Source: Candidatus Omnitrophota bacterium
GTDB lineage: Bacteria; Omnitrophota; Gorgyraeia; Pluralincolimonadales; Pluralincolimonadaceae
Length of the DNA: 47,125 bases
Reading direction: 5' to 3'
NCBI GenBank assembly: GCA_030695925.1
Contig: JAUYOH010000129.1
Coordinates: forward strand, 1 to 47,125
Shown: piece after piece, positions 1 through 47,125 of the stretch
Layout of the letters: each line of letters begins with the position of its first letter
How positions within the stretch are numbered: position 1 is the stretch's first letter
Notes under the pieces: generated by a model
Seen by the model: only the letters and a program-made list of their open reading frames with translations
What the model was told of the DNA's origin: nothing
The model's database searches: none
Translations under genes and position numbers: made by a program

Positions 1-265
1 ATTTCCTGGCAAAATCCTTTAAGGTCCTTAAATTCTCCGCTGACCTTATATCTTTTGCCGGCGCGAAATGGTCGGGCACGATCGCTATCTTCTTATTATC
101 GAATACCTTCTTTGCCCCTGTATGCTCGAACTCGGCGATAGCCAAGGGGGCAGTGATATCGTTACCCAACCCCAAATCGACTTTGCATTCTATTAAATCA
201 CCCGGCGAAATCTCTTTGGCATCGGTATGATTTAATAATATTTTCTCCGTTATCGTGTATCCCAT
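1..265 (-). CDS. leuC: 3-isopropylmalate dehydratase large subunit, N-terminal part (runs off the window)
   Basis: This open frame starts at ATG 265-263 and is still open at base 1, giving 88 codons. It begins MGYTITEKIL and continues with PGDLIECKVD, NDITAPLAI and the stretch VPDHFAPAKDIRSAEN. This is the typical N-terminus of the LeuC/homoaconitase-like large subunit, an Fe-S hydro-lyase that isomerises 2-isopropylmalate to 3-isopropylmalate in leucine synthesis. The cluster-binding cysteines lie further downstream and are outside the window. The start codon abuts the stop codon of the acetyltransferase gene upstream (TAA immediately followed by ATG), so it is the last visible gene of the marC-glgC-nth-thiG-argA operon. 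A homoaconitase or methylthioalkylmalate isomerase role cannot be excluded from the N-terminus alone. Confidence 0.85.
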   Translation of the reverse strand, partial: MGYTITEKILLNHTDAKEISPGDLIECKVDLGLGNDITAPLAIAEFEHTGAKKVFDNKKIAIVPDHFAPAKDIRSAENLRTLKDFARK

Positions 266-712
266 TTATAACCTCTTTATATATGCGACTTCATCGCATT
301 TCGCGAACTTAGAGCAGACAGCGCAATCCGTCCATATCTTCTGTGGAAGCTTGGACTTGTCTATATGCTTGAACCCATATTTCCTAAAAAAAGCCGGTGT
401 CAATGTCAAGGCGAAGGCCTTCTTTATGCCAAGCCGTTTTGCCTCATCCAGGCAGGCATTTAATAATTCGCCGCCGATACCTTTGCCACGCTTGCCGCTA
501 TCGACTGCCAATGATCTTATCTCGGCGAGATCGCCGGCGTAGACATGCAGCGCCGCACAACCCAGCACCTTGCGGTCTTCATAGACCCAAAAATCCCTTA
601 TGGACTCGCATATATCATTCAGTTTGCGCGGAAGCAACATATTCCGCTTGGAATAATATCCTATCAGCCTGTGGATCGCTTTCGTATCCTTTAAGCCGGG
701 CTTCCTGACCAT
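266..712 (-). CDS. argA: Short-form N-acetylglutamate synthase / GNAT acetyltransferase
   Basis: A 148-residue GNAT-fold protein. The acetyl-CoA loop is visible as RGKGIGGELL (about residues 75-84), preceded by the strand LAEIRSLAV (62-70). The C-terminus has the segment FFRKYGF, then KLPQKIWTDC and a Cys-rich tail with C130, C133 and C139. This combination (MVRKP start, EIRSLAV, KIW.DC..C, CDE) is typical of the short stand-alone ArgA-type glutamate N-acetyltransferases that lack the kinase-like domain of E. coli ArgA. The expected reaction is acetyl-CoA plus glutamate to N-acetylglutamate, the first step of arginine synthesis. It lies 1 nt after thiG and abuts leuC, so it is probably co-transcribed with them. 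Family assignment is strong; glutamate specificity is inferred from the signature. Confidence 0.8.
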   Translation of the reverse strand: MVRKPGLKDTKAIHRLIGYYSKRNMLLPRKLNDICESIRDFWVYEDRKVLGCAALHVYAGDLAEIRSLAVDSGKRGKGIGGELLNACLDEAKRLGIKKAFALTLTPAFFRKYGFKHIDKSKLPQKIWTDCAVCSKFAKCDEVAYIKRL

Positions 713-713
713 C

Positions 714-1490
714 TTATCTTATGATCCCTTCCGTGGGGCTTGATGGTGAGGCATATTGTTTCTTTGGTATCCTGCCGGCTAAGTAAGCCATCCTGCCCGC
801 CTCGACCGCGAGCCTCATCGCCCGGGCCATAGCGACCGGGTCATTGGCACCCGCTATCCCGGTATTCATAAGAACACCGTCGCAACCCAGCTCCATCGCG
901 ACCGCGGCGTCCGAAGCGGTCCCCACACCCGCATCGACTATAACCGGGACCTTGACCGCCTCTAATATAAATCTTATGGCCACGGGGTTTAGTATCCCCA
1001 TCCCTGAGCCGATAGGCGCCGCAAGCGGCATAACGCACGCCGCGCCGGCATCCGCTAATTTCTTCGCCATAATGGGGTCGTCGTTCGTGTACGGCATGAC
1101 GACGAATCCTTCTTTAACCAATATCTTGGTCGCTTCCAGCAAGGCCAGTGTATCAGGAAGGAGTGTCTTCTCGTCGCCAATCACCTCTAATTTGACCATA
1201 TCCGATAGGCCCATGCCGCGCGCGATGCGGGCCACACGGACCGCTTCCTCCGCTGTATAGCAACCCGCGGTATTAGGCAATATAGTATATTTATTTGGGT
1301 CTATATGGTCAAGTAAAGATTCTTTTTTGGGATCGTCCAGATTGAGGCGCCTTATCGCGACAGTCACTATCTCGGCACCGGCTGCCTCAAGCGCCTTCTT
1401 CATGAGCTCGAAATTGGCATACTTTCCGGTTCCGACCAAAAGTCTCGACTTAAATTCTCTTTTTCCTATCTTTAACGTTTTATCTTCCAT
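714..1490 (-). CDS. thiG: Thiazole synthase ThiG
   Basis: A 258-residue (beta/alpha)8 barrel enzyme that condenses 1-deoxy-D-xylulose 5-phosphate, dehydroglycine and ThiS-thiocarboxylate sulfur into the thiazole phosphate of thiamine. Family landmarks are [12 protein letters not shown] near the start, the Schiff-base lysine in MVKLEVIGD (K100), [24 protein letters not shown], the phosphate-binding stretch [13 protein letters not shown] and the C-terminal SSPTEGII. Length is normal. The first 11 bases overlap the end of nth. No thiS, thiF or thiH is seen beside it, so the sulfur carrier and dehydroglycine source must be encoded elsewhere. No TPP riboswitch is visible because the gene is internal to an operon. 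Confidence 0.95.
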
Positions 1491-2145
1491 ATCTTTCCTT
1501 ATAATATTTGCACAACCTTTTTAAATCGCAGATCCCGCATCGCGGATTCCTCGCTACGCAAATTTCTCTTCCGTGCGATATCAGATTTATATGGAACTCG
1601 TAAATAAGGCCCTTCGGCACGACGGCGCTGAAATACTCCTGCGCCTCTTCGTGCGTGGCCTTCTCATCCAATATGCCGAGCCTCTTTGTGACTCTGTGGA
1701 TATGCGTATCCACCGGCATTATCGGTTTTCCGAAAGAGAACAAGAGCACTACCGCCGCGGTCTTCGGTCCGATACCCTTGATGGATCTTAAAAAGGCGTA
1801 GCCCTCTTTCGTATTTAGGCCACGTAAAAATCTTAGACTCAAAGAGCCGCGTCTTCTCTTTATCTCCTCTAAGGCCTCTCTGATCCTCGGCGTTTTTACG
1901 TTTGCGAGGCCGGCTATTTTGATCTCGCGTCTTATCGCCGCGACCTTGGATTTTCTCAGCGCGTCCCAATTTTTAAAACGCTTTTTTAAATTATTATAGG
2001 CGCGAAAGGAATTCCTGTCAGAGGTATTTTGCGAGAGGATCGTCTTTACTAATTCGCCTACGGGGTCTGTCTGCTTTGTGAATTTGCGGCGCCCGAAATT
2101 CCTGCGCAATAACTTAACAACCGCCGAAATCTTGGAGGGCCGCAT
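1480..2145 (-). CDS. nth: Endonuclease III (DNA glycosylase/AP lyase)
   Basis: A 221-residue HhH-GPD DNA glycosylase for oxidised pyrimidines. The helix-hairpin-helix with the catalytic lysine is [13 protein letters not shown] (K128), followed by the catalytic aspartate in [10 protein letters not shown] (D146). A [4Fe-4S] cluster motif C-x6-C-x2-C-x5-C is formed by C196, C203, C206 and C212. All key residues of the Nth family are present. The start follows glgC directly (glgC stops at 2146 and this ORF starts at 2145 in the opposite coordinate sense, with no gap). The 3' end overlaps thiG by 11 bases. The N-terminus ([18 protein letters not shown]) is a little shorter in sequence similarity than E. 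coli Nth but the domain is complete. Confidence 0.93.
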
Positions 2146-3375
2146 CTATTTCTCAATCACTGTGCCCTTCGCGACTACCACCAAGCCCGACTCCGTTACC
2201 GTAAACCTTTTCTTGTCCTCCTCCGGGTCATAGCCGATCTCCGTGCCCTGCGGGATCGTGACGTCCTTGTCTATTATCGCCCGTTTTATCTTGGCGTTAC
2301 GGCCGATATCTACGCCTTCCATGATGACCGAGTCCGCCACATGCGAATAACTATTGACGCGGACATTTGGAGAAAGTACTGAACGCTCTATCGTGCCGCC
2401 CGAGATTATGCATCCGCCGGAGATCATCGAATCATACGCCGCACCGATGCGATTTCCGTCATCGCCGCCGGCGAATATAAATTTCGCGGGAGGGCACTTC
2501 TCCATGTAAGTCCTGATCGGCCAATCCTTGTCGTATAGATTAAATATCGGCGTGACCTGTACTAGGTCCATATTGGCTTCGTAATATGCCTCCAGGGTCC
2601 CTATATCGCGCCAGTATTGCGCCTCTTTCTTGTTCTCGTCCTTAAAATTATACGCGTATACTTTCGCCTTCTTGGCTACCATCGCCGGAAGTATGTTCTT
2701 TCCGAAGTCGTGTTTGCTCTCCTCATTCTGAGCGTCGGCGGTCAGTTCTTCCCTCAGCACAGAGGTATTAAAGACGTAGATGCCCATCGAGGCATAAACG
2801 TGCTTAGGATCTTGCGGTATCGTCTTCGGCACTTTCGGTTTCTCTTCAAAACCCAATATCCTGCTGTCGCGGTCGACTTCAATTATCCCGAATTGGCTGG
2901 CTTCTTTTTTATCGACTTCCACGACCGCGACCGTGCAGTCCGCCTTCTTGGCGATATGATAGTCCAGCATCTCGCCATAGTTCATCTTGTAAATATGGTC
3001 GCCGGCAAGTATCAGGACATACTCGGGTTTCTCGGTATCGACAAAATACAGGTTCTGGTATATCGAGTCCGCGGTCCCCATATACCAACTCTCGCGAACC
3101 CTCATCTGCGCCGGGACGATATCGATATACTCGCCTAATTCTGCGTCGAAGATATTCCATCCAAGCCTCAGGTGCCTAATGAGCGAATTACACTTATATT
3201 GTATCAGGACGTGGATCTTGCGGATTCCGGAATTGATGCAGTTGGAGAGGGTGACGTCTATTATCCTGTATATACCGCCGAACGGCACCGCGGGCTTGGT
3301 CCTGTCTCTTGTAAGGGGGTAGAGACGCTCCCCTTTCCCGCCCGCCATTATGAACGTTACTATATTCTTTCTCAT
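2146..3375 (-). CDS. glgC: Glucose-1-phosphate adenylyltransferase
   Basis: A 409-residue ADP-glucose pyrophosphorylase, the committed step of bacterial glycogen synthesis (ATP + glucose 1-phosphate to ADP-glucose). The nucleotidyltransferase domain opens with FIMAGGKGERLYPLT, followed by RTKPAVPFGG, IDVTLSNC and the substrate loop SWYMGTADS (about 97-103). The catalytic aspartate lies in ILAGDHIYKMNY (D126). The C-terminal third has left-handed beta-helix hexapeptide character (SVLSPNVRVNSYSHVADSVI, then RNAKIKRAIIDKDVTIP). Length is normal. No glycogen synthase, branching enzyme or phosphorylase gene is seen here, so its pathway partners are elsewhere. It sits between marC and nth with 0-1 nt spacing. 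Confidence 0.95.
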   Translation of the reverse strand: MRKNIVTFIMAGGKGERLYPLTRDRTKPAVPFGGIYRIIDVTLSNCINSGIRKIHVLIQYKCNSLIRHLRLGWNIFDAELGEYIDIVPAQMRVRESWYMGTADSIYQNLYFVDTEKPEYVLILAGDHIYKMNYGEMLDYHIAKKADCTVAVVEVDKKEASQFGIIEVDRDSRILGFEEKPKVPKTIPQDPKHVYASMGIYVFNTSVLREELTADAQNEESKHDFGKNILPAMVAKKAKVYAYNFKDENKKEAQYWRDIGTLEAYYEANMDLVQVTPIFNLYDKDWPIRTYMEKCPPAKFIFAGGDDGNRIGAAYDSMISGGCIISGGTIERSVLSPNVRVNSYSHVADSVIMEGVDIGRNAKIKRAIIDKDVTIPQGTEIGYDPEEDKKRFTVTESGLVVVAKGTVIEK

Positions 3376-3376
3376 C

Positions 3377-4006
3377 TTATTTCTTAGCGGACATCACGAA
3401 AGAGATTATTTCCAGCAGGCCTATCCTTATCATCATGACCGCGATCGCCGCCAGAAATATGTCCGCCACCTTGGATAATGCCCGCGCGCCGCCCTTTCCC
3501 ATCAGTTTGATGAGAGTATCCGCTTTCGATAGGAGAAGCCACGTAATACCCATGTTGAGGATAAGCGATACGGTCGTCGGGATAATCCCGTAGGCCTCTC
3601 GCATGACAAGGACTGTAGTCAGTACCGCGGGACCGGTGATCAAAGGCGTTCCTAAGGGGAAAATGCCGACATCCGTCGTAACATGGCTTCTCTTTTCCTC
3701 GCCCGGCAATAACAGATGTACGGACAGGATAAGGAGCAAGATCCCGCCCGCTATCCTGAAATCAGGAATCGTTACACCCATCAGCCTCAATAAGATATTG
3801 CCTAAAAACATAAAGACGAATGCGACGATGGTCGCGACTATCAGGCTGTTTAGGACGACCTTGTGCCTTTGGTTTTCCTTCATCCCTTCTGTCAGGGACA
3901 GGTAAAGCGGCATAGTCCCTAAGGCGTTGACTGCCACGAAGATAGGGATAAAACTAAGGACGTACGGCGCTACCGGCGCCAGCGTGTGTAAAAGTTTATT
4001 TATCAT
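3377..4006 (-). CDS. MarC-family integral membrane protein
   Basis: A 209-residue inner-membrane protein with about six hydrophobic segments and the MarC (UPF0056) signatures: FIPIFVAVNALGTMPLYLSL near the N-terminus, FRIAGGILLLILSVHLL in the middle and GIFPLGTPLITGPAVLTTV in the second half. The biochemical role of the family is not established; the old link to multiple antibiotic resistance has not held up. It is the first gene of the left-hand operon, and a good promoter (4016-4044) lies directly upstream. There is no clear ribosome-binding site in front of ATG 4006-4004, in keeping with a very short leader. Confidence 0.88.
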   Translation of the reverse strand: MINKLLHTLAPVAPYVLSFIPIFVAVNALGTMPLYLSLTEGMKENQRHKVVLNSLIVATIVAFVFMFLGNILLRLMGVTIPDFRIAGGILLLILSVHLLLPGEEKRSHVTTDVGIFPLGTPLITGPAVLTTVLVMREAYGIIPTTVSLILNMGITWLLLSKADTLIKLMGKGGARALSKVADIFLAAIAVMMIRIGLLEIISFVMSAKK

Positions 4007-4015
4007 AGTAGGATA

Positions 4016-4044
4016 ATTATATACGAAACGGGCAGAAAATGCAA
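4016..4044 (-). promoter_or_regulatory. Sigma-70-type promoter for marC operon
   Basis: Read on the minus strand, TTGCAT (4044-4039) and TATAAT (4021-4016) are separated by exactly 17 bases. The -10 box is perfect and the -35 box matches 4 of 6. Only 9 bases separate the -10 box from the marC ATG, so the predicted transcript would start within about 1-4 bases of the start codon. The site lies in the 42-base gap between the end of oppF and marC, the natural place for a new transcription unit. Confidence 0.7.
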
Positions 4045-4048
4045 CCTG

Positions 4049-5035
4049 TTAATTTTTAGATTCCAATAACTGCCGCGTTCTGGGCGGGCAGGCCACAAGA
4101 TGGCCCGGCTTTACCTCTTTCAACGGCGGCTCCTCGACTTTACATTGAGGTTCCGCGTAAGGACAGCGCGGATGGAACTTGCATCCCGGCGGCGGAGATA
4201 TCGGTGAGGGCGGTTCGCCCTTTGCGATAAGCGCCTTTTTCTTTCTTTCCTGCCCCATCGCTACGGCGGAAAATAGCGCCTCGGTATAGGGATGTATGGG
4301 TAAAGAATATAGTTCTTCGGTCGATGAAAACTCAAAGACTCTTCCCAGGTACATCACCATCACGTAATCGGAGACTGCTTCTATGACGCGCAGGTCATGT
4401 GATATGAATAAATACGAAAGATTCAATTCCTTCTGCAGGTCAGCCAGTAATTTCAGTATCTGCGCCTGAATGGAGAGGTCAAGTGACGAGACCGGTTCAT
4501 CGCAGATTATAAGTTTAGGTTCTGTCGCCAAAGCCCTGGCTATTCCTATCCTCTGCCGCTCCCCGCCGCTAAACTGGTGAGGATACCTATTTATGTATTC
4601 CGGTTTTAATCCGACTTTGGCCAGTAATTTTTTTGCCTTATCGATCCTCTCCTGCCTCGTCCCTATTTTATGGACTAAGAGCGGCTCTGTCAATATCTCA
4701 CCTATCTTCATCCTTGGGTTCAGCGAGTTATAAGGATCTTGAAATATAATTTGCATGTCTTTTCTTAAAATGCGCATCTGGTCTTGGCGCAAATCGGTTA
4801 TCTTTCTTTCATTAAAAATCACATTTCCAGCCGTCGGTTTTAAGAGATTAAGCACGATGCGCGCCAAAGTCGTCTTGCCGCAGCCCGACTCCCCCACCAC
4901 ACCCAAGGTCTCGCCCGCCCTTAATTCAAAGGATATGCCGTCAACGGCCTTGACCTCGCCTATTACCTGGCGGCTAAACCCCCGCTCGACCGGAAAATAT
5001 TTCTTTATATCCTTGACCGACAATAACGGTTTCAT
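4049..5035 (-). CDS. oppF: Oligopeptide/dipeptide ABC transporter ATP-binding protein (OppF/DppF type)
   Basis: A 328-residue cytoplasmic ATPase that powers peptide import. It shows Walker A GESGCGKT (48-55), the Q-loop IIFQDPYNSLNP, the ABC signature FSGGERQR (155-162), Walker B LIICDEP (175-181) and the H-loop FISHDL. The C-terminal oligo/HPY extension is complete: HPYTEALFSA, then a cysteine motif (GCKFHPRC, PQC, VAC) that matches the Fe-S/Cys region of OppF-type subunits. It overlaps oppD by 4 bases (ATGA) and is the last gene of the five-gene transporter operon. The substrate may be oligopeptide, dipeptide or another solute handled by this family. Confidence 0.9.
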   Translation of the reverse strand: MKPLLSVKDIKKYFPVERGFSRQVIGEVKAVDGISFELRAGETLGVVGESGCGKTTLARIVLNLLKPTAGNVIFNERKITDLRQDQMRILRKDMQIIFQDPYNSLNPRMKIGEILTEPLLVHKIGTRQERIDKAKKLLAKVGLKPEYINRYPHQFSGGERQRIGIARALATEPKLIICDEPVSSLDLSIQAQILKLLADLQKELNLSYLFISHDLRVIEAVSDYVMVMYLGRVFEFSSTEELYSLPIHPYTEALFSAVAMGQERKKKALIAKGEPPSPISPPPGCKFHPRCPYAEPQCKVEEPPLKEVKPGHLVACPPRTRQLLESKN

Positions 5036-5832
5036 ATTCTATGGCCTGACATCTTAGGGATGCAATCTATCAACCTCTGCGTATACGGATGCGACGGCTT
5101 CCTGTAAATTATGGCGGTATCGCCATATTCGACGACTTGGCCTTCCTGCATCACAGCTGTCTTCTCCGCGACCTGAGCGACAATCGAGAGGTCATGGGTT
5201 ATAAGAATAATAGTAAGCTGCAATTCTTCTTTCAGATGGACTAACAAATCAAGTATCTGCGCCTGAATGGTCACATCAAGCGCGGTAGTCGGCTCATCGG
5301 CTATCAATAGTCTCGGCTTGCAGGATATCGCCATCGCAATCATCGCGCGCTGTTTCATTCCGCCCGACAATTGGTGAGGGTAAGCATACATGATGTCTTT
5401 AGGCGCCGGCATACCCACTTCCTTCAGGGCCGCAACCGCGATGTCAAATGATTCTTCTTTCTTTACCTTTTGATGAAGTTCTATGCCCTCTATAAGTTGT
5501 TCCCCTATCGTAAAGACCGGATTAAGCGAGGTCGCCGGGTCCTGAAATACATAAGATATTTTGGCCCCTCTTATTTTTCTTAGGTCTTCCTCTGCCGATT
5601 TAAGCAGGTCTCTGCCATCGAATAAGATCTCGCCGGATGCGATCTCAGCCGCCTTCGGCAGAAGTTTCGTCACCGAGAGCGCAGTCAACGTCTTACCTGA
5701 GCCCGACTCTCCGACCAGCCCCAATATCTCTCCCTCGTAGACTTTCAAATTTACGCCGCGGAGCACCTCAACAGGCTTTGCGTCCTGCGAAAAATTGAGA
5801 TATAAATCTTTGATCTCCAATAAGACGCTCAT
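5032..5832 (-). CDS. oppD: Oligopeptide/dipeptide ABC transporter ATP-binding protein (OppD/DppD type, short)
   Basis: A 266-residue ATPase partner of OppF. Walker A is GESGSGKT (41-48), the Q-loop is [12 protein letters not shown], the signature is LSGGMKQR (155-162) and Walker B is [12 protein letters not shown] (175-186), followed by the H-loop ITHDLS. The protein ends soon after the HPYTQRL motif, about 50-60 residues shorter than typical OppD/DppD proteins, so it lacks the C-terminal cysteine extension that OppF keeps. The stop codon overlaps the oppF start in the usual ATGA way, so the short form looks genuine and not a frameshift. It overlaps oppC by 4 bases. Confidence 0.9.
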
Positions 5833-6653
5833 CTTTTTTCTTCTCTTTGCGGATTGAAGAATTCGCGCAACCCCTCCCCGAGGAGGTTATACCCCAATAC
5901 CGTTATCAAAATAGCCAGACCCGGAAATACCGTGATCCACCACGCTATCCCCAGAGTCGATTTCGCCTCGGTAAGGATATTCCCCCAACTTGGGCTTGGC
6001 GGCTGGACGCCGAGGCCCAAGAAGCTTAATCCCGATTCAAGCAGTATCGCGCCGGCAACACCCAATGTGGCGCTTACCAAGACCGGGCCGATTCCGTTAG
6101 GTATAAGATGGCGGGTTATTATCCTTAAATCGCTTGCCCCTATCGCGCGCGCGGCCTCTACAAATTCCCGCTCTTTTAAACTCAATATCTCGGCGCGGAT
6201 AAGCCGTGCAACCCCCATCCAGTTCGTAACGCCGATTATGATCATAATATTCCAGATGCTCGGCCCTAATACAGCGATAGTAGAAAGTATTAGGAAAAAC
6301 GTCGGAAAACATAACATTATATCGATGCTTCTGGATATAACGCTGTCCGCCCAGCCGCCGTAATAACCAGCCATTGAGCCGAGAATCATTCCTATTAAGA
6401 CAGCGATACCGACCGCGACAAATCCCACGCTTAACGATATCCTCGCCCCGAAGAGCATCCGGCTGAATAGGTCGCGCCCCAACGAGTCTGTCCCAAATAA
6501 ATGTTCGTGTGACGGCCCAATAAGCGCCTTCTCGAGATCTATGCTGTTCGGGTCATGCTTTGTGATAAACGGAGCGCATACCGCCAGGACAATCATCACC
6601 CCGACAATGACCGCGCCGCTTAAGAAAAGTTTATTTTTGGCAAATATCCTCAT
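5829..6653 (-). CDS. oppC: Peptide ABC transporter permease (OppC/DppC type)
   Basis: A 274-residue inner-membrane permease of the BPD_transp_1 family. The N-terminal transmembrane segment ([20 protein letters not shown]) is followed by the OppC-type region [24 protein letters not shown], which is diagnostic for the C subunit. The EAA loop that contacts the ATPases is visible at [17 protein letters not shown], and the C-terminus has [19 protein letters not shown], another OppC hallmark. Five further hydrophobic segments can be counted. Overlaps of 4 bases with oppB and oppD show translational coupling. It forms the translocation pore together with OppB. Confidence 0.92.
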
Positions 6654-7630
6654 CGCTTCCCGCTCAAACGGATCCTTGGGTCGACACAGGCATACATGAT
6701 ATCCGCTATCAAGTTGCCTAATAGGGTAAGTATCGCACCGATAAAGAGAATCCCCATAATTATGGGGTAATCCCTCGCCATCACCGAATCGAAGAATAAT
6801 TTTCCCATGCCCGGAATGGCGAATATGGACTCGAATATGACGCTTCCGCCTATCAAGCCGGGAACCGAGAGCCCTATAATGGTCACTATCGGCAAAAGGG
6901 CATTTCTCAAGGCGTGTTTGTAGACGACGCTTCTTTCGGACAACCCCTTGGCCCTGGCGGTCCTGATAAAATCTTTATGCAGGACTTCCAACATACTCGT
7001 CCGCATATAACGCGAGATGCCGGCAAGCCCGCCGAACGCCGAAATGGATACCGGCAGGATAAGGTGGCGCGTGAGGTCAAGCAGTTTTCCAAGGAAACTA
7101 TATTGTTCGAAATCGAGCGACTTTATGCCTAATATCGGAAGCCAGCCCAGATATACGCCAAACAAACTCATCGCCAATAAAGCAAGCCAAAAAGTCGGCA
7201 TCGCGAATCCGAGGAATACAAATATTGTCGAGAACTTATCAAATAATGAATTTTCCCTGACCGCGCTTGCGATCCCTATCGGCACCGCGATGAGGAATAT
7301 AAGCGCCAGCGAAAGGATGTTTATCGTAATTGTAACCGGTATACGTTCAAAGATCTTTTGTGAAACAGGCCTATCATCCGTAAAAGAACTGCCGAGGTCG
7401 AACCTTGCCAGTTTATTTATCCACCGCCAGTATTGAACATGGATCGGCTTGTCCAGACCGTAGAGTCTATCGAGCTTCTCCCTCGCCTCAAGGGTTATCT
7501 TCGGCGACATCTCAGCCTGCAGGCGCGTGGGTTTCCCCGGCGAGAGGTGAATTACGAAAAATGTTATCACCGTTATACCGAACAAGACCGGTACCAGACC
7601 CAAAAGCCGCCTTAATAAATAATTTACCAT
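6650..7630 (-). CDS. oppB: Peptide ABC transporter permease (OppB/DppB type)
   Basis: A 326-residue inner-membrane permease. It opens with the OppB/DppB signature [20 protein letters not shown] and FFVIHLSPG, then a long periplasmic loop (about residues 35-95) and the core permease domain. The EAA loop is [20 protein letters not shown], and the C-terminus has [20 protein letters not shown] and the closing VDPRIRL. These are characteristic of the B subunit. The start ATG (7630-7628) overlaps the end of oppA by 7 bases. It pairs with OppC to form the channel; no substrate specificity can be read from the permease. Confidence 0.92.
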
Positions 7631-9231
7631 CTGGTATATCTCTGCTCTTCTTTAGGCACGTACCACTTTATGAAATTATAACCTATCCCGGCCGGCGCCG
7701 GCTCGATACCCTTAAACCTGGAATGCACTATCGGTAAAGCATCCGGGACATACAAAAATATACACGGATGGTCATCGAAGATCAACCGGTGTATCTTATT
7801 ATAGATCTCTCTTCTCTTCTGCCGGTCAAATTCCCTGCGTCCTTCCTCAAGGAGCGAATCGACTTCGCTGTTCTGGTAGCCGACGAAATTGAACTCTCCC
7901 TCCCTTTGCTTGGAGGAATGCCAGATGTCATAGTTATCCGGGTCGCGCGAGAGGTTCCAACCCAGGACGACCGCTTCGTATTTCCGCTTATCTATAAATT
8001 CCGTCAGGAACGTCGCCCACTCCAAAATCCTTATTTCGGCTTTGATCCCGATCTCCTTCAGTCTCCTTTGTATGATCTCGACGGTCATTCTCCGCGGATC
8101 GTTACCCTGGTTGGTCATCAAGGTAAACTGGAATATCCTCCCGTCCTTGTCCAACCAGCCGTCTGCGTCGGTATCCTGCCAACCCGCCTCTCTTAAAAGT
8201 TCTTTTGCCTTCTGCGGATCATAGGGTAGCGGCTTTACCTCTTTGTTATACGCCCACGATTCAGGGGGAAACGGCCCGGTAGAGGCCCGTCCTAAGCCGA
8301 GAAGAACGCCTTTGATTATCTCTTCTTTGTCTATAGCGTAGTCAATAGCGGTCCTTACGCGCCTATCCGCGAATCTGGGATCTTTTAAATTGAACGCTAA
8401 ATAAGTGTACCCGAAAGCGGGGTATTTATATTTCCTGTAATATCTTTTAAAGAAGGGGTTATCTGTCTGGCGGGCGTACTGTAACGGCGTAACCCCTACT
8501 TGGTCAACCCCCTGTGTCTGTAATTCAAGAAAAATGCTGGCCTGGTCGGGTATTATCCTGTAAATATATCTGTCGATGTAGGGGCGCCCTTCGTAATAAT
8601 CATGGTTTGAGACGAGGACGATCTTCTCTCCTGTCTTCCACTGCCTGAATTTATAGGGGCCTGTGCCGACGGGCGCGCGCGAGAATTTCGTGTTACTGAG
8701 GTCTTCTTTTTCGAGGATGTGCTTAGGCATAATCCACATTCCCCAACTCGAAAGCCCGGGCGAGAACGGCTCTTTATAGGTGACTTTAACGGTATAATCG
8801 TCGAGGGCCTCCAGTAACTTGACTCTCTCGAAATCGCCGCTGTAAGGCGTCTTGACATTTGGGTCTATTAATTTTTTGTATGTGAACTCGACATCGCGCG
8901 CGGTAAAGGGTACTCCGTCATGCCAGCGCACATTTTTCCTGAGATGAAAAATTATTACGAGACCGCCTTCTTTGATCTCCCAGTTTTCGGCAAGTTCGCC
9001 CTCTAGGTTCAAATTCTTGTCATAACGGACCAGTCCGTTAAAAATCAGGCCGCAGATATCAGCCGATGAAGAATCGGAAGCGAGTATCGGTACCAAAGTA
9101 TTGGCGTCGCCGATAGAAGCGGTGACAATGGCATCCCCGTAAGCGGGTTTCGAGATTGCTTCGGTCGCTTCGCTCCCTCGCAATGACACTAGCAAAAAAA
9201 ATACCGCAAGAAGCGGTATTTTTTTAATCAT
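7624..9231 (-). CDS. oppA: Peptide ABC transporter periplasmic substrate-binding protein (SBP family 5)
   Basis: A 535-residue extracytoplasmic solute receptor. Family-5 landmarks are [32 protein letters not shown] and [15 protein letters not shown], with the C-terminal block of DppA/OppA/AppA-like proteins. The N-terminus ([17 protein letters not shown]) looks like a Sec signal peptide followed by [10 protein letters not shown], with a possible cleavage after TEA; there is no lipobox cysteine. The first codons lie on a perfect hairpin (9195-9225), and codons 16-27 on a dispersed repeat (9152-9188), so the N-terminus seems to have been built from non-coding elements. The next part ([19 protein letters not shown]) is the true family start. 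It heads the oppABCDF operon, 18 bases after secG. Family is secure; peptide specificity is inferred. Confidence 0.9.
9152..9188. repeat. Dispersed REP-like repeat inside the oppA 5' end
   Basis: The 37 bases read on the plus strand begin GAGATTGCTTCGGTCGC and end CTCGCAATGACA. This closely matches a short imperfect palindrome that recurs as intergenic copies in many unrelated bacterial genomes (the 'GAGATTGCTTCG...CGCAATGACA' type). ATTGC near the left end pairs with GCAAT near the right end. Here it is translated in frame on the minus strand as [12 protein letters not shown], forming the end of the oppA signal peptide. Identification is from memory of the motif; other copies in this genome were not available to check, and no second copy was seen in the window. 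Confidence 0.7.
9195..9225. terminator. Terminator-like perfect hairpin overlapping the oppA start
   Basis: Two perfect 13-base arms (9195-9207 and 9213-9225) flank a 5-base loop. Each arm is a run of seven A or T next to a 6-bp G+C-containing stem (TACCGC/GCGGTA), so on either strand it reads as a stem followed by a T run, the form of an intrinsic terminator. It lies 25 bases downstream of the secG stop codon and would suit as the end of the gap-pgk-tpiA-secG transcript. At the same time it encodes codons 3-12 of oppA. Function was not tested; the structure itself is plain in the sequence. Confidence 0.65.
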
Positions 9232-9249
9232 ATATCTTCTCCTACCTGT

Positions 9250-9570
9250 TTACGGTTTCGAAGTATCCTTGGCTGCGGGTTGAGGTTGTGTTGACGTCTT
9301 CTCTTCCTTGGCAACTTCTCTTACGACCAAAGATTCTCCTCGCTTGGCCGAGACCAAAGCCAGTGTCAGGGAAGTAGTTAAAAAAATGACGGCACAGACC
9401 CCGGTCGCTCTCGTTAAAAAAGCGGATGTCTTCGTCCCGAAGATGGACTGAAAACCACCGCCTCCGCCGAACTCCGCGGACAACCCCCCGCCTTTTCCGG
9501 CCTGTAAAAGTATTACACCGATGAGCACCAGGCACGCTAAAACATGACATATGATCAAAAATATATACAT
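9250..9570 (-). CDS. secG: Preprotein translocase subunit SecG
   Basis: A 106-residue inner-membrane protein with two transmembrane segments (about 3-22 and 54-74) separated by the SecG signature LLQAGKGGGLSAEFGGGGG and FGTKTSAFLTRAT. It is the accessory subunit of the SecYEG protein-export channel. The C-terminal tail (about 78-106) is polar, lysine- and proline-rich, with no recognised domain. A strong ribosome-binding site (AAGGAG) lies 6 bases before the ATG and overlaps the tpiA stop. secG directly after tpiA is a very common bacterial arrangement. A terminator-like hairpin follows 25 bases after its stop codon. Confidence 0.93.
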   Translation of the reverse strand: MYIFLIICHVLACLVLIGVILLQAGKGGGLSAEFGGGGGFQSIFGTKTSAFLTRATGVCAVIFLTTSLTLALVSAKRGESLVVREVAKEEKTSTQPQPAAKDTSKP

Positions 9571-9580
9571 CTTTTACTCC

Positions 9581-10339
9581 TTACTTTTTACTCTGCCGGA
9601 CTATCTCGGCAAAGTCCTTAACTTTCAGGCTCGCCCCGCCCACCAAGGCTCCGTCTATATCCTCCCCGCTTATGATGGCGCGGATATTATCGGATTTGAC
9701 GCTGCCGCCGTATTGTATCCTCACCCCCGCGGAAACGTCCCCGCCGTAAGCCTTCTTGAGCAGGTCCCTGATAAACTTATGTACCTCCTGAGCCTGCTGG
9801 GGTGTCGCATTCCTTCCTGTCCCTATCGCCCAGACCGGCTCATAGGCGATGACTATCTTCGATATCTCTTCTCCGCTCAAGTCCTTAAGGCCGCCTTCGA
9901 CGTGATCGCTTACGACGTTAAATGTCTTGCCGGAGTCGCGTTCTTCAAGACGCTCCCCCACGCACATTATCGGCACGATACCGTGCTTTAAGAGGGCTTT
10001 TACTTTATTATTTACCGTCGAATTCGTCTCGTTGAAATATGTCCTGCGTTCGGAGTGGCCTACGATACAGAAACTGCATCCCAGATCGGTCAACATTTTA
10101 GGCGCCACCTCACCGGTAAAAGCGCCTTCTTCCTGCCAGTATACATCCTGTGCGCCCCACGCGATATTAGAACCCTTAGCGGCCTCCGCCACTTTGGACA
10201 GCGCTGTAAAAGGCGGGCAGACGACGATATCCACCGCTGTCTCCCCTTTAAGTTCCTGCTTTAATCCGTTGATGAGGTCTAATGCCTCGGAAACGGTTTT
10301 ATACATCTTCCAGTTGCCTGCGATAATAGGTCTTCTCAT
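9581..10339 (-). CDS. tpiA: Triosephosphate isomerase
   Basis: A 252-residue TIM-barrel enzyme interconverting dihydroxyacetone phosphate and glyceraldehyde 3-phosphate. The active-site lysine lies in AGNWKMYK (K11), the electrophilic histidine in CIVGHSERR (H95) and the catalytic base in [12 protein letters not shown] (E167). The phosphate-gripping sequences [11 protein letters not shown] and ALVGGASLK close the protein. Length and motifs are normal. It overlaps pgk by 4 bases (ATGA) and is followed by secG 10 bases downstream, in the glycolytic operon gap-pgk-tpiA-secG. Confidence 0.97.
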
Positions 10340-11556
10340 TTTTTGTCAGTCAATGCCTTTATGCCGGGCAGCACTTTGCCTTCCAGATACTCAAGTGACG
10401 CGCCACCGCCCGTCGAGATATGGGTCATCTTGTTTTCTAATTTGAACTTCGCCACCGCGGCCGCGGTATCCCCGCCGCCGATTATAGATATAACGCCTGT
10501 ACCTCCGCAACAACAGCAGGACGTTTTACCTGATAAAGAAGCGATGTATTTCGCTATCTCTTCCGTACCTTTAGCGAATTTGTCCATCTCAAAAACGCCG
10601 AGAGGCCCGTTCCATACGATCGTCTTGGCGTCTTTCAACACCTTCTTAAACTCTTCTACAGTCTTAGGCCCGACATCTAAAGCCATCCAGCCGTCCGGTA
10701 TCTGGTCACCAACGGTCTTCGAATTGGCGTTCGCGTCGAACTTGTCGGCTATGACATTATCTATAGGGAGGACGATGTTTACCCTCTTCTGCTTCGCTTT
10801 TTCGAGGAGTGACTTCGCGATTTCTATCTTATCTTTCTCCACCTTTGAACCGCCAATGGATTTACCTTGAGCGGCATAAAAAGTATATGCCATACCTCCG
10901 CCTATCAGTATGGCGTCGGCCTTGTTTAGCAGATTCTCGATGACGCCTATCTTATCCGAGACCTTAGCACCTCCTAATATAGTCACGAACGGACGCGCGG
11001 GGTTCGATACTTTTCCTTCCAGATATTCTATTTCTTTCTCCAGTAAGAAACCCGCTGCCGAGGTCAGATATTTAGTGACTCCCTCGGTAGAGGCATGCGC
11101 GCGATGCGCCGTCCCGAAAGCGTCATTTACATAGACGTCTCCTAAACTCGCCAGTTCCTTCGCGAAATCAGCGTCGTTGGCTTCTTCTTCCGCATGGAAG
11201 CGAAGATTCTCGAGCAAGAGGCATTCGCCGGGTTTTAATTGGCCGGCCATCGCTTTGGCTTCCGCGCCGATACAGTCCTTGGCCATCACAACCGGTCTTC
11301 CGAGCAATTCACCGAGCCGTTTCGCGCAAGGGGCTAAACTATATTTAGCCACGACCTTGCCGTCCGGCCTTCCCAGATGGCTCATCAATATCAGTTTCGC
11401 ACCTTTATCCAGGGCGTATTTTATCGTCGGTAACGTGGCTCTTATCCTCATATCATCGGTTATAGCAAGTTTATCGTCAAGCGGGACGTTGAAATCCACG
11501 CGCATAAGCACGCGCTTGCCTTTAAGATCGATATCTTTTATCGTGAGTTTATTCAT
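10336..11556 (-). CDS. pgk: Phosphoglycerate kinase with a Cys4 insertion
   Basis: A 406-residue glycolytic kinase (1,3-bisphosphoglycerate + ADP to 3-phosphoglycerate + ATP). Clear motifs are [81 protein letters not shown] and [13 protein letters not shown], so both substrate domains are complete. Just before the nucleotide-loop GGGDT the protein carries an extra stretch, [15 protein letters not shown], with four consecutive cysteines (C347-C350, bases 10507-10518); this is not present in standard PGKs, which read roughly LSGKGATTIIGGGD. It lies 19 bases downstream of gap. Confidence 0.96.
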
Positions 11557-11575
11557 TCTTTCTTAAAACTCCCGG

Positions 11576-12676
<1,101 letters not shown>

Positions 12677-12681
12677 TTAGG

Positions 12682-13680
12682 TCATACACTCACTTCTCTT
12701 AATGCCCATGCCGCCAGTTCCGGCGGAGTCTGGTTCAGATAAAAACCGGTCCCCCACTCGAAACCCGCGGTCCTTCCCATTCTGGGCATGATCTCTATAT
12801 GCCAGTGATAATCGGCTCTTTCTTCCCCGTCTATGGGGGCGGTATGGATGATGAAATTGTACGACGGGTCTCTTAAAGCCAACTTTATCCGCAACAACGT
12901 CTCCCTTAAGATCCTCGCAAGGTCGACGATCTCCTCTTTTTGGATATAACTGAAATCCGAGCTGTGCAGTTTCGGGAATATCGAGATCTCAAAAGGGAAT
13001 CTCGAGACGAAAGGCGCGAAAGCGATAAAATTCTTGTTCTCGATAATGACCCTCTCCCTGTCGTCTATCTCCTGATGCAGCATATCGCAGAATACGCATC
13101 TTTCGCGATACTCATAATACCTCTCGGAAAAACCCAGTTCCTCGCCGACACGCTTCGGGATGATCGGAAGCGCTATCAGTTGGGAATGAGGATGTTCCAG
13201 AGACGCCCCTGCCGATACGCCGTAGTTCCTGAAGATAAGGATATATTTGAATCTCTTGTCGCCCCTTAAATCCAAAGAGCGGTTCCGGTATGCCCAGATG
13301 ACCTTCTCGACCTCGTGGTCCGTCAGGTCACTTAATTCTTTGGCATGATCGGGAGTCTCTATTATGACTTCGTGGGCGCCTACGCCGTTCATCATATCAT
13401 ACATACCGATACCGACCCTGTCTAAATCCCCTTCTATCCTCAAGGCGGGAAATTTATTCGGTATCACACGGGTCTGCCAGTTCGCGGCGTTGGGCTTGGT
13501 CTCTCCCTCGCGATTGGCGTATATCTCCGGAGGCGTCATATGCTCGTTTCCCGGGCAAAACGGGCATACGCCCCTTTTCTTTATATGTTCCTCAACATCA
13601 TAATCGCTAGGGCCTTTTGCCTTGTCTATCTCGATTATGACCCATCTTCCAGTTATGGGATCCTTGCGTAGTTCCGCCAT
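12682..13680 (-). CDS. galT: Galactose-1-phosphate uridylyltransferase family protein (HPH form)
   Basis: A 332-residue HIT-superfamily nucleotidyltransferase. The N-terminus LRKDPITGRWVII and the zinc-type CPFCPGNE (C39, C42), followed by TPPEIYA, are typical of GalT. The canonical active-site triad HPH is present in ASLEHPHSQLIA (H163-P164-H165), with the second histidine as the uridylyl acceptor. C-terminal motifs YHWHIEIMPRM and AGFEWGTGFYLN also fit. Expected reaction: exchange between UDP-glucose and galactose 1-phosphate, although related ADP-glucose phosphorylases share this fold. It lies 3 bases after a paralogous gene with the same layout and 53 bases before gap. Confidence 0.88.
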   Translation of the reverse strand: MAELRKDPITGRWVIIEIDKAKGPSDYDVEEHIKKRGVCPFCPGNEHMTPPEIYANREGETKPNAANWQTRVIPNKFPALRIEGDLDRVGIGMYDMMNGVGAHEVIIETPDHAKELSDLTDHEVEKVIWAYRNRSLDLRGDKRFKYILIFRNYGVSAGASLEHPHSQLIALPIIPKRVGEELGFSERYYEYRERCVFCDMLHQEIDDRERVIIENKNFIAFAPFVSRFPFEISIFPKLHSSDFSYIQKEEIVDLARILRETLLRIKLALRDPSYNFIIHTAPIDGEERADYHWHIEIMPRMGRTAGFEWGTGFYLNQTPPELAAWALREVSV

Positions 13681-13683
13681 CCG

Positions 13684-14715
13684 CTACTCCATCTCGCTAA
13701 GATATTTCGCCGCGTCTTCGGGCGGGGTAGGATTGATATAGAACCCGCTTCCCCATTCAAAACCCGCGGTCTTTGTCAGCCTCGGCATTATCTCGAGATG
13801 CCAGTGAAAATCGTTATCTATCGTCCTCCAGTATCCGGCCCTTTGGACCCTAAAAGGCGCCGTATGCAGGATAATATTGTACGGGGGGTCCACTAGCGCT
13901 CTCTTCAGTTTTTGAAGCACCACCTTCAGCGTCCTCGCCAAGTCCGCTCTTTTATCCTTGGGTATATTAACGAAATCCGCGCTATGTTTTTTGGGGAGCA
14001 CCCACGTCTCAAACGGAAATCTGGAAGCAAAAGGGGCAAATGCCACAAAACCGTCTATATCGGCTATAATGCGTTTACCTGTATCCAACTCCTGCTTTAT
14101 GATATCGCAGAATATGCAGCGTTCCTTGAATTCGAAATACTGCCGCGCCCCGACCAGTTCATCCTTCAGCCTGATTGGATTGACGGGCATCGCTATCAAT
14201 TGTGAATGAGCGTGCCTTACCCTGCCGGAACCGGCGGCTAATCCGTAATTCTTAAATAAGAGTGCGTATTTAAAACGCGGGTCCCTGCCGAGGTCCGTTA
14301 TGCGCTCGATATAAACGTTGATGGCGCTGGTTATCTGCTCTTCCGGCAGGTCCGCTATATTATAAATATGCTGCGGGGTCTCGACGATTATCTCGTGGGC
14401 GCCTATGCCGTTTATTACATCGTACATACCCTTGCCGCGCCTCTCGACTTTTCCTTCTACCTTCAGGACAGGCGAAATCGAGGGAATCACTCTTATGTGC
14501 CATCCCGGCGTATTCGGTTTTGTCCCCGGGTCACGCACCGCGAATATCTCCGGAGGCGGGGTCTGGTCTTCCCTGCCGGCGCAGAAGGGGCATGGCGGCT
14601 CCGCCATCTTCTCTTCAGAGACGGAATGCGGTATAAAGTCCGTCGGCCGGCGCGCGCGTTCGGTCGCGACTATTACCCACCTTCCGATAATCGGGTCTTT
14701 TCTTAATTCCGGCAT
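13684..14715 (-). CDS. Galactose-1-phosphate uridylyltransferase family paralogue (HAH form)
   Basis: A 343-residue paralogue of the adjacent gene, similar from end to end (same LRKDPI.GRWVI start, CPFCAG cysteine pair at C42 and C45, MYDVINGIGAHEIIVETP, HWHLEIMPRL and AGFEWGSGFYINPTPPE). The active-site stretch reads RVRHAHSQLIAMP, so the middle proline of the usual HPH is alanine (H168-A169-H170); the nucleophilic second histidine is kept. It contains an extra segment near FRVQRAGYWRTIDNDF, before the HWH motif. The pair suggests duplication and divergence, perhaps to a different sugar phosphate or nucleotide. It lies 3 bases after the CBS-domain gene. Confidence 0.82.
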   Translation of the reverse strand: MPELRKDPIIGRWVIVATERARRPTDFIPHSVSEEKMAEPPCPFCAGREDQTPPPEIFAVRDPGTKPNTPGWHIRVIPSISPVLKVEGKVERRGKGMYDVINGIGAHEIIVETPQHIYNIADLPEEQITSAINVYIERITDLGRDPRFKYALLFKNYGLAAGSGRVRHAHSQLIAMPVNPIRLKDELVGARQYFEFKERCIFCDIIKQELDTGKRIIADIDGFVAFAPFASRFPFETWVLPKKHSADFVNIPKDKRADLARTLKVVLQKLKRALVDPPYNIILHTAPFRVQRAGYWRTIDNDFHWHLEIMPRLTKTAGFEWGSGFYINPTPPEDAAKYLSEME

Positions 14716-14718
14716 ATC

Positions 14719-16035
14719 TTAAGCCTTGTCTCTTCTCTCTATCATCAACCTTAACAGGTCGTTCATCGACAGGACGCCACGGATGGTGTCCTTCTCATCC
14801 TGAATAACGATAAATTCCGCTCCGCTGGAACGCATCTTCTCTATGGCCTCTTTCAGCGAGATACCGGGCCTGACTATGACCGGGGAGCGCCTCAAGAATT
14901 CTTCGACAGGCACTTCCAGCCCTTTTATCAGCGCCTCAGAGGTCATGACTTCCTCGAGATTCTTCAATGACAGTACCTTGTTCCTTATATAAGCGTAAAA
15001 ATCCGTCGACAAGACGCGGCTATAACTTAATAACATTGGAAAATACGGTTTACCCTCTATAAAATTAAGGTGGCTCTCCAAAGCACATTGACCGACCTGC
15101 CGGTCTTTTGACAAAAAATACCTCAACGAACTGTCAGGCGTCTCTTCTTCCTTACCCTCCGGCACAGCGGCCAGATACGCTATCTCGTATACATCTTCCA
15201 TCGAGACATCCAGTTCCGAATAGGACTTGCCGATATAATAAGAAAGGTCGTCATCCTGGTCCTCATAGGCCAAAACGTATTTCTCCAGGGTGTCTATCGC
15301 GTCCGCCAGAAAGATTCCCAGCGCTGCGTCCCTATTGTAAATCAGGCCGGCTGAGACAAGCGCCGCGTCATCCGATTGGCCCGGCCCCAATTTGTGCCTG
15401 ATGTAAAGATATTTTATATTCTCCGGGCTGATTTTGTTTAAGTCTTCGGGGTCTATCATCAACCCTGCTTTTCTGAAACTCTCAAGGGAACTGCCGTGTT
15501 CCTGATGGGCGAGTGTCTCCCCGTCCAGATTCAGTTTTTCCATGACCTCGACGTTAATGGGATAACACTTTCCGTAACCGATCGTTATGTCATACTTTTC
15601 TTCGGCCGCCTTCCGTGGGCCGGGGTCGTCCCTCAATCCGCCTATATATATCCCTTTTAAGACCTCATAAGGGTTAACGGTCATTTCCCTAAAATTCGGT
15701 ATCCTGAGCAACGGCTCGCCCTTCGAATTCAAGAGTCTGTTCCGGGGCTTGCCGCCAACTGCCTCCTTCACAAATTCGACTATCTCATCGATCAGGATCT
15801 GGCGCTTCTTCTTTACCTCGCCGGGATCCATTTTTAGCGCATGGACGATATCGTCAATAGTCGTATTTACGTAGAAGCTCTTCTGGAAGGAACCGGCGCC
15901 GTTATGAGCCCTGCCTTCGAGGGATTGTACGAATAACAGGTCTTCTGTCTCGCGACTTGTATTTAGCTCCTCCGTATCCTTGAGATGCTCGAAGTCCCGC
16001 CTGATTAAATCATAGGGTGCGATTTTACTTATCAT
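14719..16035 (-). CDS. CBS-domain protein with an unrecognised large N-terminal region
   Basis: A 438-residue soluble protein. Only the last ~70 residues are recognisable: VEEFLRRSPVIVRPGISLKE, FIVIQDEKDTIRGVLSMNDLLRLM, which is one CBS motif (usually binding adenosine nucleotides as a dimer). The preceding ~360 residues match no family I recognise. They are acidic, without transmembrane segments or signal peptide, and contain the stretches HNGAGSFQKSFYVNTTIDD, PNFREMTVNPYEVLKGIYIG and LSYYIGKSYSELDVSMEDVY. It is the first gene of the operon that continues with two galT-like genes and gap-pgk-tpiA-secG. A regulatory or enzymatic role in sugar-phosphate metabolism is possible but not shown. 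It is preceded by an extended -10 promoter-like site. Confidence 0.75.
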   Translation of the reverse strand: MISKIAPYDLIRRDFEHLKDTEELNTSRETEDLLFVQSLEGRAHNGAGSFQKSFYVNTTIDDIVHALKMDPGEVKKKRQILIDEIVEFVKEAVGGKPRNRLLNSKGEPLLRIPNFREMTVNPYEVLKGIYIGGLRDDPGPRKAAEEKYDITIGYGKCYPINVEVMEKLNLDGETLAHQEHGSSLESFRKAGLMIDPEDLNKISPENIKYLYIRHKLGPGQSDDAALVSAGLIYNRDAALGIFLADAIDTLEKYVLAYEDQDDDLSYYIGKSYSELDVSMEDVYEIAYLAAVPEGKEEETPDSSLRYFLSKDRQVGQCALESHLNFIEGKPYFPMLLSYSRVLSTDFYAYIRNKVLSLKNLEEVMTSEALIKGLEVPVEEFLRRSPVIVRPGISLKEAIEKMRSSGAEFIVIQDEKDTIRGVLSMNDLLRLMIERRDKA

Positions 16036-16065
16036 TTATAAAGGTACCTAAATAAACAAATTTGA

Positions 16066-16074
16066 ATTATACCA
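16066..16074 (-). promoter_or_regulatory. Extended -10 promoter-like site upstream of the CBS/galT/gap operon
   Basis: On the minus strand the sequence TGGTATAAT (16074-16066) is a perfect extended -10 element (TG-N-TATAAT), in the 45-base gap between the fmt stop codon and the CBS gene. A -35 box at the usual distance is weak. A start about 7 bases downstream would give a leader of roughly 24 bases before ATG 16035. Confidence 0.5.
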
Positions 16075-16080
16075 TAGAAT

Positions 16081-17022
16081 TTAGGGGGATGAAAGAAAAA
16101 AATCTCCGACGCGAACCTTATGCCCGAGCAGGTACTCCGAGACCGCGAGCCGCTTGCCGCCCTCGGCTTGTACTTCTTTGACATTAATTATACCTTGCCC
16201 ACAGGATACCTCTATGCCGTCCGGCCCTACCTTGATGATCTCACCCGGCCTGTGGGCTCCGGCCCGTTCTGATTCTCCTGTCTCTGTAGCCAGGATCTTT
16301 ACTTTATGGCCGTTCAAATCAGAGAACGCCCCGGGCCAGCCGAACATAGCCCTGACTTTATTGTGGACCTCCGCGGCGCTCCTCTTCCAATCGATCAGCC
16401 CGTCTTCTTTCTTAAGTCGAGGGGTAAAGGTGGCCTCTTCATCTTTTTGTCTCTTGAGCCGTTCGCTCCTTTTTTCGATAGCGTCCACCGCTTTTAAGAG
16501 TAGGTCCGCCCCGGCCTCCGAAAGTTTAACGGACAGCGTCTGCGCGTTATCGGAACTCAGGATCTCGACTTCTTCCTGCATTATTATGTCGCCGGCATCC
16601 ATCTTCTCGCTCAACTTAAAGACGGTCACGCCAGTCTGCCTCTCGCCGTTTAAGAGCGCCCAATTTATAGGTGAAGCCCCCCTGTACTTCGACAAGAGTG
16701 AAGCGTGCAGCCCTATCGAATAAAATTTGGGCAAAGAGAGGACGCCGGCAGGCAAGATCCGCCCGTAAGCGATGACGACAAACAGGTCCGCTTCGTATCT
16801 TTTTAGTTTATTGACGGCGTCGGCAAGAAGCAGGTCCTCTAAGGAAAATGCTGGAAGACCCAATTCCTGCGCCTTGGCTTTAACCGCACTGGGACGGGTC
16901 AACAGATGCCTCCCTTGCGGTTTATCCGGTTTGGTGATAACGGCGGCGATATCGTGACGCCCGGATAATCCGGCTAAACTGGGGACCGCGAAATCTGACG
17001 TGCCAAAAAAAACTATTTTCAC
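16081..17022 (-). CDS. fmt: Methionyl-tRNA formyltransferase
   Basis: A 313-residue enzyme transferring a formyl group from 10-formyl-THF to initiator Met-tRNA. The formyltransferase domain reads MKIVFFGTSDFAVPSL, VAIxYGRILP-like segment VIAYGRILPAGVLS, HASLLSKYRGASPINWALLNGE and TGVTVFKLSEKMDAGDI; a C-terminal domain follows with FGWPGAF. H106 and D142 line up with the catalytic H108 and D144 of E. coli Fmt. The residue two before the histidine is glycine (G104, in YSIGLHAS), where the canonical catalytic asparagine (N106) is expected. It overlaps def by 4 bases, and its stop lies 45 bases before the CBS gene. Confidence 0.92.
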   Translation of the reverse strand: MKIVFFGTSDFAVPSLAGLSGRHDIAAVITKPDKPQGRHLLTRPSAVKAKAQELGLPAFSLEDLLLADAVNKLKRYEADLFVVIAYGRILPAGVLSLPKFYSIGLHASLLSKYRGASPINWALLNGERQTGVTVFKLSEKMDAGDIIMQEEVEILSSDNAQTLSVKLSEAGADLLLKAVDAIEKRSERLKRQKDEEATFTPRLKKEDGLIDWKRSAAEVHNKVRAMFGWPGAFSDLNGHKVKILATETGESERAGAHRPGEIIKVGPDGIEVSCGQGIINVKEVQAEGGKRLAVSEYLLGHKVRVGDFFLSSP

Positions 17023-17516
17023 TCCGCACCTTCCTTCGCAAACCGGCGCAATGACATCATCCGGCGCAGGGGATTTAGCCTGTCTATAAAAAGTTTTCCG
17101 TCTAAATGATCGACCTCGTGCTGGATTATCCTCGCCAAGAGACCCTTCGCCTCAAAACGGACATGCCTGCCGTCTATATCAAGCCCCTCCACAAGGACAT
17201 ATTTGTAACGGCGTACCTCTGCCGTTATGCCGGGAAGGCTTAAACATCCTTCTTCCGTCTTCTCGCTGATGCGGCGTTTGATTATAACCGGGTTTATCAG
17301 GGCATCTGCCCGCCAATCTTCTTCTGAAGGATTAAAGACGAATATCCTCTTGGAGATGCCGACCTGATTCGCGGCCAGACCTACCCCTCCGGAAGCCTTC
17401 ATGGTCTCTATCATGTCTTCTATGAGGCGCTTGTCCGCCTCGGAGACCTTCTTGACCTCTAAGGTCCTCTTTTTCAGGACCGGTTCCGGGTATTTGCATA
17501 TCTTTAAAATCGCCAT
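17019..17516 (-). CDS. def: Peptide deformylase
   Basis: A 165-residue metalloenzyme removing the N-formyl group from nascent proteins. All three motifs are present: GVGLAANQVG (44-53), EEGCLSLPG (88-96, metal ligand C91) and IIQHEVDHLDGKLF (metal ligands H133 and H137, catalytic E134). Length is normal. It overlaps fmt by 4 bases, the classical def-fmt pair that adds and removes formyl groups. It starts next to the divergently transcribed TPR gene, with about 120 bases between the two start codons. A weak promoter-like pair lies at 17544-17573. Confidence 0.96.
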   Translation of the reverse strand: MAILKICKYPEPVLKKRTLEVKKVSEADKRLIEDMIETMKASGGVGLAANQVGISKRIFVFNPSEEDWRADALINPVIIKRRISEKTEEGCLSLPGITAEVRRYKYVLVEGLDIDGRHVRFEAKGLLARIIQHEVDHLDGKLFIDRLNPLRRMMSLRRFAKEGAE

Positions 17517-17543
17517 GCTGGATGCCCTCTCGTAATAGTTACT

Positions 17544-17573
17544 ATTTTACTATAAAAGGGGCATGAAATCCAA
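17544..17573 (-). promoter_or_regulatory. Possible promoter for def-fmt
   Basis: On the minus strand TTGGAT (17573-17568) and TAAAAT (17549-17544) are 18 bases apart. The -10 box matches 5 of 6 and the -35 box 3 of 6. The predicted start is about 20 bases before the def ATG. It is divergent from, and does not overlap, the strong plus-strand promoter at 17587-17615. Confidence 0.35.
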
Positions 17574-17586
17574 ATCTAAAAAACGG

Positions 17587-17615
17587 TTGACACCCCTTCT
17601 CTGGTGTTCTATAAT
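17587..17615 (+). promoter_or_regulatory. Consensus sigma-70-type promoter for the TPR gene
   Basis: TTGACA (17587-17592) and TATAAT (17610-17615) are both perfect and are separated by the ideal 17 bases. The predicted start near 17622 leaves a leader of about 15 bases that holds the ribosome-binding site AGGAG and ATG 17637. This also rules out the upstream in-frame ATG at 17604, which lies within the promoter. Confidence 0.85.
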
Positions 17616-17636
17616 CGCTCTATACAGGAGCTCAAT

Positions 17637-18272
17637 ATGTCTAACGGAGCAAATCTGACACAGAATGATAACTTACCCAAAGAGGTAAGGGATTATTACG
17701 ACAAAGGAATCGCGGCGGTAAAAAGGGAAAATTACGGCTATGCCGTCGAATTACTCAGCGCGGCATTGGCATTAAAACAAGATTTTGCCGAAGCGCGCTA
17801 TTTCCTGTGGTTCGCCCTATGGGAGAGGCAGAAAAAACTTCCCGATCCTCTGAAGATAAGGGCGGTCTTCGCCAGGATAGCCGCTTTATTTCCGACACTT
17901 AAGGGCTTATCTCTCCAAAAAAGAGGCAAGACTTGGGAGGCTATATATCAACTTGAGAAAGCGATGAAGTTGGACCCCGGTAATACAAAGACTCTAAATG
18001 CTATAGCGGGATGCCTTCTAATCGAGGGGCAGACATTTAACGCCATAAAGATACTTGAGGGCATCCCCCTCATAGATAAGAAAAGTTATAAGACTCTCGC
18101 GAAACTTGGACAACTTTACAAAAGCGTCGATAATTACGATAAGGCGCGCGCTTATTACGAGGCGACCTTAAGAGTCAATCCCGGCGACATCGAGGCTGAG
18201 CGCGCTATTAAGGACCTCGATGCTCTCAAGACTCTCAAGGGCAGTTTCACAAACCCGCAACAAAACAAATAA
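17637..18272 (+). CDS. Tetratricopeptide-repeat protein
   Basis: A 211-residue protein with degenerate TPR repeats: YYDKGIAAVKRENYGYAVEL (about 20-39), AIYQLEKAMKLDPGNTKTLN (about 102-121) and YDKARAYYEATLRVNPGDI (about 167-185). No signal peptide or transmembrane segment is visible. ATG 17637 was chosen because AGGAG lies 6 bases upstream and a consensus promoter ends at 17615; an earlier ATG at 17604 falls inside that promoter. It is the only plus-strand gene in the window, divergent from def-fmt and convergent with priA (5-base gap). TPR proteins usually mediate protein-protein contacts; no partner can be named. Confidence 0.8.
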   Translation: MSNGANLTQNDNLPKEVRDYYDKGIAAVKRENYGYAVELLSAALALKQDFAEARYFLWFALWERQKKLPDPLKIRAVFARIAALFPTLKGLSLQKRGKTWEAIYQLEKAMKLDPGNTKTLNAIAGCLLIEGQTFNAIKILEGIPLIDKKSYKTLAKLGQLYKSVDNYDKARAYYEATLRVNPGDIEAERAIKDLDALKTLKGSFTNPQQNK

Positions 18273-18277
18273 TCCCG

Positions 18278-20299
18278 CTATAGACCGAGAGGGTCGACAT
18301 CCACCGTTATAATGAGGCCCGATTTGCCTTTAAGCCTTCCCAGGGACTCGTCGATCAGATCGCAGATATCCCCGGGGGACTGCCCCTTTAAGAGCATGTT
18401 CCACCTGAACTGGCCTTTGATCTTAGAGATGAATTCGGGAGCCGGGCCTACAATTTCGACGGTTTTGTAATCGGCGCTAAATGCGCCGATTACGGCGTTT
18501 AAATCCGCCGAAAGATCGTGCGCTGCCTTTATGACTCTCTCCTCGTTTCTCCCGCGCAATTTTATCTCAACTACATGGGTAAAAGGCGGATAATTCAACT
18601 CGCGCCTGAAATTGATCTCCTCGTCGTAGAACCCCACATAGTCGTGAGTAATGCTTCTTTCGATCGCGTAATGTGTCGGAGAATAGGTCTGGACGACGAC
18701 CTTACCCGGTTCGGCGCCGCGGCCCGCGCGCCCCGCGACCTGCGTGAGGAGATTAAACGTCCTTTCGCTAGCCCTGAAATCCGGCAGATTCAAGGCGGTA
18801 TCGGCGGAGACAACGCCTACCAGCATGACTCTGGGGAAATCATGCCCTTTCGCGATCATCTGCGTGCCGATGAGGATATCTAATTTGTGCTTCTTGAAAT
18901 CGCTCAGGATCTGCCTGTGGGAGCCCCTCTTCGCCGTCGCGTCGGTGTCCATTCTTCCGATATTGGCGCCGGGAAAGAGGCGCGCCGTCTCGCTCTCTAC
19001 CTTTTGTGTCCCGATCCCAAAATATCTTATATTTTCGCTTTTGCATTTTGGGCACATGGCGGGAGGCGAGACCTGATAATTACAATAATGGCAGTTTAAT
19101 TTTTTGGTGTCAAAGTGATACGTCAAGGATACGTCGCAATACTTGCATTTGACCACAAAGCCGCACTTCTTGCAATTTATGAATGTCGAAAATCCCCGCC
19201 TGTTAAGGAACAGCATTATCTGGCCGCGCCTCTTAAGGGTCTCGGCGATGGCATGCTCAAGGACGCGCGAAAAGATCATGACCTGCTTCGTATCCAGCGT
19301 CTCCTGTCGCATATCGATAACTTCTACCTTGGGAAGTTTTCTCTTCTCTATACGCTCCGTCAACCGCAACAATTTATATTCCCCTGAGACAGATTTATAA
19401 TAACTCTCGATCGACGGGGTAGCGCTTCCCAGGATGACGACGCCTTGAGACAGCTTCGCCCGCATTACCGCCACATCTCTGGCGTTATATCTGGGCGCGT
19501 CGTCCTGTTTATAGGATGTCTCATGTTCTTCGTCGATGACGATAAGGCCTAGGTCTTTGACCGGCGCGAAGATAGCCGAACGCGCCCCCACGGCGATCTT
19601 TGCCGAACCGTCTTTTAGTTTCTTCCACTCCAGGAATCTCTCGCTTTCAAGGAGTCTGCTATGCATGACCGCGACGATAGCGCCGTATCTGGACTTAAAC
19701 CTCTCGATGGCCTGCGGCGTAAGGGAGATCTCGGGGACCAGGACTATCGCTGACCTGCCTAATTTCAGCGCATGTTCGATAGCCTGTAAGTATATCTCGG
19801 TCTTTCCGCTTCCGGTGATACCGTGTAAGAGATACACGTCGTTCTTGCGCCCTGAGAGCGATTCAAGGATAGGCTTTAAAGCGGCATCCTGTTCTGTAGT
19901 CGGTTTAAAGTTACGTGTAGGCTCATAGATATCTTCCGGCAAGGGGTGCCTCGGCTTAACCTTGGTCTTGCCTCTCTTTAAAGGACCGGGAACGGCCGCT
20001 TCGATCGCCTCTCCCCATGACGAATGGTAGTAATCCGCTATCCATTTCGTAAGTTCCAAGAGGCGGCTGTCTAGAATTGGCCCATCTTCGTCTATTACGG
20101 ACAATATGGATTTGACTTCTTCTACTTCGGCTCTATCGATAAAACCGACGATATAACCGATAAGTCTTCGGGTTCCGAACGGCACCCAGACTCTCTTTCC
20201 GACGTCTACCCTATCTTTTAATTCCTGCGGGACTTTATAATGGAACGGCTTTCTAATAGGCAGCCCCACGGCTATTTCGGCGTATTCCTTGACTGGCAA
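18278..20299 (-). CDS. priA: Primosomal protein N' (replication restart helicase PriA)
   Basis: A 673-residue superfamily-2 helicase that reloads the replisome at stalled forks. The N-terminal DNA-binding region (HYKVPQELKD, VWVPFGTRRLIGYIVG) precedes the helicase with Walker A GITGSGKT (160-167), DEEH (256-259), LGSATPSIES and the PriA zinc-binding segment with the cysteine pairs CKKC, CKYC, CHYC and CPKC. Helicase C motifs are GIGTQKVE, ILIGTQMIAKGHDFP and LTQVAGRAGRG. It is somewhat shorter than E. coli PriA (732) but all motifs are there. It starts 1 base after the uracil-DNA glycosylase gene and ends convergently against the TPR gene. Confidence 0.95.
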   Translation of the reverse strand: MPVKEYAEIAVGLPIRKPFHYKVPQELKDRVDVGKRVWVPFGTRRLIGYIVGFIDRAEVEEVKSILSVIDEDGPILDSRLLELTKWIADYYHSSWGEAIEAAVPGPLKRGKTKVKPRHPLPEDIYEPTRNFKPTTEQDAALKPILESLSGRKNDVYLLHGITGSGKTEIYLQAIEHALKLGRSAIVLVPEISLTPQAIERFKSRYGAIVAVMHSRLLESERFLEWKKLKDGSAKIAVGARSAIFAPVKDLGLIVIDEEHETSYKQDDAPRYNARDVAVMRAKLSQGVVILGSATPSIESYYKSVSGEYKLLRLTERIEKRKLPKVEVIDMRQETLDTKQVMIFSRVLEHAIAETLKRRGQIMLFLNRRGFSTFINCKKCGFVVKCKYCDVSLTYHFDTKKLNCHYCNYQVSPPAMCPKCKSENIRYFGIGTQKVESETARLFPGANIGRMDTDATAKRGSHRQILSDFKKHKLDILIGTQMIAKGHDFPRVMLVGVVSADTALNLPDFRASERTFNLLTQVAGRAGRGAEPGKVVVQTYSPTHYAIERSITHDYVGFYDEEINFRRELNYPPFTHVVEIKLRGRNEERVIKAAHDLSADLNAVIGAFSADYKTVEIVGPAPEFISKIKGQFRWNMLLKGQSPGDICDLIDESLGRLKGKSGLIITVDVDPLGL

Positions 20300-20300
20300 G

Positions 20301-21002
20301 TTACTCCTCCGAAAGGAGTTTTTTTATCCTCTTTAAGTCTTCCCAGACCTCTCTCTTACTGCTGGGGTTTCTTAAAAGATAGGCAGGATGGAAGGTGGGA
20401 ATTAAGACAATGCCTTTAAAATCGATCTCTTTGCCTCTTATCTTCGATATCGGGTCCTCTGTCTCCAGAAGAGCGCAGGAAGCGTGCCTGCCGAGGCAGC
20501 AGATGACCTTAGGCGAGATAATTTCTATCTGTCTTAACAGGTACCCTTTGCAGGCAACTACTTCTTCGGGCTGCGGCTGCCTATTCTCCGGCGGACGGCA
20601 TTTCAGTACGTTACAAATATATACACTGTCGCGCGAAAGCCCCATCGCCTCTATCATCTTGGTCAGTAGTTTTCCTGCTTGCCCGACAAAAGGAAGGCCC
20701 TGTAAATCCTCATCATAACCCGGGGCCTCCCCCACGAAGACTAATTTCGCGTGCGGGTCTCCGTCTCCGAAAACCACGTTTCTCCTTGTCTTGTGAAGAG
20801 GACAAGCCTTGCAATTCAGGACTTCGTTCTTGAGCGAAAGAAGTATCTTGGATTTTGAGGGTAGGGACGCTTTTTCTGTCTCGAAAGCGCCCGCGCCCGG
20901 CATCAGTATCTCCCCTATTCCGTATTCCTCTTCAGCCTTGATATAGGCCTTTATATCTTTTATGACGTTTAAGAGTTCTGTCTTTATATCCACCTCTCTC
21001 AT
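20301..21002 (-). CDS. Family 4 uracil-DNA glycosylase (Fe-S)
   Basis: A 233-residue base-excision-repair enzyme. The family-4 (UDGa) landmarks are the [4Fe-4S] cysteines C64 and C67 (in NCKACPLHKTR), C135 (in VLKCRPPENR) and C151, motif A GEAPGYDED (91-99), LPFVGQAGKLL and motif B TFHPAYLLR (with H205). An additional N-terminal ~55 residues are lysine- and glutamate-rich and not conserved. It removes uracil from DNA and is often fused or adjacent to replication genes. The last four bases of the upstream glycosyltransferase gene overlap its start, so it is translationally coupled into the envelope-gene transcript. priA follows after 1 base. Confidence 0.92.
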   Translation of the reverse strand: MREVDIKTELLNVIKDIKAYIKAEEEYGIGEILMPGAGAFETEKASLPSKSKILLSLKNEVLNCKACPLHKTRRNVVFGDGDPHAKLVFVGEAPGYDEDLQGLPFVGQAGKLLTKMIEAMGLSRDSVYICNVLKCRPPENRQPQPEEVVACKGYLLRQIEIISPKVICCLGRHASCALLETEDPISKIRGKEIDFKGIVLIPTFHPAYLLRNPSSKREVWEDLKRIKKLLSEE

Positions 21003-22123
21003 CCCTTTATCATCTCCAGTGCCAACAGCGCGATATCATCCGCGGCAGAAGGTTTGCCCAACTGCTTTGCCCTCTCCTTCATCGAATTAAGCAGGTCCTT
21101 TGATGCGTACAGCGTCTGCAACCTCTGCGGCGCCTCCTCGACCCTCTTGAGGCCTATGCCGACGTTATTATTTTCCAGAAACCTCAGGTTCTTCTCTTCA
21201 TGGCCGGCGATATATGAGGAAACCAAAACAGGCAGGCCTTTTACAAGCGCTTCAGAGATACTTAAGCCTCCCGGCTTTGAGATCATTACGTCGGAGGCAT
21301 CCATAAGCTCGTTTACGTTTTCCACAAATCCGTAGACCTTTACCGGCATCTTTGCGCCAACCGCTAAGCCCTGAAGCTCATCGACTAATTCCTTATTGTT
21401 GCCGCAGACTACTACTAACTGGAACGGGCACGCGCAACCGGAGATGACCTTTACCAAAGCCGGTATTGGCCCTACCCCCAGTCCGCCGCCTATTACGAGG
21501 ATATTGAAGAGCCCTTCCTTCAGGCCGAGTTTCCTGATAGCGGCTTCCCTCTCCATCTTCTCGGTGAATTTATGCTGGACCGGGATGCCGAGTATCCTTA
21601 TATTTTCCGCGACAATCCCCTTCGCGATCAATTCTTTCTTGGAATATTCAGACGCCACTATATAATTATCGACATGCTTGGCGATCCAGAACGCGTGGAC
21701 GCCGTAATCGGTAACGCAGGTTATGTGCTTGCCCTCATAAAGCTTTAGTGCCTTCAGGTTAGAGACGATATCGGTCGAGAGAAAATGCGTCGAGATGACG
21801 CAATCGGGCCTTTCCCTGATTATAAAGCGGTAGAATCCGACGCAATTTATAAAGTTGGTCAGTCGCCTCACCGGTCTCATAAAAAACTGAAATAATTTGA
21901 AGTCGGTCAGATAAAAGAAAAAACCCCATAGAAGAGGGGCCTTCGAGACCAGAAAATTATACCCCCACGGATACGAGCGGCTAAAGAGCGCATTGGTGTA
22001 ATCGAGAGAGTTAATTACGCGGACGTCGTGGGTGGTCTTGGCTCTGTCAAAAGCGTCCTTGATCGCCTCCGCCGCCCTCTTATGGCCCGCACCGGCGGGT
22101 GCATGCACGATGAATATCTTCAT
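20999..22123 (-). CDS. MGDG-synthase/MurG-like glycosyltransferase
   Basis: A 374-residue GT-B (family 28-type) glycosyltransferase. The N-terminal half fits the MGDG_synth family, starting with HAPAGAGHKRAAEAI and containing SLDYTNALF and RPDCVISTHFLS. The C-terminal half has LVIGGGLGVG, VCGNNKELVDEL, GFVENVNELMDASDVMISKPGGLS and EALVKGLPVLV, typical of UDP-sugar binding in UgtP/MGD1/MurG. Such enzymes put glucose or galactose on diacylglycerol or related lipids. Membrane association is expected but no transmembrane segment is present. It overlaps the gmhB stop by one base, so it belongs to the core-lipid cluster. The acceptor is not certain. Confidence 0.82.
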   Translation of the reverse strand: MKIFIVHAPAGAGHKRAAEAIKDAFDRAKTTHDVRVINSLDYTNALFSRSYPWGYNFLVSKAPLLWGFFFYLTDFKLFQFFMRPVRRLTNFINCVGFYRFIIRERPDCVISTHFLSTDIVSNLKALKLYEGKHITCVTDYGVHAFWIAKHVDNYIVASEYSKKELIAKGIVAENIRILGIPVQHKFTEKMEREAAIRKLGLKEGLFNILVIGGGLGVGPIPALVKVISGCACPFQLVVVCGNNKELVDELQGLAVGAKMPVKVYGFVENVNELMDASDVMISKPGGLSISEALVKGLPVLVSSYIAGHEEKNLRFLENNNVGIGLKRVEEAPQRLQTLYASKDLLNSMKERAKQLGKPSAADDIALLALEMIKG

Positions 22124-22701
22124 TATACCTTACCTCGCTTTTTTAGGATCCAATCGACCGCATCCAGCAGGTCACGTTTTACGTGATCCGGTTTGAGTTT
22201 CCAATTTTTTTTATTCCTCAGGCTCTCTTTCCCGCATAAGACGAGGATCGTCCTGCAGCCGATAGCCCGGCCCGCCTGCACATCCATGATCTTATCTCCG
22301 ATGAAAAAAGTCCTCTTAAAATCTATATCTCCTCCCTTAAGCGCTTTTTCGAACAATCCCACATTAGGCTTTCTGCAACCGCAGTTGTCCTCGTCTCTGT
22401 GAGGGCAATAAAAGACTCTCGTTATCTTCCCCCTTGACTTCTCTATCTCGCGCAACATATTTTCAGTGATACTCTTGAGCGCCTTAAGCGTAAAATAGCC
22501 TTTCGCTATCCCTGCCTGATTCGAGATGACGTAAATCGCGTAGCCGGCATCCGCCAATTTCTTTATGGCGCGCTTTGCCCCGGGTAGGAATCTAAACTCC
22601 TCCCATTTAGTGACATAACTATATTTATTTATGCTTGCCGGATCTTTGTTTATTACGCCGTCCCTATCGAGGAATATTACCTTATGTTGTTTTCTTTCCA
22701 C
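22123..22701 (-). CDS. gmhB: D-glycero-D-manno-heptose 1,7-bisphosphate 7-phosphatase (HAD)
   Basis: A 192-residue HAD phosphatase of the GmhB/histidinol-phosphatase type. The nucleophile motif is FLDRDGVINKDP (D12, D14), followed by YVISNQAGIAKG and the C-terminal IGDKIMDVQAGRAIG (D136). The zinc-binding insertion typical of GmhB is present as CPHRDEDNCGCRKP (ligands C99, H101, C107 and C109). It makes heptose 1-phosphate for ADP-heptose, the LPS-core donor. Neighbouring heptosyltransferase-like genes (25998-28066) support this reading. gmhA and the bifunctional kinase/adenylyltransferase are not in the window. It overlaps the upstream GT2 gene by 20 bases. Confidence 0.88.
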   Translation of the reverse strand: MERKQHKVIFLDRDGVINKDPASINKYSYVTKWEEFRFLPGAKRAIKKLADAGYAIYVISNQAGIAKGYFTLKALKSITENMLREIEKSRGKITRVFYCPHRDEDNCGCRKPNVGLFEKALKGGDIDFKRTFFIGDKIMDVQAGRAIGCRTILVLCGKESLRNKKNWKLKPDHVKRDLLDAVDWILKKRGKV

Positions 22702-23449
22702 GCCTCAGCTCCCAATATTTAGCATAACTTAAAATCTGATAGAAAGCGCCGTTTAAAGCGACTACTAATCCTATAACTCCGTCGCGGTAGCCCTTCTTAG
22801 CGATGAAACTGCGAATGAATCTGTCTATAGTGCGCCACAATGCCTTGCCTAATGACATCTTCCTGCCCGTGGCTATCCATTTTTGAGCTTCCTTGGAGGT
22901 CTGATTATTCAGGGAGTCAAATAATTCGCTAAAGTCTTCGTAAGAATAATGGATTATATCTCCTTTTAGTCGTCCGCATTTACCGTCATATATAGGCCGG
23001 GGATGGACGTCGACTTCTTCGTACCGGAAATGCCCTTTCCTGAACAACCTATCCTTGTAAGCCGGATACCACCCGCCCCACCTGACCCAGCAGTCCCCTA
23101 TGTAGTTACGCAGCGGTATGGCGAACACATTGCAATCCGTCCCCTCGCCGACGACCTTGGCGATCTCGTCTTTTAATTCGGGACTTACCTTTTCGTCGGC
23201 GTCCAGACTCAGGACCCACTCATTCACGGCAAGGGAATAGGCATAATTCCTGTGGACGCCCTCTATATCCATCTTCCTCTGAAAGACTTTGTCCGTATAC
23301 CTTCTTGTTATTTCGACTGTCTTATCGGTGCTCATATCATCGAGCACGATTATCTCATCCGCCCATTTGACACTCTCGAGGCAGTCCGCTATCCTCTTCT
23401 CTTCATTCTTGACTATAACAACGACGGACAAAGGTGTTCTATTTTCCAT
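22682..23449 (-). CDS. LPS-core family 2 glycosyltransferase (WaaE/KdtX-like)
   Basis: A 255-residue GT-A enzyme. It starts PLSVVVIVKNEEKRIADCLE and has the metal-binding DAD in LSLDADEKVSPEL (83-85), then RNYIGDCWVRWGGWYP, LFRKGHFRYEEVDVHP and GDIIHYSYED. These sequences are typical of the KdtX/WaaE-type lipopolysaccharide core glucosyltransferases. It has no transmembrane segment except a possible weakly hydrophobic C-terminus (GVIGLVVALNGAFYQIL). It overlaps gmhB by 20 bases and is 6 bases after the next GT2 gene. The exact sugar is inferred only by family. Confidence 0.82.
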   Translation of the reverse strand: MENRTPLSVVVIVKNEEKRIADCLESVKWADEIIVLDDMSTDKTVEITRRYTDKVFQRKMDIEGVHRNYAYSLAVNEWVLSLDADEKVSPELKDEIAKVVGEGTDCNVFAIPLRNYIGDCWVRWGGWYPAYKDRLFRKGHFRYEEVDVHPRPIYDGKCGRLKGDIIHYSYEDFSELFDSLNNQTSKEAQKWIATGRKMSLGKALWRTIDRFIRSFIAKKGYRDGVIGLVVALNGAFYQILSYAKYWELRRGKKTT

Positions 23450-23455
23450 ATTAGC

Positions 23456-24487
23456 CTATACCCATTTTATCTCGGACCCGCGAAACCGGCCGTAAAAGCC
23501 AAGCATGTTACGCAGCATGCCCGGGCTTATGTATAATCTATCGAACCTTTTCTTCTTCTTAATGATATTCCAAAATGCCATGAAATTAAAGAATATTCTT
23601 GGCAATATCTCACGCATAAGGTCAAGATGCTCGGGCAAACCTCTTATCTCTACCCCTTCCTCCTGAAATATCCAGACTCTATTATGGGCTTTAAGTTCGG
23701 CCTCGGCGCTTCGCGCTATATCTCCGGACAGTGCCATCTCTTTATGGGCAACTATATAAGCGACTCTCAGCGGCCTGCCCCATTTCCTACGGAATATCTC
23801 GGCGCTCTTCCTGAAGGTTTCGTCTTTATCTTTTAAAAATTTCCCGGATTTTCCTTCGGCATGATAGACGTAACATCCCTTTGCCATCGCGCATTTGTAA
23901 CCCGACTCCTGCGCGCGGCGGCTGAAATCGGTATCCTCAAAATAAGCGTAGCCGTAAGTCTCATCCAGACATCCCACCTTCTCTATCACTTCCCTTTTGA
24001 TGAGCATACAAAAGCCAATGCAACCGCCCATCTCGACCCATCTGCCGGTCTGGCCTTTTAAGGTCGCGGCAAACCCGTTCAAAGTCGTCTCTTTTGCGAA
24101 ACGCAGGCCGAAATTATTCGACGAAGGGTTTACGATGCCGACCGTGGGATCTTCGGCAGCCACTTTCATAATCTCTTCAAGCCAGCCGTCGGTAACCAAT
24201 ATGTCATTGTTTAAGAGACAAACATAGGGAGCGATGGAAGCCTTCATCCCCTTGTTCATGCCTTTGGCGAAACCCTCGTTTACGGCGTTTAGGATAACCC
24301 GGACCTCTATCGTATTGTTTCCCTTAAGGGACGAGAGGTAATCCGCGACACCCGGCTCGGTAGAGCCGTTGTCGACTATGATGAGGCGGGCTGTGATGCG
24401 CGTGTATCGCAGGATAGAATCTACGCACTGCTTTAGGATCTCCAGATTGTTCCAGCTCAGCAAGATAAGATCGCATTTTATTTCCAT
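23456..24487 (-). CDS. Family 2 glycosyltransferase (rhamnosyltransferase-like)
   Basis: A 343-residue protein. The N-terminal ~260 residues are a GT-A domain: DLILLSWNNLEILKQCVDSIL, LIIVDNGSTEPG, NAVNEGFAKGMNKG and CLLNNDILVTDGWLEE (a NND in place of the strict DXD), then GYAYFEDTDFSRRA with the acidic catalytic cluster. The last ~80 residues form a basic helical tail with a weakly hydrophobic patch near FFNFMAFWN. It is adjacent to other LPS-core type transferases and overlaps the CgeB-like gene by 10 bases. Sugar donor unknown. Confidence 0.82.
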   Translation of the reverse strand: MEIKCDLILLSWNNLEILKQCVDSILRYTRITARLIIVDNGSTEPGVADYLSSLKGNNTIEVRVILNAVNEGFAKGMNKGMKASIAPYVCLLNNDILVTDGWLEEIMKVAAEDPTVGIVNPSSNNFGLRFAKETTLNGFAATLKGQTGRWVEMGGCIGFCMLIKREVIEKVGCLDETYGYAYFEDTDFSRRAQESGYKCAMAKGCYVYHAEGKSGKFLKDKDETFRKSAEIFRRKWGRPLRVAYIVAHKEMALSGDIARSAEAELKAHNRVWIFQEEGVEIRGLPEHLDLMREILPRIFFNFMAFWNIIKKKKRFDRLYISPGMLRNMLGFYGRFRGSEIKWV

Positions 24488-25314
24488 CCGGAAATCTCCA
24501 GCATCTTCTTCAGCCTATCCGCATAAGTATGGGAGCTTACGGCAAGCGCATGCCCCTCTCCCGCTATCATCTTTCTTACGTCATCGCAAGCGAGATACTG
24601 GTCAATCACTTTAAATAACTCGCCCGGATTTCTGTATACGGCTACGTTAACGCCGGCGGAGAATATCTCTTCGAAGCCGTTATCGCGTATAAGATTAGTC
24701 ACCAATAAAGCGCCGCAGGACAATACCTCAAACATCCTCATATTAATATCGCCGTTGATAGAATAATTGAATCCGATCTTGGCGCTGCTGTAGATATTCG
24801 AGAGCAGCCCTGATTCGGCTCTCCCGATAAAACTATTGGGATACCTGTGGGCAAGTGCCTTGAGTAATTCGCCCCGCAAATTTTTCTTGCCTTCGGTCCC
24901 GACAAACGCCACATCAAATCTCCTCTCAAGCCCCAAATCCCTGTGCTTCTCGGGGTCGCACCCTATGGGGATCCAGACAGCGTTTGCTCCGGTGTCCCTC
25001 TTTAATCTATCCGCGCCGTTCTTCTGCGCGCAAAAAACATAATCGTAACGGAGGGCCTGTCCCTTTATCCTCTGGTATGGCTTTTCAAGATGGGTATCAA
25101 CCACGAAAAAGGCCGACGGCCTTAACCCATCGGGTATATCATATTTATAGTCGCCATGGTCGATCCTCAGGTAAAGAGCATATCCTTTTGGAATCGCTTC
25201 GCCGTCTTTCGTCCAATAGTGATCAAACGGAATCTCTAATCTTTTCGCCGCACGCTCAAAATAGCGGCCAATAGTGTCTTCTCTCTCTTTATTGAATATT
25301 ATCGCCAGTTTCAT
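24478..25314 (-). CDS. CgeB-like glycosyltransferase (GT-B, Glyco_trans_1_2 type)
   Basis: A 278-residue cytoplasmic protein starting at ATG 25314 (MKLAIIFNKERED). An upstream in-frame TTG at 25326 is possible, but it lies inside the end of the methyltransferase gene. The N-terminal half (ALYLRIDHGDYKYDIPDGLRP, DYVFCAQKNGADRLK) resembles DUF3880-type domains, and the C-terminal half has IGFNYSINGDINMRMFEVLSCGALLVT with GNPGELFKVIDQYL-like ending, as in CgeB spore-maturation/glycosyltransferase proteins. There is no signal peptide. It lies between a GT2 and a methyltransferase gene. The acceptor is unknown; family assignment rests on the NMRxFE.xxCG motif. Confidence 0.72.
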   Translation of the reverse strand: MKLAIIFNKEREDTIGRYFERAAKRLEIPFDHYWTKDGEAIPKGYALYLRIDHGDYKYDIPDGLRPSAFFVVDTHLEKPYQRIKGQALRYDYVFCAQKNGADRLKRDTGANAVWIPIGCDPEKHRDLGLERRFDVAFVGTEGKKNLRGELLKALAHRYPNSFIGRAESGLLSNIYSSAKIGFNYSINGDINMRMFEVLSCGALLVTNLIRDNGFEEIFSAGVNVAVYRNPGELFKVIDQYLACDDVRKMIAGEGHALAVSSHTYADRLKKMLEISGWK

Positions 25315-25322
25315 GCATAAGC

Positions 25323-25994
25323 TCAAAATTTATATTTTTTTCTATCCGCCGTCGTCGCAGGGCCGCCCTTAAGTTTTCTTGCTTTTATGTAATACTGATA
25401 GGTAAGAAAATCTTTCAACATACCGAATAATAAGAAGTTCAATAGCCTGAAACCCCGCGCAGCAACGAGATTGCGCTCGATTCCGACAATCTCATAGCCG
25501 GATTCAGAGAACAGCTCTCTTATATTTAACAGCGTAAAGAATCTCATGTGGGATTTGTCTAGTAAGCCGTCGTCACTATAATCCCAGGTACCTCCTATCG
25601 CCAAGCGAATTATCACTTTATAATATCTGATATTCGGTATGCTGGCAACTATGTACCCGCCATCACGTAAATAATCTATATGTTTTTTAAGCAGGGCTAA
25701 CGGGTCGAACAAGTGCTCCAGCACATCCGCATATATTATGCAATCAAAATATTCCTTCGGATACGGCAGATCGAATTTTTCTATGTCCGCCAGAAAAACT
25801 TTATTTAATTTTTCACGGGCTTTTGCGCAAGAATCCCCATCCTTTTCCAGACCTATGACTTCGATGCTCTTCTGCGTTAAACCTGCGCATAAACCGCCGT
25901 CGGCACAACCCACATCCAATACCTTCTTTGCGCCGGGTGGTACAAGAGATAAAAAATATTCGCGTTTATCTTTTTTTCTCGATGAAGTTGCCAT
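25323..25994 (-). CDS. SAM-dependent class I methyltransferase
   Basis: A 223-residue protein with the Rossmann-type SAM-binding motif KVLDVGCADGGLCAGL (24-39), the acidic post-motif II IGLEKDG, and FDCIIYADVLEHLFDP (Methyltransf_23/11 signature), then LRDGGYIVASIPN. A C-terminal hydrophobic stretch (FRLLNFLLFGMLKDFLTYQ) might attach it to the membrane. It lies 3 bases after the heptosyltransferase gene and 8 bases before the CgeB-like ATG, so it probably modifies the same glycan or lipid. Substrate not predictable. Confidence 0.82.
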   Translation of the reverse strand: MATSSRKKDKREYFLSLVPPGAKKVLDVGCADGGLCAGLTQKSIEVIGLEKDGDSCAKAREKLNKVFLADIEKFDLPYPKEYFDCIIYADVLEHLFDPLALLKKHIDYLRDGGYIVASIPNIRYYKVIIRLAIGGTWDYSDDGLLDKSHMRFFTLLNIRELFSESGYEIVGIERNLVAARGFRLLNFLLFGMLKDFLTYQYYIKARKLKGGPATTADRKKYKF

Positions 25995-25997
25995 CTA

Positions 25998-27080
25998 TTA
26001 TGCCTTTAATGCCTCTTCGGCAGCCCTAAAGACCTCTTCAGGGCTAATGGTATCTAAACATCTTCTTATATCGCAATCCCTTAATTTAAAATTCTTGTAA
26101 CAGGGCCGGCACTCTGCCTTTCCGGTCACAACCCTATGCTTATCGCTTGAGGGGTACTGGCCGTATACCTTTTCGTCTACCGGTCCGAAGATGCCTACTG
26201 TTTTAGCTCCCATAGCGACGGCAATATGCAGCGGCCCGCCGTCATTGGCGATGACTAGATTACACATCCCGGCTAGGGCGGCAAATTGCAATATGGCAGT
26301 CCTGCCGCAGGCATCGATAACGGCATTCTTCATATCCTTTTTGACGGATTCGCAGATATCCTTTTCTGCCTCGCTTCCCAAAATGAGGATTTTGGCGTTA
26401 TGCTTTTCCGCAAGACGATCCGCGACTTCCGCGAACTTCTCTTTCTCCCAATGTTTGATCACGGCGTCCTTCCCCCAACTGGCGCCTCCGCCGGGGACTA
26501 TCCCGATCACCAAGTCTCCTTCCTTGATACCGCTCGCGGCTAGAAAATCTTTCGCCCACTCCCTGTCATCGTCGCTGATATACAGCATCAGATAATTGGC
26601 CGTCGGCCTCAACTCTATAAGGCCTAATAAACTAAGATAATACTCGACGACATGCTTTTCGTTATAACCCGTGATGTCTATCTTATCAGTGAGGAAGGTC
26701 CCCCTGTTCTTATAATTAAGGCCGATCCGGCGCGGTATTCCTATCAGCCACGTAATAAATCCGAACTGACGGTTGAGGGAAAGGTCTATAACGGTATCAA
26801 ACCTTTTAGCCTTGATATCTTTCAGCAGTGAAATGAACTTTTTTATGCATTCCGTTTTGGATTTATTCCAAAGGTCTCTATATTCATCTTTCTCGAAGAC
26901 GAACACCCAATCTATCAAGGGATTGTTTTTAAGTAGGTCTTCGGCGCGGCGGTTGCATAAAAATCCTATATGGCATCCTTCGACCTGCCGGCCCAGGGAT
27001 TCCACGAGTGCAGTTGAAAACAAGACGTCTCCTATTCCAAATGGATTTATAATTAATACATATTTCATCTCTTTTCGCAT
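25998..27080 (-). CDS. Family 9 glycosyltransferase (heptosyltransferase-like)
   Basis: A 360-residue GT-B fold protein of the ADP-heptose:LPS heptosyltransferase family. Features are VLIINPFGIGDVLFSTALVESL at the N-terminus, FDTVIDLSLNRQFGFITWL, IGIVPGGGASWGKDAVIKHW, ILILGSEAEKD, and the donor-binding end AALAGMCNLVIANDGGPLHIAVAMGAKTVGIFGPVD. A C-terminal Cys-containing segment (CRPCYKNFKLRDCDIRRCL) is as in many GT9 enzymes. An ATG 12 bases further in (27068) would give the ATGA overlap with the upstream gene, so the start is uncertain by four residues. Specific donor inferred from gmhB nearby. Confidence 0.85.
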   Translation of the reverse strand: MRKEMKYVLIINPFGIGDVLFSTALVESLGRQVEGCHIGFLCNRRAEDLLKNNPLIDWVFVFEKDEYRDLWNKSKTECIKKFISLLKDIKAKRFDTVIDLSLNRQFGFITWLIGIPRRIGLNYKNRGTFLTDKIDITGYNEKHVVEYYLSLLGLIELRPTANYLMLYISDDDREWAKDFLAASGIKEGDLVIGIVPGGGASWGKDAVIKHWEKEKFAEVADRLAEKHNAKILILGSEAEKDICESVKKDMKNAVIDACGRTAILQFAALAGMCNLVIANDGGPLHIAVAMGAKTVGIFGPVDEKVYGQYPSSDKHRVVTGKAECRPCYKNFKLRDCDIRRCLDTISPEEVFRAAEEALKA

Positions 27081-28066
27081 GATCTCCCAACCTTCTCGCT
27101 TATGGCCTTATATACCTCTTCAACGGTGATATCTGTGATCTTGGGTTTATCTATGACAAGATGCCCTTCTCCGTACGGCCCCCACCTTCGCGAAGAACCG
27201 CCGGGCCTATCCTCGCCAAAGAAAACAATGGCAGGTGTTCCAACAGCCGCCGATATATGAACGGGGCCGGAATCGTTTGAGATCAAGAATAAACATCTCT
27301 TTAATAAAGAACCTAATTCTTTAATTGAGAGGGCGCCGGTTAGATCCAAAACAGGATTACGCATCTTTGACTTAACCCCATCTACGGTCTTTTTCTCTTC
27401 CTCCCCACCGACTAAAATAATCCTCACTTTGAATTCCTCTAAGAGCCTGTCGCAGATTTGCGCGAATCTGTCCAACGGCCACATCTTCTCAGGATTGCTG
27501 GTTGCCGGATGAACAGCGATTAACTTCGCGCCTTCCTGTACGTCGTTTTCTTTAAGAATATCATTTATCCTGTCCTCTGATGAAGGATCTGTGCAAAAAA
27601 ACAAGATCTTATCGCTTGGCTTTATCCCTATCTTTTCGATTAGGTCCAAGTTGTATTGTACTTCATGTTTTTCGCAAAGATATTTTTTATCCTGAATCTT
27701 ATGAGTAAGCAAAAAGCCCCATTTTCTGTCGTACCCCACCCGCATGGGTATGCCCGCCAGAAAAATCAGAATATTAAAGAATTTGCTTGGGTTAAAGACT
27801 ATAGCGAGGTCGAATCTTGATCTCTTTATCAAGCGTAAAAAGCTCAACCGACCGAGGAAACCGGTATAGTCTTTCTTGGGATCGAAGTTGACTATTGAAT
27901 CGACAAATGGCGCTCCCTCTATTGCCTCTGCCGAGGAAGGGTTGGCGATGACGGTGATTTTGGCAGAGGGGAAATGCTTGCGGATGGCGGCGATCGCGGG
28001 GGTGGTCAAGACTAATTCGCCAATCCTGTCCGTCCTAATCAAAAGAATATTTTTCGTCTGGATCAA
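27065..28066 (-). CDS. Family 9 glycosyltransferase (heptosyltransferase-like), TTG start
   Basis: A second GT9 protein, next to the first. Beginning at the TTG (28066) right behind the O-antigen ligase stop, it has 333 residues and opens IQTKNILLIRTDRIGELVLT, then SAKITVIANPSS and FDLAIVFNPSKFFNILIFL. C-terminal family motifs are IAVHPATSNPEKMWPLDRF, ILVGGEEEKKT and FLISNDSGPVHISAAVGTPAIVFFGED. An in-frame ATG at 28153 would overlap the ligase gene by 86 bases and add non-conserved residues, so it is less likely. Together the two enzymes probably add successive heptoses (or other sugars) to the lipid core. Confidence 0.82.
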   Translation of the reverse strand: MIQTKNILLIRTDRIGELVLTTPAIAAIRKHFPSAKITVIANPSSAEAIEGAPFVDSIVNFDPKKDYTGFLGRLSFLRLIKRSRFDLAIVFNPSKFFNILIFLAGIPMRVGYDRKWGFLLTHKIQDKKYLCEKHEVQYNLDLIEKIGIKPSDKILFFCTDPSSEDRINDILKENDVQEGAKLIAVHPATSNPEKMWPLDRFAQICDRLLEEFKVRIILVGGEEEKKTVDGVKSKMRNPVLDLTGALSIKELGSLLKRCLFLISNDSGPVHISAAVGTPAIVFFGEDRPGGSSRRWGPYGEGHLVIDKPKITDITVEEVYKAISEKVGRSCEKR

Positions 28067-28067
28067 T

Positions 28068-29483
28068 TTATTCGGATTGTATTTTTGCTGCTGCAAGGCC
28101 CGCAAAAGCCCAGAATAATACTGCGAGCGGCAGGGAATATAAATTTGTATCAAAAAAACTATGGACTAAATATGCCAAAATACCTCCGATGAGTCCTGTT
28201 AAAAAAGTTTTTAAAAATTTATCCCCACATTTTATCAACTTCGAGATCGCGTCTTTAATAAGGACAAAGGCGAACCAAAGAAAAATTAATAGTCCGACGA
28301 TGCCCGCCTCTGCGATTATCTGCAGATAGCAATTGTGCGCATATACTACCCAGGAATAATTCTGGGGCTTGTATCTGCTGAATACGTTCATAAACGTGCC
28401 TAGGCCATGGCCCAAAAGCGGCCTATCCTTAAACATCCTCCCTCCCGTTTCCCATATGACTATTCTATCTTCGGTAGAAGTATCGCCTGATAATGTTGCG
28501 AAAGATTTGAATTGATTTTTAATGATGGCGGGCGAAAATAAAACCAATATAATTAAAAATGCGACCGCTGTAAAAAGCGCCTTTTTGCCGCTAAATAAAC
28601 AAACGAAAAATAAACCTACTATAAAACCTAACCATGCCCCTCTTGCCCGGGTAAATAAAAGGCAGGCCAATAAAAGAATTGAAAGCGCAATTAAACAAAC
28701 TTTCACTTTTTTATTAGTCGTCCCCTGAATGATAAAACTGATAGCTATGGGAAGGATGGAGGTCAAATAACAACCCAAATTATTAGAAAATTGAAAAGAA
28801 GCGGTCATCTTGCCGGCGTAAAGGGGATACCCCCGCAGGAAATCAAATTTAGTAACCACTTGATAAATACCGTCCAGTCCGATCATAAAAGATGAGATAG
28901 ACAGCGCTATTAAAATATTAACTAAGCGCCTCCGCGTATTTATAACCTCGGCCATCATAAAAAATATTAGTAAATACTCAAGCGTCTTGAAGAAGAAGGC
29001 CCCCATACTGATATTGATATGTTGGCTGGTAAACATAGAAGTGATAATAGTTATGTCTAAGAATAAAAGAACGGGAATTTTCAGATTATGCTTTATATGT
29101 TGAGTGTAACGCAACGACATTATGATTATAGCTAAGACACTAACTGCTACAAAGCTGCTGATTAATGCTGTATGGAAAGATAACGGTGTTGCAATGCTGA
29201 GGTCCATATGCTGCGTAGAGAGCGTAGAACTTATAACCACGACCAAAGGAAAGAGTAATAAAAGGCTTATGATTATGGTGATACGTAAAAAAACCGATTC
29301 CCTCAAACCGGTCTTAAGCTGTTCGAAATTGTTTATTTTTTTGACTAACCAAGCGAGGGTCGCTATTGTCGCGCATATTTCAATCATGCTCTTTGAGGCA
29401 GGCAGAAAAAAAACAAGACAATAGAGCGAATACTCTATTATCTTTTCGCATATAATATCTATTTTTTCCCTGTTAATTTTCAC
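28068..29483 (-). CDS. O-antigen ligase-like membrane protein (WaaL/Wzy family)
   Basis: A 471-residue inner-membrane protein with about ten to twelve hydrophobic segments. The Wzy_C/O-antigen ligase region is visible at FTRARGAWLGFIVGLFFV, then the periplasmic loop with GRMFKDRPLLGHGLGTFMNVF and YAHNCYLQIIAEAGIVGLLIF, where the histidine of the AHN motif is the family's conserved residue. Such enzymes transfer a finished glycan from undecaprenyl diphosphate to lipid A-core, or polymerise it. Neighbours are the heptosyltransferases and a WecA-like fusion, in keeping with a ligase role. Overlap with the upstream gene is 4 bases (ATGA). Distinction between ligase and polymerase is not possible here. 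Confidence 0.85.
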   Translation of the reverse strand: MKINREKIDIICEKIIEYSLYCLVFFLPASKSMIEICATIATLAWLVKKINNFEQLKTGLRESVFLRITIIISLLLLFPLVVVISSTLSTQHMDLSIATPLSFHTALISSFVAVSVLAIIIMSLRYTQHIKHNLKIPVLLFLDITIITSMFTSQHINISMGAFFFKTLEYLLIFFMMAEVINTRRRLVNILIALSISSFMIGLDGIYQVVTKFDFLRGYPLYAGKMTASFQFSNNLGCYLTSILPIAISFIIQGTTNKKVKVCLIALSILLLACLLFTRARGAWLGFIVGLFFVCLFSGKKALFTAVAFLIILVLFSPAIIKNQFKSFATLSGDTSTEDRIVIWETGGRMFKDRPLLGHGLGTFMNVFSRYKPQNYSWVVYAHNCYLQIIAEAGIVGLLIFLWFAFVLIKDAISKLIKCGDKFLKTFLTGLIGGILAYLVHSFFDTNLYSLPLAVLFWAFAGLAAAKIQSE

Positions 29484-31273
29484 TTCCAGTAGACCCCGCC
29501 TATCTCACGGTATGCGACACCGCTTTCTTTGCAAATAGTCGCAATATTTTCAATCGTCTTTCTATCGACTGAGGGCATAGCAATAATAACTTCCTCTATC
29601 TGTCTGTCTTTGACCAAACCGGGGATATCTATCCTTGTCCCCAAAACAATAATACCCTGTATCCTGCGTCCTAACTTCGCTAAATCATCGTCAATAAATC
29701 CGATTGGCCGATAATTTAGTTCCCTGTTCTTTCTTATCTCCCTCAAGAACGCATCCCCCGCGTCTCCTGCGCCCACAATTAAAATTTTCTTGCCCCTGGT
29801 TTCAAAGGAAACAAATAGATGCTCTCTAAATAACCTGAAAGCAATTCTAGCGCCGGACATTAAAATAAGTAGAATCATCGCATCCAAAATGAAAATCATT
29901 CGGGAGAATCCTTTAAATCTAAATACGGCTAAGAGAGCCAAAACGGAGGCAACTGAGCCGATAAAAATACCTTTAGTTATATCCAATAACTCGCTTAACC
30001 CAGAATACCTCCAAATATTGCCATATACCCCAGCGACAAAAAAAGCGCTTAATTTAATAGCTATGATTATTGGCAATGACTTGGTTATCAGATCAAAATT
30101 ATCACTGCTAATTACACCCTCATAGCGAATTATATAGCTAGAGAGATAAGCCATGCATATCAAACATAAATCAAATATTATTTCAAAGATTACTCTCTTG
30201 TATCTTACCAGAGCATTAACTAGCGCTATCTCGTCTTTATAATATGGCACATCCTTATTTTCTTTTTCTTTTAAAGGTCCCTTCTTAAAAGAAGTAGATT
30301 GACTTAAAAATAACCCGAAAGCAAAGAAGGATATTAACAACAAAGTTATAATAACTACGCTTGTATAAATTTTTACAAAAAGTGAAGCTAGCGCGGCTAA
30401 CCCAAAAATCGCAGAAATTATATATAGGATTATAACGGCTTTTTTCTCTGGTAGGCCCAGAAAAACTAATCTGTGCGAGGTATGGTCTCTTCCTCCTTTA
30501 GCAATGGATTTCCCATCAATTTTTCGAGTGATCGCAACAAATGCCGTGTCAAATATGGGTACGGCAAGGGCAAGTACCGGCGTAAATAATACTATGAACA
30601 GATTGGAAGCTTCTTTCCAGGTTCCCTGTATAGTCAGACAGGCTAATGCGAAACCTATAAACATCGCCCCGCAATCACCCATAAAGATCTTAGCAGGATA
30701 AAAGTTATACGGCAAAAATCCTAACGTAGCCCCGGCTAAAATTAAAGAGGCGCCGGCAACTTCATAATTTTTAAGTATGAGTGAGCAGACAAATAAAGTC
30801 ATTGCGGCTATAACGGCTACACCGCTTGACAATCCATCCATATTATCTAACAGGTTAAAAGCATTGGCGATGCCGACTATCCACAAAATTGTCAAGGGAA
30901 TCGCCACAATAGGAAGGGGTATTATCTTTATGATTACACCGAATATTATTGCTAATGACGCGCATACAATCTGACCTATTATCTTATTCTGCGGATTTAA
31001 TCCTTTTATATCGTCTATTAAACCCAAAATAAATATTGAAGATGCTCCCACAATCAACCCGAGAGGAATAGAGTTTTTTGGTAAAAACATCAGGCATGAA
31101 ATCAAAAAGGAGGCATATATAGACAGGCCTCCCAGAAGCGGCACCACTTTTTGGTGCCAGCGGTCTTCCTTGGGCCTTGCTACGATTCCCAGTTTCGTAG
31201 CGATAATTTTAACAAGGGGGGTTAGTAGTACGGACAGCAAAAACGGGATTATAAAAAGGGCGAAATACTTCAC
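29480..31273 (-). CDS. Fusion: WecA/MraY-like GlcNAc-1-P transferase plus FlaA1-type CoA_binding_3 domain
   Basis: A 597-residue membrane protein. Residues 1-325 form a WecA/TagO/MraY domain: HQKVVPLLGGLSIYA, LGLIDDIKGLNP (D87, D88), NAFNLLDNMDGLSSG (D143, D146), KIFMGDCGAMFIGFAL and GGRDHTSHRL (histidine of the HxxxR loop), with ten or so hydrophobic segments. This half would start glycan synthesis on undecaprenyl phosphate. Residues 350-490 hold about four more transmembrane segments (RYKRVIFEIIFDLCLICMAYL, then KLSAFFVAGVYGNIWRY), and 495-597 form a CoA_binding_3/FlaA1 N-terminal Rossmann domain (KILIVGAGDAGDAFL, then EVIIAMPSVDRKT). The SDR catalytic domain (C-terminal half) of PglF/CapD-type dehydratases is absent. 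No stop or frameshift lies between the halves. Confidence 0.85.
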   Translation of the reverse strand: MKYFALFIIPFLLSVLLTPLVKIIATKLGIVARPKEDRWHQKVVPLLGGLSIYASFLISCLMFLPKNSIPLGLIVGASSIFILGLIDDIKGLNPQNKIIGQIVCASLAIIFGVIIKIIPLPIVAIPLTILWIVGIANAFNLLDNMDGLSSGVAVIAAMTLFVCSLILKNYEVAGASLILAGATLGFLPYNFYPAKIFMGDCGAMFIGFALACLTIQGTWKEASNLFIVLFTPVLALAVPIFDTAFVAITRKIDGKSIAKGGRDHTSHRLVFLGLPEKKAVIILYIISAIFGLAALASLFVKIYTSVVIITLLLISFFAFGLFLSQSTSFKKGPLKEKENKDVPYYKDEIALVNALVRYKRVIFEIIFDLCLICMAYLSSYIIRYEGVISSDNFDLITKSLPIIIAIKLSAFFVAGVYGNIWRYSGLSELLDITKGIFIGSVASVLALLAVFRFKGFSRMIFILDAMILLILMSGARIAFRLFREHLFVSFETRGKKILIVGAGDAGDAFLREIRKNRELNYRPIGFIDDDLAKLGRRIQGIIVLGTRIDIPGLVKDRQIEEVIIAMPSVDRKTIENIATICKESGVAYREIGGVYWK

Positions 31274-32235
31274 GGTTTTCCTTTAATATAATTTACCACG
31301 TCTTTAATAATTCCGTTTAAATCTACGGTAGGTATAAATCCGATCAAATCATTTATCTTGGAAATATCCGGGACCCTTCTTTCCATATCCTCAAACCCCT
31401 CTTCATACGCTTCGTTGTAAGGGATATAAATAACCTTTGAGCGGCTGCTCGTTATTTCTATTACTTTCTTGGCTAAGCCCTCGATCGTAATCTCCTCTTG
31501 GCTGCCGATATTAAAGACTTGGCCGCAAGCATTTGGCTTATCTATAAGTTTTGTCAAGGCGCTGACTACGTCTTTGACGTGCAAAAAACATCTTGATTGC
31601 TTGCCTGAACCATAAACGGTCATATCTTTACTTCCCAATGCCTGCTTGACAAATCTAGGCAAGACCATTCCATAGGCCGAAGATTGACGGGGGCCAACTG
31701 TATTAAATAACCTTACTATCACCGTTGGGAGATTTTTCTCTTTCCAATATACATAAGCCAGCATCTCATCTACTGCCTTCGCGGTAGAATAACTCCATCT
31801 TGATTTCAGGGGCGAGCCCAGGATCCTGTCTTGATCCTCCTTCAAGGGCCCTTGCGTGTTTTTACCGTAAATTTCAGAGGTAGAAGTAATAAGAACTTTC
31901 TTATGGTACCTATAAGCCATCTCTAAAATTATCTCGCTGCCTTTGATGTTGGTGGTCAGGGATTCCAAGGGGTGGTTTACTATTAATTCTACCCCTACAG
32001 CCGCGGCAAGATGAAATATGGCAGAGCATCTTTCCGTCAGCTTATCAACTAGATATTCATTTAAGATGGTGCCGACGACAAGTTCAAAATTCGGGTTGCC
32101 CTCTAAATGTTTGACGTTCTCATATTTGCCGGTTGACAGATCATCGAGCGCCGTAACCCGGTGCCCCTCACTGATAAGCTTATCTGCAAGATGAGAACCG
32201 ATAAATCCGGCTCCGCCAGTAATCAAATAATGCAC
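31270..32235 (-). CDS. NAD-dependent epimerase/dehydratase (UDP-sugar type)
   Basis: A 321-residue extended short-chain dehydrogenase/reductase. It shows the NAD-binding TGGAGFIGSHLADKL (7-20), DDLSTGKYEN, IFHLAAAVGVELIVNHP, the catalytic ITSTSEIYGKN and SYSTAKAVDE (Y149, K153), VIVRLFNTVGPRQ, and the sugar-nucleotide part GSGKQSRCFLHVKDVVSAL. Closest in pattern to UDP-glucuronate decarboxylase and UDP-glucose 4-epimerase; the choice between them is open. Start is GTG 32235 with AAGGAGA 8 bases upstream and a good promoter behind that. It overlaps the WecA-like fusion by 4 bases and supplies a modified sugar nucleotide to the pathway. Confidence 0.85.
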   Translation of the reverse strand: MHYLITGGAGFIGSHLADKLISEGHRVTALDDLSTGKYENVKHLEGNPNFELVVGTILNEYLVDKLTERCSAIFHLAAAVGVELIVNHPLESLTTNIKGSEIILEMAYRYHKKVLITSTSEIYGKNTQGPLKEDQDRILGSPLKSRWSYSTAKAVDEMLAYVYWKEKNLPTVIVRLFNTVGPRQSSAYGMVLPRFVKQALGSKDMTVYGSGKQSRCFLHVKDVVSALTKLIDKPNACGQVFNIGSQEEITIEGLAKKVIEITSSRSKVIYIPYNEAYEEGFEDMERRVPDISKINDLIGFIPTVDLNGIIKDVVNYIKGKP

Positions 32236-32261
32236 TTTATCTGTCTCCTTTTTAAAGCCGT

Positions 32262-32290
32262 ATTATAGTTCATTTGGCTGAATTTTGCAA
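32262..32290 (-). promoter_or_regulatory. Promoter for epimerase-WecA-ligase-GT9 part of the glycan locus
   Basis: On the minus strand TTGCAA (32290-32285) and a perfect TATAAT (32267-32262) are 17 bases apart, in the 64-base gap between the GT4 stop codon and the epimerase start. It would give a leader of about 20 bases carrying AAGGAGA (32250-32244). It allows the downstream genes to be transcribed separately from the upstream rSAM/flippase part. Confidence 0.65.
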
Positions 32291-32299
32291 TATAAGTTA

Positions 32300-33478
32300 T
32301 TACTGAGGCGAGGCTGCCTCTTCATACAATTTTGTTATGTCTTCAACCAAACGTTTCTTTGAAAACTTTTCCCGAACCGTCTCTCGTCCTTTAGTGCCGA
32401 ACACGGACCTTTTATTGGGATCTTTGATTAAATCCGCCATGCGGTGCGCGAATGCTTGCGCATCCCCCGAGGTGACGCAATAACCATTTATACCGTCCTC
32501 TACTACATCGCTTACCCCGCCGACATTTGTAGCAACAACCGGCCTGCCTGCGGCAAGAGCCTCGATTAAGGCAACCGGCGTGCCTTCGTTAAGGGAAGTA
32601 AGAACCACTATGTCCAGATCAGAATAAACGTCTGCCATATTCTCCTGCCATCCGCAGAAGAGCACGTTTCCGCTTATGCCTAACTCTTTTGCATATACTT
32701 CCAGCTCTATCCGCTTCTCGCCATCCCCTATGATTAAACACTTAATTTTAAATTCATCGCCTAGGATAGATAATAAATGCTTAACCGCTTCGAGGAACAT
32801 TCTATGATTCTTTACGGGAACGAGTCTGCCGATGATACCGATCGCAATAGTGTCGTCGTCAATATTTAATCCCTTTCTTAATTTCCCGTTATGCGACTGA
32901 ATTAATGCGAACTTCTCTAGTTCCAACCCTAATGGAATTACTTTAATCTTATCCGGCCTGGCAACTTTATAATGCTCCCCCATTTCTCTTTTCTGTGCCT
33001 GACTTACAACGACGATATATTTACTGAAATATGCCAGTGCCTTTTCTATAAAAAGAAAAATGCTAATATAAAATCTGCTAAAATAGCTCTCGAATATATG
33101 ACCGTGAAAAGTATGTATCCTGACGGGAACACCGGCAAAAACAGCCGCGACTCTGCCTAACGCCCCTGCCTTAGCGGTATGGGTATGGACGATATCGGGT
33201 TTCTCGCGCCGTATTATCCTATAAATCTTCCAAAAAGCAATGAGGTCTCTTAAGGGGTGAATTTGACGGCCCAGCTCGGAAATGATCAGCGGATTTATCT
33301 GCTTTTCCCTGGCTAAATAAATCATGTCTTTTTCGGTTTTGTCAACTTGACCCGTTACCAAAACCGACTCGAAACGTTCGTTATTTAGGGCCTGCGTTAA
33401 AAGTATTGTATGAATGGCGGGACCGCCTACATTGAGTCGTGCTATGATCCTCAAAACTTTCAACTTCTTTTGAATCAT
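32300..33478 (-). CDS. Family 4 glycosyltransferase
   Basis: A 392-residue GT-B retaining glycosyltransferase. N-terminal domain: KVLRIIARLNVGGPAIHTIL, then IVHTHTAKAGALGRVAA. C-terminal donor domain: IGRLVPVKNHRMFLEAVKHL, CLIIGDGEKRIELE, GNVLFCGWQENMADVYSDL and LTSLNEGTPVALIEALAAGR with the E-x7-E pattern, ending VVATNVGGVSDVV. Length is normal for GT4 enzymes acting on EPS or O-antigen units. It overlaps the upstream hypothetical membrane protein by 4 bases. Donor and acceptor unknown. Confidence 0.87.
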   Translation of the reverse strand: MIQKKLKVLRIIARLNVGGPAIHTILLTQALNNERFESVLVTGQVDKTEKDMIYLAREKQINPLIISELGRQIHPLRDLIAFWKIYRIIRREKPDIVHTHTAKAGALGRVAAVFAGVPVRIHTFHGHIFESYFSRFYISIFLFIEKALAYFSKYIVVVSQAQKREMGEHYKVARPDKIKVIPLGLELEKFALIQSHNGKLRKGLNIDDDTIAIGIIGRLVPVKNHRMFLEAVKHLLSILGDEFKIKCLIIGDGEKRIELEVYAKELGISGNVLFCGWQENMADVYSDLDIVVLTSLNEGTPVALIEALAAGRPVVATNVGGVSDVVEDGINGYCVTSGDAQAFAHRMADLIKDPNKRSVFGTKGRETVREKFSKKRLVEDITKLYEEAASPQ

Positions 33479-33981
33479 CGGGACAAAATTTTTAATAGGC
33501 CGCTGCCTTTTTTAATGGCGGCCCAATTGGTATCGCAAAATAGACATAAAAATCCTACCGCAAACAAAACGGCCCTTATGCCCAATTCCAGCGCTTTTAT
33601 CTTATGTTGAAAAATATAAAACAAAACCAAGTTAATAATTACCGCTGAAATTAAAAGAATCCCGCTTGCCTTAAAAGGGCATAGGTTAAACTCTTTTTTA
33701 ATCTTCGTCGTACAGTTTCCTGTCAAGCTTACAGCTAAATAGTCTGCTGTTTCTTTTTGCAATTTCTTATATAAAGTAACCACCCAACATCCAATTTTGC
33801 TATTCTCTAAGATGCGAGGGTCTTCTTTTTCAATAAAGTCAACAAAATGGTTTACGGCACTGTATGAATAACTAAGGTGGTAGGTTCGCGTTATTTTATC
33901 TTCAATATAAAAATAAAATCCAGTTAACTTTTTGAATAAAAATATAATTAAACTCGCCACTAGTACCTCTTTTAATATCAT
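33475..33981 (-). CDS. Small hypothetical membrane protein
   Basis: A 168-residue protein with no family I recognise. Hydrophobic segments lie at about 1-17 (MILKEVLVASLIIFLFK), 106-125 (GILLISAVIINLVLFYIF) and 133-150 (LGIRAVLFAVGFLCLF). In between is a polar region (about 25-100) with YHLSYSYSAVNHFVDFIEKED. The gene overlaps both neighbours by 4 bases (the DUF4330 gene upstream and the GT4 gene downstream), so its product is likely made together with them and may form a membrane complex with the DUF4330 protein. No conserved catalytic motif is apparent. Confidence 0.65.
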   Translation of the reverse strand: MILKEVLVASLIIFLFKKLTGFYFYIEDKITRTYHLSYSYSAVNHFVDFIEKEDPRILENSKIGCWVVTLYKKLQKETADYLAVSLTGNCTTKIKKEFNLCPFKASGILLISAVIINLVLFYIFQHKIKALELGIRAVLFAVGFLCLFCDTNWAAIKKGSGLLKILSR

Positions 33982-34853
33982 TTTAAGCGCTCCTCGTCTT
34001 TTTCAGATTGAAAATTACCAGACGAGTCATTAGGATTATTGCTTTTCATATTTTCGTATGGTTTTGATAAAAATCCTTTTACCTTATATTTATTTGTCAC
34101 AAACTCTATGGGTAAATTATATGTTAACGGTTTGCCCTTAAAGTAAATCTCGCCTGATAGCTCTTGACATTTTAATATCATCTCTATATTGATTTGTTGC
34201 TTACCGACGATTTTCCCTATGGTAAAATTTCCCCTGTTTAACTCAAATTCTCGAAAACTCTCCGTAGGTGTACCAACCATTACGATTTCAGCTATCGTCT
34301 TGCCCTCGGCATCTGTTTCCTTATCCCCTATTTTTATTAAGGCGGTTACATCCGCATTGAGGTCCTTTAAGGTGATCTTAACCCTTATCATCCTGGTTAA
34401 TTCTTCGTTTATTATTACAACCGCCGTATATTTCTTCGTCTTAAAAAGTAACTCCGAATAGGCATCAACTAAATCACCCTTATAAAACAAATCGCTCCCT
34501 CTAAATTCTATCCTTAACTTTAGGAGGGCCTGGCGCTGTTTTAGTGAGGCGTATTTTTCATATGGCTCGATTTCCCCGAGTTCCATTATTTGTCCTATAA
34601 CGGCTCCTTGCGCATTTAATTCCCTGTCGTAAACAGACATCTTCGTCGCCACATCGGGTTTTAATTTTACCATTTCGCAATTCAAATATACATCTTTAAC
34701 CCTGTCTCCAAGCGACTCTGGTTGTTGTATAATAATTATTTTATACCCGAAATACATGAGCGGAGGTACAAGGCAAATAAAAAAGAAAAGCGCTATAAAA
34801 TCAATTACATTAATTATGCCGAACAAGCGGCCTTTTTCGTCAACGTATTTCAT
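33978..34853 (-). CDS. DUF4330-like membrane-anchored protein
   Basis: A 291-residue protein. It starts VDEKGRLFGIINVIDFIALFF, the hallmark of the DUF4330 family, and has one transmembrane segment (about 17-43). The remaining ~240 residues are polar and probably extracytoplasmic, with beta-rich repeats of about 90 residues (for example VYLNCEMVKLKPDVATKM, then GSDLFYKGDLVDAYSELLF and QINIEMILKCQELSG). No enzymatic motif. The start has GGGAGG 9 bases upstream. The family has no established function; its members are found next to glycosyltransferase genes in several lineages. Overlaps the small membrane protein by 4 bases. Confidence 0.7.
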   Translation of the reverse strand: MKYVDEKGRLFGIINVIDFIALFFFICLVPPLMYFGYKIIIIQQPESLGDRVKDVYLNCEMVKLKPDVATKMSVYDRELNAQGAVIGQIMELGEIEPYEKYASLKQRQALLKLRIEFRGSDLFYKGDLVDAYSELLFKTKKYTAVVIINEELTRMIRVKITLKDLNADVTALIKIGDKETDAEGKTIAEIVMVGTPTESFREFELNRGNFTIGKIVGKQQINIEMILKCQELSGEIYFKGKPLTYNLPIEFVTNKYKVKGFLSKPYENMKSNNPNDSSGNFQSEKDEERLK

Positions 34854-34875
34854 TGCAGTGACCTCCCTAGATTTT

Positions 34876-36750
34876 TTAAATATAACCCTTTAACCAATAA
34901 TAACATATCGCCGTATATTCATGAATTATCGCTCTTATCTGCTCCAAATTTATCTGCTTCCATATCCTTCTACCTTTATCATCGACGCCGCCGTGTTGAT
35001 AAAACTGATTATTTGCAACAGAAGAATAAATAACGTCTTTGTCAGGGGCTATCTTTCTAAAAACAAGCGATGCCCTCCGCATATGATAGGGAGAACTAAT
35101 TAAGATGATCTTCTTCCATCCTCTTTCGCTTAGTATTCTACTACTAAACTTCACATTTTCATAGGTACTTGCCGCCCTGTCTTCAAAGATAATTGCATCG
35201 GAAGGCACACCCAGAGATACAGCCAGCACCTTCATAACATACGGTTCGGGAAAAGTGCTTTGGGCGCCGGAAGAAAAGATAAGGTTCTTGGCAAAACCTT
35301 TCTTATATAATTCCACTGCATAATCTACCCTTTCTTCATAACCTTGACCCGCTTGGCCGGTCTCCCCTACCCCTCCCGCAAAAACAACTATCGCATCGGT
35401 GAGTTGCGGTTTTTGCGTTAATTTCAATGGCTCCGCCAAATACCATATAATTGGAGTATAAAAAATTGCTACCCACAGAAAAACTAAAATGGATGCCGTT
35501 TTAAGTGCCCTCTTCCTTGACTTTTTATATATCCCTACAAATCTCTCCTGCCATTTTGTCGGAATATCATAATTTTTATTTGAAATCTCCTTTTCCATTA
35601 TACTGCTCATCTCTTCAATTCTATTGCTCCAACTGTTGCTTCTTGCGGCGCTAATCCTTGCATTAATTGATTCTTTATCGGTTTTAGCGCTTAAGGCGCT
35701 TTTAATCTTTTCGGGGAAATCAGCTGAATCTCCGGCGATCAAAACAAGACCATCCTTATCGGATTTTATGACTTCGGGTAAAAAGGTGGAGACAACCGGT
35801 TTGCCCATGATGTGGTATTCATTTACTTTTGTCGGGTAAACCGTTTCGGTATACTCTGTCAGTAAATACGGTACGATACCTACATCAAATTGGTTTACAT
35901 AAGAAGGCAATTGCGAAAAATCTTTTTTCCCAAGCAGGTATATATTTTTCAAATCTCTGATTTGCGATATATCGGTCTGTTCCGGTCCGATCATAACAAT
36001 CGACCACTCAGGATGCTTTATGGCCATATCCTTTATTAAATCGAAGTCAATGTGACGATGCAAACCGCCGATATAGCCTATGACCGGATGGCGAATCCCC
36101 GCCAAATCCTTTGGAATATCGCAATGGTTGTGCTTTTTGAAATTTTCAAAGACATCTATGTTAACGCCAAAAGGGAATATAAACACATTTTTGTTAAATT
36201 TAAGGCATTTTTCCTTGAAATACTGTCCCTGTACGAATATAATATCGCACTCCTTTATAAGTTTCTCTTCTGTTTTTCTTAATTTAATGTGATTTTTAAC
36301 TAGATTGTCAAAATCTGCAATATAATAATAAATTAACACCTTCGCATTAACGCTATGGATTATATCCAACGCTATTCCCGTAGGTAGAAAAGTCCAAACA
36401 ATTGGATTATCAAATCGCATCACCTTCATCCATTGGTTAAGGGCTTTTAACATCAGATATTTATTAACCCACCTTGCGATTCTTGAATAGGGGAACGGTA
36501 AAATCAAAGGAGAATAGATATAAAGATTTTCCGTTTCCTTCCTGAAACCCTTAATACTGTTAAGCCAATTGACGATCCTTTTTCGTATCCTTGGAATATC
36601 CCTGAGAGTAGGCGACCTTATGCCTGTGTTCTCGATAAAGAGCACGCGATTGCCGTTTTTGGCAAAGGTTGACATTATCTCCTGATGCCCCTGCCAGATA
36701 AAATCCCAGTCTATTGACGATATGCAAATTATATTTTCATTCTTTAACAT
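34876..36750 (-). CDS. Fusion: glycosyltransferase plus membrane-anchored DUF218 (YdcF/SanA-like) domain
   Basis: A 624-residue protein of two parts. Residues 1-400 resemble a GT4/TuaH-type glycosyltransferase: IICISSIDWDFIWQGHQEIM, VIGYIGGLHRHIDFDLI (222-238), then QFDVGIVPYLLTEYTETVYPTKVNEYHIMGKPVVS (donor-binding ending) with E311. A transmembrane segment follows at about 417-438 (TASILVFLWVAIFYTPIIWY). Residues 452-612 form a DUF218 domain: DAIVVFAGGVGETGQ, LIFSSGAQS, then EDRAASTYENVKFS and IILISSPYHMRRASLVF. The frame is open throughout, so the fusion is real on this read. DUF218 proteins act in the periplasm on envelope polymers, but their chemistry is mostly unknown. Confidence 0.82.
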   Translation of the reverse strand: MLKNENIICISSIDWDFIWQGHQEIMSTFAKNGNRVLFIENTGIRSPTLRDIPRIRKRIVNWLNSIKGFRKETENLYIYSPLILPFPYSRIARWVNKYLMLKALNQWMKVMRFDNPIVWTFLPTGIALDIIHSVNAKVLIYYYIADFDNLVKNHIKLRKTEEKLIKECDIIFVQGQYFKEKCLKFNKNVFIFPFGVNIDVFENFKKHNHCDIPKDLAGIRHPVIGYIGGLHRHIDFDLIKDMAIKHPEWSIVMIGPEQTDISQIRDLKNIYLLGKKDFSQLPSYVNQFDVGIVPYLLTEYTETVYPTKVNEYHIMGKPVVSTFLPEVIKSDKDGLVLIAGDSADFPEKIKSALSAKTDKESINARISAARSNSWSNRIEEMSSIMEKEISNKNYDIPTKWQERFVGIYKKSRKRALKTASILVFLWVAIFYTPIIWYLAEPLKLTQKPQLTDAIVVFAGGVGETGQAGQGYEERVDYAVELYKKGFAKNLIFSSGAQSTFPEPYVMKVLAVSLGVPSDAIIFEDRAASTYENVKFSSRILSERGWKKIILISSPYHMRRASLVFRKIAPDKDVIYSSVANNQFYQHGGVDDKGRRIWKQINLEQIRAIIHEYTAICYYWLKGYI

Positions 36751-36754
36751 TTTT

Positions 36755-37507
36755 TTAACATATTAAAAAATCTACCCAGTTATAAGCTCCTCTTGTTTTC
36801 ATTTTAAAACGAAACATATTATCGTTAGTATAGATTCGTATGCGTCTTAAATCGTATGGATCAGTATCCTTTGTATTAAAACCCATGATATTCGAATAGG
36901 CCTTTTCATAGCCGGACTCTTTAACGATTTTTTTTATTGCGCTATTATAGGATCGTTTGGATCCATACGGGTATGCGAAATATTTTATTTTCTTGCCTAT
37001 AATTGCCTCAGTTCTTTCTTTCGAGCCGGCTATCTCACTTTTTGCTGTATTGCTATCCACAGCCAAAAGATCCGGATGGCTTAAGCTGTGCGATCCAATT
37101 TCTATGCCGTTATTCGATATCTCCTTGATTTGCTCCCAACTCAAAGGTCTAATTTCAACGTTAGCGGGGCAAAAATCAGAAAGTGAAATTTTTTTATCTA
37201 CAAAATCTACCGCGATAAACAAAATTGATTTTATATTATAGCGCAAAAGTACAGGATAGGCATTAGTAAAAAAATTTTCAAAACCATCGTCAAAAGTAAC
37301 CAAAAACTCTCTTTTTTGTCGCAGTCCGGCAAGATAGGCCATATGTTTTTTAAATAACTCCGTGGATATGTTCAAGTTAAAAGAATCCTGTTTACTGTTC
37401 ATCCCGGAAATGGAATGATAAAGCAAAACACTTTCTTTACTCTGGGGGATGAGAAAAGACAGAATATAAAAAAATATACTTATTAAATCTTTCAAAAACT
37501 GAGTCAC
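36755..37507 (-). CDS. Polysaccharide deacetylase (NodB family)
   Basis: A 250-residue carbohydrate esterase of family 4. It has an N-terminal hydrophobic segment (about 7-20, DLISIFFYILSFLIP), VLLYHSISG, the metal-binding FLVTFDDGFENFF (D73, D74), SILFIAVDFVD, and the histidine motif IEIGSHSLSHPDLLAV (H140, H144). The aspartate and both histidines are intact, so it should be active against N-acetyl groups in a surface glycan. Start is GTG 37507, as no ATG is better placed. It lies 4 bases from each neighbour. In EPS loci with exosortase a comparable deacetylase is standard, but none of the exosortase genes is seen here. Confidence 0.87.
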   Translation of the reverse strand: MTQFLKDLISIFFYILSFLIPQSKESVLLYHSISGMNSKQDSFNLNISTELFKKHMAYLAGLRQKREFLVTFDDGFENFFTNAYPVLLRYNIKSILFIAVDFVDKKISLSDFCPANVEIRPLSWEQIKEISNNGIEIGSHSLSHPDLLAVDSNTAKSEIAGSKERTEAIIGKKIKYFAYPYGSKRSYNSAIKKIVKESGYEKAYSNIMGFNTKDTDPYDLRRIRIYTNDNMFRFKMKTRGAYNWVDFLIC

Positions 37508-37511
37508 TTTT

Positions 37512-38675
37512 TTACCCGTTAGATGGCGTCTGTTTTCTTTTATATAGCCGCCAGAGATAAACAGCGAATTTAAATTTACGGCAAAACGGCAAAAGCTTAA
37601 GCATATAAAACATGCTTAATCTTGTTCTCGCCTTCACCAAATAACCCATCAATCCTTTCCCTTCTGAAAAAATAAAAAAGGTACGTAAATTTGAGAGATC
37701 GCATCGCCACTGTAGCTTATAAGGTTCCTTCCCAATACCAAAATCAAAAATCCTATAATTTTCTTCTACGCAGTATTCGGTCAGTTTATAAAGCAATATC
37801 TTTCCGGGAGAATAATTAGCATAATTTATATCATAAGAGGGCGAGAGATATACAAACCTTCCGTTAAACATCAGAGCAAAACAGGTAGCGATCGGTCTGG
37901 AACCAAGCAAAAGGAAAAATACATTGGCAATTCTGCGATCAAAAAAATCTGCCAGTAAATCTTTCGCGAACTCCTTTCTCTTTCCGAATTTGTAAGCACT
38001 ATATCCTTTGGCGGATTCCCATCTTTCTGTATGCTGTAAAAAAAATATATCTATCATCTGCAAGGCCTTTTCTAAACTATCGCACCGCTCTAGCGTCAAC
38101 TTTCCCTGAGCGCCCAGATGCCTTATCTGTCGGAAAATGTCGTTTCTGAGACTTTTTTTCATTACAGAACGTAACGCCTCTTTAGAATTAGGCAGCCTCA
38201 GAACGGGTACGACATCTTCTGAATATCCCCATCCATTAATTCTGTTCTCTTTAAGCGCAAAAGATAAATACCTGCAGCTTGCAGAGTCCTCTAAGATATT
38301 CCTAGCTACAAACCTAAAGGGTTGGTAATTCTTATTCAGATAGATTTGAACTTCTTTAACGACTTTCTCTTCTTCGCCCTTCTTTATCAAAAAATCAGTA
38401 TAATCGTAAATATCCGAGCCGACAAAACTAAACATATTATAATTGGCCGGTTTCAGTTTCTTTCTTTTCAGGGGAAGCAACCCGACAAGCTCAGAATTAT
38501 CATATGCCGCAAAAATACACAGTTCTTCATTATGCCCTGAAAAGTGCTTCCAGCATTTTTTTACCCAGTCATAACGCTGGAAGACAAGAGGCTCATATGA
38601 TAAATCAAGCAAATTATTCCATTTTTCTTCCAGAAAGGGATCCTGAAAATCACGAATCAATTCAATCCTTATCAT
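37512..38675 (-). CDS. GNAT-type acyltransferase (CelD/BioF2-like, FemAB-related)
   Basis: A 387-residue protein with a double-GNAT layout. The N-terminal half has LVFQRYDWVKKCWKHF and LPLKRKK; the C-terminal half has the Acetyltransf_6 (CelD) core IANVFFLLLGSRPIATCFALMF, FVYLSPSYDINYANYSPGKILLY and FDFGIGKEPYKLQWRCD. This is the pattern of the CelD/BioF2 and FemAB-like acyltransferases that occur in exopolysaccharide loci. A basic C-terminal tail (FRLLKLLPF-like, ending KRKQTPSNG) may contact the membrane. It overlaps the next upstream gene by 14 bases. Substrate unknown; acylation of a glycan amino group is plausible. Confidence 0.8.
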   Translation of the reverse strand: MIRIELIRDFQDPFLEEKWNNLLDLSYEPLVFQRYDWVKKCWKHFSGHNEELCIFAAYDNSELVGLLPLKRKKLKPANYNMFSFVGSDIYDYTDFLIKKGEEEKVVKEVQIYLNKNYQPFRFVARNILEDSASCRYLSFALKENRINGWGYSEDVVPVLRLPNSKEALRSVMKKSLRNDIFRQIRHLGAQGKLTLERCDSLEKALQMIDIFFLQHTERWESAKGYSAYKFGKRKEFAKDLLADFFDRRIANVFFLLLGSRPIATCFALMFNGRFVYLSPSYDINYANYSPGKILLYKLTEYCVEENYRIFDFGIGKEPYKLQWRCDLSNLRTFFIFSEGKGLMGYLVKARTRLSMFYMLKLLPFCRKFKFAVYLWRLYKRKQTPSNG

Positions 38676-40509
38676 TTTTATAATTATATCGGCTCTCTAA
38701 AAAAGCTTTTGTATTTTCTGCATTAACGGGATAAAAATATTTTAAAGCGTATTCCTTGGCTCTGTTTTGTAGGCCGCTGAAGCGGTCACCGGGAATTCCC
38801 TCGATAGATTTAAATATCCCTATCAGGGAATTTGGCTGATTGGCACACCATTTAAAATCTGAAAAATTAAATAGCGGGTCCGGATTTATAAAATCGCCTA
38901 AATCGATATATATTACCGGAATGCCCAAGGCTATCGCCTCCAACCCTGCTGTGGATGAGTTATATAAAACGATATCCGCATCTTTAAGTGATTCATATAT
39001 ACTCTTATTTTTATCTTCAGTAAAATTAAAATTTAGCAATGGGGTAAGCCTCTTTGCTTCTTCAAAACTGATCGTTGGGTGCGGCCGAATGCAGATCTTA
39101 TAGTCATTTTGCCTATTGCTAAAAACGCTGTTTAGGAAAGTTAATGTCTGAATATGTTCGTCCAGAGAAGAGGCCAGTATTACCAAGATATTAGAAATCT
39201 TACTGCGCCTATTGGTTGGGCCTAAATCAGACAATCCATGCTGCCGCAAAGCGCAACCTACTTTTAAGATCTCTGCGGGAAAATTTCCCATATCTTGCAT
39301 GATTTCCTTTGTTACCACACCAGTGGCGATAACCCTGTCAGGCAAAGGCAGTATATTGTGCTCGTCTTTTCCCAGCATATAGTTTAAATGCCTTAAGGAA
39401 ATAGCCGAATGCTGATACCCAACGGTTTTGATGTTTTTTCTACTCTCCCTTATCGCGTAAAGCAGCATTCTTTCCCAAGGACGATTCTCGAATGGATAAA
39501 AAAGTTTATTGAATCTGACCTTTTTTAAAAATGACTTGGTAGAATAATATGAAAGTAAATTCACAAAGAACCTATGTGTCCTACAGTCCTCTCTGATAGC
39601 CCATTTTACTAAATATCCTACCTCCTGGCCCTTTATTTTGGCATCGCCTTTGATTTTGATTTTAGAGTAATATTTTAAGAGGGCGCGAATCAAACAAATC
39701 GCGATTCCAGGCAATGAAACATAATATTCCTGTGGAATAACGCTTATATTTTGCGCCTTTGCCTTTCTCTGAATCTCCTTTAAATTGTGCCTATAAGGTT
39801 TAAAGATAGTGGCAAAGATTATAGATGGTGCGCCTGTCTGCGCCAAATAATAATACAATTTGCCTAAAAAAGTATCGCTATAGGTGCCGTCTTCAGCAAA
39901 AGATTTTTCGCTGAGTAAGCTTCTGATTACCGTATAATCTGTATTCGGATTGATAGAGAAAGAGCGATAGAGCATTGTATAAAATTTAAATAACAACACT
40001 CTGAAAAAAGCGCAAATGATGAAACCCGGAGTATAGTCTTTAATTATGGCCTTCAAATCCAGTCTACCTTCTATCGCATTTATTATCTTTAGGTCACTAC
40101 GATTAATCTTGACTTGTTCAAATAATGCGATATCGTCGGTTATCACGAGCAAATGGTCGGCTTGCTCTTTCAGCAAGTCTTTAACAATTAACAAGCGAAA
40201 TGCCTTTTCGCATAATTCTGAATCTAGCGGGCTCTTAGTTGTTAATTCCAAAGACCACCATAAAAAAGAATGATTATTGGCATTAAGCTCATAGATAAAA
40301 TTTATATACTCGTTTCTAAACCATTCCGAGTTCTTATTAAACGCGGTGAAGCGTTCTATCTCTAAGCAGTTTGCCTGGCTATGCAAAATATTTCTTATCT
40401 TATAAATATTTTTGACTTCTTGAAGAACGAAATACTTTATCGCTCCCTGTTTAGAGCTAACTAGCTTCTTTATCTTCATGTAATTATTAGAGAATATCGC
40501 GCTTTTCAT
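38662..40509 (-). CDS. Putative GT-B surface carbohydrate biosynthesis protein (TIGR04326-like)
   Basis: A 615-residue cytoplasmic protein. The first ~330 residues are not recognised. The last ~280 look like a GT-B donor domain: VGYQHSAISLRHLNYML, YKICIRPHPTISFEEAKRL, DADIVLYNSSTAGLEAIALGIP and VIYIDLGDF, similar to the CDP-glycerophosphotransferase and sialyl/Kdo-transferase folds. The overall length and architecture match a group of long surface-carbohydrate proteins, known to me as TIGR04326, but this is from memory. A hydrophobic stretch around residue 160 (FIICAFFRVLLFKFYTMLY) may anchor it. Start could also be the ATG 30 bases inside. It lies between the rSAM gene and the acyltransferase gene. 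Confidence 0.65.
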   Translation of the reverse strand: MKSAIFSNNYMKIKKLVSSKQGAIKYFVLQEVKNIYKIRNILHSQANCLEIERFTAFNKNSEWFRNEYINFIYELNANNHSFLWWSLELTTKSPLDSELCEKAFRLLIVKDLLKEQADHLLVITDDIALFEQVKINRSDLKIINAIEGRLDLKAIIKDYTPGFIICAFFRVLLFKFYTMLYRSFSINPNTDYTVIRSLLSEKSFAEDGTYSDTFLGKLYYYLAQTGAPSIIFATIFKPYRHNLKEIQRKAKAQNISVIPQEYYVSLPGIAICLIRALLKYYSKIKIKGDAKIKGQEVGYLVKWAIREDCRTHRFFVNLLSYYSTKSFLKKVRFNKLFYPFENRPWERMLLYAIRESRKNIKTVGYQHSAISLRHLNYMLGKDEHNILPLPDRVIATGVVTKEIMQDMGNFPAEILKVGCALRQHGLSDLGPTNRRSKISNILVILASSLDEHIQTLTFLNSVFSNRQNDYKICIRPHPTISFEEAKRLTPLLNFNFTEDKNKSIYESLKDADIVLYNSSTAGLEAIALGIPVIYIDLGDFINPDPLFNFSDFKWCANQPNSLIGIFKSIEGIPGDRFSGLQNRAKEYALKYFYPVNAENTKAFLESRYNYKNDKD

Positions 40510-40512
40510 CTT

Positions 40513-41442
40513 CTAAATCAATTTAGTATATACGGTTGACACCATCTTTACGCGTTCATTTATTTCAAATTTCGAGTTATAAATCATCACATCGGATTTA
40601 TCGGCATTTCTCTGGTCGCAATGTTCGCAAATAAGTCCACTATTTTTAAAGTTTCCGCTCTTATGGTGTTTTAGTATCTTTTTAAACATGGAAGAGGAGA
40701 AAATCTCCTTTAGTGATTGTTTCCTTAAATCCCCTAAGGTTAATTTTCCATCAAAATCGAAGCAGCACATATTTACTGTTCCATCAACTTGAATTTGTAA
40801 CGGCGTTTTCCACGGCCGTCCGCAGGTCTTCAATTTTTTCTTTTGAACTTTTCTGTAGTTCTTTCCGTCCACCCAATTATGCGGCCGCCATACTTCCAAC
40901 AGATCCGCTTTATCTTTCCAATACGCAATCCAGGAATCCAGGTCATTGCTGTTTATGCCATCGACAACATTATAAGTAAGTAATAATTTCGTGGTTTTTT
41001 TATTTGCGGCTATTTCATATAACTGATTCTTGATCTTTTTAAATAAACCTGGATTCCTTGTGCCATGAATTATATTGTACGTAGGATTACTGTCTGCATA
41101 AAGACTGACCCTTATAGAATCAACCCCCAGAGCCTCCAGTTCTTTAAATCTCCTCAAGCTAAGTAAATAGCCGTTAGTCAGAATAAGAACTCTGAATTTA
41201 TTTTTCCTGGCGTATATGATCTTTCTGTCCAAAGTCTTATCCAATAGCGGCTCCCCCATCCCCGGAAAAGTAATTGTGTCATATTGTGAAGTCTCCCGAG
41301 TAATTTTATCGAAAATACATTTAAATAATTCAAAACTCATCGTTTCCATCTTACGAGTCAATTTCTCGCGCGGACAAATAATGCAGCTATAATTACATTT
41401 TGTTGTCGTTTCGAGGCGTATCTCGTTATTTTTTGGAATCAT
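40513..41442 (-). CDS. Radical SAM protein with SPASM-like C-terminus
   Basis: A 309-residue enzyme with the radical SAM cluster motif CNYSCIIC (C16, C20 and C23), then TFPGMGEPLLDK (the GGEP-like loop), VLILTNGYLL and IRVSLYADS. The C-terminal part has further cysteines in KTCGRPW (C207), VNMCCFDFDG (C226, C227) and CEHCDQ (C272, C275), consistent with an auxiliary Fe-S cluster of the SPASM type. Unlike its three neighbours it lacks a B12-binding domain. It overlaps the B12-rSAM gene upstream by 17 bases. Radical chemistry on a sugar, amine or peptide of the glycan pathway is likely; substrate unknown. Confidence 0.83.
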   Translation of the reverse strand: MIPKNNEIRLETTTKCNYSCIICPREKLTRKMETMSFELFKCIFDKITRETSQYDTITFPGMGEPLLDKTLDRKIIYARKNKFRVLILTNGYLLSLRRFKELEALGVDSIRVSLYADSNPTYNIIHGTRNPGLFKKIKNQLYEIAANKKTTKLLLTYNVVDGINSNDLDSWIAYWKDKADLLEVWRPHNWVDGKNYRKVQKKKLKTCGRPWKTPLQIQVDGTVNMCCFDFDGKLTLGDLRKQSLKEIFSSSMFKKILKHHKSGNFKNSGLICEHCDQRNADKSDVMIYNSKFEINERVKMVSTVYTKLI

Positions 41443-42961
41443 CTTTAAGGCCTTCTCTTAGTTTCCTGTTAAAAGCATGCAGGCGCATATCGTCATAGGT
41501 CGAGCGAAGATACTGTGCCGCCCTGGGAGCAATCCCGTACATAAGATACAAAGCTTCCTTTATAAGATGTTTTAAGAGGATATCTACTAACAAGCTATAG
41601 TCGCGGGCTTTCCAGGCAAAGCGTACTTTAAGCCTGGACTGCATTAAATTAACTTCTCCCCAGAGTTTGGTTCCAGAACTAAATTCTGAAAAATTTAGCG
41701 GATAATTACCGAAACTAATATTTAGTACATAGTCATGTATCCCTTCTTTTTTTAAAAGTCCTTTTTCAATAGCATATTTAAATAAAGGCGCGCCCGGATA
41801 TGCTACGGCCAAATTAACAGCGTAGTCCCGAGGATCCAGCGTCTCCATGATAAATTTTTCAGTTTCTCTTAATGTCTTTTTATTCTCCCCCGGAGAACCA
41901 AATATAAAATTACAAGTTGCCATTATTCCGGCATCTTTTACAAGTTTAATGGCGGCGTAATTCTGTTCAACAGTTACCTGCTTATGGAGATTATTAAGAA
42001 TTGTCTGACTGCCAGACTCAATGCCACATCCAAATCTTAAAAAACCTGCTTTTTTAGCATGACTTATGATCTCCGGAGTTAGCAGATTTGCCCTGCCTGA
42101 ACCGGAGAAAACATAAAGGCCGGGAATTTTATCTCCTAAGGCATCGCAAAATTCTAAAAACCAACCTTTGTCAGCGACTACTAGTTCGTCGAGAAGACTT
42201 ATACCTGAACAACCGTATCTTTCCTTGACCGTTTTAAGATGCGCGATTGCATTATCAATTGTGGGGTGACGGTATTTCTTGATTAGGCGGTAACAAAAAG
42301 AGCAGGAATACGGGCAGCCTCTGGTTATAGTAACAGGGAAAAATCTCACCGCAGGGCCGACCTTCTTATGTAGTTCCGGATAGAGCTTTAAAAACCGATA
42401 AGCATTCTTCGTGCTTGACTCGATATAATAATCCATGTCATATAAATCATATGCTGGAAAGGAAACATTAGAAATATCCGGATAAGATTGTTCAACTGCC
42501 GGCGGACTGAAGCCTTTGCCGGCTCTTACAAAAAGACCGGGTATATCGCCGCGGTCTAACCTCTGGCCAGAGGAAAGTCTTGAGATAAGTTCGGTTATTG
42601 CATTTTCCCCCTCGCCTTTAATTAGATAATCTACCTCTGTATATTTTTCAATAAGATCTGTGGCGCAGGTAATGCCGCCGCCAACCACAAGCGGTACTTT
42701 TGGAAAATATTTTTTTAAAAGCGCCGCTAATGGCTCAAAATAATAGTAAGAAGTAATTATGCCACTTAGGCCGATCAGATCCGGTTTGGTCATATCTATC
42801 TCTTTTACGATATCTTCATTTAAATGGCGATATCTAATGACATCGATAAGGTCCACCTCATGCCCCAAGTCACGCGCCTTCTGTGCAATAGCTATTGCGC
42901 CTAAATTAGGCAATTGATTGCCAATACTTTTTATCGGTAGCGCAATTAAGGTAAATTTCAT
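41426..42961 (-). CDS. B12-binding domain radical SAM protein
   Basis: A 511-residue protein. Residues 1-140 form a cobalamin-binding Rossmann-like domain (LGAIAIAQKARDLGHEVDLID, then DLIGLSGIITSY, VPLVVGGGITCATD and VDYLIKGEGENAI); the histidine ligand of the DxHxxG motif is absent, as in most class B enzymes. The radical SAM core follows with TRGCPYSCSFCYR (C216, C220 and C223), ISLLDELVVADKGW, CGIESGSQTILNNLHKQ and FIFGSPGENKKT. Typical reactions of the class are methylation of unactivated carbons, ring contraction or hydrocarbon rearrangement. It overlaps the flippase by 4 bases and is probably coupled to it. Substrate unknown. Confidence 0.87.
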   Translation of the reverse strand: MKFTLIALPIKSIGNQLPNLGAIAIAQKARDLGHEVDLIDVIRYRHLNEDIVKEIDMTKPDLIGLSGIITSYYYFEPLAALLKKYFPKVPLVVGGGITCATDLIEKYTEVDYLIKGEGENAITELISRLSSGQRLDRGDIPGLFVRAGKGFSPPAVEQSYPDISNVSFPAYDLYDMDYYIESSTKNAYRFLKLYPELHKKVGPAVRFFPVTITRGCPYSCSFCYRLIKKYRHPTIDNAIAHLKTVKERYGCSGISLLDELVVADKGWFLEFCDALGDKIPGLYVFSGSGRANLLTPEIISHAKKAGFLRFGCGIESGSQTILNNLHKQVTVEQNYAAIKLVKDAGIMATCNFIFGSPGENKKTLRETEKFIMETLDPRDYAVNLAVAYPGAPLFKYAIEKGLLKKEGIHDYVLNISFGNYPLNFSEFSSGTKLWGEVNLMQSRLKVRFAWKARDYSLLVDILLKHLIKEALYLMYGIAPRAAQYLRSTYDDMRLHAFNRKLREGLKDDSKK

Positions 42962-44250
42962 GACAACCTTTCCCTCTTAATTTTCATAAAATAAAACCAC
43001 GGCATAGGATAAGCTCTCTGCACAAAAAACCATACCAGCAACATATTTACTAAATATGAAATTAGAGTTGATTGGGCAGCGCCCATGGGACCGTTGGCTT
43101 TAATCAAAATATAATTTAATATTAAATTAATCGCACCCGCGGCCATGATTGAATAAATTAAGTAATAGGTTTTTTTTGAATAGGAAATATACAAAGAGAA
43201 TACTCTAAACATCGCATTTGCGAAATACGCAAAAGAAATCAATGGAATATACCTCGAGGCTTCTTCAAAACCCTTGCCGATAAAAATCTTGCAAAAAATC
43301 GGAGCAATATAAATCCAGATTAAGGTAACAAAAAATAAAGCAAAAAAATACAGATAAGTACACTTGACTATCAATAATTTTTGTGCCTCTGAAGGATTTT
43401 TTAATTTCTCAAAAAGGATGGGCATAACGGCGAGTCCTACTCCGCCTGCGATAAACTCAACTACCGAGGCCATAGAATAACCTACGCTGTAACTGCCTGT
43501 TGCAGAAACACTTACCATAACATTCAAAAACAATCTATCGGAAAGAGTTATAACCCATCGACCTACGCCATATAAAAATAGCGGCATACCAAACACTAAC
43601 ATCTCTTTTATAAGATCAGGCTTTATCGCATATTTTAATAAACTCTTGCGTATCAAAAATGCCGCGCATAGCAACATAAATATTATCTCAGTTACTGCTA
43701 TTCCCAAAACTCTGCCCTTCCAGCTTAAGCCTATTACTACAACAAGCAAAAGCGATAAAATGATATTAAGGATAGTCCTGCTGCATTGAAAGAGACTGTA
43801 TGCGTAAGCTTTTTTCTGAACTACCAACAACTTTACGATTATATCGATAAATGCGCTGGCAAAAGCTACGCCGGGAATTGTAATAATAAGCCAAACGGGA
43901 AAATTAAATTTTTCAATCAACCAACTGCGCAAAAAAACCAGCGCAGCTAAAAATATAACCAAAAATGATAATTTAACGATTATGGAGTTAAAAATATACT
44001 GGCCAAAATTTAATGGCGCATCTTTTGTATCAAAATACTGTCTTGATATCGCGGCGGATGAGCCCATATCAATAAAAGATTCTCCCATAGGATAGATAGT
44101 CTGAAATGTAGCTAAGATCCCATAATGGAATGGCGTCAAAAATCGTGTTAAAACCGGGAGCATTAAGAAAGAAACCGCCTGATTAAAAATGCTTGCTCCT
44201 GCATATATTCCTGATGGACGAATAATTTTCTTTAAGACAGTATAAAACAT
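42958..44250 (-). CDS. Wzx-type polysaccharide flippase (MOP superfamily)
   Basis: An inner-membrane protein of 430 residues from the chosen start (MFYTVLKKIIRPSGIYAG), with about 12-14 hydrophobic segments. Typical features are IFNQAVSFLMLPVLTRFLTP near the N-terminus, DMGSSAAISRQYF, and FGMPLFLYGVGRWVITLSDR in the middle. Such proteins flip undecaprenyl-linked glycan units across the membrane. Longer forms begin at ATG 44262 or TTG 44295, but these overlap the upstream gene by 11 or 44 bases; ATG 44250 sits one base after that gene's stop codon. It is placed between two B12-binding radical SAM genes, so the flipped glycan is probably their substrate or shares their pathway. Confidence 0.85.
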   Translation of the reverse strand: MFYTVLKKIIRPSGIYAGASIFNQAVSFLMLPVLTRFLTPFHYGILATFQTIYPMGESFIDMGSSAAISRQYFDTKDAPLNFGQYIFNSIIVKLSFLVIFLAALVFLRSWLIEKFNFPVWLIITIPGVAFASAFIDIIVKLLVVQKKAYAYSLFQCSRTILNIILSLLLVVVIGLSWKGRVLGIAVTEIIFMLLCAAFLIRKSLLKYAIKPDLIKEMLVFGMPLFLYGVGRWVITLSDRLFLNVMVSVSATGSYSVGYSMASVVEFIAGGVGLAVMPILFEKLKNPSEAQKLLIVKCTYLYFFALFFVTLIWIYIAPIFCKIFIGKGFEEASRYIPLISFAYFANAMFRVFSLYISYSKKTYYLIYSIMAAGAINLILNYILIKANGPMGAAQSTLISYLVNMLLVWFFVQRAYPMPWFYFMKIKRERLS

Positions 44251-44251
44251 A

Positions 44252-45652
44252 TTAGCCGGCATCGGATGCTTTAGGCGCTGCTTTACAATGACCAACCTTT
44301 ATCAATTTATCTTCTGGGATATTAAAACCTAATTTCTTATTAATTTTGCCTAAATATTCCCTGATTAGAAATTTGAACCTCTCAGATGGAACATTTGTCA
44401 GATTTAACCTTAAATCTTGCCTATCTCCCATACTTAATAAATACTCTTCTTCATCAGCGATTAATCTTTTATCAATAATATACTGATACATAGGCGACCC
44501 GGGTTGTGGAAGCAAATAGCCTACGCTGGGATAAATGTTGTTCTCGTAGCAGAACCCCATAGTCTCCCTTATGGTTTCTTCCGTTTCTTCAGGATAACCA
44601 AAAACCAAACTAGTCCAAGTAACTATACCAGCTTTGTCTAATATCTTTTTCTGTCTGAGAAAATCTTCTGTCTTAATAAATTTATTCATTGACTTTAAAA
44701 TATCCTCATTGGCTGATTCTAAAGAATAACCCAGTCCAACGCATCCTGATTTTTTTATTTTTTTTACTAATTCGAGGTTGTCCTCTTTAAATAAATCCGC
44801 TCTACATGAAGCTGTCCAATAAATATCCAGATCTTCTTCTATGATCTTATCTATTAATTCTTCTGCTTGTTTTTTTGCAAAAAAAGTTAACTCGTCCCAA
44901 AAGTTAATATAATTTATTCCATATAATTTTTTTAGTTCCTTGATTTCTTTTATAACAGACGAGGGTGAGCGCCAACGATATCGATTTTCTCTAAAAACAT
45001 GGTAGCAAAAAGTGCATTTATAAACACAACCTCTCGCTGTATTTACGGGAAATACCTTGATTTCCTTTTTTGGAATAGGATATGGTTCGCTGACAAAATT
45101 CTTGGATTCACGCACATAAACATCCGTCTCAAATAAATCCCATTTCGGCAAAGGTATGGTATCTAGATTAGCTATGGGCGGCCTTGGTTTATTGGCTATG
45201 ATCTTATTGTTACTTTTAAAATAGATCCCTTCTACTTCATCCAGCGGCTTCTTTCTCTCAATGCATTTAAGTAAATCGACTATAGTAACATCACCTTCTC
45301 CTATAACTGCTATATCGGCCTCCGTTTTTGAAAGTAATAACTGAGGTATCGACGCAGCAACTGAATTTCCCACAATGATGATAGCATTTTTATTAATTCT
45401 CTTAATCATTGAACAAAGATTTTTAACGACCTTATATCCGGTTACAATACAGCCAAAACCTACAACATCAAAGTCTTTTTTTCTTAAAACTCCCTCTAAT
45501 TCTTCATCAGAATATCTATGAATATCTACATCTACTATATCCAAGCTATAACCCGCTGTATAAATTGCGCTGGCTACATACCCAAGCCCTACCGGATATA
45601 TCTTCTTAGAGGTATCGCGCCTTATGCATAAATTTATCAATAGAACTTTCAT
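44252..45652 (-). CDS. B12-binding domain radical SAM protein
   Basis: A 466-residue enzyme. The N-terminal domain (1-140) has the B12-binding pattern PVGLGYVASAIYTAGYSLDIVD and FDVVGFGCIVTGYK, IIIVGNSVAASIP and ADIAVIGEGD. The radical SAM motif is NTARGCVYKCTFCYH (C209, C213 and C216), followed by INFWDELTFFAKKQ, LGYSLESANEDILKSMNK and LVFGYPEETEETIRE. The last ~80 residues have a C-terminal extension with a cysteine in VGHCKAAP. It has an ATG start 1 base after the next rSAM stop codon. Its partner relation to the two other B12-rSAM genes nearby suggests sequential modification of one substrate. Confidence 0.86.
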   Translation of the reverse strand: MKVLLINLCIRRDTSKKIYPVGLGYVASAIYTAGYSLDIVDVDIHRYSDEELEGVLRKKDFDVVGFGCIVTGYKVVKNLCSMIKRINKNAIIIVGNSVAASIPQLLLSKTEADIAVIGEGDVTIVDLLKCIERKKPLDEVEGIYFKSNNKIIANKPRPPIANLDTIPLPKWDLFETDVYVRESKNFVSEPYPIPKKEIKVFPVNTARGCVYKCTFCYHVFRENRYRWRSPSSVIKEIKELKKLYGINYINFWDELTFFAKKQAEELIDKIIEEDLDIYWTASCRADLFKEDNLELVKKIKKSGCVGLGYSLESANEDILKSMNKFIKTEDFLRQKKILDKAGIVTWTSLVFGYPEETEETIRETMGFCYENNIYPSVGYLLPQPGSPMYQYIIDKRLIADEEEYLLSMGDRQDLRLNLTNVPSERFKFLIREYLGKINKKLGFNIPEDKLIKVGHCKAAPKASDAG

Positions 45653-45653
45653 T

Positions 45654-47066
45654 CTAAGAATATAACACCCTTCGCAGTTTTATAAACAGTTTAGATTCTC
45701 TTAGATAGTCCAAAAGACCTAAGTGCCTCAATATATTTCCCAGATTCTTTTTTATATAAAACCTCAATCTTTCTTTAATCGGCCTAAAACTCATGACTAA
45801 TCTATCGCAATTACGGCTAAAGAATAGAATATCTTCCTTGGTTAATGTGGGGAGATTTAGAAATGACTCTTTCCTTTCTTTCAATTCGATTTCATTGGTG
45901 GGCAAAAGGTTATTTTGTTTGCAGACCTCGTATAGTTCGGTTCCTTTATATGGATAAAATACATTCAGGGCAAAAGAAGTCGTTTTAGTTTCAGCGATAG
46001 TCCTTATTGTATCCCAGGCCATCTCTTTAGTCTCAAAAGGCAATCCTATCATTGCAACGCCGCTGGTCTCGATTCCGTATTTACGTGCCCATTTAAAAGA
46101 ATCCGATAGCTGTTTTTGTGTGATATTTCGCTTCATAACTTTATTGCGTATAAAATCATTACCGGATTCGATACTCATCATAACCCTGAAACAACCGGCT
46201 TCTTTTAACTTTGCAAAAATTTCTTCGCTGACTAAATTTGAACGGGTATGGCAAATAAACGCTCGCCGAAATCTCTTTTTATATTGTTCCAAAAACTCAA
46301 AAAGCCATCTCCGATTTAAAGTAAATAGGTCATCTACAAAATGTAACGGCTTATTGGTATTATATCTGCTTAAGACTGCTTCGATCTCCTGGAGGCAATT
46401 ATCAACGCTTCTATAACGAATTGTGTTGCTTCTTCTTCCGTATACCCGCGCCAATGCCTGATTTGAGCAATAGGTACATAGAAAAGGGCAACCTCTGTTG
46501 AAGAAAAATTCCAACGAGTGACGCTTTTTTAGATAGGCATTATACTCGAACAATTCTCTGTCAGGAAAAGGAAGCTCATCTAGATTCTGAATCAAAGGAA
46601 GTAAGTTATTTTTAACTAGTTTGTTTTGGTTTTTATCATAATAGCAAAAATTTTGCGTCTGGCGGCAATCTTCTCCTTTTTCTAGTTTTTCCAAGAACTT
46701 AAGGAGCGCGTAGTCAGCTTCTCCAATGATAGCTCCGTCAAGAGCATCTGTTTCCTTAATTGCTTCCGGAAACAATGTGATATAAACACCTCCGCAAATT
46801 ATTACGCCCTTAAATATTTCCCTGATTAACCGCGACAGCCTCTTAACATAGATAAACTGAGATTCAACTGCTGTAAAACCAATAACATCGGGAACGTAAT
46901 TTGTAACTGTAGTTACGATATCATCAAACTGATTTGGTTGAGATGCATAACAATATCTAACATCATGGCCTGCTTTTTTTAAGGCGCTGCTCAGGTATGC
47001 CAATCCAAAATTATATTCATCACAATGATATGAATTTATGTCTAAGAAAACAAACAGAACTTTCAA
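45654..47066 (-). CDS. B12-binding domain radical SAM protein, TTG start
   Basis: A 470-residue protein of the same type. The N-terminal B12-binding domain has GLAYLSSALKKAGHDVRYCY, DVIGFTAVESQF, VIICGGVYITLFP and GAIIGEADYA. The radical SAM core begins FNRGCPFLCTYCSN (C193, C197 and C200), then HFVDDLFTLNRRWL, RVMMSIESGNDFIRNKVMKR and AMIGLPFETKEMA. It starts with TTG 47066, which overlaps the stop TGA of a partial gene upstream (TTGA). Substrate unknown; the conserved arrangement of three such genes is discussed in the findings. Confidence 0.86.
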   Translation of the reverse strand: MKVLFVFLDINSYHCDEYNFGLAYLSSALKKAGHDVRYCYASQPNQFDDIVTTVTNYVPDVIGFTAVESQFIYVKRLSRLIREIFKGVIICGGVYITLFPEAIKETDALDGAIIGEADYALLKFLEKLEKGEDCRQTQNFCYYDKNQNKLVKNNLLPLIQNLDELPFPDRELFEYNAYLKKRHSLEFFFNRGCPFLCTYCSNQALARVYGRRSNTIRYRSVDNCLQEIEAVLSRYNTNKPLHFVDDLFTLNRRWLFEFLEQYKKRFRRAFICHTRSNLVSEEIFAKLKEAGCFRVMMSIESGNDFIRNKVMKRNITQKQLSDSFKWARKYGIETSGVAMIGLPFETKEMAWDTIRTIAETKTTSFALNVFYPYKGTELYEVCKQNNLLPTNEIELKERKESFLNLPTLTKEDILFFSRNCDRLVMSFRPIKERLRFYIKKNLGNILRHLGLLDYLRESKLFIKLRRVLYS

Positions 47067-47125
47067 CTAATTACACCTGCCTTTACCTTCTCTTTCATTG
47101 AATACTCAGAATTGGTCAGTAATTG
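47063..47125 (-). CDS. 3' end of an upstream gene (partial)
   Basis: On the minus strand one frame is open from 47125 to the TGA at 47065-47063, encoding 20 residues ending MKEKVKAGVIS. The stop overlaps the TTG start of the following radical SAM gene, as with coupled genes. Too short to name. Confidence 0.45.
   Translation of the reverse strand, partial: QLLTNSEYSMKEKVKAGVIS

What the first reader, a model, noticed from the sequence alone, without database searches (positions are those of the whole stretch)
34876..36750. Cytoplasmic glycosyltransferase fused through one membrane span to a periplasmic DUF218 domain
A GT4/TuaH-like enzyme (1-400), a transmembrane helix (417-438) and a DUF218 (YdcF/SanA-like) domain (452-612) are in one frame. 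The predicted topology puts the transferase inside and the DUF218 domain outside, so one protein would link glycan assembly with an unknown periplasmic step. Fusions of this type could reveal what DUF218 domains do.
Basis: partly seen in the sequence, partly recalled or inferred. Interest (0 to 1): 0.6.

Follow-up and report, generated by a model that had tools for sequence, protein, structure and literature searches.

The report
Glycosyltransferase fused to periplasmic DUF218 domain
This gene encodes one protein that appears to straddle the bacterial inner membrane, with a sugar-adding enzyme inside and a poorly understood DUF218 domain outside, and the pairing is shared by many uncultured bacteria, so it offers a handle on what DUF218 proteins do.

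Summary
The fusion is real. On the minus strand (36750..34876), one 624-aa frame holds a GT4/TuaH-like glycosyltransferase (1-~392), one membrane helix (~417-439) and a DUF218 domain (452-613; Pfam E 1.3e-28). It is no assembly accident. I aligned 65 full-length members (607-629 aa) from Omnitrophota, Acidobacteriota, Nitrospinota, Rokubacteria and other MAGs; the GT-to-DUF218 segment is 48-51 residues in all of them. Net charge is more positive before the helix than after it in 64/65 (one tie), so GT inside and DUF218 outside is well supported. The residues corresponding to SanA's E/T/H triad are mostly kept, so the DUF218 domain is probably active. In trees the fused DUF218s form one clade apart from standalone ones, which suggests one origin followed by spread. 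Two exceptions inform. In L087 the GT persists without helix or DUF218. In L126 the protein is split into adjacent overlapping genes, the second keeping a decayed GT remnant before helix and DUF218. Genes around it are for lipid-linked envelope glycan assembly. Best reading (inferred): a two-sided enzyme of a Wzx/Wzy-type pathway, with DUF218 processing or controlling the flipped lipid-linked glycan. I found no published description of this architecture.

The parts
34876..36750 (-). whole fusion gene, 624 aa: GT4 glycosyltransferase + one TM helix + DUF218
35575..36750 (-). GT4/TuaH-like glycosyltransferase, residues 1-392 (GT-B fold); motifs SSIDWDFxWQGHQ (11-23), GGxH (228-231), PTKxxEY (306-312) invariant or nearly so
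35500..35574 (-). linker with basic stretch KKSRKRALK (residues 393-417), part of a long helix 374-431 in the model
35434..35502 (-). single transmembrane helix, about residues 417-439, with the conserved TPLxWxxAxPL segment at its C-terminal end
34912..35397 (-). DUF218 domain, residues 452-613, predicted periplasmic
35245..35247 (-). E502, aligned with the Glu of the SanA E/T/H set (57 E, 8 D of 65)
35164..35166 (-). T529, putative catalytic Thr (61 of 65)
35083..35085 (-). H556, putative catalytic His (55 H, 9 N of 65)
36755..37507 (-). upstream neighbour: polysaccharide deacetylase
37512..38675 (-). upstream neighbour: GNAT domain of the FemAB-like type (Acetyltransf_6)
33978..34853 (-). 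downstream neighbour: DUF4330 protein, recurrent directly after the fusion in Omnitrophota
33475..33981 (-). downstream neighbour: 168-aa protein without a family, recurrent at +2
32300..33478 (-). downstream neighbour: GT4 glycosyltransferase (stp2-like)
31270..32235 (-). downstream neighbour: NAD-dependent sugar epimerase/dehydratase
29480..31273 (-). downstream neighbour: WecA-like polyprenyl-phosphate sugar-1-P transferase fused to a CoA_binding_3 domain
28068..29483 (-). cluster gene: Wzy_C (O-antigen ligase/polymerase family)
42958..44295 (-). cluster gene: Wzx-type flippase (Polysacc_synt)

Best explanation
A bitopic inner-membrane enzyme of an undecaprenyl-PP-linked (Wzx/Wzy-type) envelope-glycan pathway. 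The cytoplasmic GT4 domain adds a sugar to the growing lipid-linked glycan (inferred from family and gene context). One helix fixes the enzyme in the membrane (predicted). The periplasmic DUF218 domain, using the Glu/Thr/His residues shared with SanA, acts on the same lipid-linked glycan or carrier after flipping: it releases, hands on or turns over the intermediate and so matches supply to use, as ElyC and SanA are proposed to do for ECA and peptidoglycan (inferred by homology and fusion logic; chemistry not shown). The architecture and in/out topology are close to certain (about 0.9); a role in a polyprenyl-linked envelope glycan is likely (about 0.7); a catalytic DUF218 acting on the lipid-linked glycan is plausible (about 0.35-0.4).
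For: Fusion conserved in 65 aligned members with a 48-51 residue joint. GT and DUF218 distances correlate (r = 0.65; largest of 500 shuffles 0.17). Charge bias N>C in 64/65. Both halves keep core residues: GT D14 W15 D16 W19 Q20, GG228-229, K308, E311; DUF218 G460 G462 E463 R559 E611 in 65/65, T529 in 61/65. The SanA T/H/E triad is needed for function and its DUF218 domain works in the periplasm (PMC12176290). ElyC controls phosphoglyceride-linked ECA and affects Und-P availability (PMC8609368, PMC3879167). Neighbours: WecA-like transferase, Wzx, Wzy_C, GT4s, deacetylase, amidotransferase; 55 of 63 loci with a fusion have at least one of the recurring families. When the protein came apart in L126 the halves stayed adjacent and overlapping.
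Against: No substrate or activity is shown for any DUF218 protein in the papers read. L087 keeps the GT in the same gene order without helix or DUF218, and no DUF218 was found in its genome, so the periplasmic step is dispensable there. H556 is Asn in 9 of 65 members, which weakens a strict catalytic triad. ElyC is interpreted by its authors as a regulator, not an enzyme. Flanks of 6 kb often miss Wzx and Wzy, which were seen in only about 5 loci each.
Confidence: 0.5

Rival explanations
1. The DUF218 domain is a non-catalytic periplasmic sensor: it binds a periplasmic glycan and signals through the helix to switch the cytoplasmic glycosyltransferase on or off, as ElyC is proposed to sense cyclic ECA.
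For: The ElyC authors favour a sensing model (PMC8609368). The model shows one continuous helix from the GT (374) into the membrane (431), a possible signal path. H556 is Asn in 9 of 65. Loss of DUF218 in L087 leaves an intact GT.
Against: T529, E/D502 and R559 are conserved to a degree usual for catalysis. The corresponding triad of SanA cannot be replaced by Ala (PMC12176290). In L126 the DUF218 half is on a separate chain with a decayed GT remnant, so a rigid signalling helix to the active GT is not available there.
Confidence: 0.25
2. The two domains are fused only for co-expression or membrane anchoring: the helix and DUF218 half serve to hold a soluble GT at the membrane, and DUF218 acts in an unrelated envelope process.
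For: GT-only relatives without a C-terminal helix exist (L087, L140-L144, L149). GT4 enzymes often bind membranes without a helix (general knowledge).
Against: Anchoring alone would not preserve DUF218 active-site residues over many phyla, the fixed 48-51 residue joint, or adjacency after the split.
Confidence: 0.2
3. Both domains are on the cytoplasmic side, the hydrophobic segment being a membrane-surface or re-entrant helix.
For: The hydropathy peak is below 1.6 in 11 of 65 members. YdcF, a DUF218 protein, is predicted cytoplasmic (PMC3879167).
Against: The segment is 19+ residues with a basic N-flank and near-neutral C-flank in 64/65. The one-helix periplasmic topology is the same as in SanA (PMC12176290).
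Confidence: 0.05

Closest known systems
SanA (E. coli)
   Same: one membrane helix followed by a periplasmic DUF218 domain; E/T/H residues align with E502/T529/H556
   Different: no glycosyltransferase half; about 19% identity in the alignment; affects peptidoglycan; falls outside the fused clade
ElyC (E. coli)
   Same: periplasmic DUF218 domain linked to the fate of a Und-PP-linked glycan; weak NCBIfam match (E 1.3e-5)
   Different: two helices, no GT, about 25% identity; far below the family cut-off (24.8 vs 205 bits)
YdcF (E. coli, PDB 3ca8)
   Same: only solved DUF218 relative found; profile match E 0.0033 over model positions 499-569
   Different: predicted cytoplasmic, SAM-binding, no GT or helix; lacks the SanA His at the aligned place
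TuaH (teichuronic acid GT)
   Same: same GT4 subfamily over residues 157-383 (E 9e-38)
   Different: no helix or DUF218 in the family model; 130 bits against a 550-bit equivalog cut-off
TuaH-like GT fused to UDP-galactopyranose mutase (Sinorhizobium meliloti, CP050559)
   Same: related GT (about 30% identity) fused to a second enzyme of glycan synthesis
   Different: partner is a cytoplasmic sugar mutase; the window genome has no Glf

Membership tests
DUF218 (PF02698) | Pfam score over the curated cut-off across the whole domain | tested here: met
   100 bits vs 27.6, positions 1-132 of 133
DUF218 (PF02698) | fold like YdcF (adenine nucleotide alpha hydrolase-like alpha/beta) | tested here: inconclusive
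   sequence profile finds 3ca8 (E 0.0033); the domain model's best Foldseek hits are argininosuccinate synthases and universal stress proteins with low TM-scores (0.41-0.44), and 3ca8 is not among the top 50
SanA-type periplasmic DUF218 | one helix, positive-inside, directly before DUF218 | tested here: met
   prediction only
SanA-type periplasmic DUF218 | conserved Thr/His/Glu set | tested here: met
   E502 57E/8D, T529 61/65, H556 55/65
SanA-type periplasmic DUF218 | groups with SanA in a tree | tested here: not met
   fused DUF218s form their own clade (97 percent SH-aLRT, quick tree), SanA and ElyC outside on long branches
TuaH equivalog (NF047676) | score over the equivalog cut-off | tested here: not met
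   130 vs 550 bits
GT4 family GT-B glycosyltransferase | Pfam Glyco_trans_1_4 over cut-off and GT-B fold | tested here: met
   46.7 vs 27 bits; Foldseek hits MshA, BshA, PimA, GumK
GT4 family GT-B glycosyltransferase | sugar transfer to a polyprenyl-PP-linked acceptor | not testable with these tools
   inferred from neighbours only
Exosortase/PEP-CTERM-associated EPS system | co-occurrence of the fusion with exosortase in genomes | tested here: not met
   15 of 40 genomes with the fusion vs 79 of 245 without have exosortase; Fisher p = 0.59

The most novel reading that the evidence does not exclude
DUF218 is a periplasmic enzyme of lipid-linked glycans, and this protein is a trans-membrane bifunctional enzyme whose two active sites act on the same lipid-linked glycan on opposite faces of the membrane, one before and one after flipping; the fusion would then reveal the general substrate class of the DUF218 family.
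Probability: 0.3. Interest if true: 0.75.

Novelty: new variant of a known kind. Interest (0 to 1): 0.5.

Why it matters
DUF218 proteins are widespread and their biochemical activity is unknown; ElyC and SanA tie them to lipid-carrier use in E. coli. A fixed GT-helix-DUF218 protein kept across many phyla says that in these bacteria the DUF218 step belongs to the same pathway as a specific GT, so the substrate search narrows to that GT's lipid-linked product. The natural split (L126) and loss (L087) give ready comparisons.

Tried and rejected
Exosortase/PEP-CTERM system: the genome has one exosortase on another contig, but across 285 Omnitrophota the two do not co-occur beyond chance. UDP-Galf as donor (from the Glf fusions of rhizobial relatives): no Glf in the window genome, so not supported. 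Solved homologue of the whole protein: none at E 0.01. Foldseek of the whole model returned GT-B enzymes only in the top 50; of the DUF218 domain alone, only weak hits. Literature: no paper with TuaH and DUF218 or exosortase and DUF218; nine papers hold DUF218 and glycosyltransferase, of which I searched three by term and judged the rest by title; none of the passages seen describes this fusion. Plasmids: only GT-part relatives, none covering 80 percent of the query. The careful GT tree did not finish; the quick tree was used and several GT-only rows have long branches.

Full report
OBSERVATION. The finding lies on the minus strand: ATG at 36750, stop at 34876, 624 codons without interruption. 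Pfam gives Glyco_trans_1_4 at 222-353 and DUF218 at 452-613 (E 1.3e-28), both over their cut-offs. NCBIfam gives TuaH (E 9e-38, residues 157-383, far below the equivalog cut-off) and a weak ElyC match. The single hydrophobic segment peaks at 421-439 and is preceded by KKSRKRALK at 409-417.

IS IT MORE THAN CHANCE. The same full-length architecture is in 28 of 59 relative genomes, counting those cut by contig ends. In the GTDB species collection 78 loci encode a relative. I aligned 64 full-length ones plus the window: lengths 607-629 aa, 37-65 percent identity to the window. Record titles name Omnitrophota, Acidobacteriota, Rokubacteria, Methylomirabilota, Nitrospinota, Chloroflexi, Bdellovibrionota (Oligoflexia), Woeseiaceae and others; nearly all are metagenome-assembled genomes, and some titles may reflect misbinned contigs. 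In 285 sampled Omnitrophota genomes, 40 hold the fusion (one of them spread over two contig ends) and one holds the split pair. In 199 genomes of the phylum of an acidobacterial member, 6 do. Of the 75 Omnitrophota genomes with DUF218 over the cut-off, 40 have it in this fusion.

ANATOMY. Residues 390-440 span 48-51 residues in every member. GT motifs SSIDWDFxWQGHQ, GGxH and PTKxxEY are invariant or nearly so; in DUF218, G460, G462, E463, R559 and E611 are 65/65. Aligned with E. coli SanA, ElyC and YdcF, the Thr/His/Glu set that is essential in SanA (PMC12176290) corresponds to T529 (61/65), H556 (55 His, 9 Asn) and E502 (57 Glu, 8 Asp); the paper does not number the residues in the passage read, so this correspondence rests on my alignment. 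AlphaFold2 gives mean pLDDT 90.4 with a long helix 374-431 leading from the GT into the membrane. Foldseek places the GT with MshA, BshA, PimA and GumK. The DUF218 model alone (pLDDT 88.5) has only weak hits, to argininosuccinate synthases and universal stress proteins, in line with the published description of the YdcF fold as adenine nucleotide alpha hydrolase-like; a profile of the family finds YdcF by sequence (E 0.0033).

TOPOLOGY. Net charge in the flank before the helix exceeds that after it in 64 of 65 members, one tie, none reversed (means +4.5 and +0.1); the linker peak is the most hydrophobic stretch of the protein in 63 of 65. This supports GT inside and DUF218 outside, the topology of SanA. 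It is prediction, not experiment.

HISTORY. In a quick tree of DUF218 domains, 47 fused domains and the one from the split locus form one clade (SH-aLRT 97) apart from Omnitrophota standalone DUF218s, ElyC and SanA. GT and DUF218 pairwise distances correlate (r 0.65 against at most 0.17 in 500 shuffles). This fits one fusion event followed by vertical and probably horizontal spread; the GT tree (quick) mixes phyla. Two exceptions help. L087 (Omnitrophota): a GT with 61 percent identity in the same gene order (DUF4330, small protein, GT4, epimerase, WecA-like, Wzy_C), a 402-aa gene without helix or DUF218, and no DUF218 found in that genome; the tree nests it among fused relatives in an 11-row set with 99 percent support, so this looks like a loss. 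L126 (Omnitrophota, G256): an intact GT gene is followed, with overlapping ends, by a gene whose first ~190 residues look like a decayed GT remnant (weak N-domain match at 78-118, no C-domain) joined to the helix and a full DUF218; this looks like duplication and complementary loss after fusion.

SURROUNDINGS. In the window the gene sits between a polysaccharide deacetylase and a FemAB-like acyltransferase upstream and DUF4330, a 168-aa protein, a GT4, an epimerase, a WecA-like transferase, a Wzy_C protein and heptosyltransferase-family genes downstream; a Wzx-type flippase lies further upstream. Across 63 loci with the fusion, recurring neighbours are a GT4 (26), asparagine-synthase-like amidotransferase (24), epimerase (19), WecA-like transferase (17), deacetylase (14) and DUF4330 (14); 55 have at least one of the recurring families. 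Acidobacterial clusters can hold a second DUF218 gene (L145, L147, L148), and standalone Omnitrophota DUF218 genes sit among sugar-nucleotide and GT genes in L127 and L130, though less clearly in L128, L129 and L131. Exosortase is not linked.

HOW IT PROBABLY WORKS. Shown by sequence: a conserved two-domain protein with one predicted helix and conserved active-site-like residues in both halves. Inferred: the GT adds a sugar to an undecaprenyl-PP-linked intermediate inside; after flipping, the DUF218 domain acts outside on the same lipid-linked glycan, to release, hand on or turn it over. This follows from the roles of ElyC in phosphoglyceride-linked ECA and of SanA in peptidoglycan supply, neither of which has a known reaction in the papers read. 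The main rival is a periplasmic sensor controlling the GT; L126, where DUF218 is on a separate chain, speaks mildly against signalling through a rigid helix.

VERDICT. It is a new variant of known kinds (GT4 plus SanA-type DUF218), not a new kind. It narrows the DUF218 question to the product of one GT and suggests simple tests.

Noticed in passing
L153 (G036:C16), also G181:C8, G108:C6 and others: DUF218 domains occur inside giant open frames of Omnitrophota (about 18,000-22,400 codons); the part read in L153 has TPR repeats next to DUF218.
   Followed up: partly
L150:837-2837: A 666-aa Omnitrophota protein joins an HD domain to DUF218, a second unrelated DUF218 fusion.
   Followed up: no
L151:2164-6213: A frame of at least 1350 aa combines DUF218 with Metallophos and a 2H-phosphodiesterase-like domain.
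   Followed up: no
L155:2950-5301 (Sinorhizobium meliloti CP050559): A TuaH-like GT is fused to UDP-galactopyranose mutase; it is annotated only as glf.
   Followed up: partly
L156:808-3117 and L158:2103-4460: Omnitrophota frames of 769 and 785 aa carry two GT4-like domains in one chain.
   Followed up: partly
L134:4258-7252 (G044): A GT-only paralogue (390 aa) directly precedes and overlaps the fusion gene, as a tandem pair.
   Followed up: partly
window 33475-34853: DUF4330 and a 168-aa family-less protein recur at +1 and +2 after the fusion in Omnitrophota; their function in the pathway is unknown.
   Followed up: partly
window 12682-14715: Two adjacent genes both match galactose-1-phosphate uridylyltransferase families.
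   Followed up: no
G000:C144:4288-5052: The window's genome has one exosortase, on another contig.
   Followed up: yes
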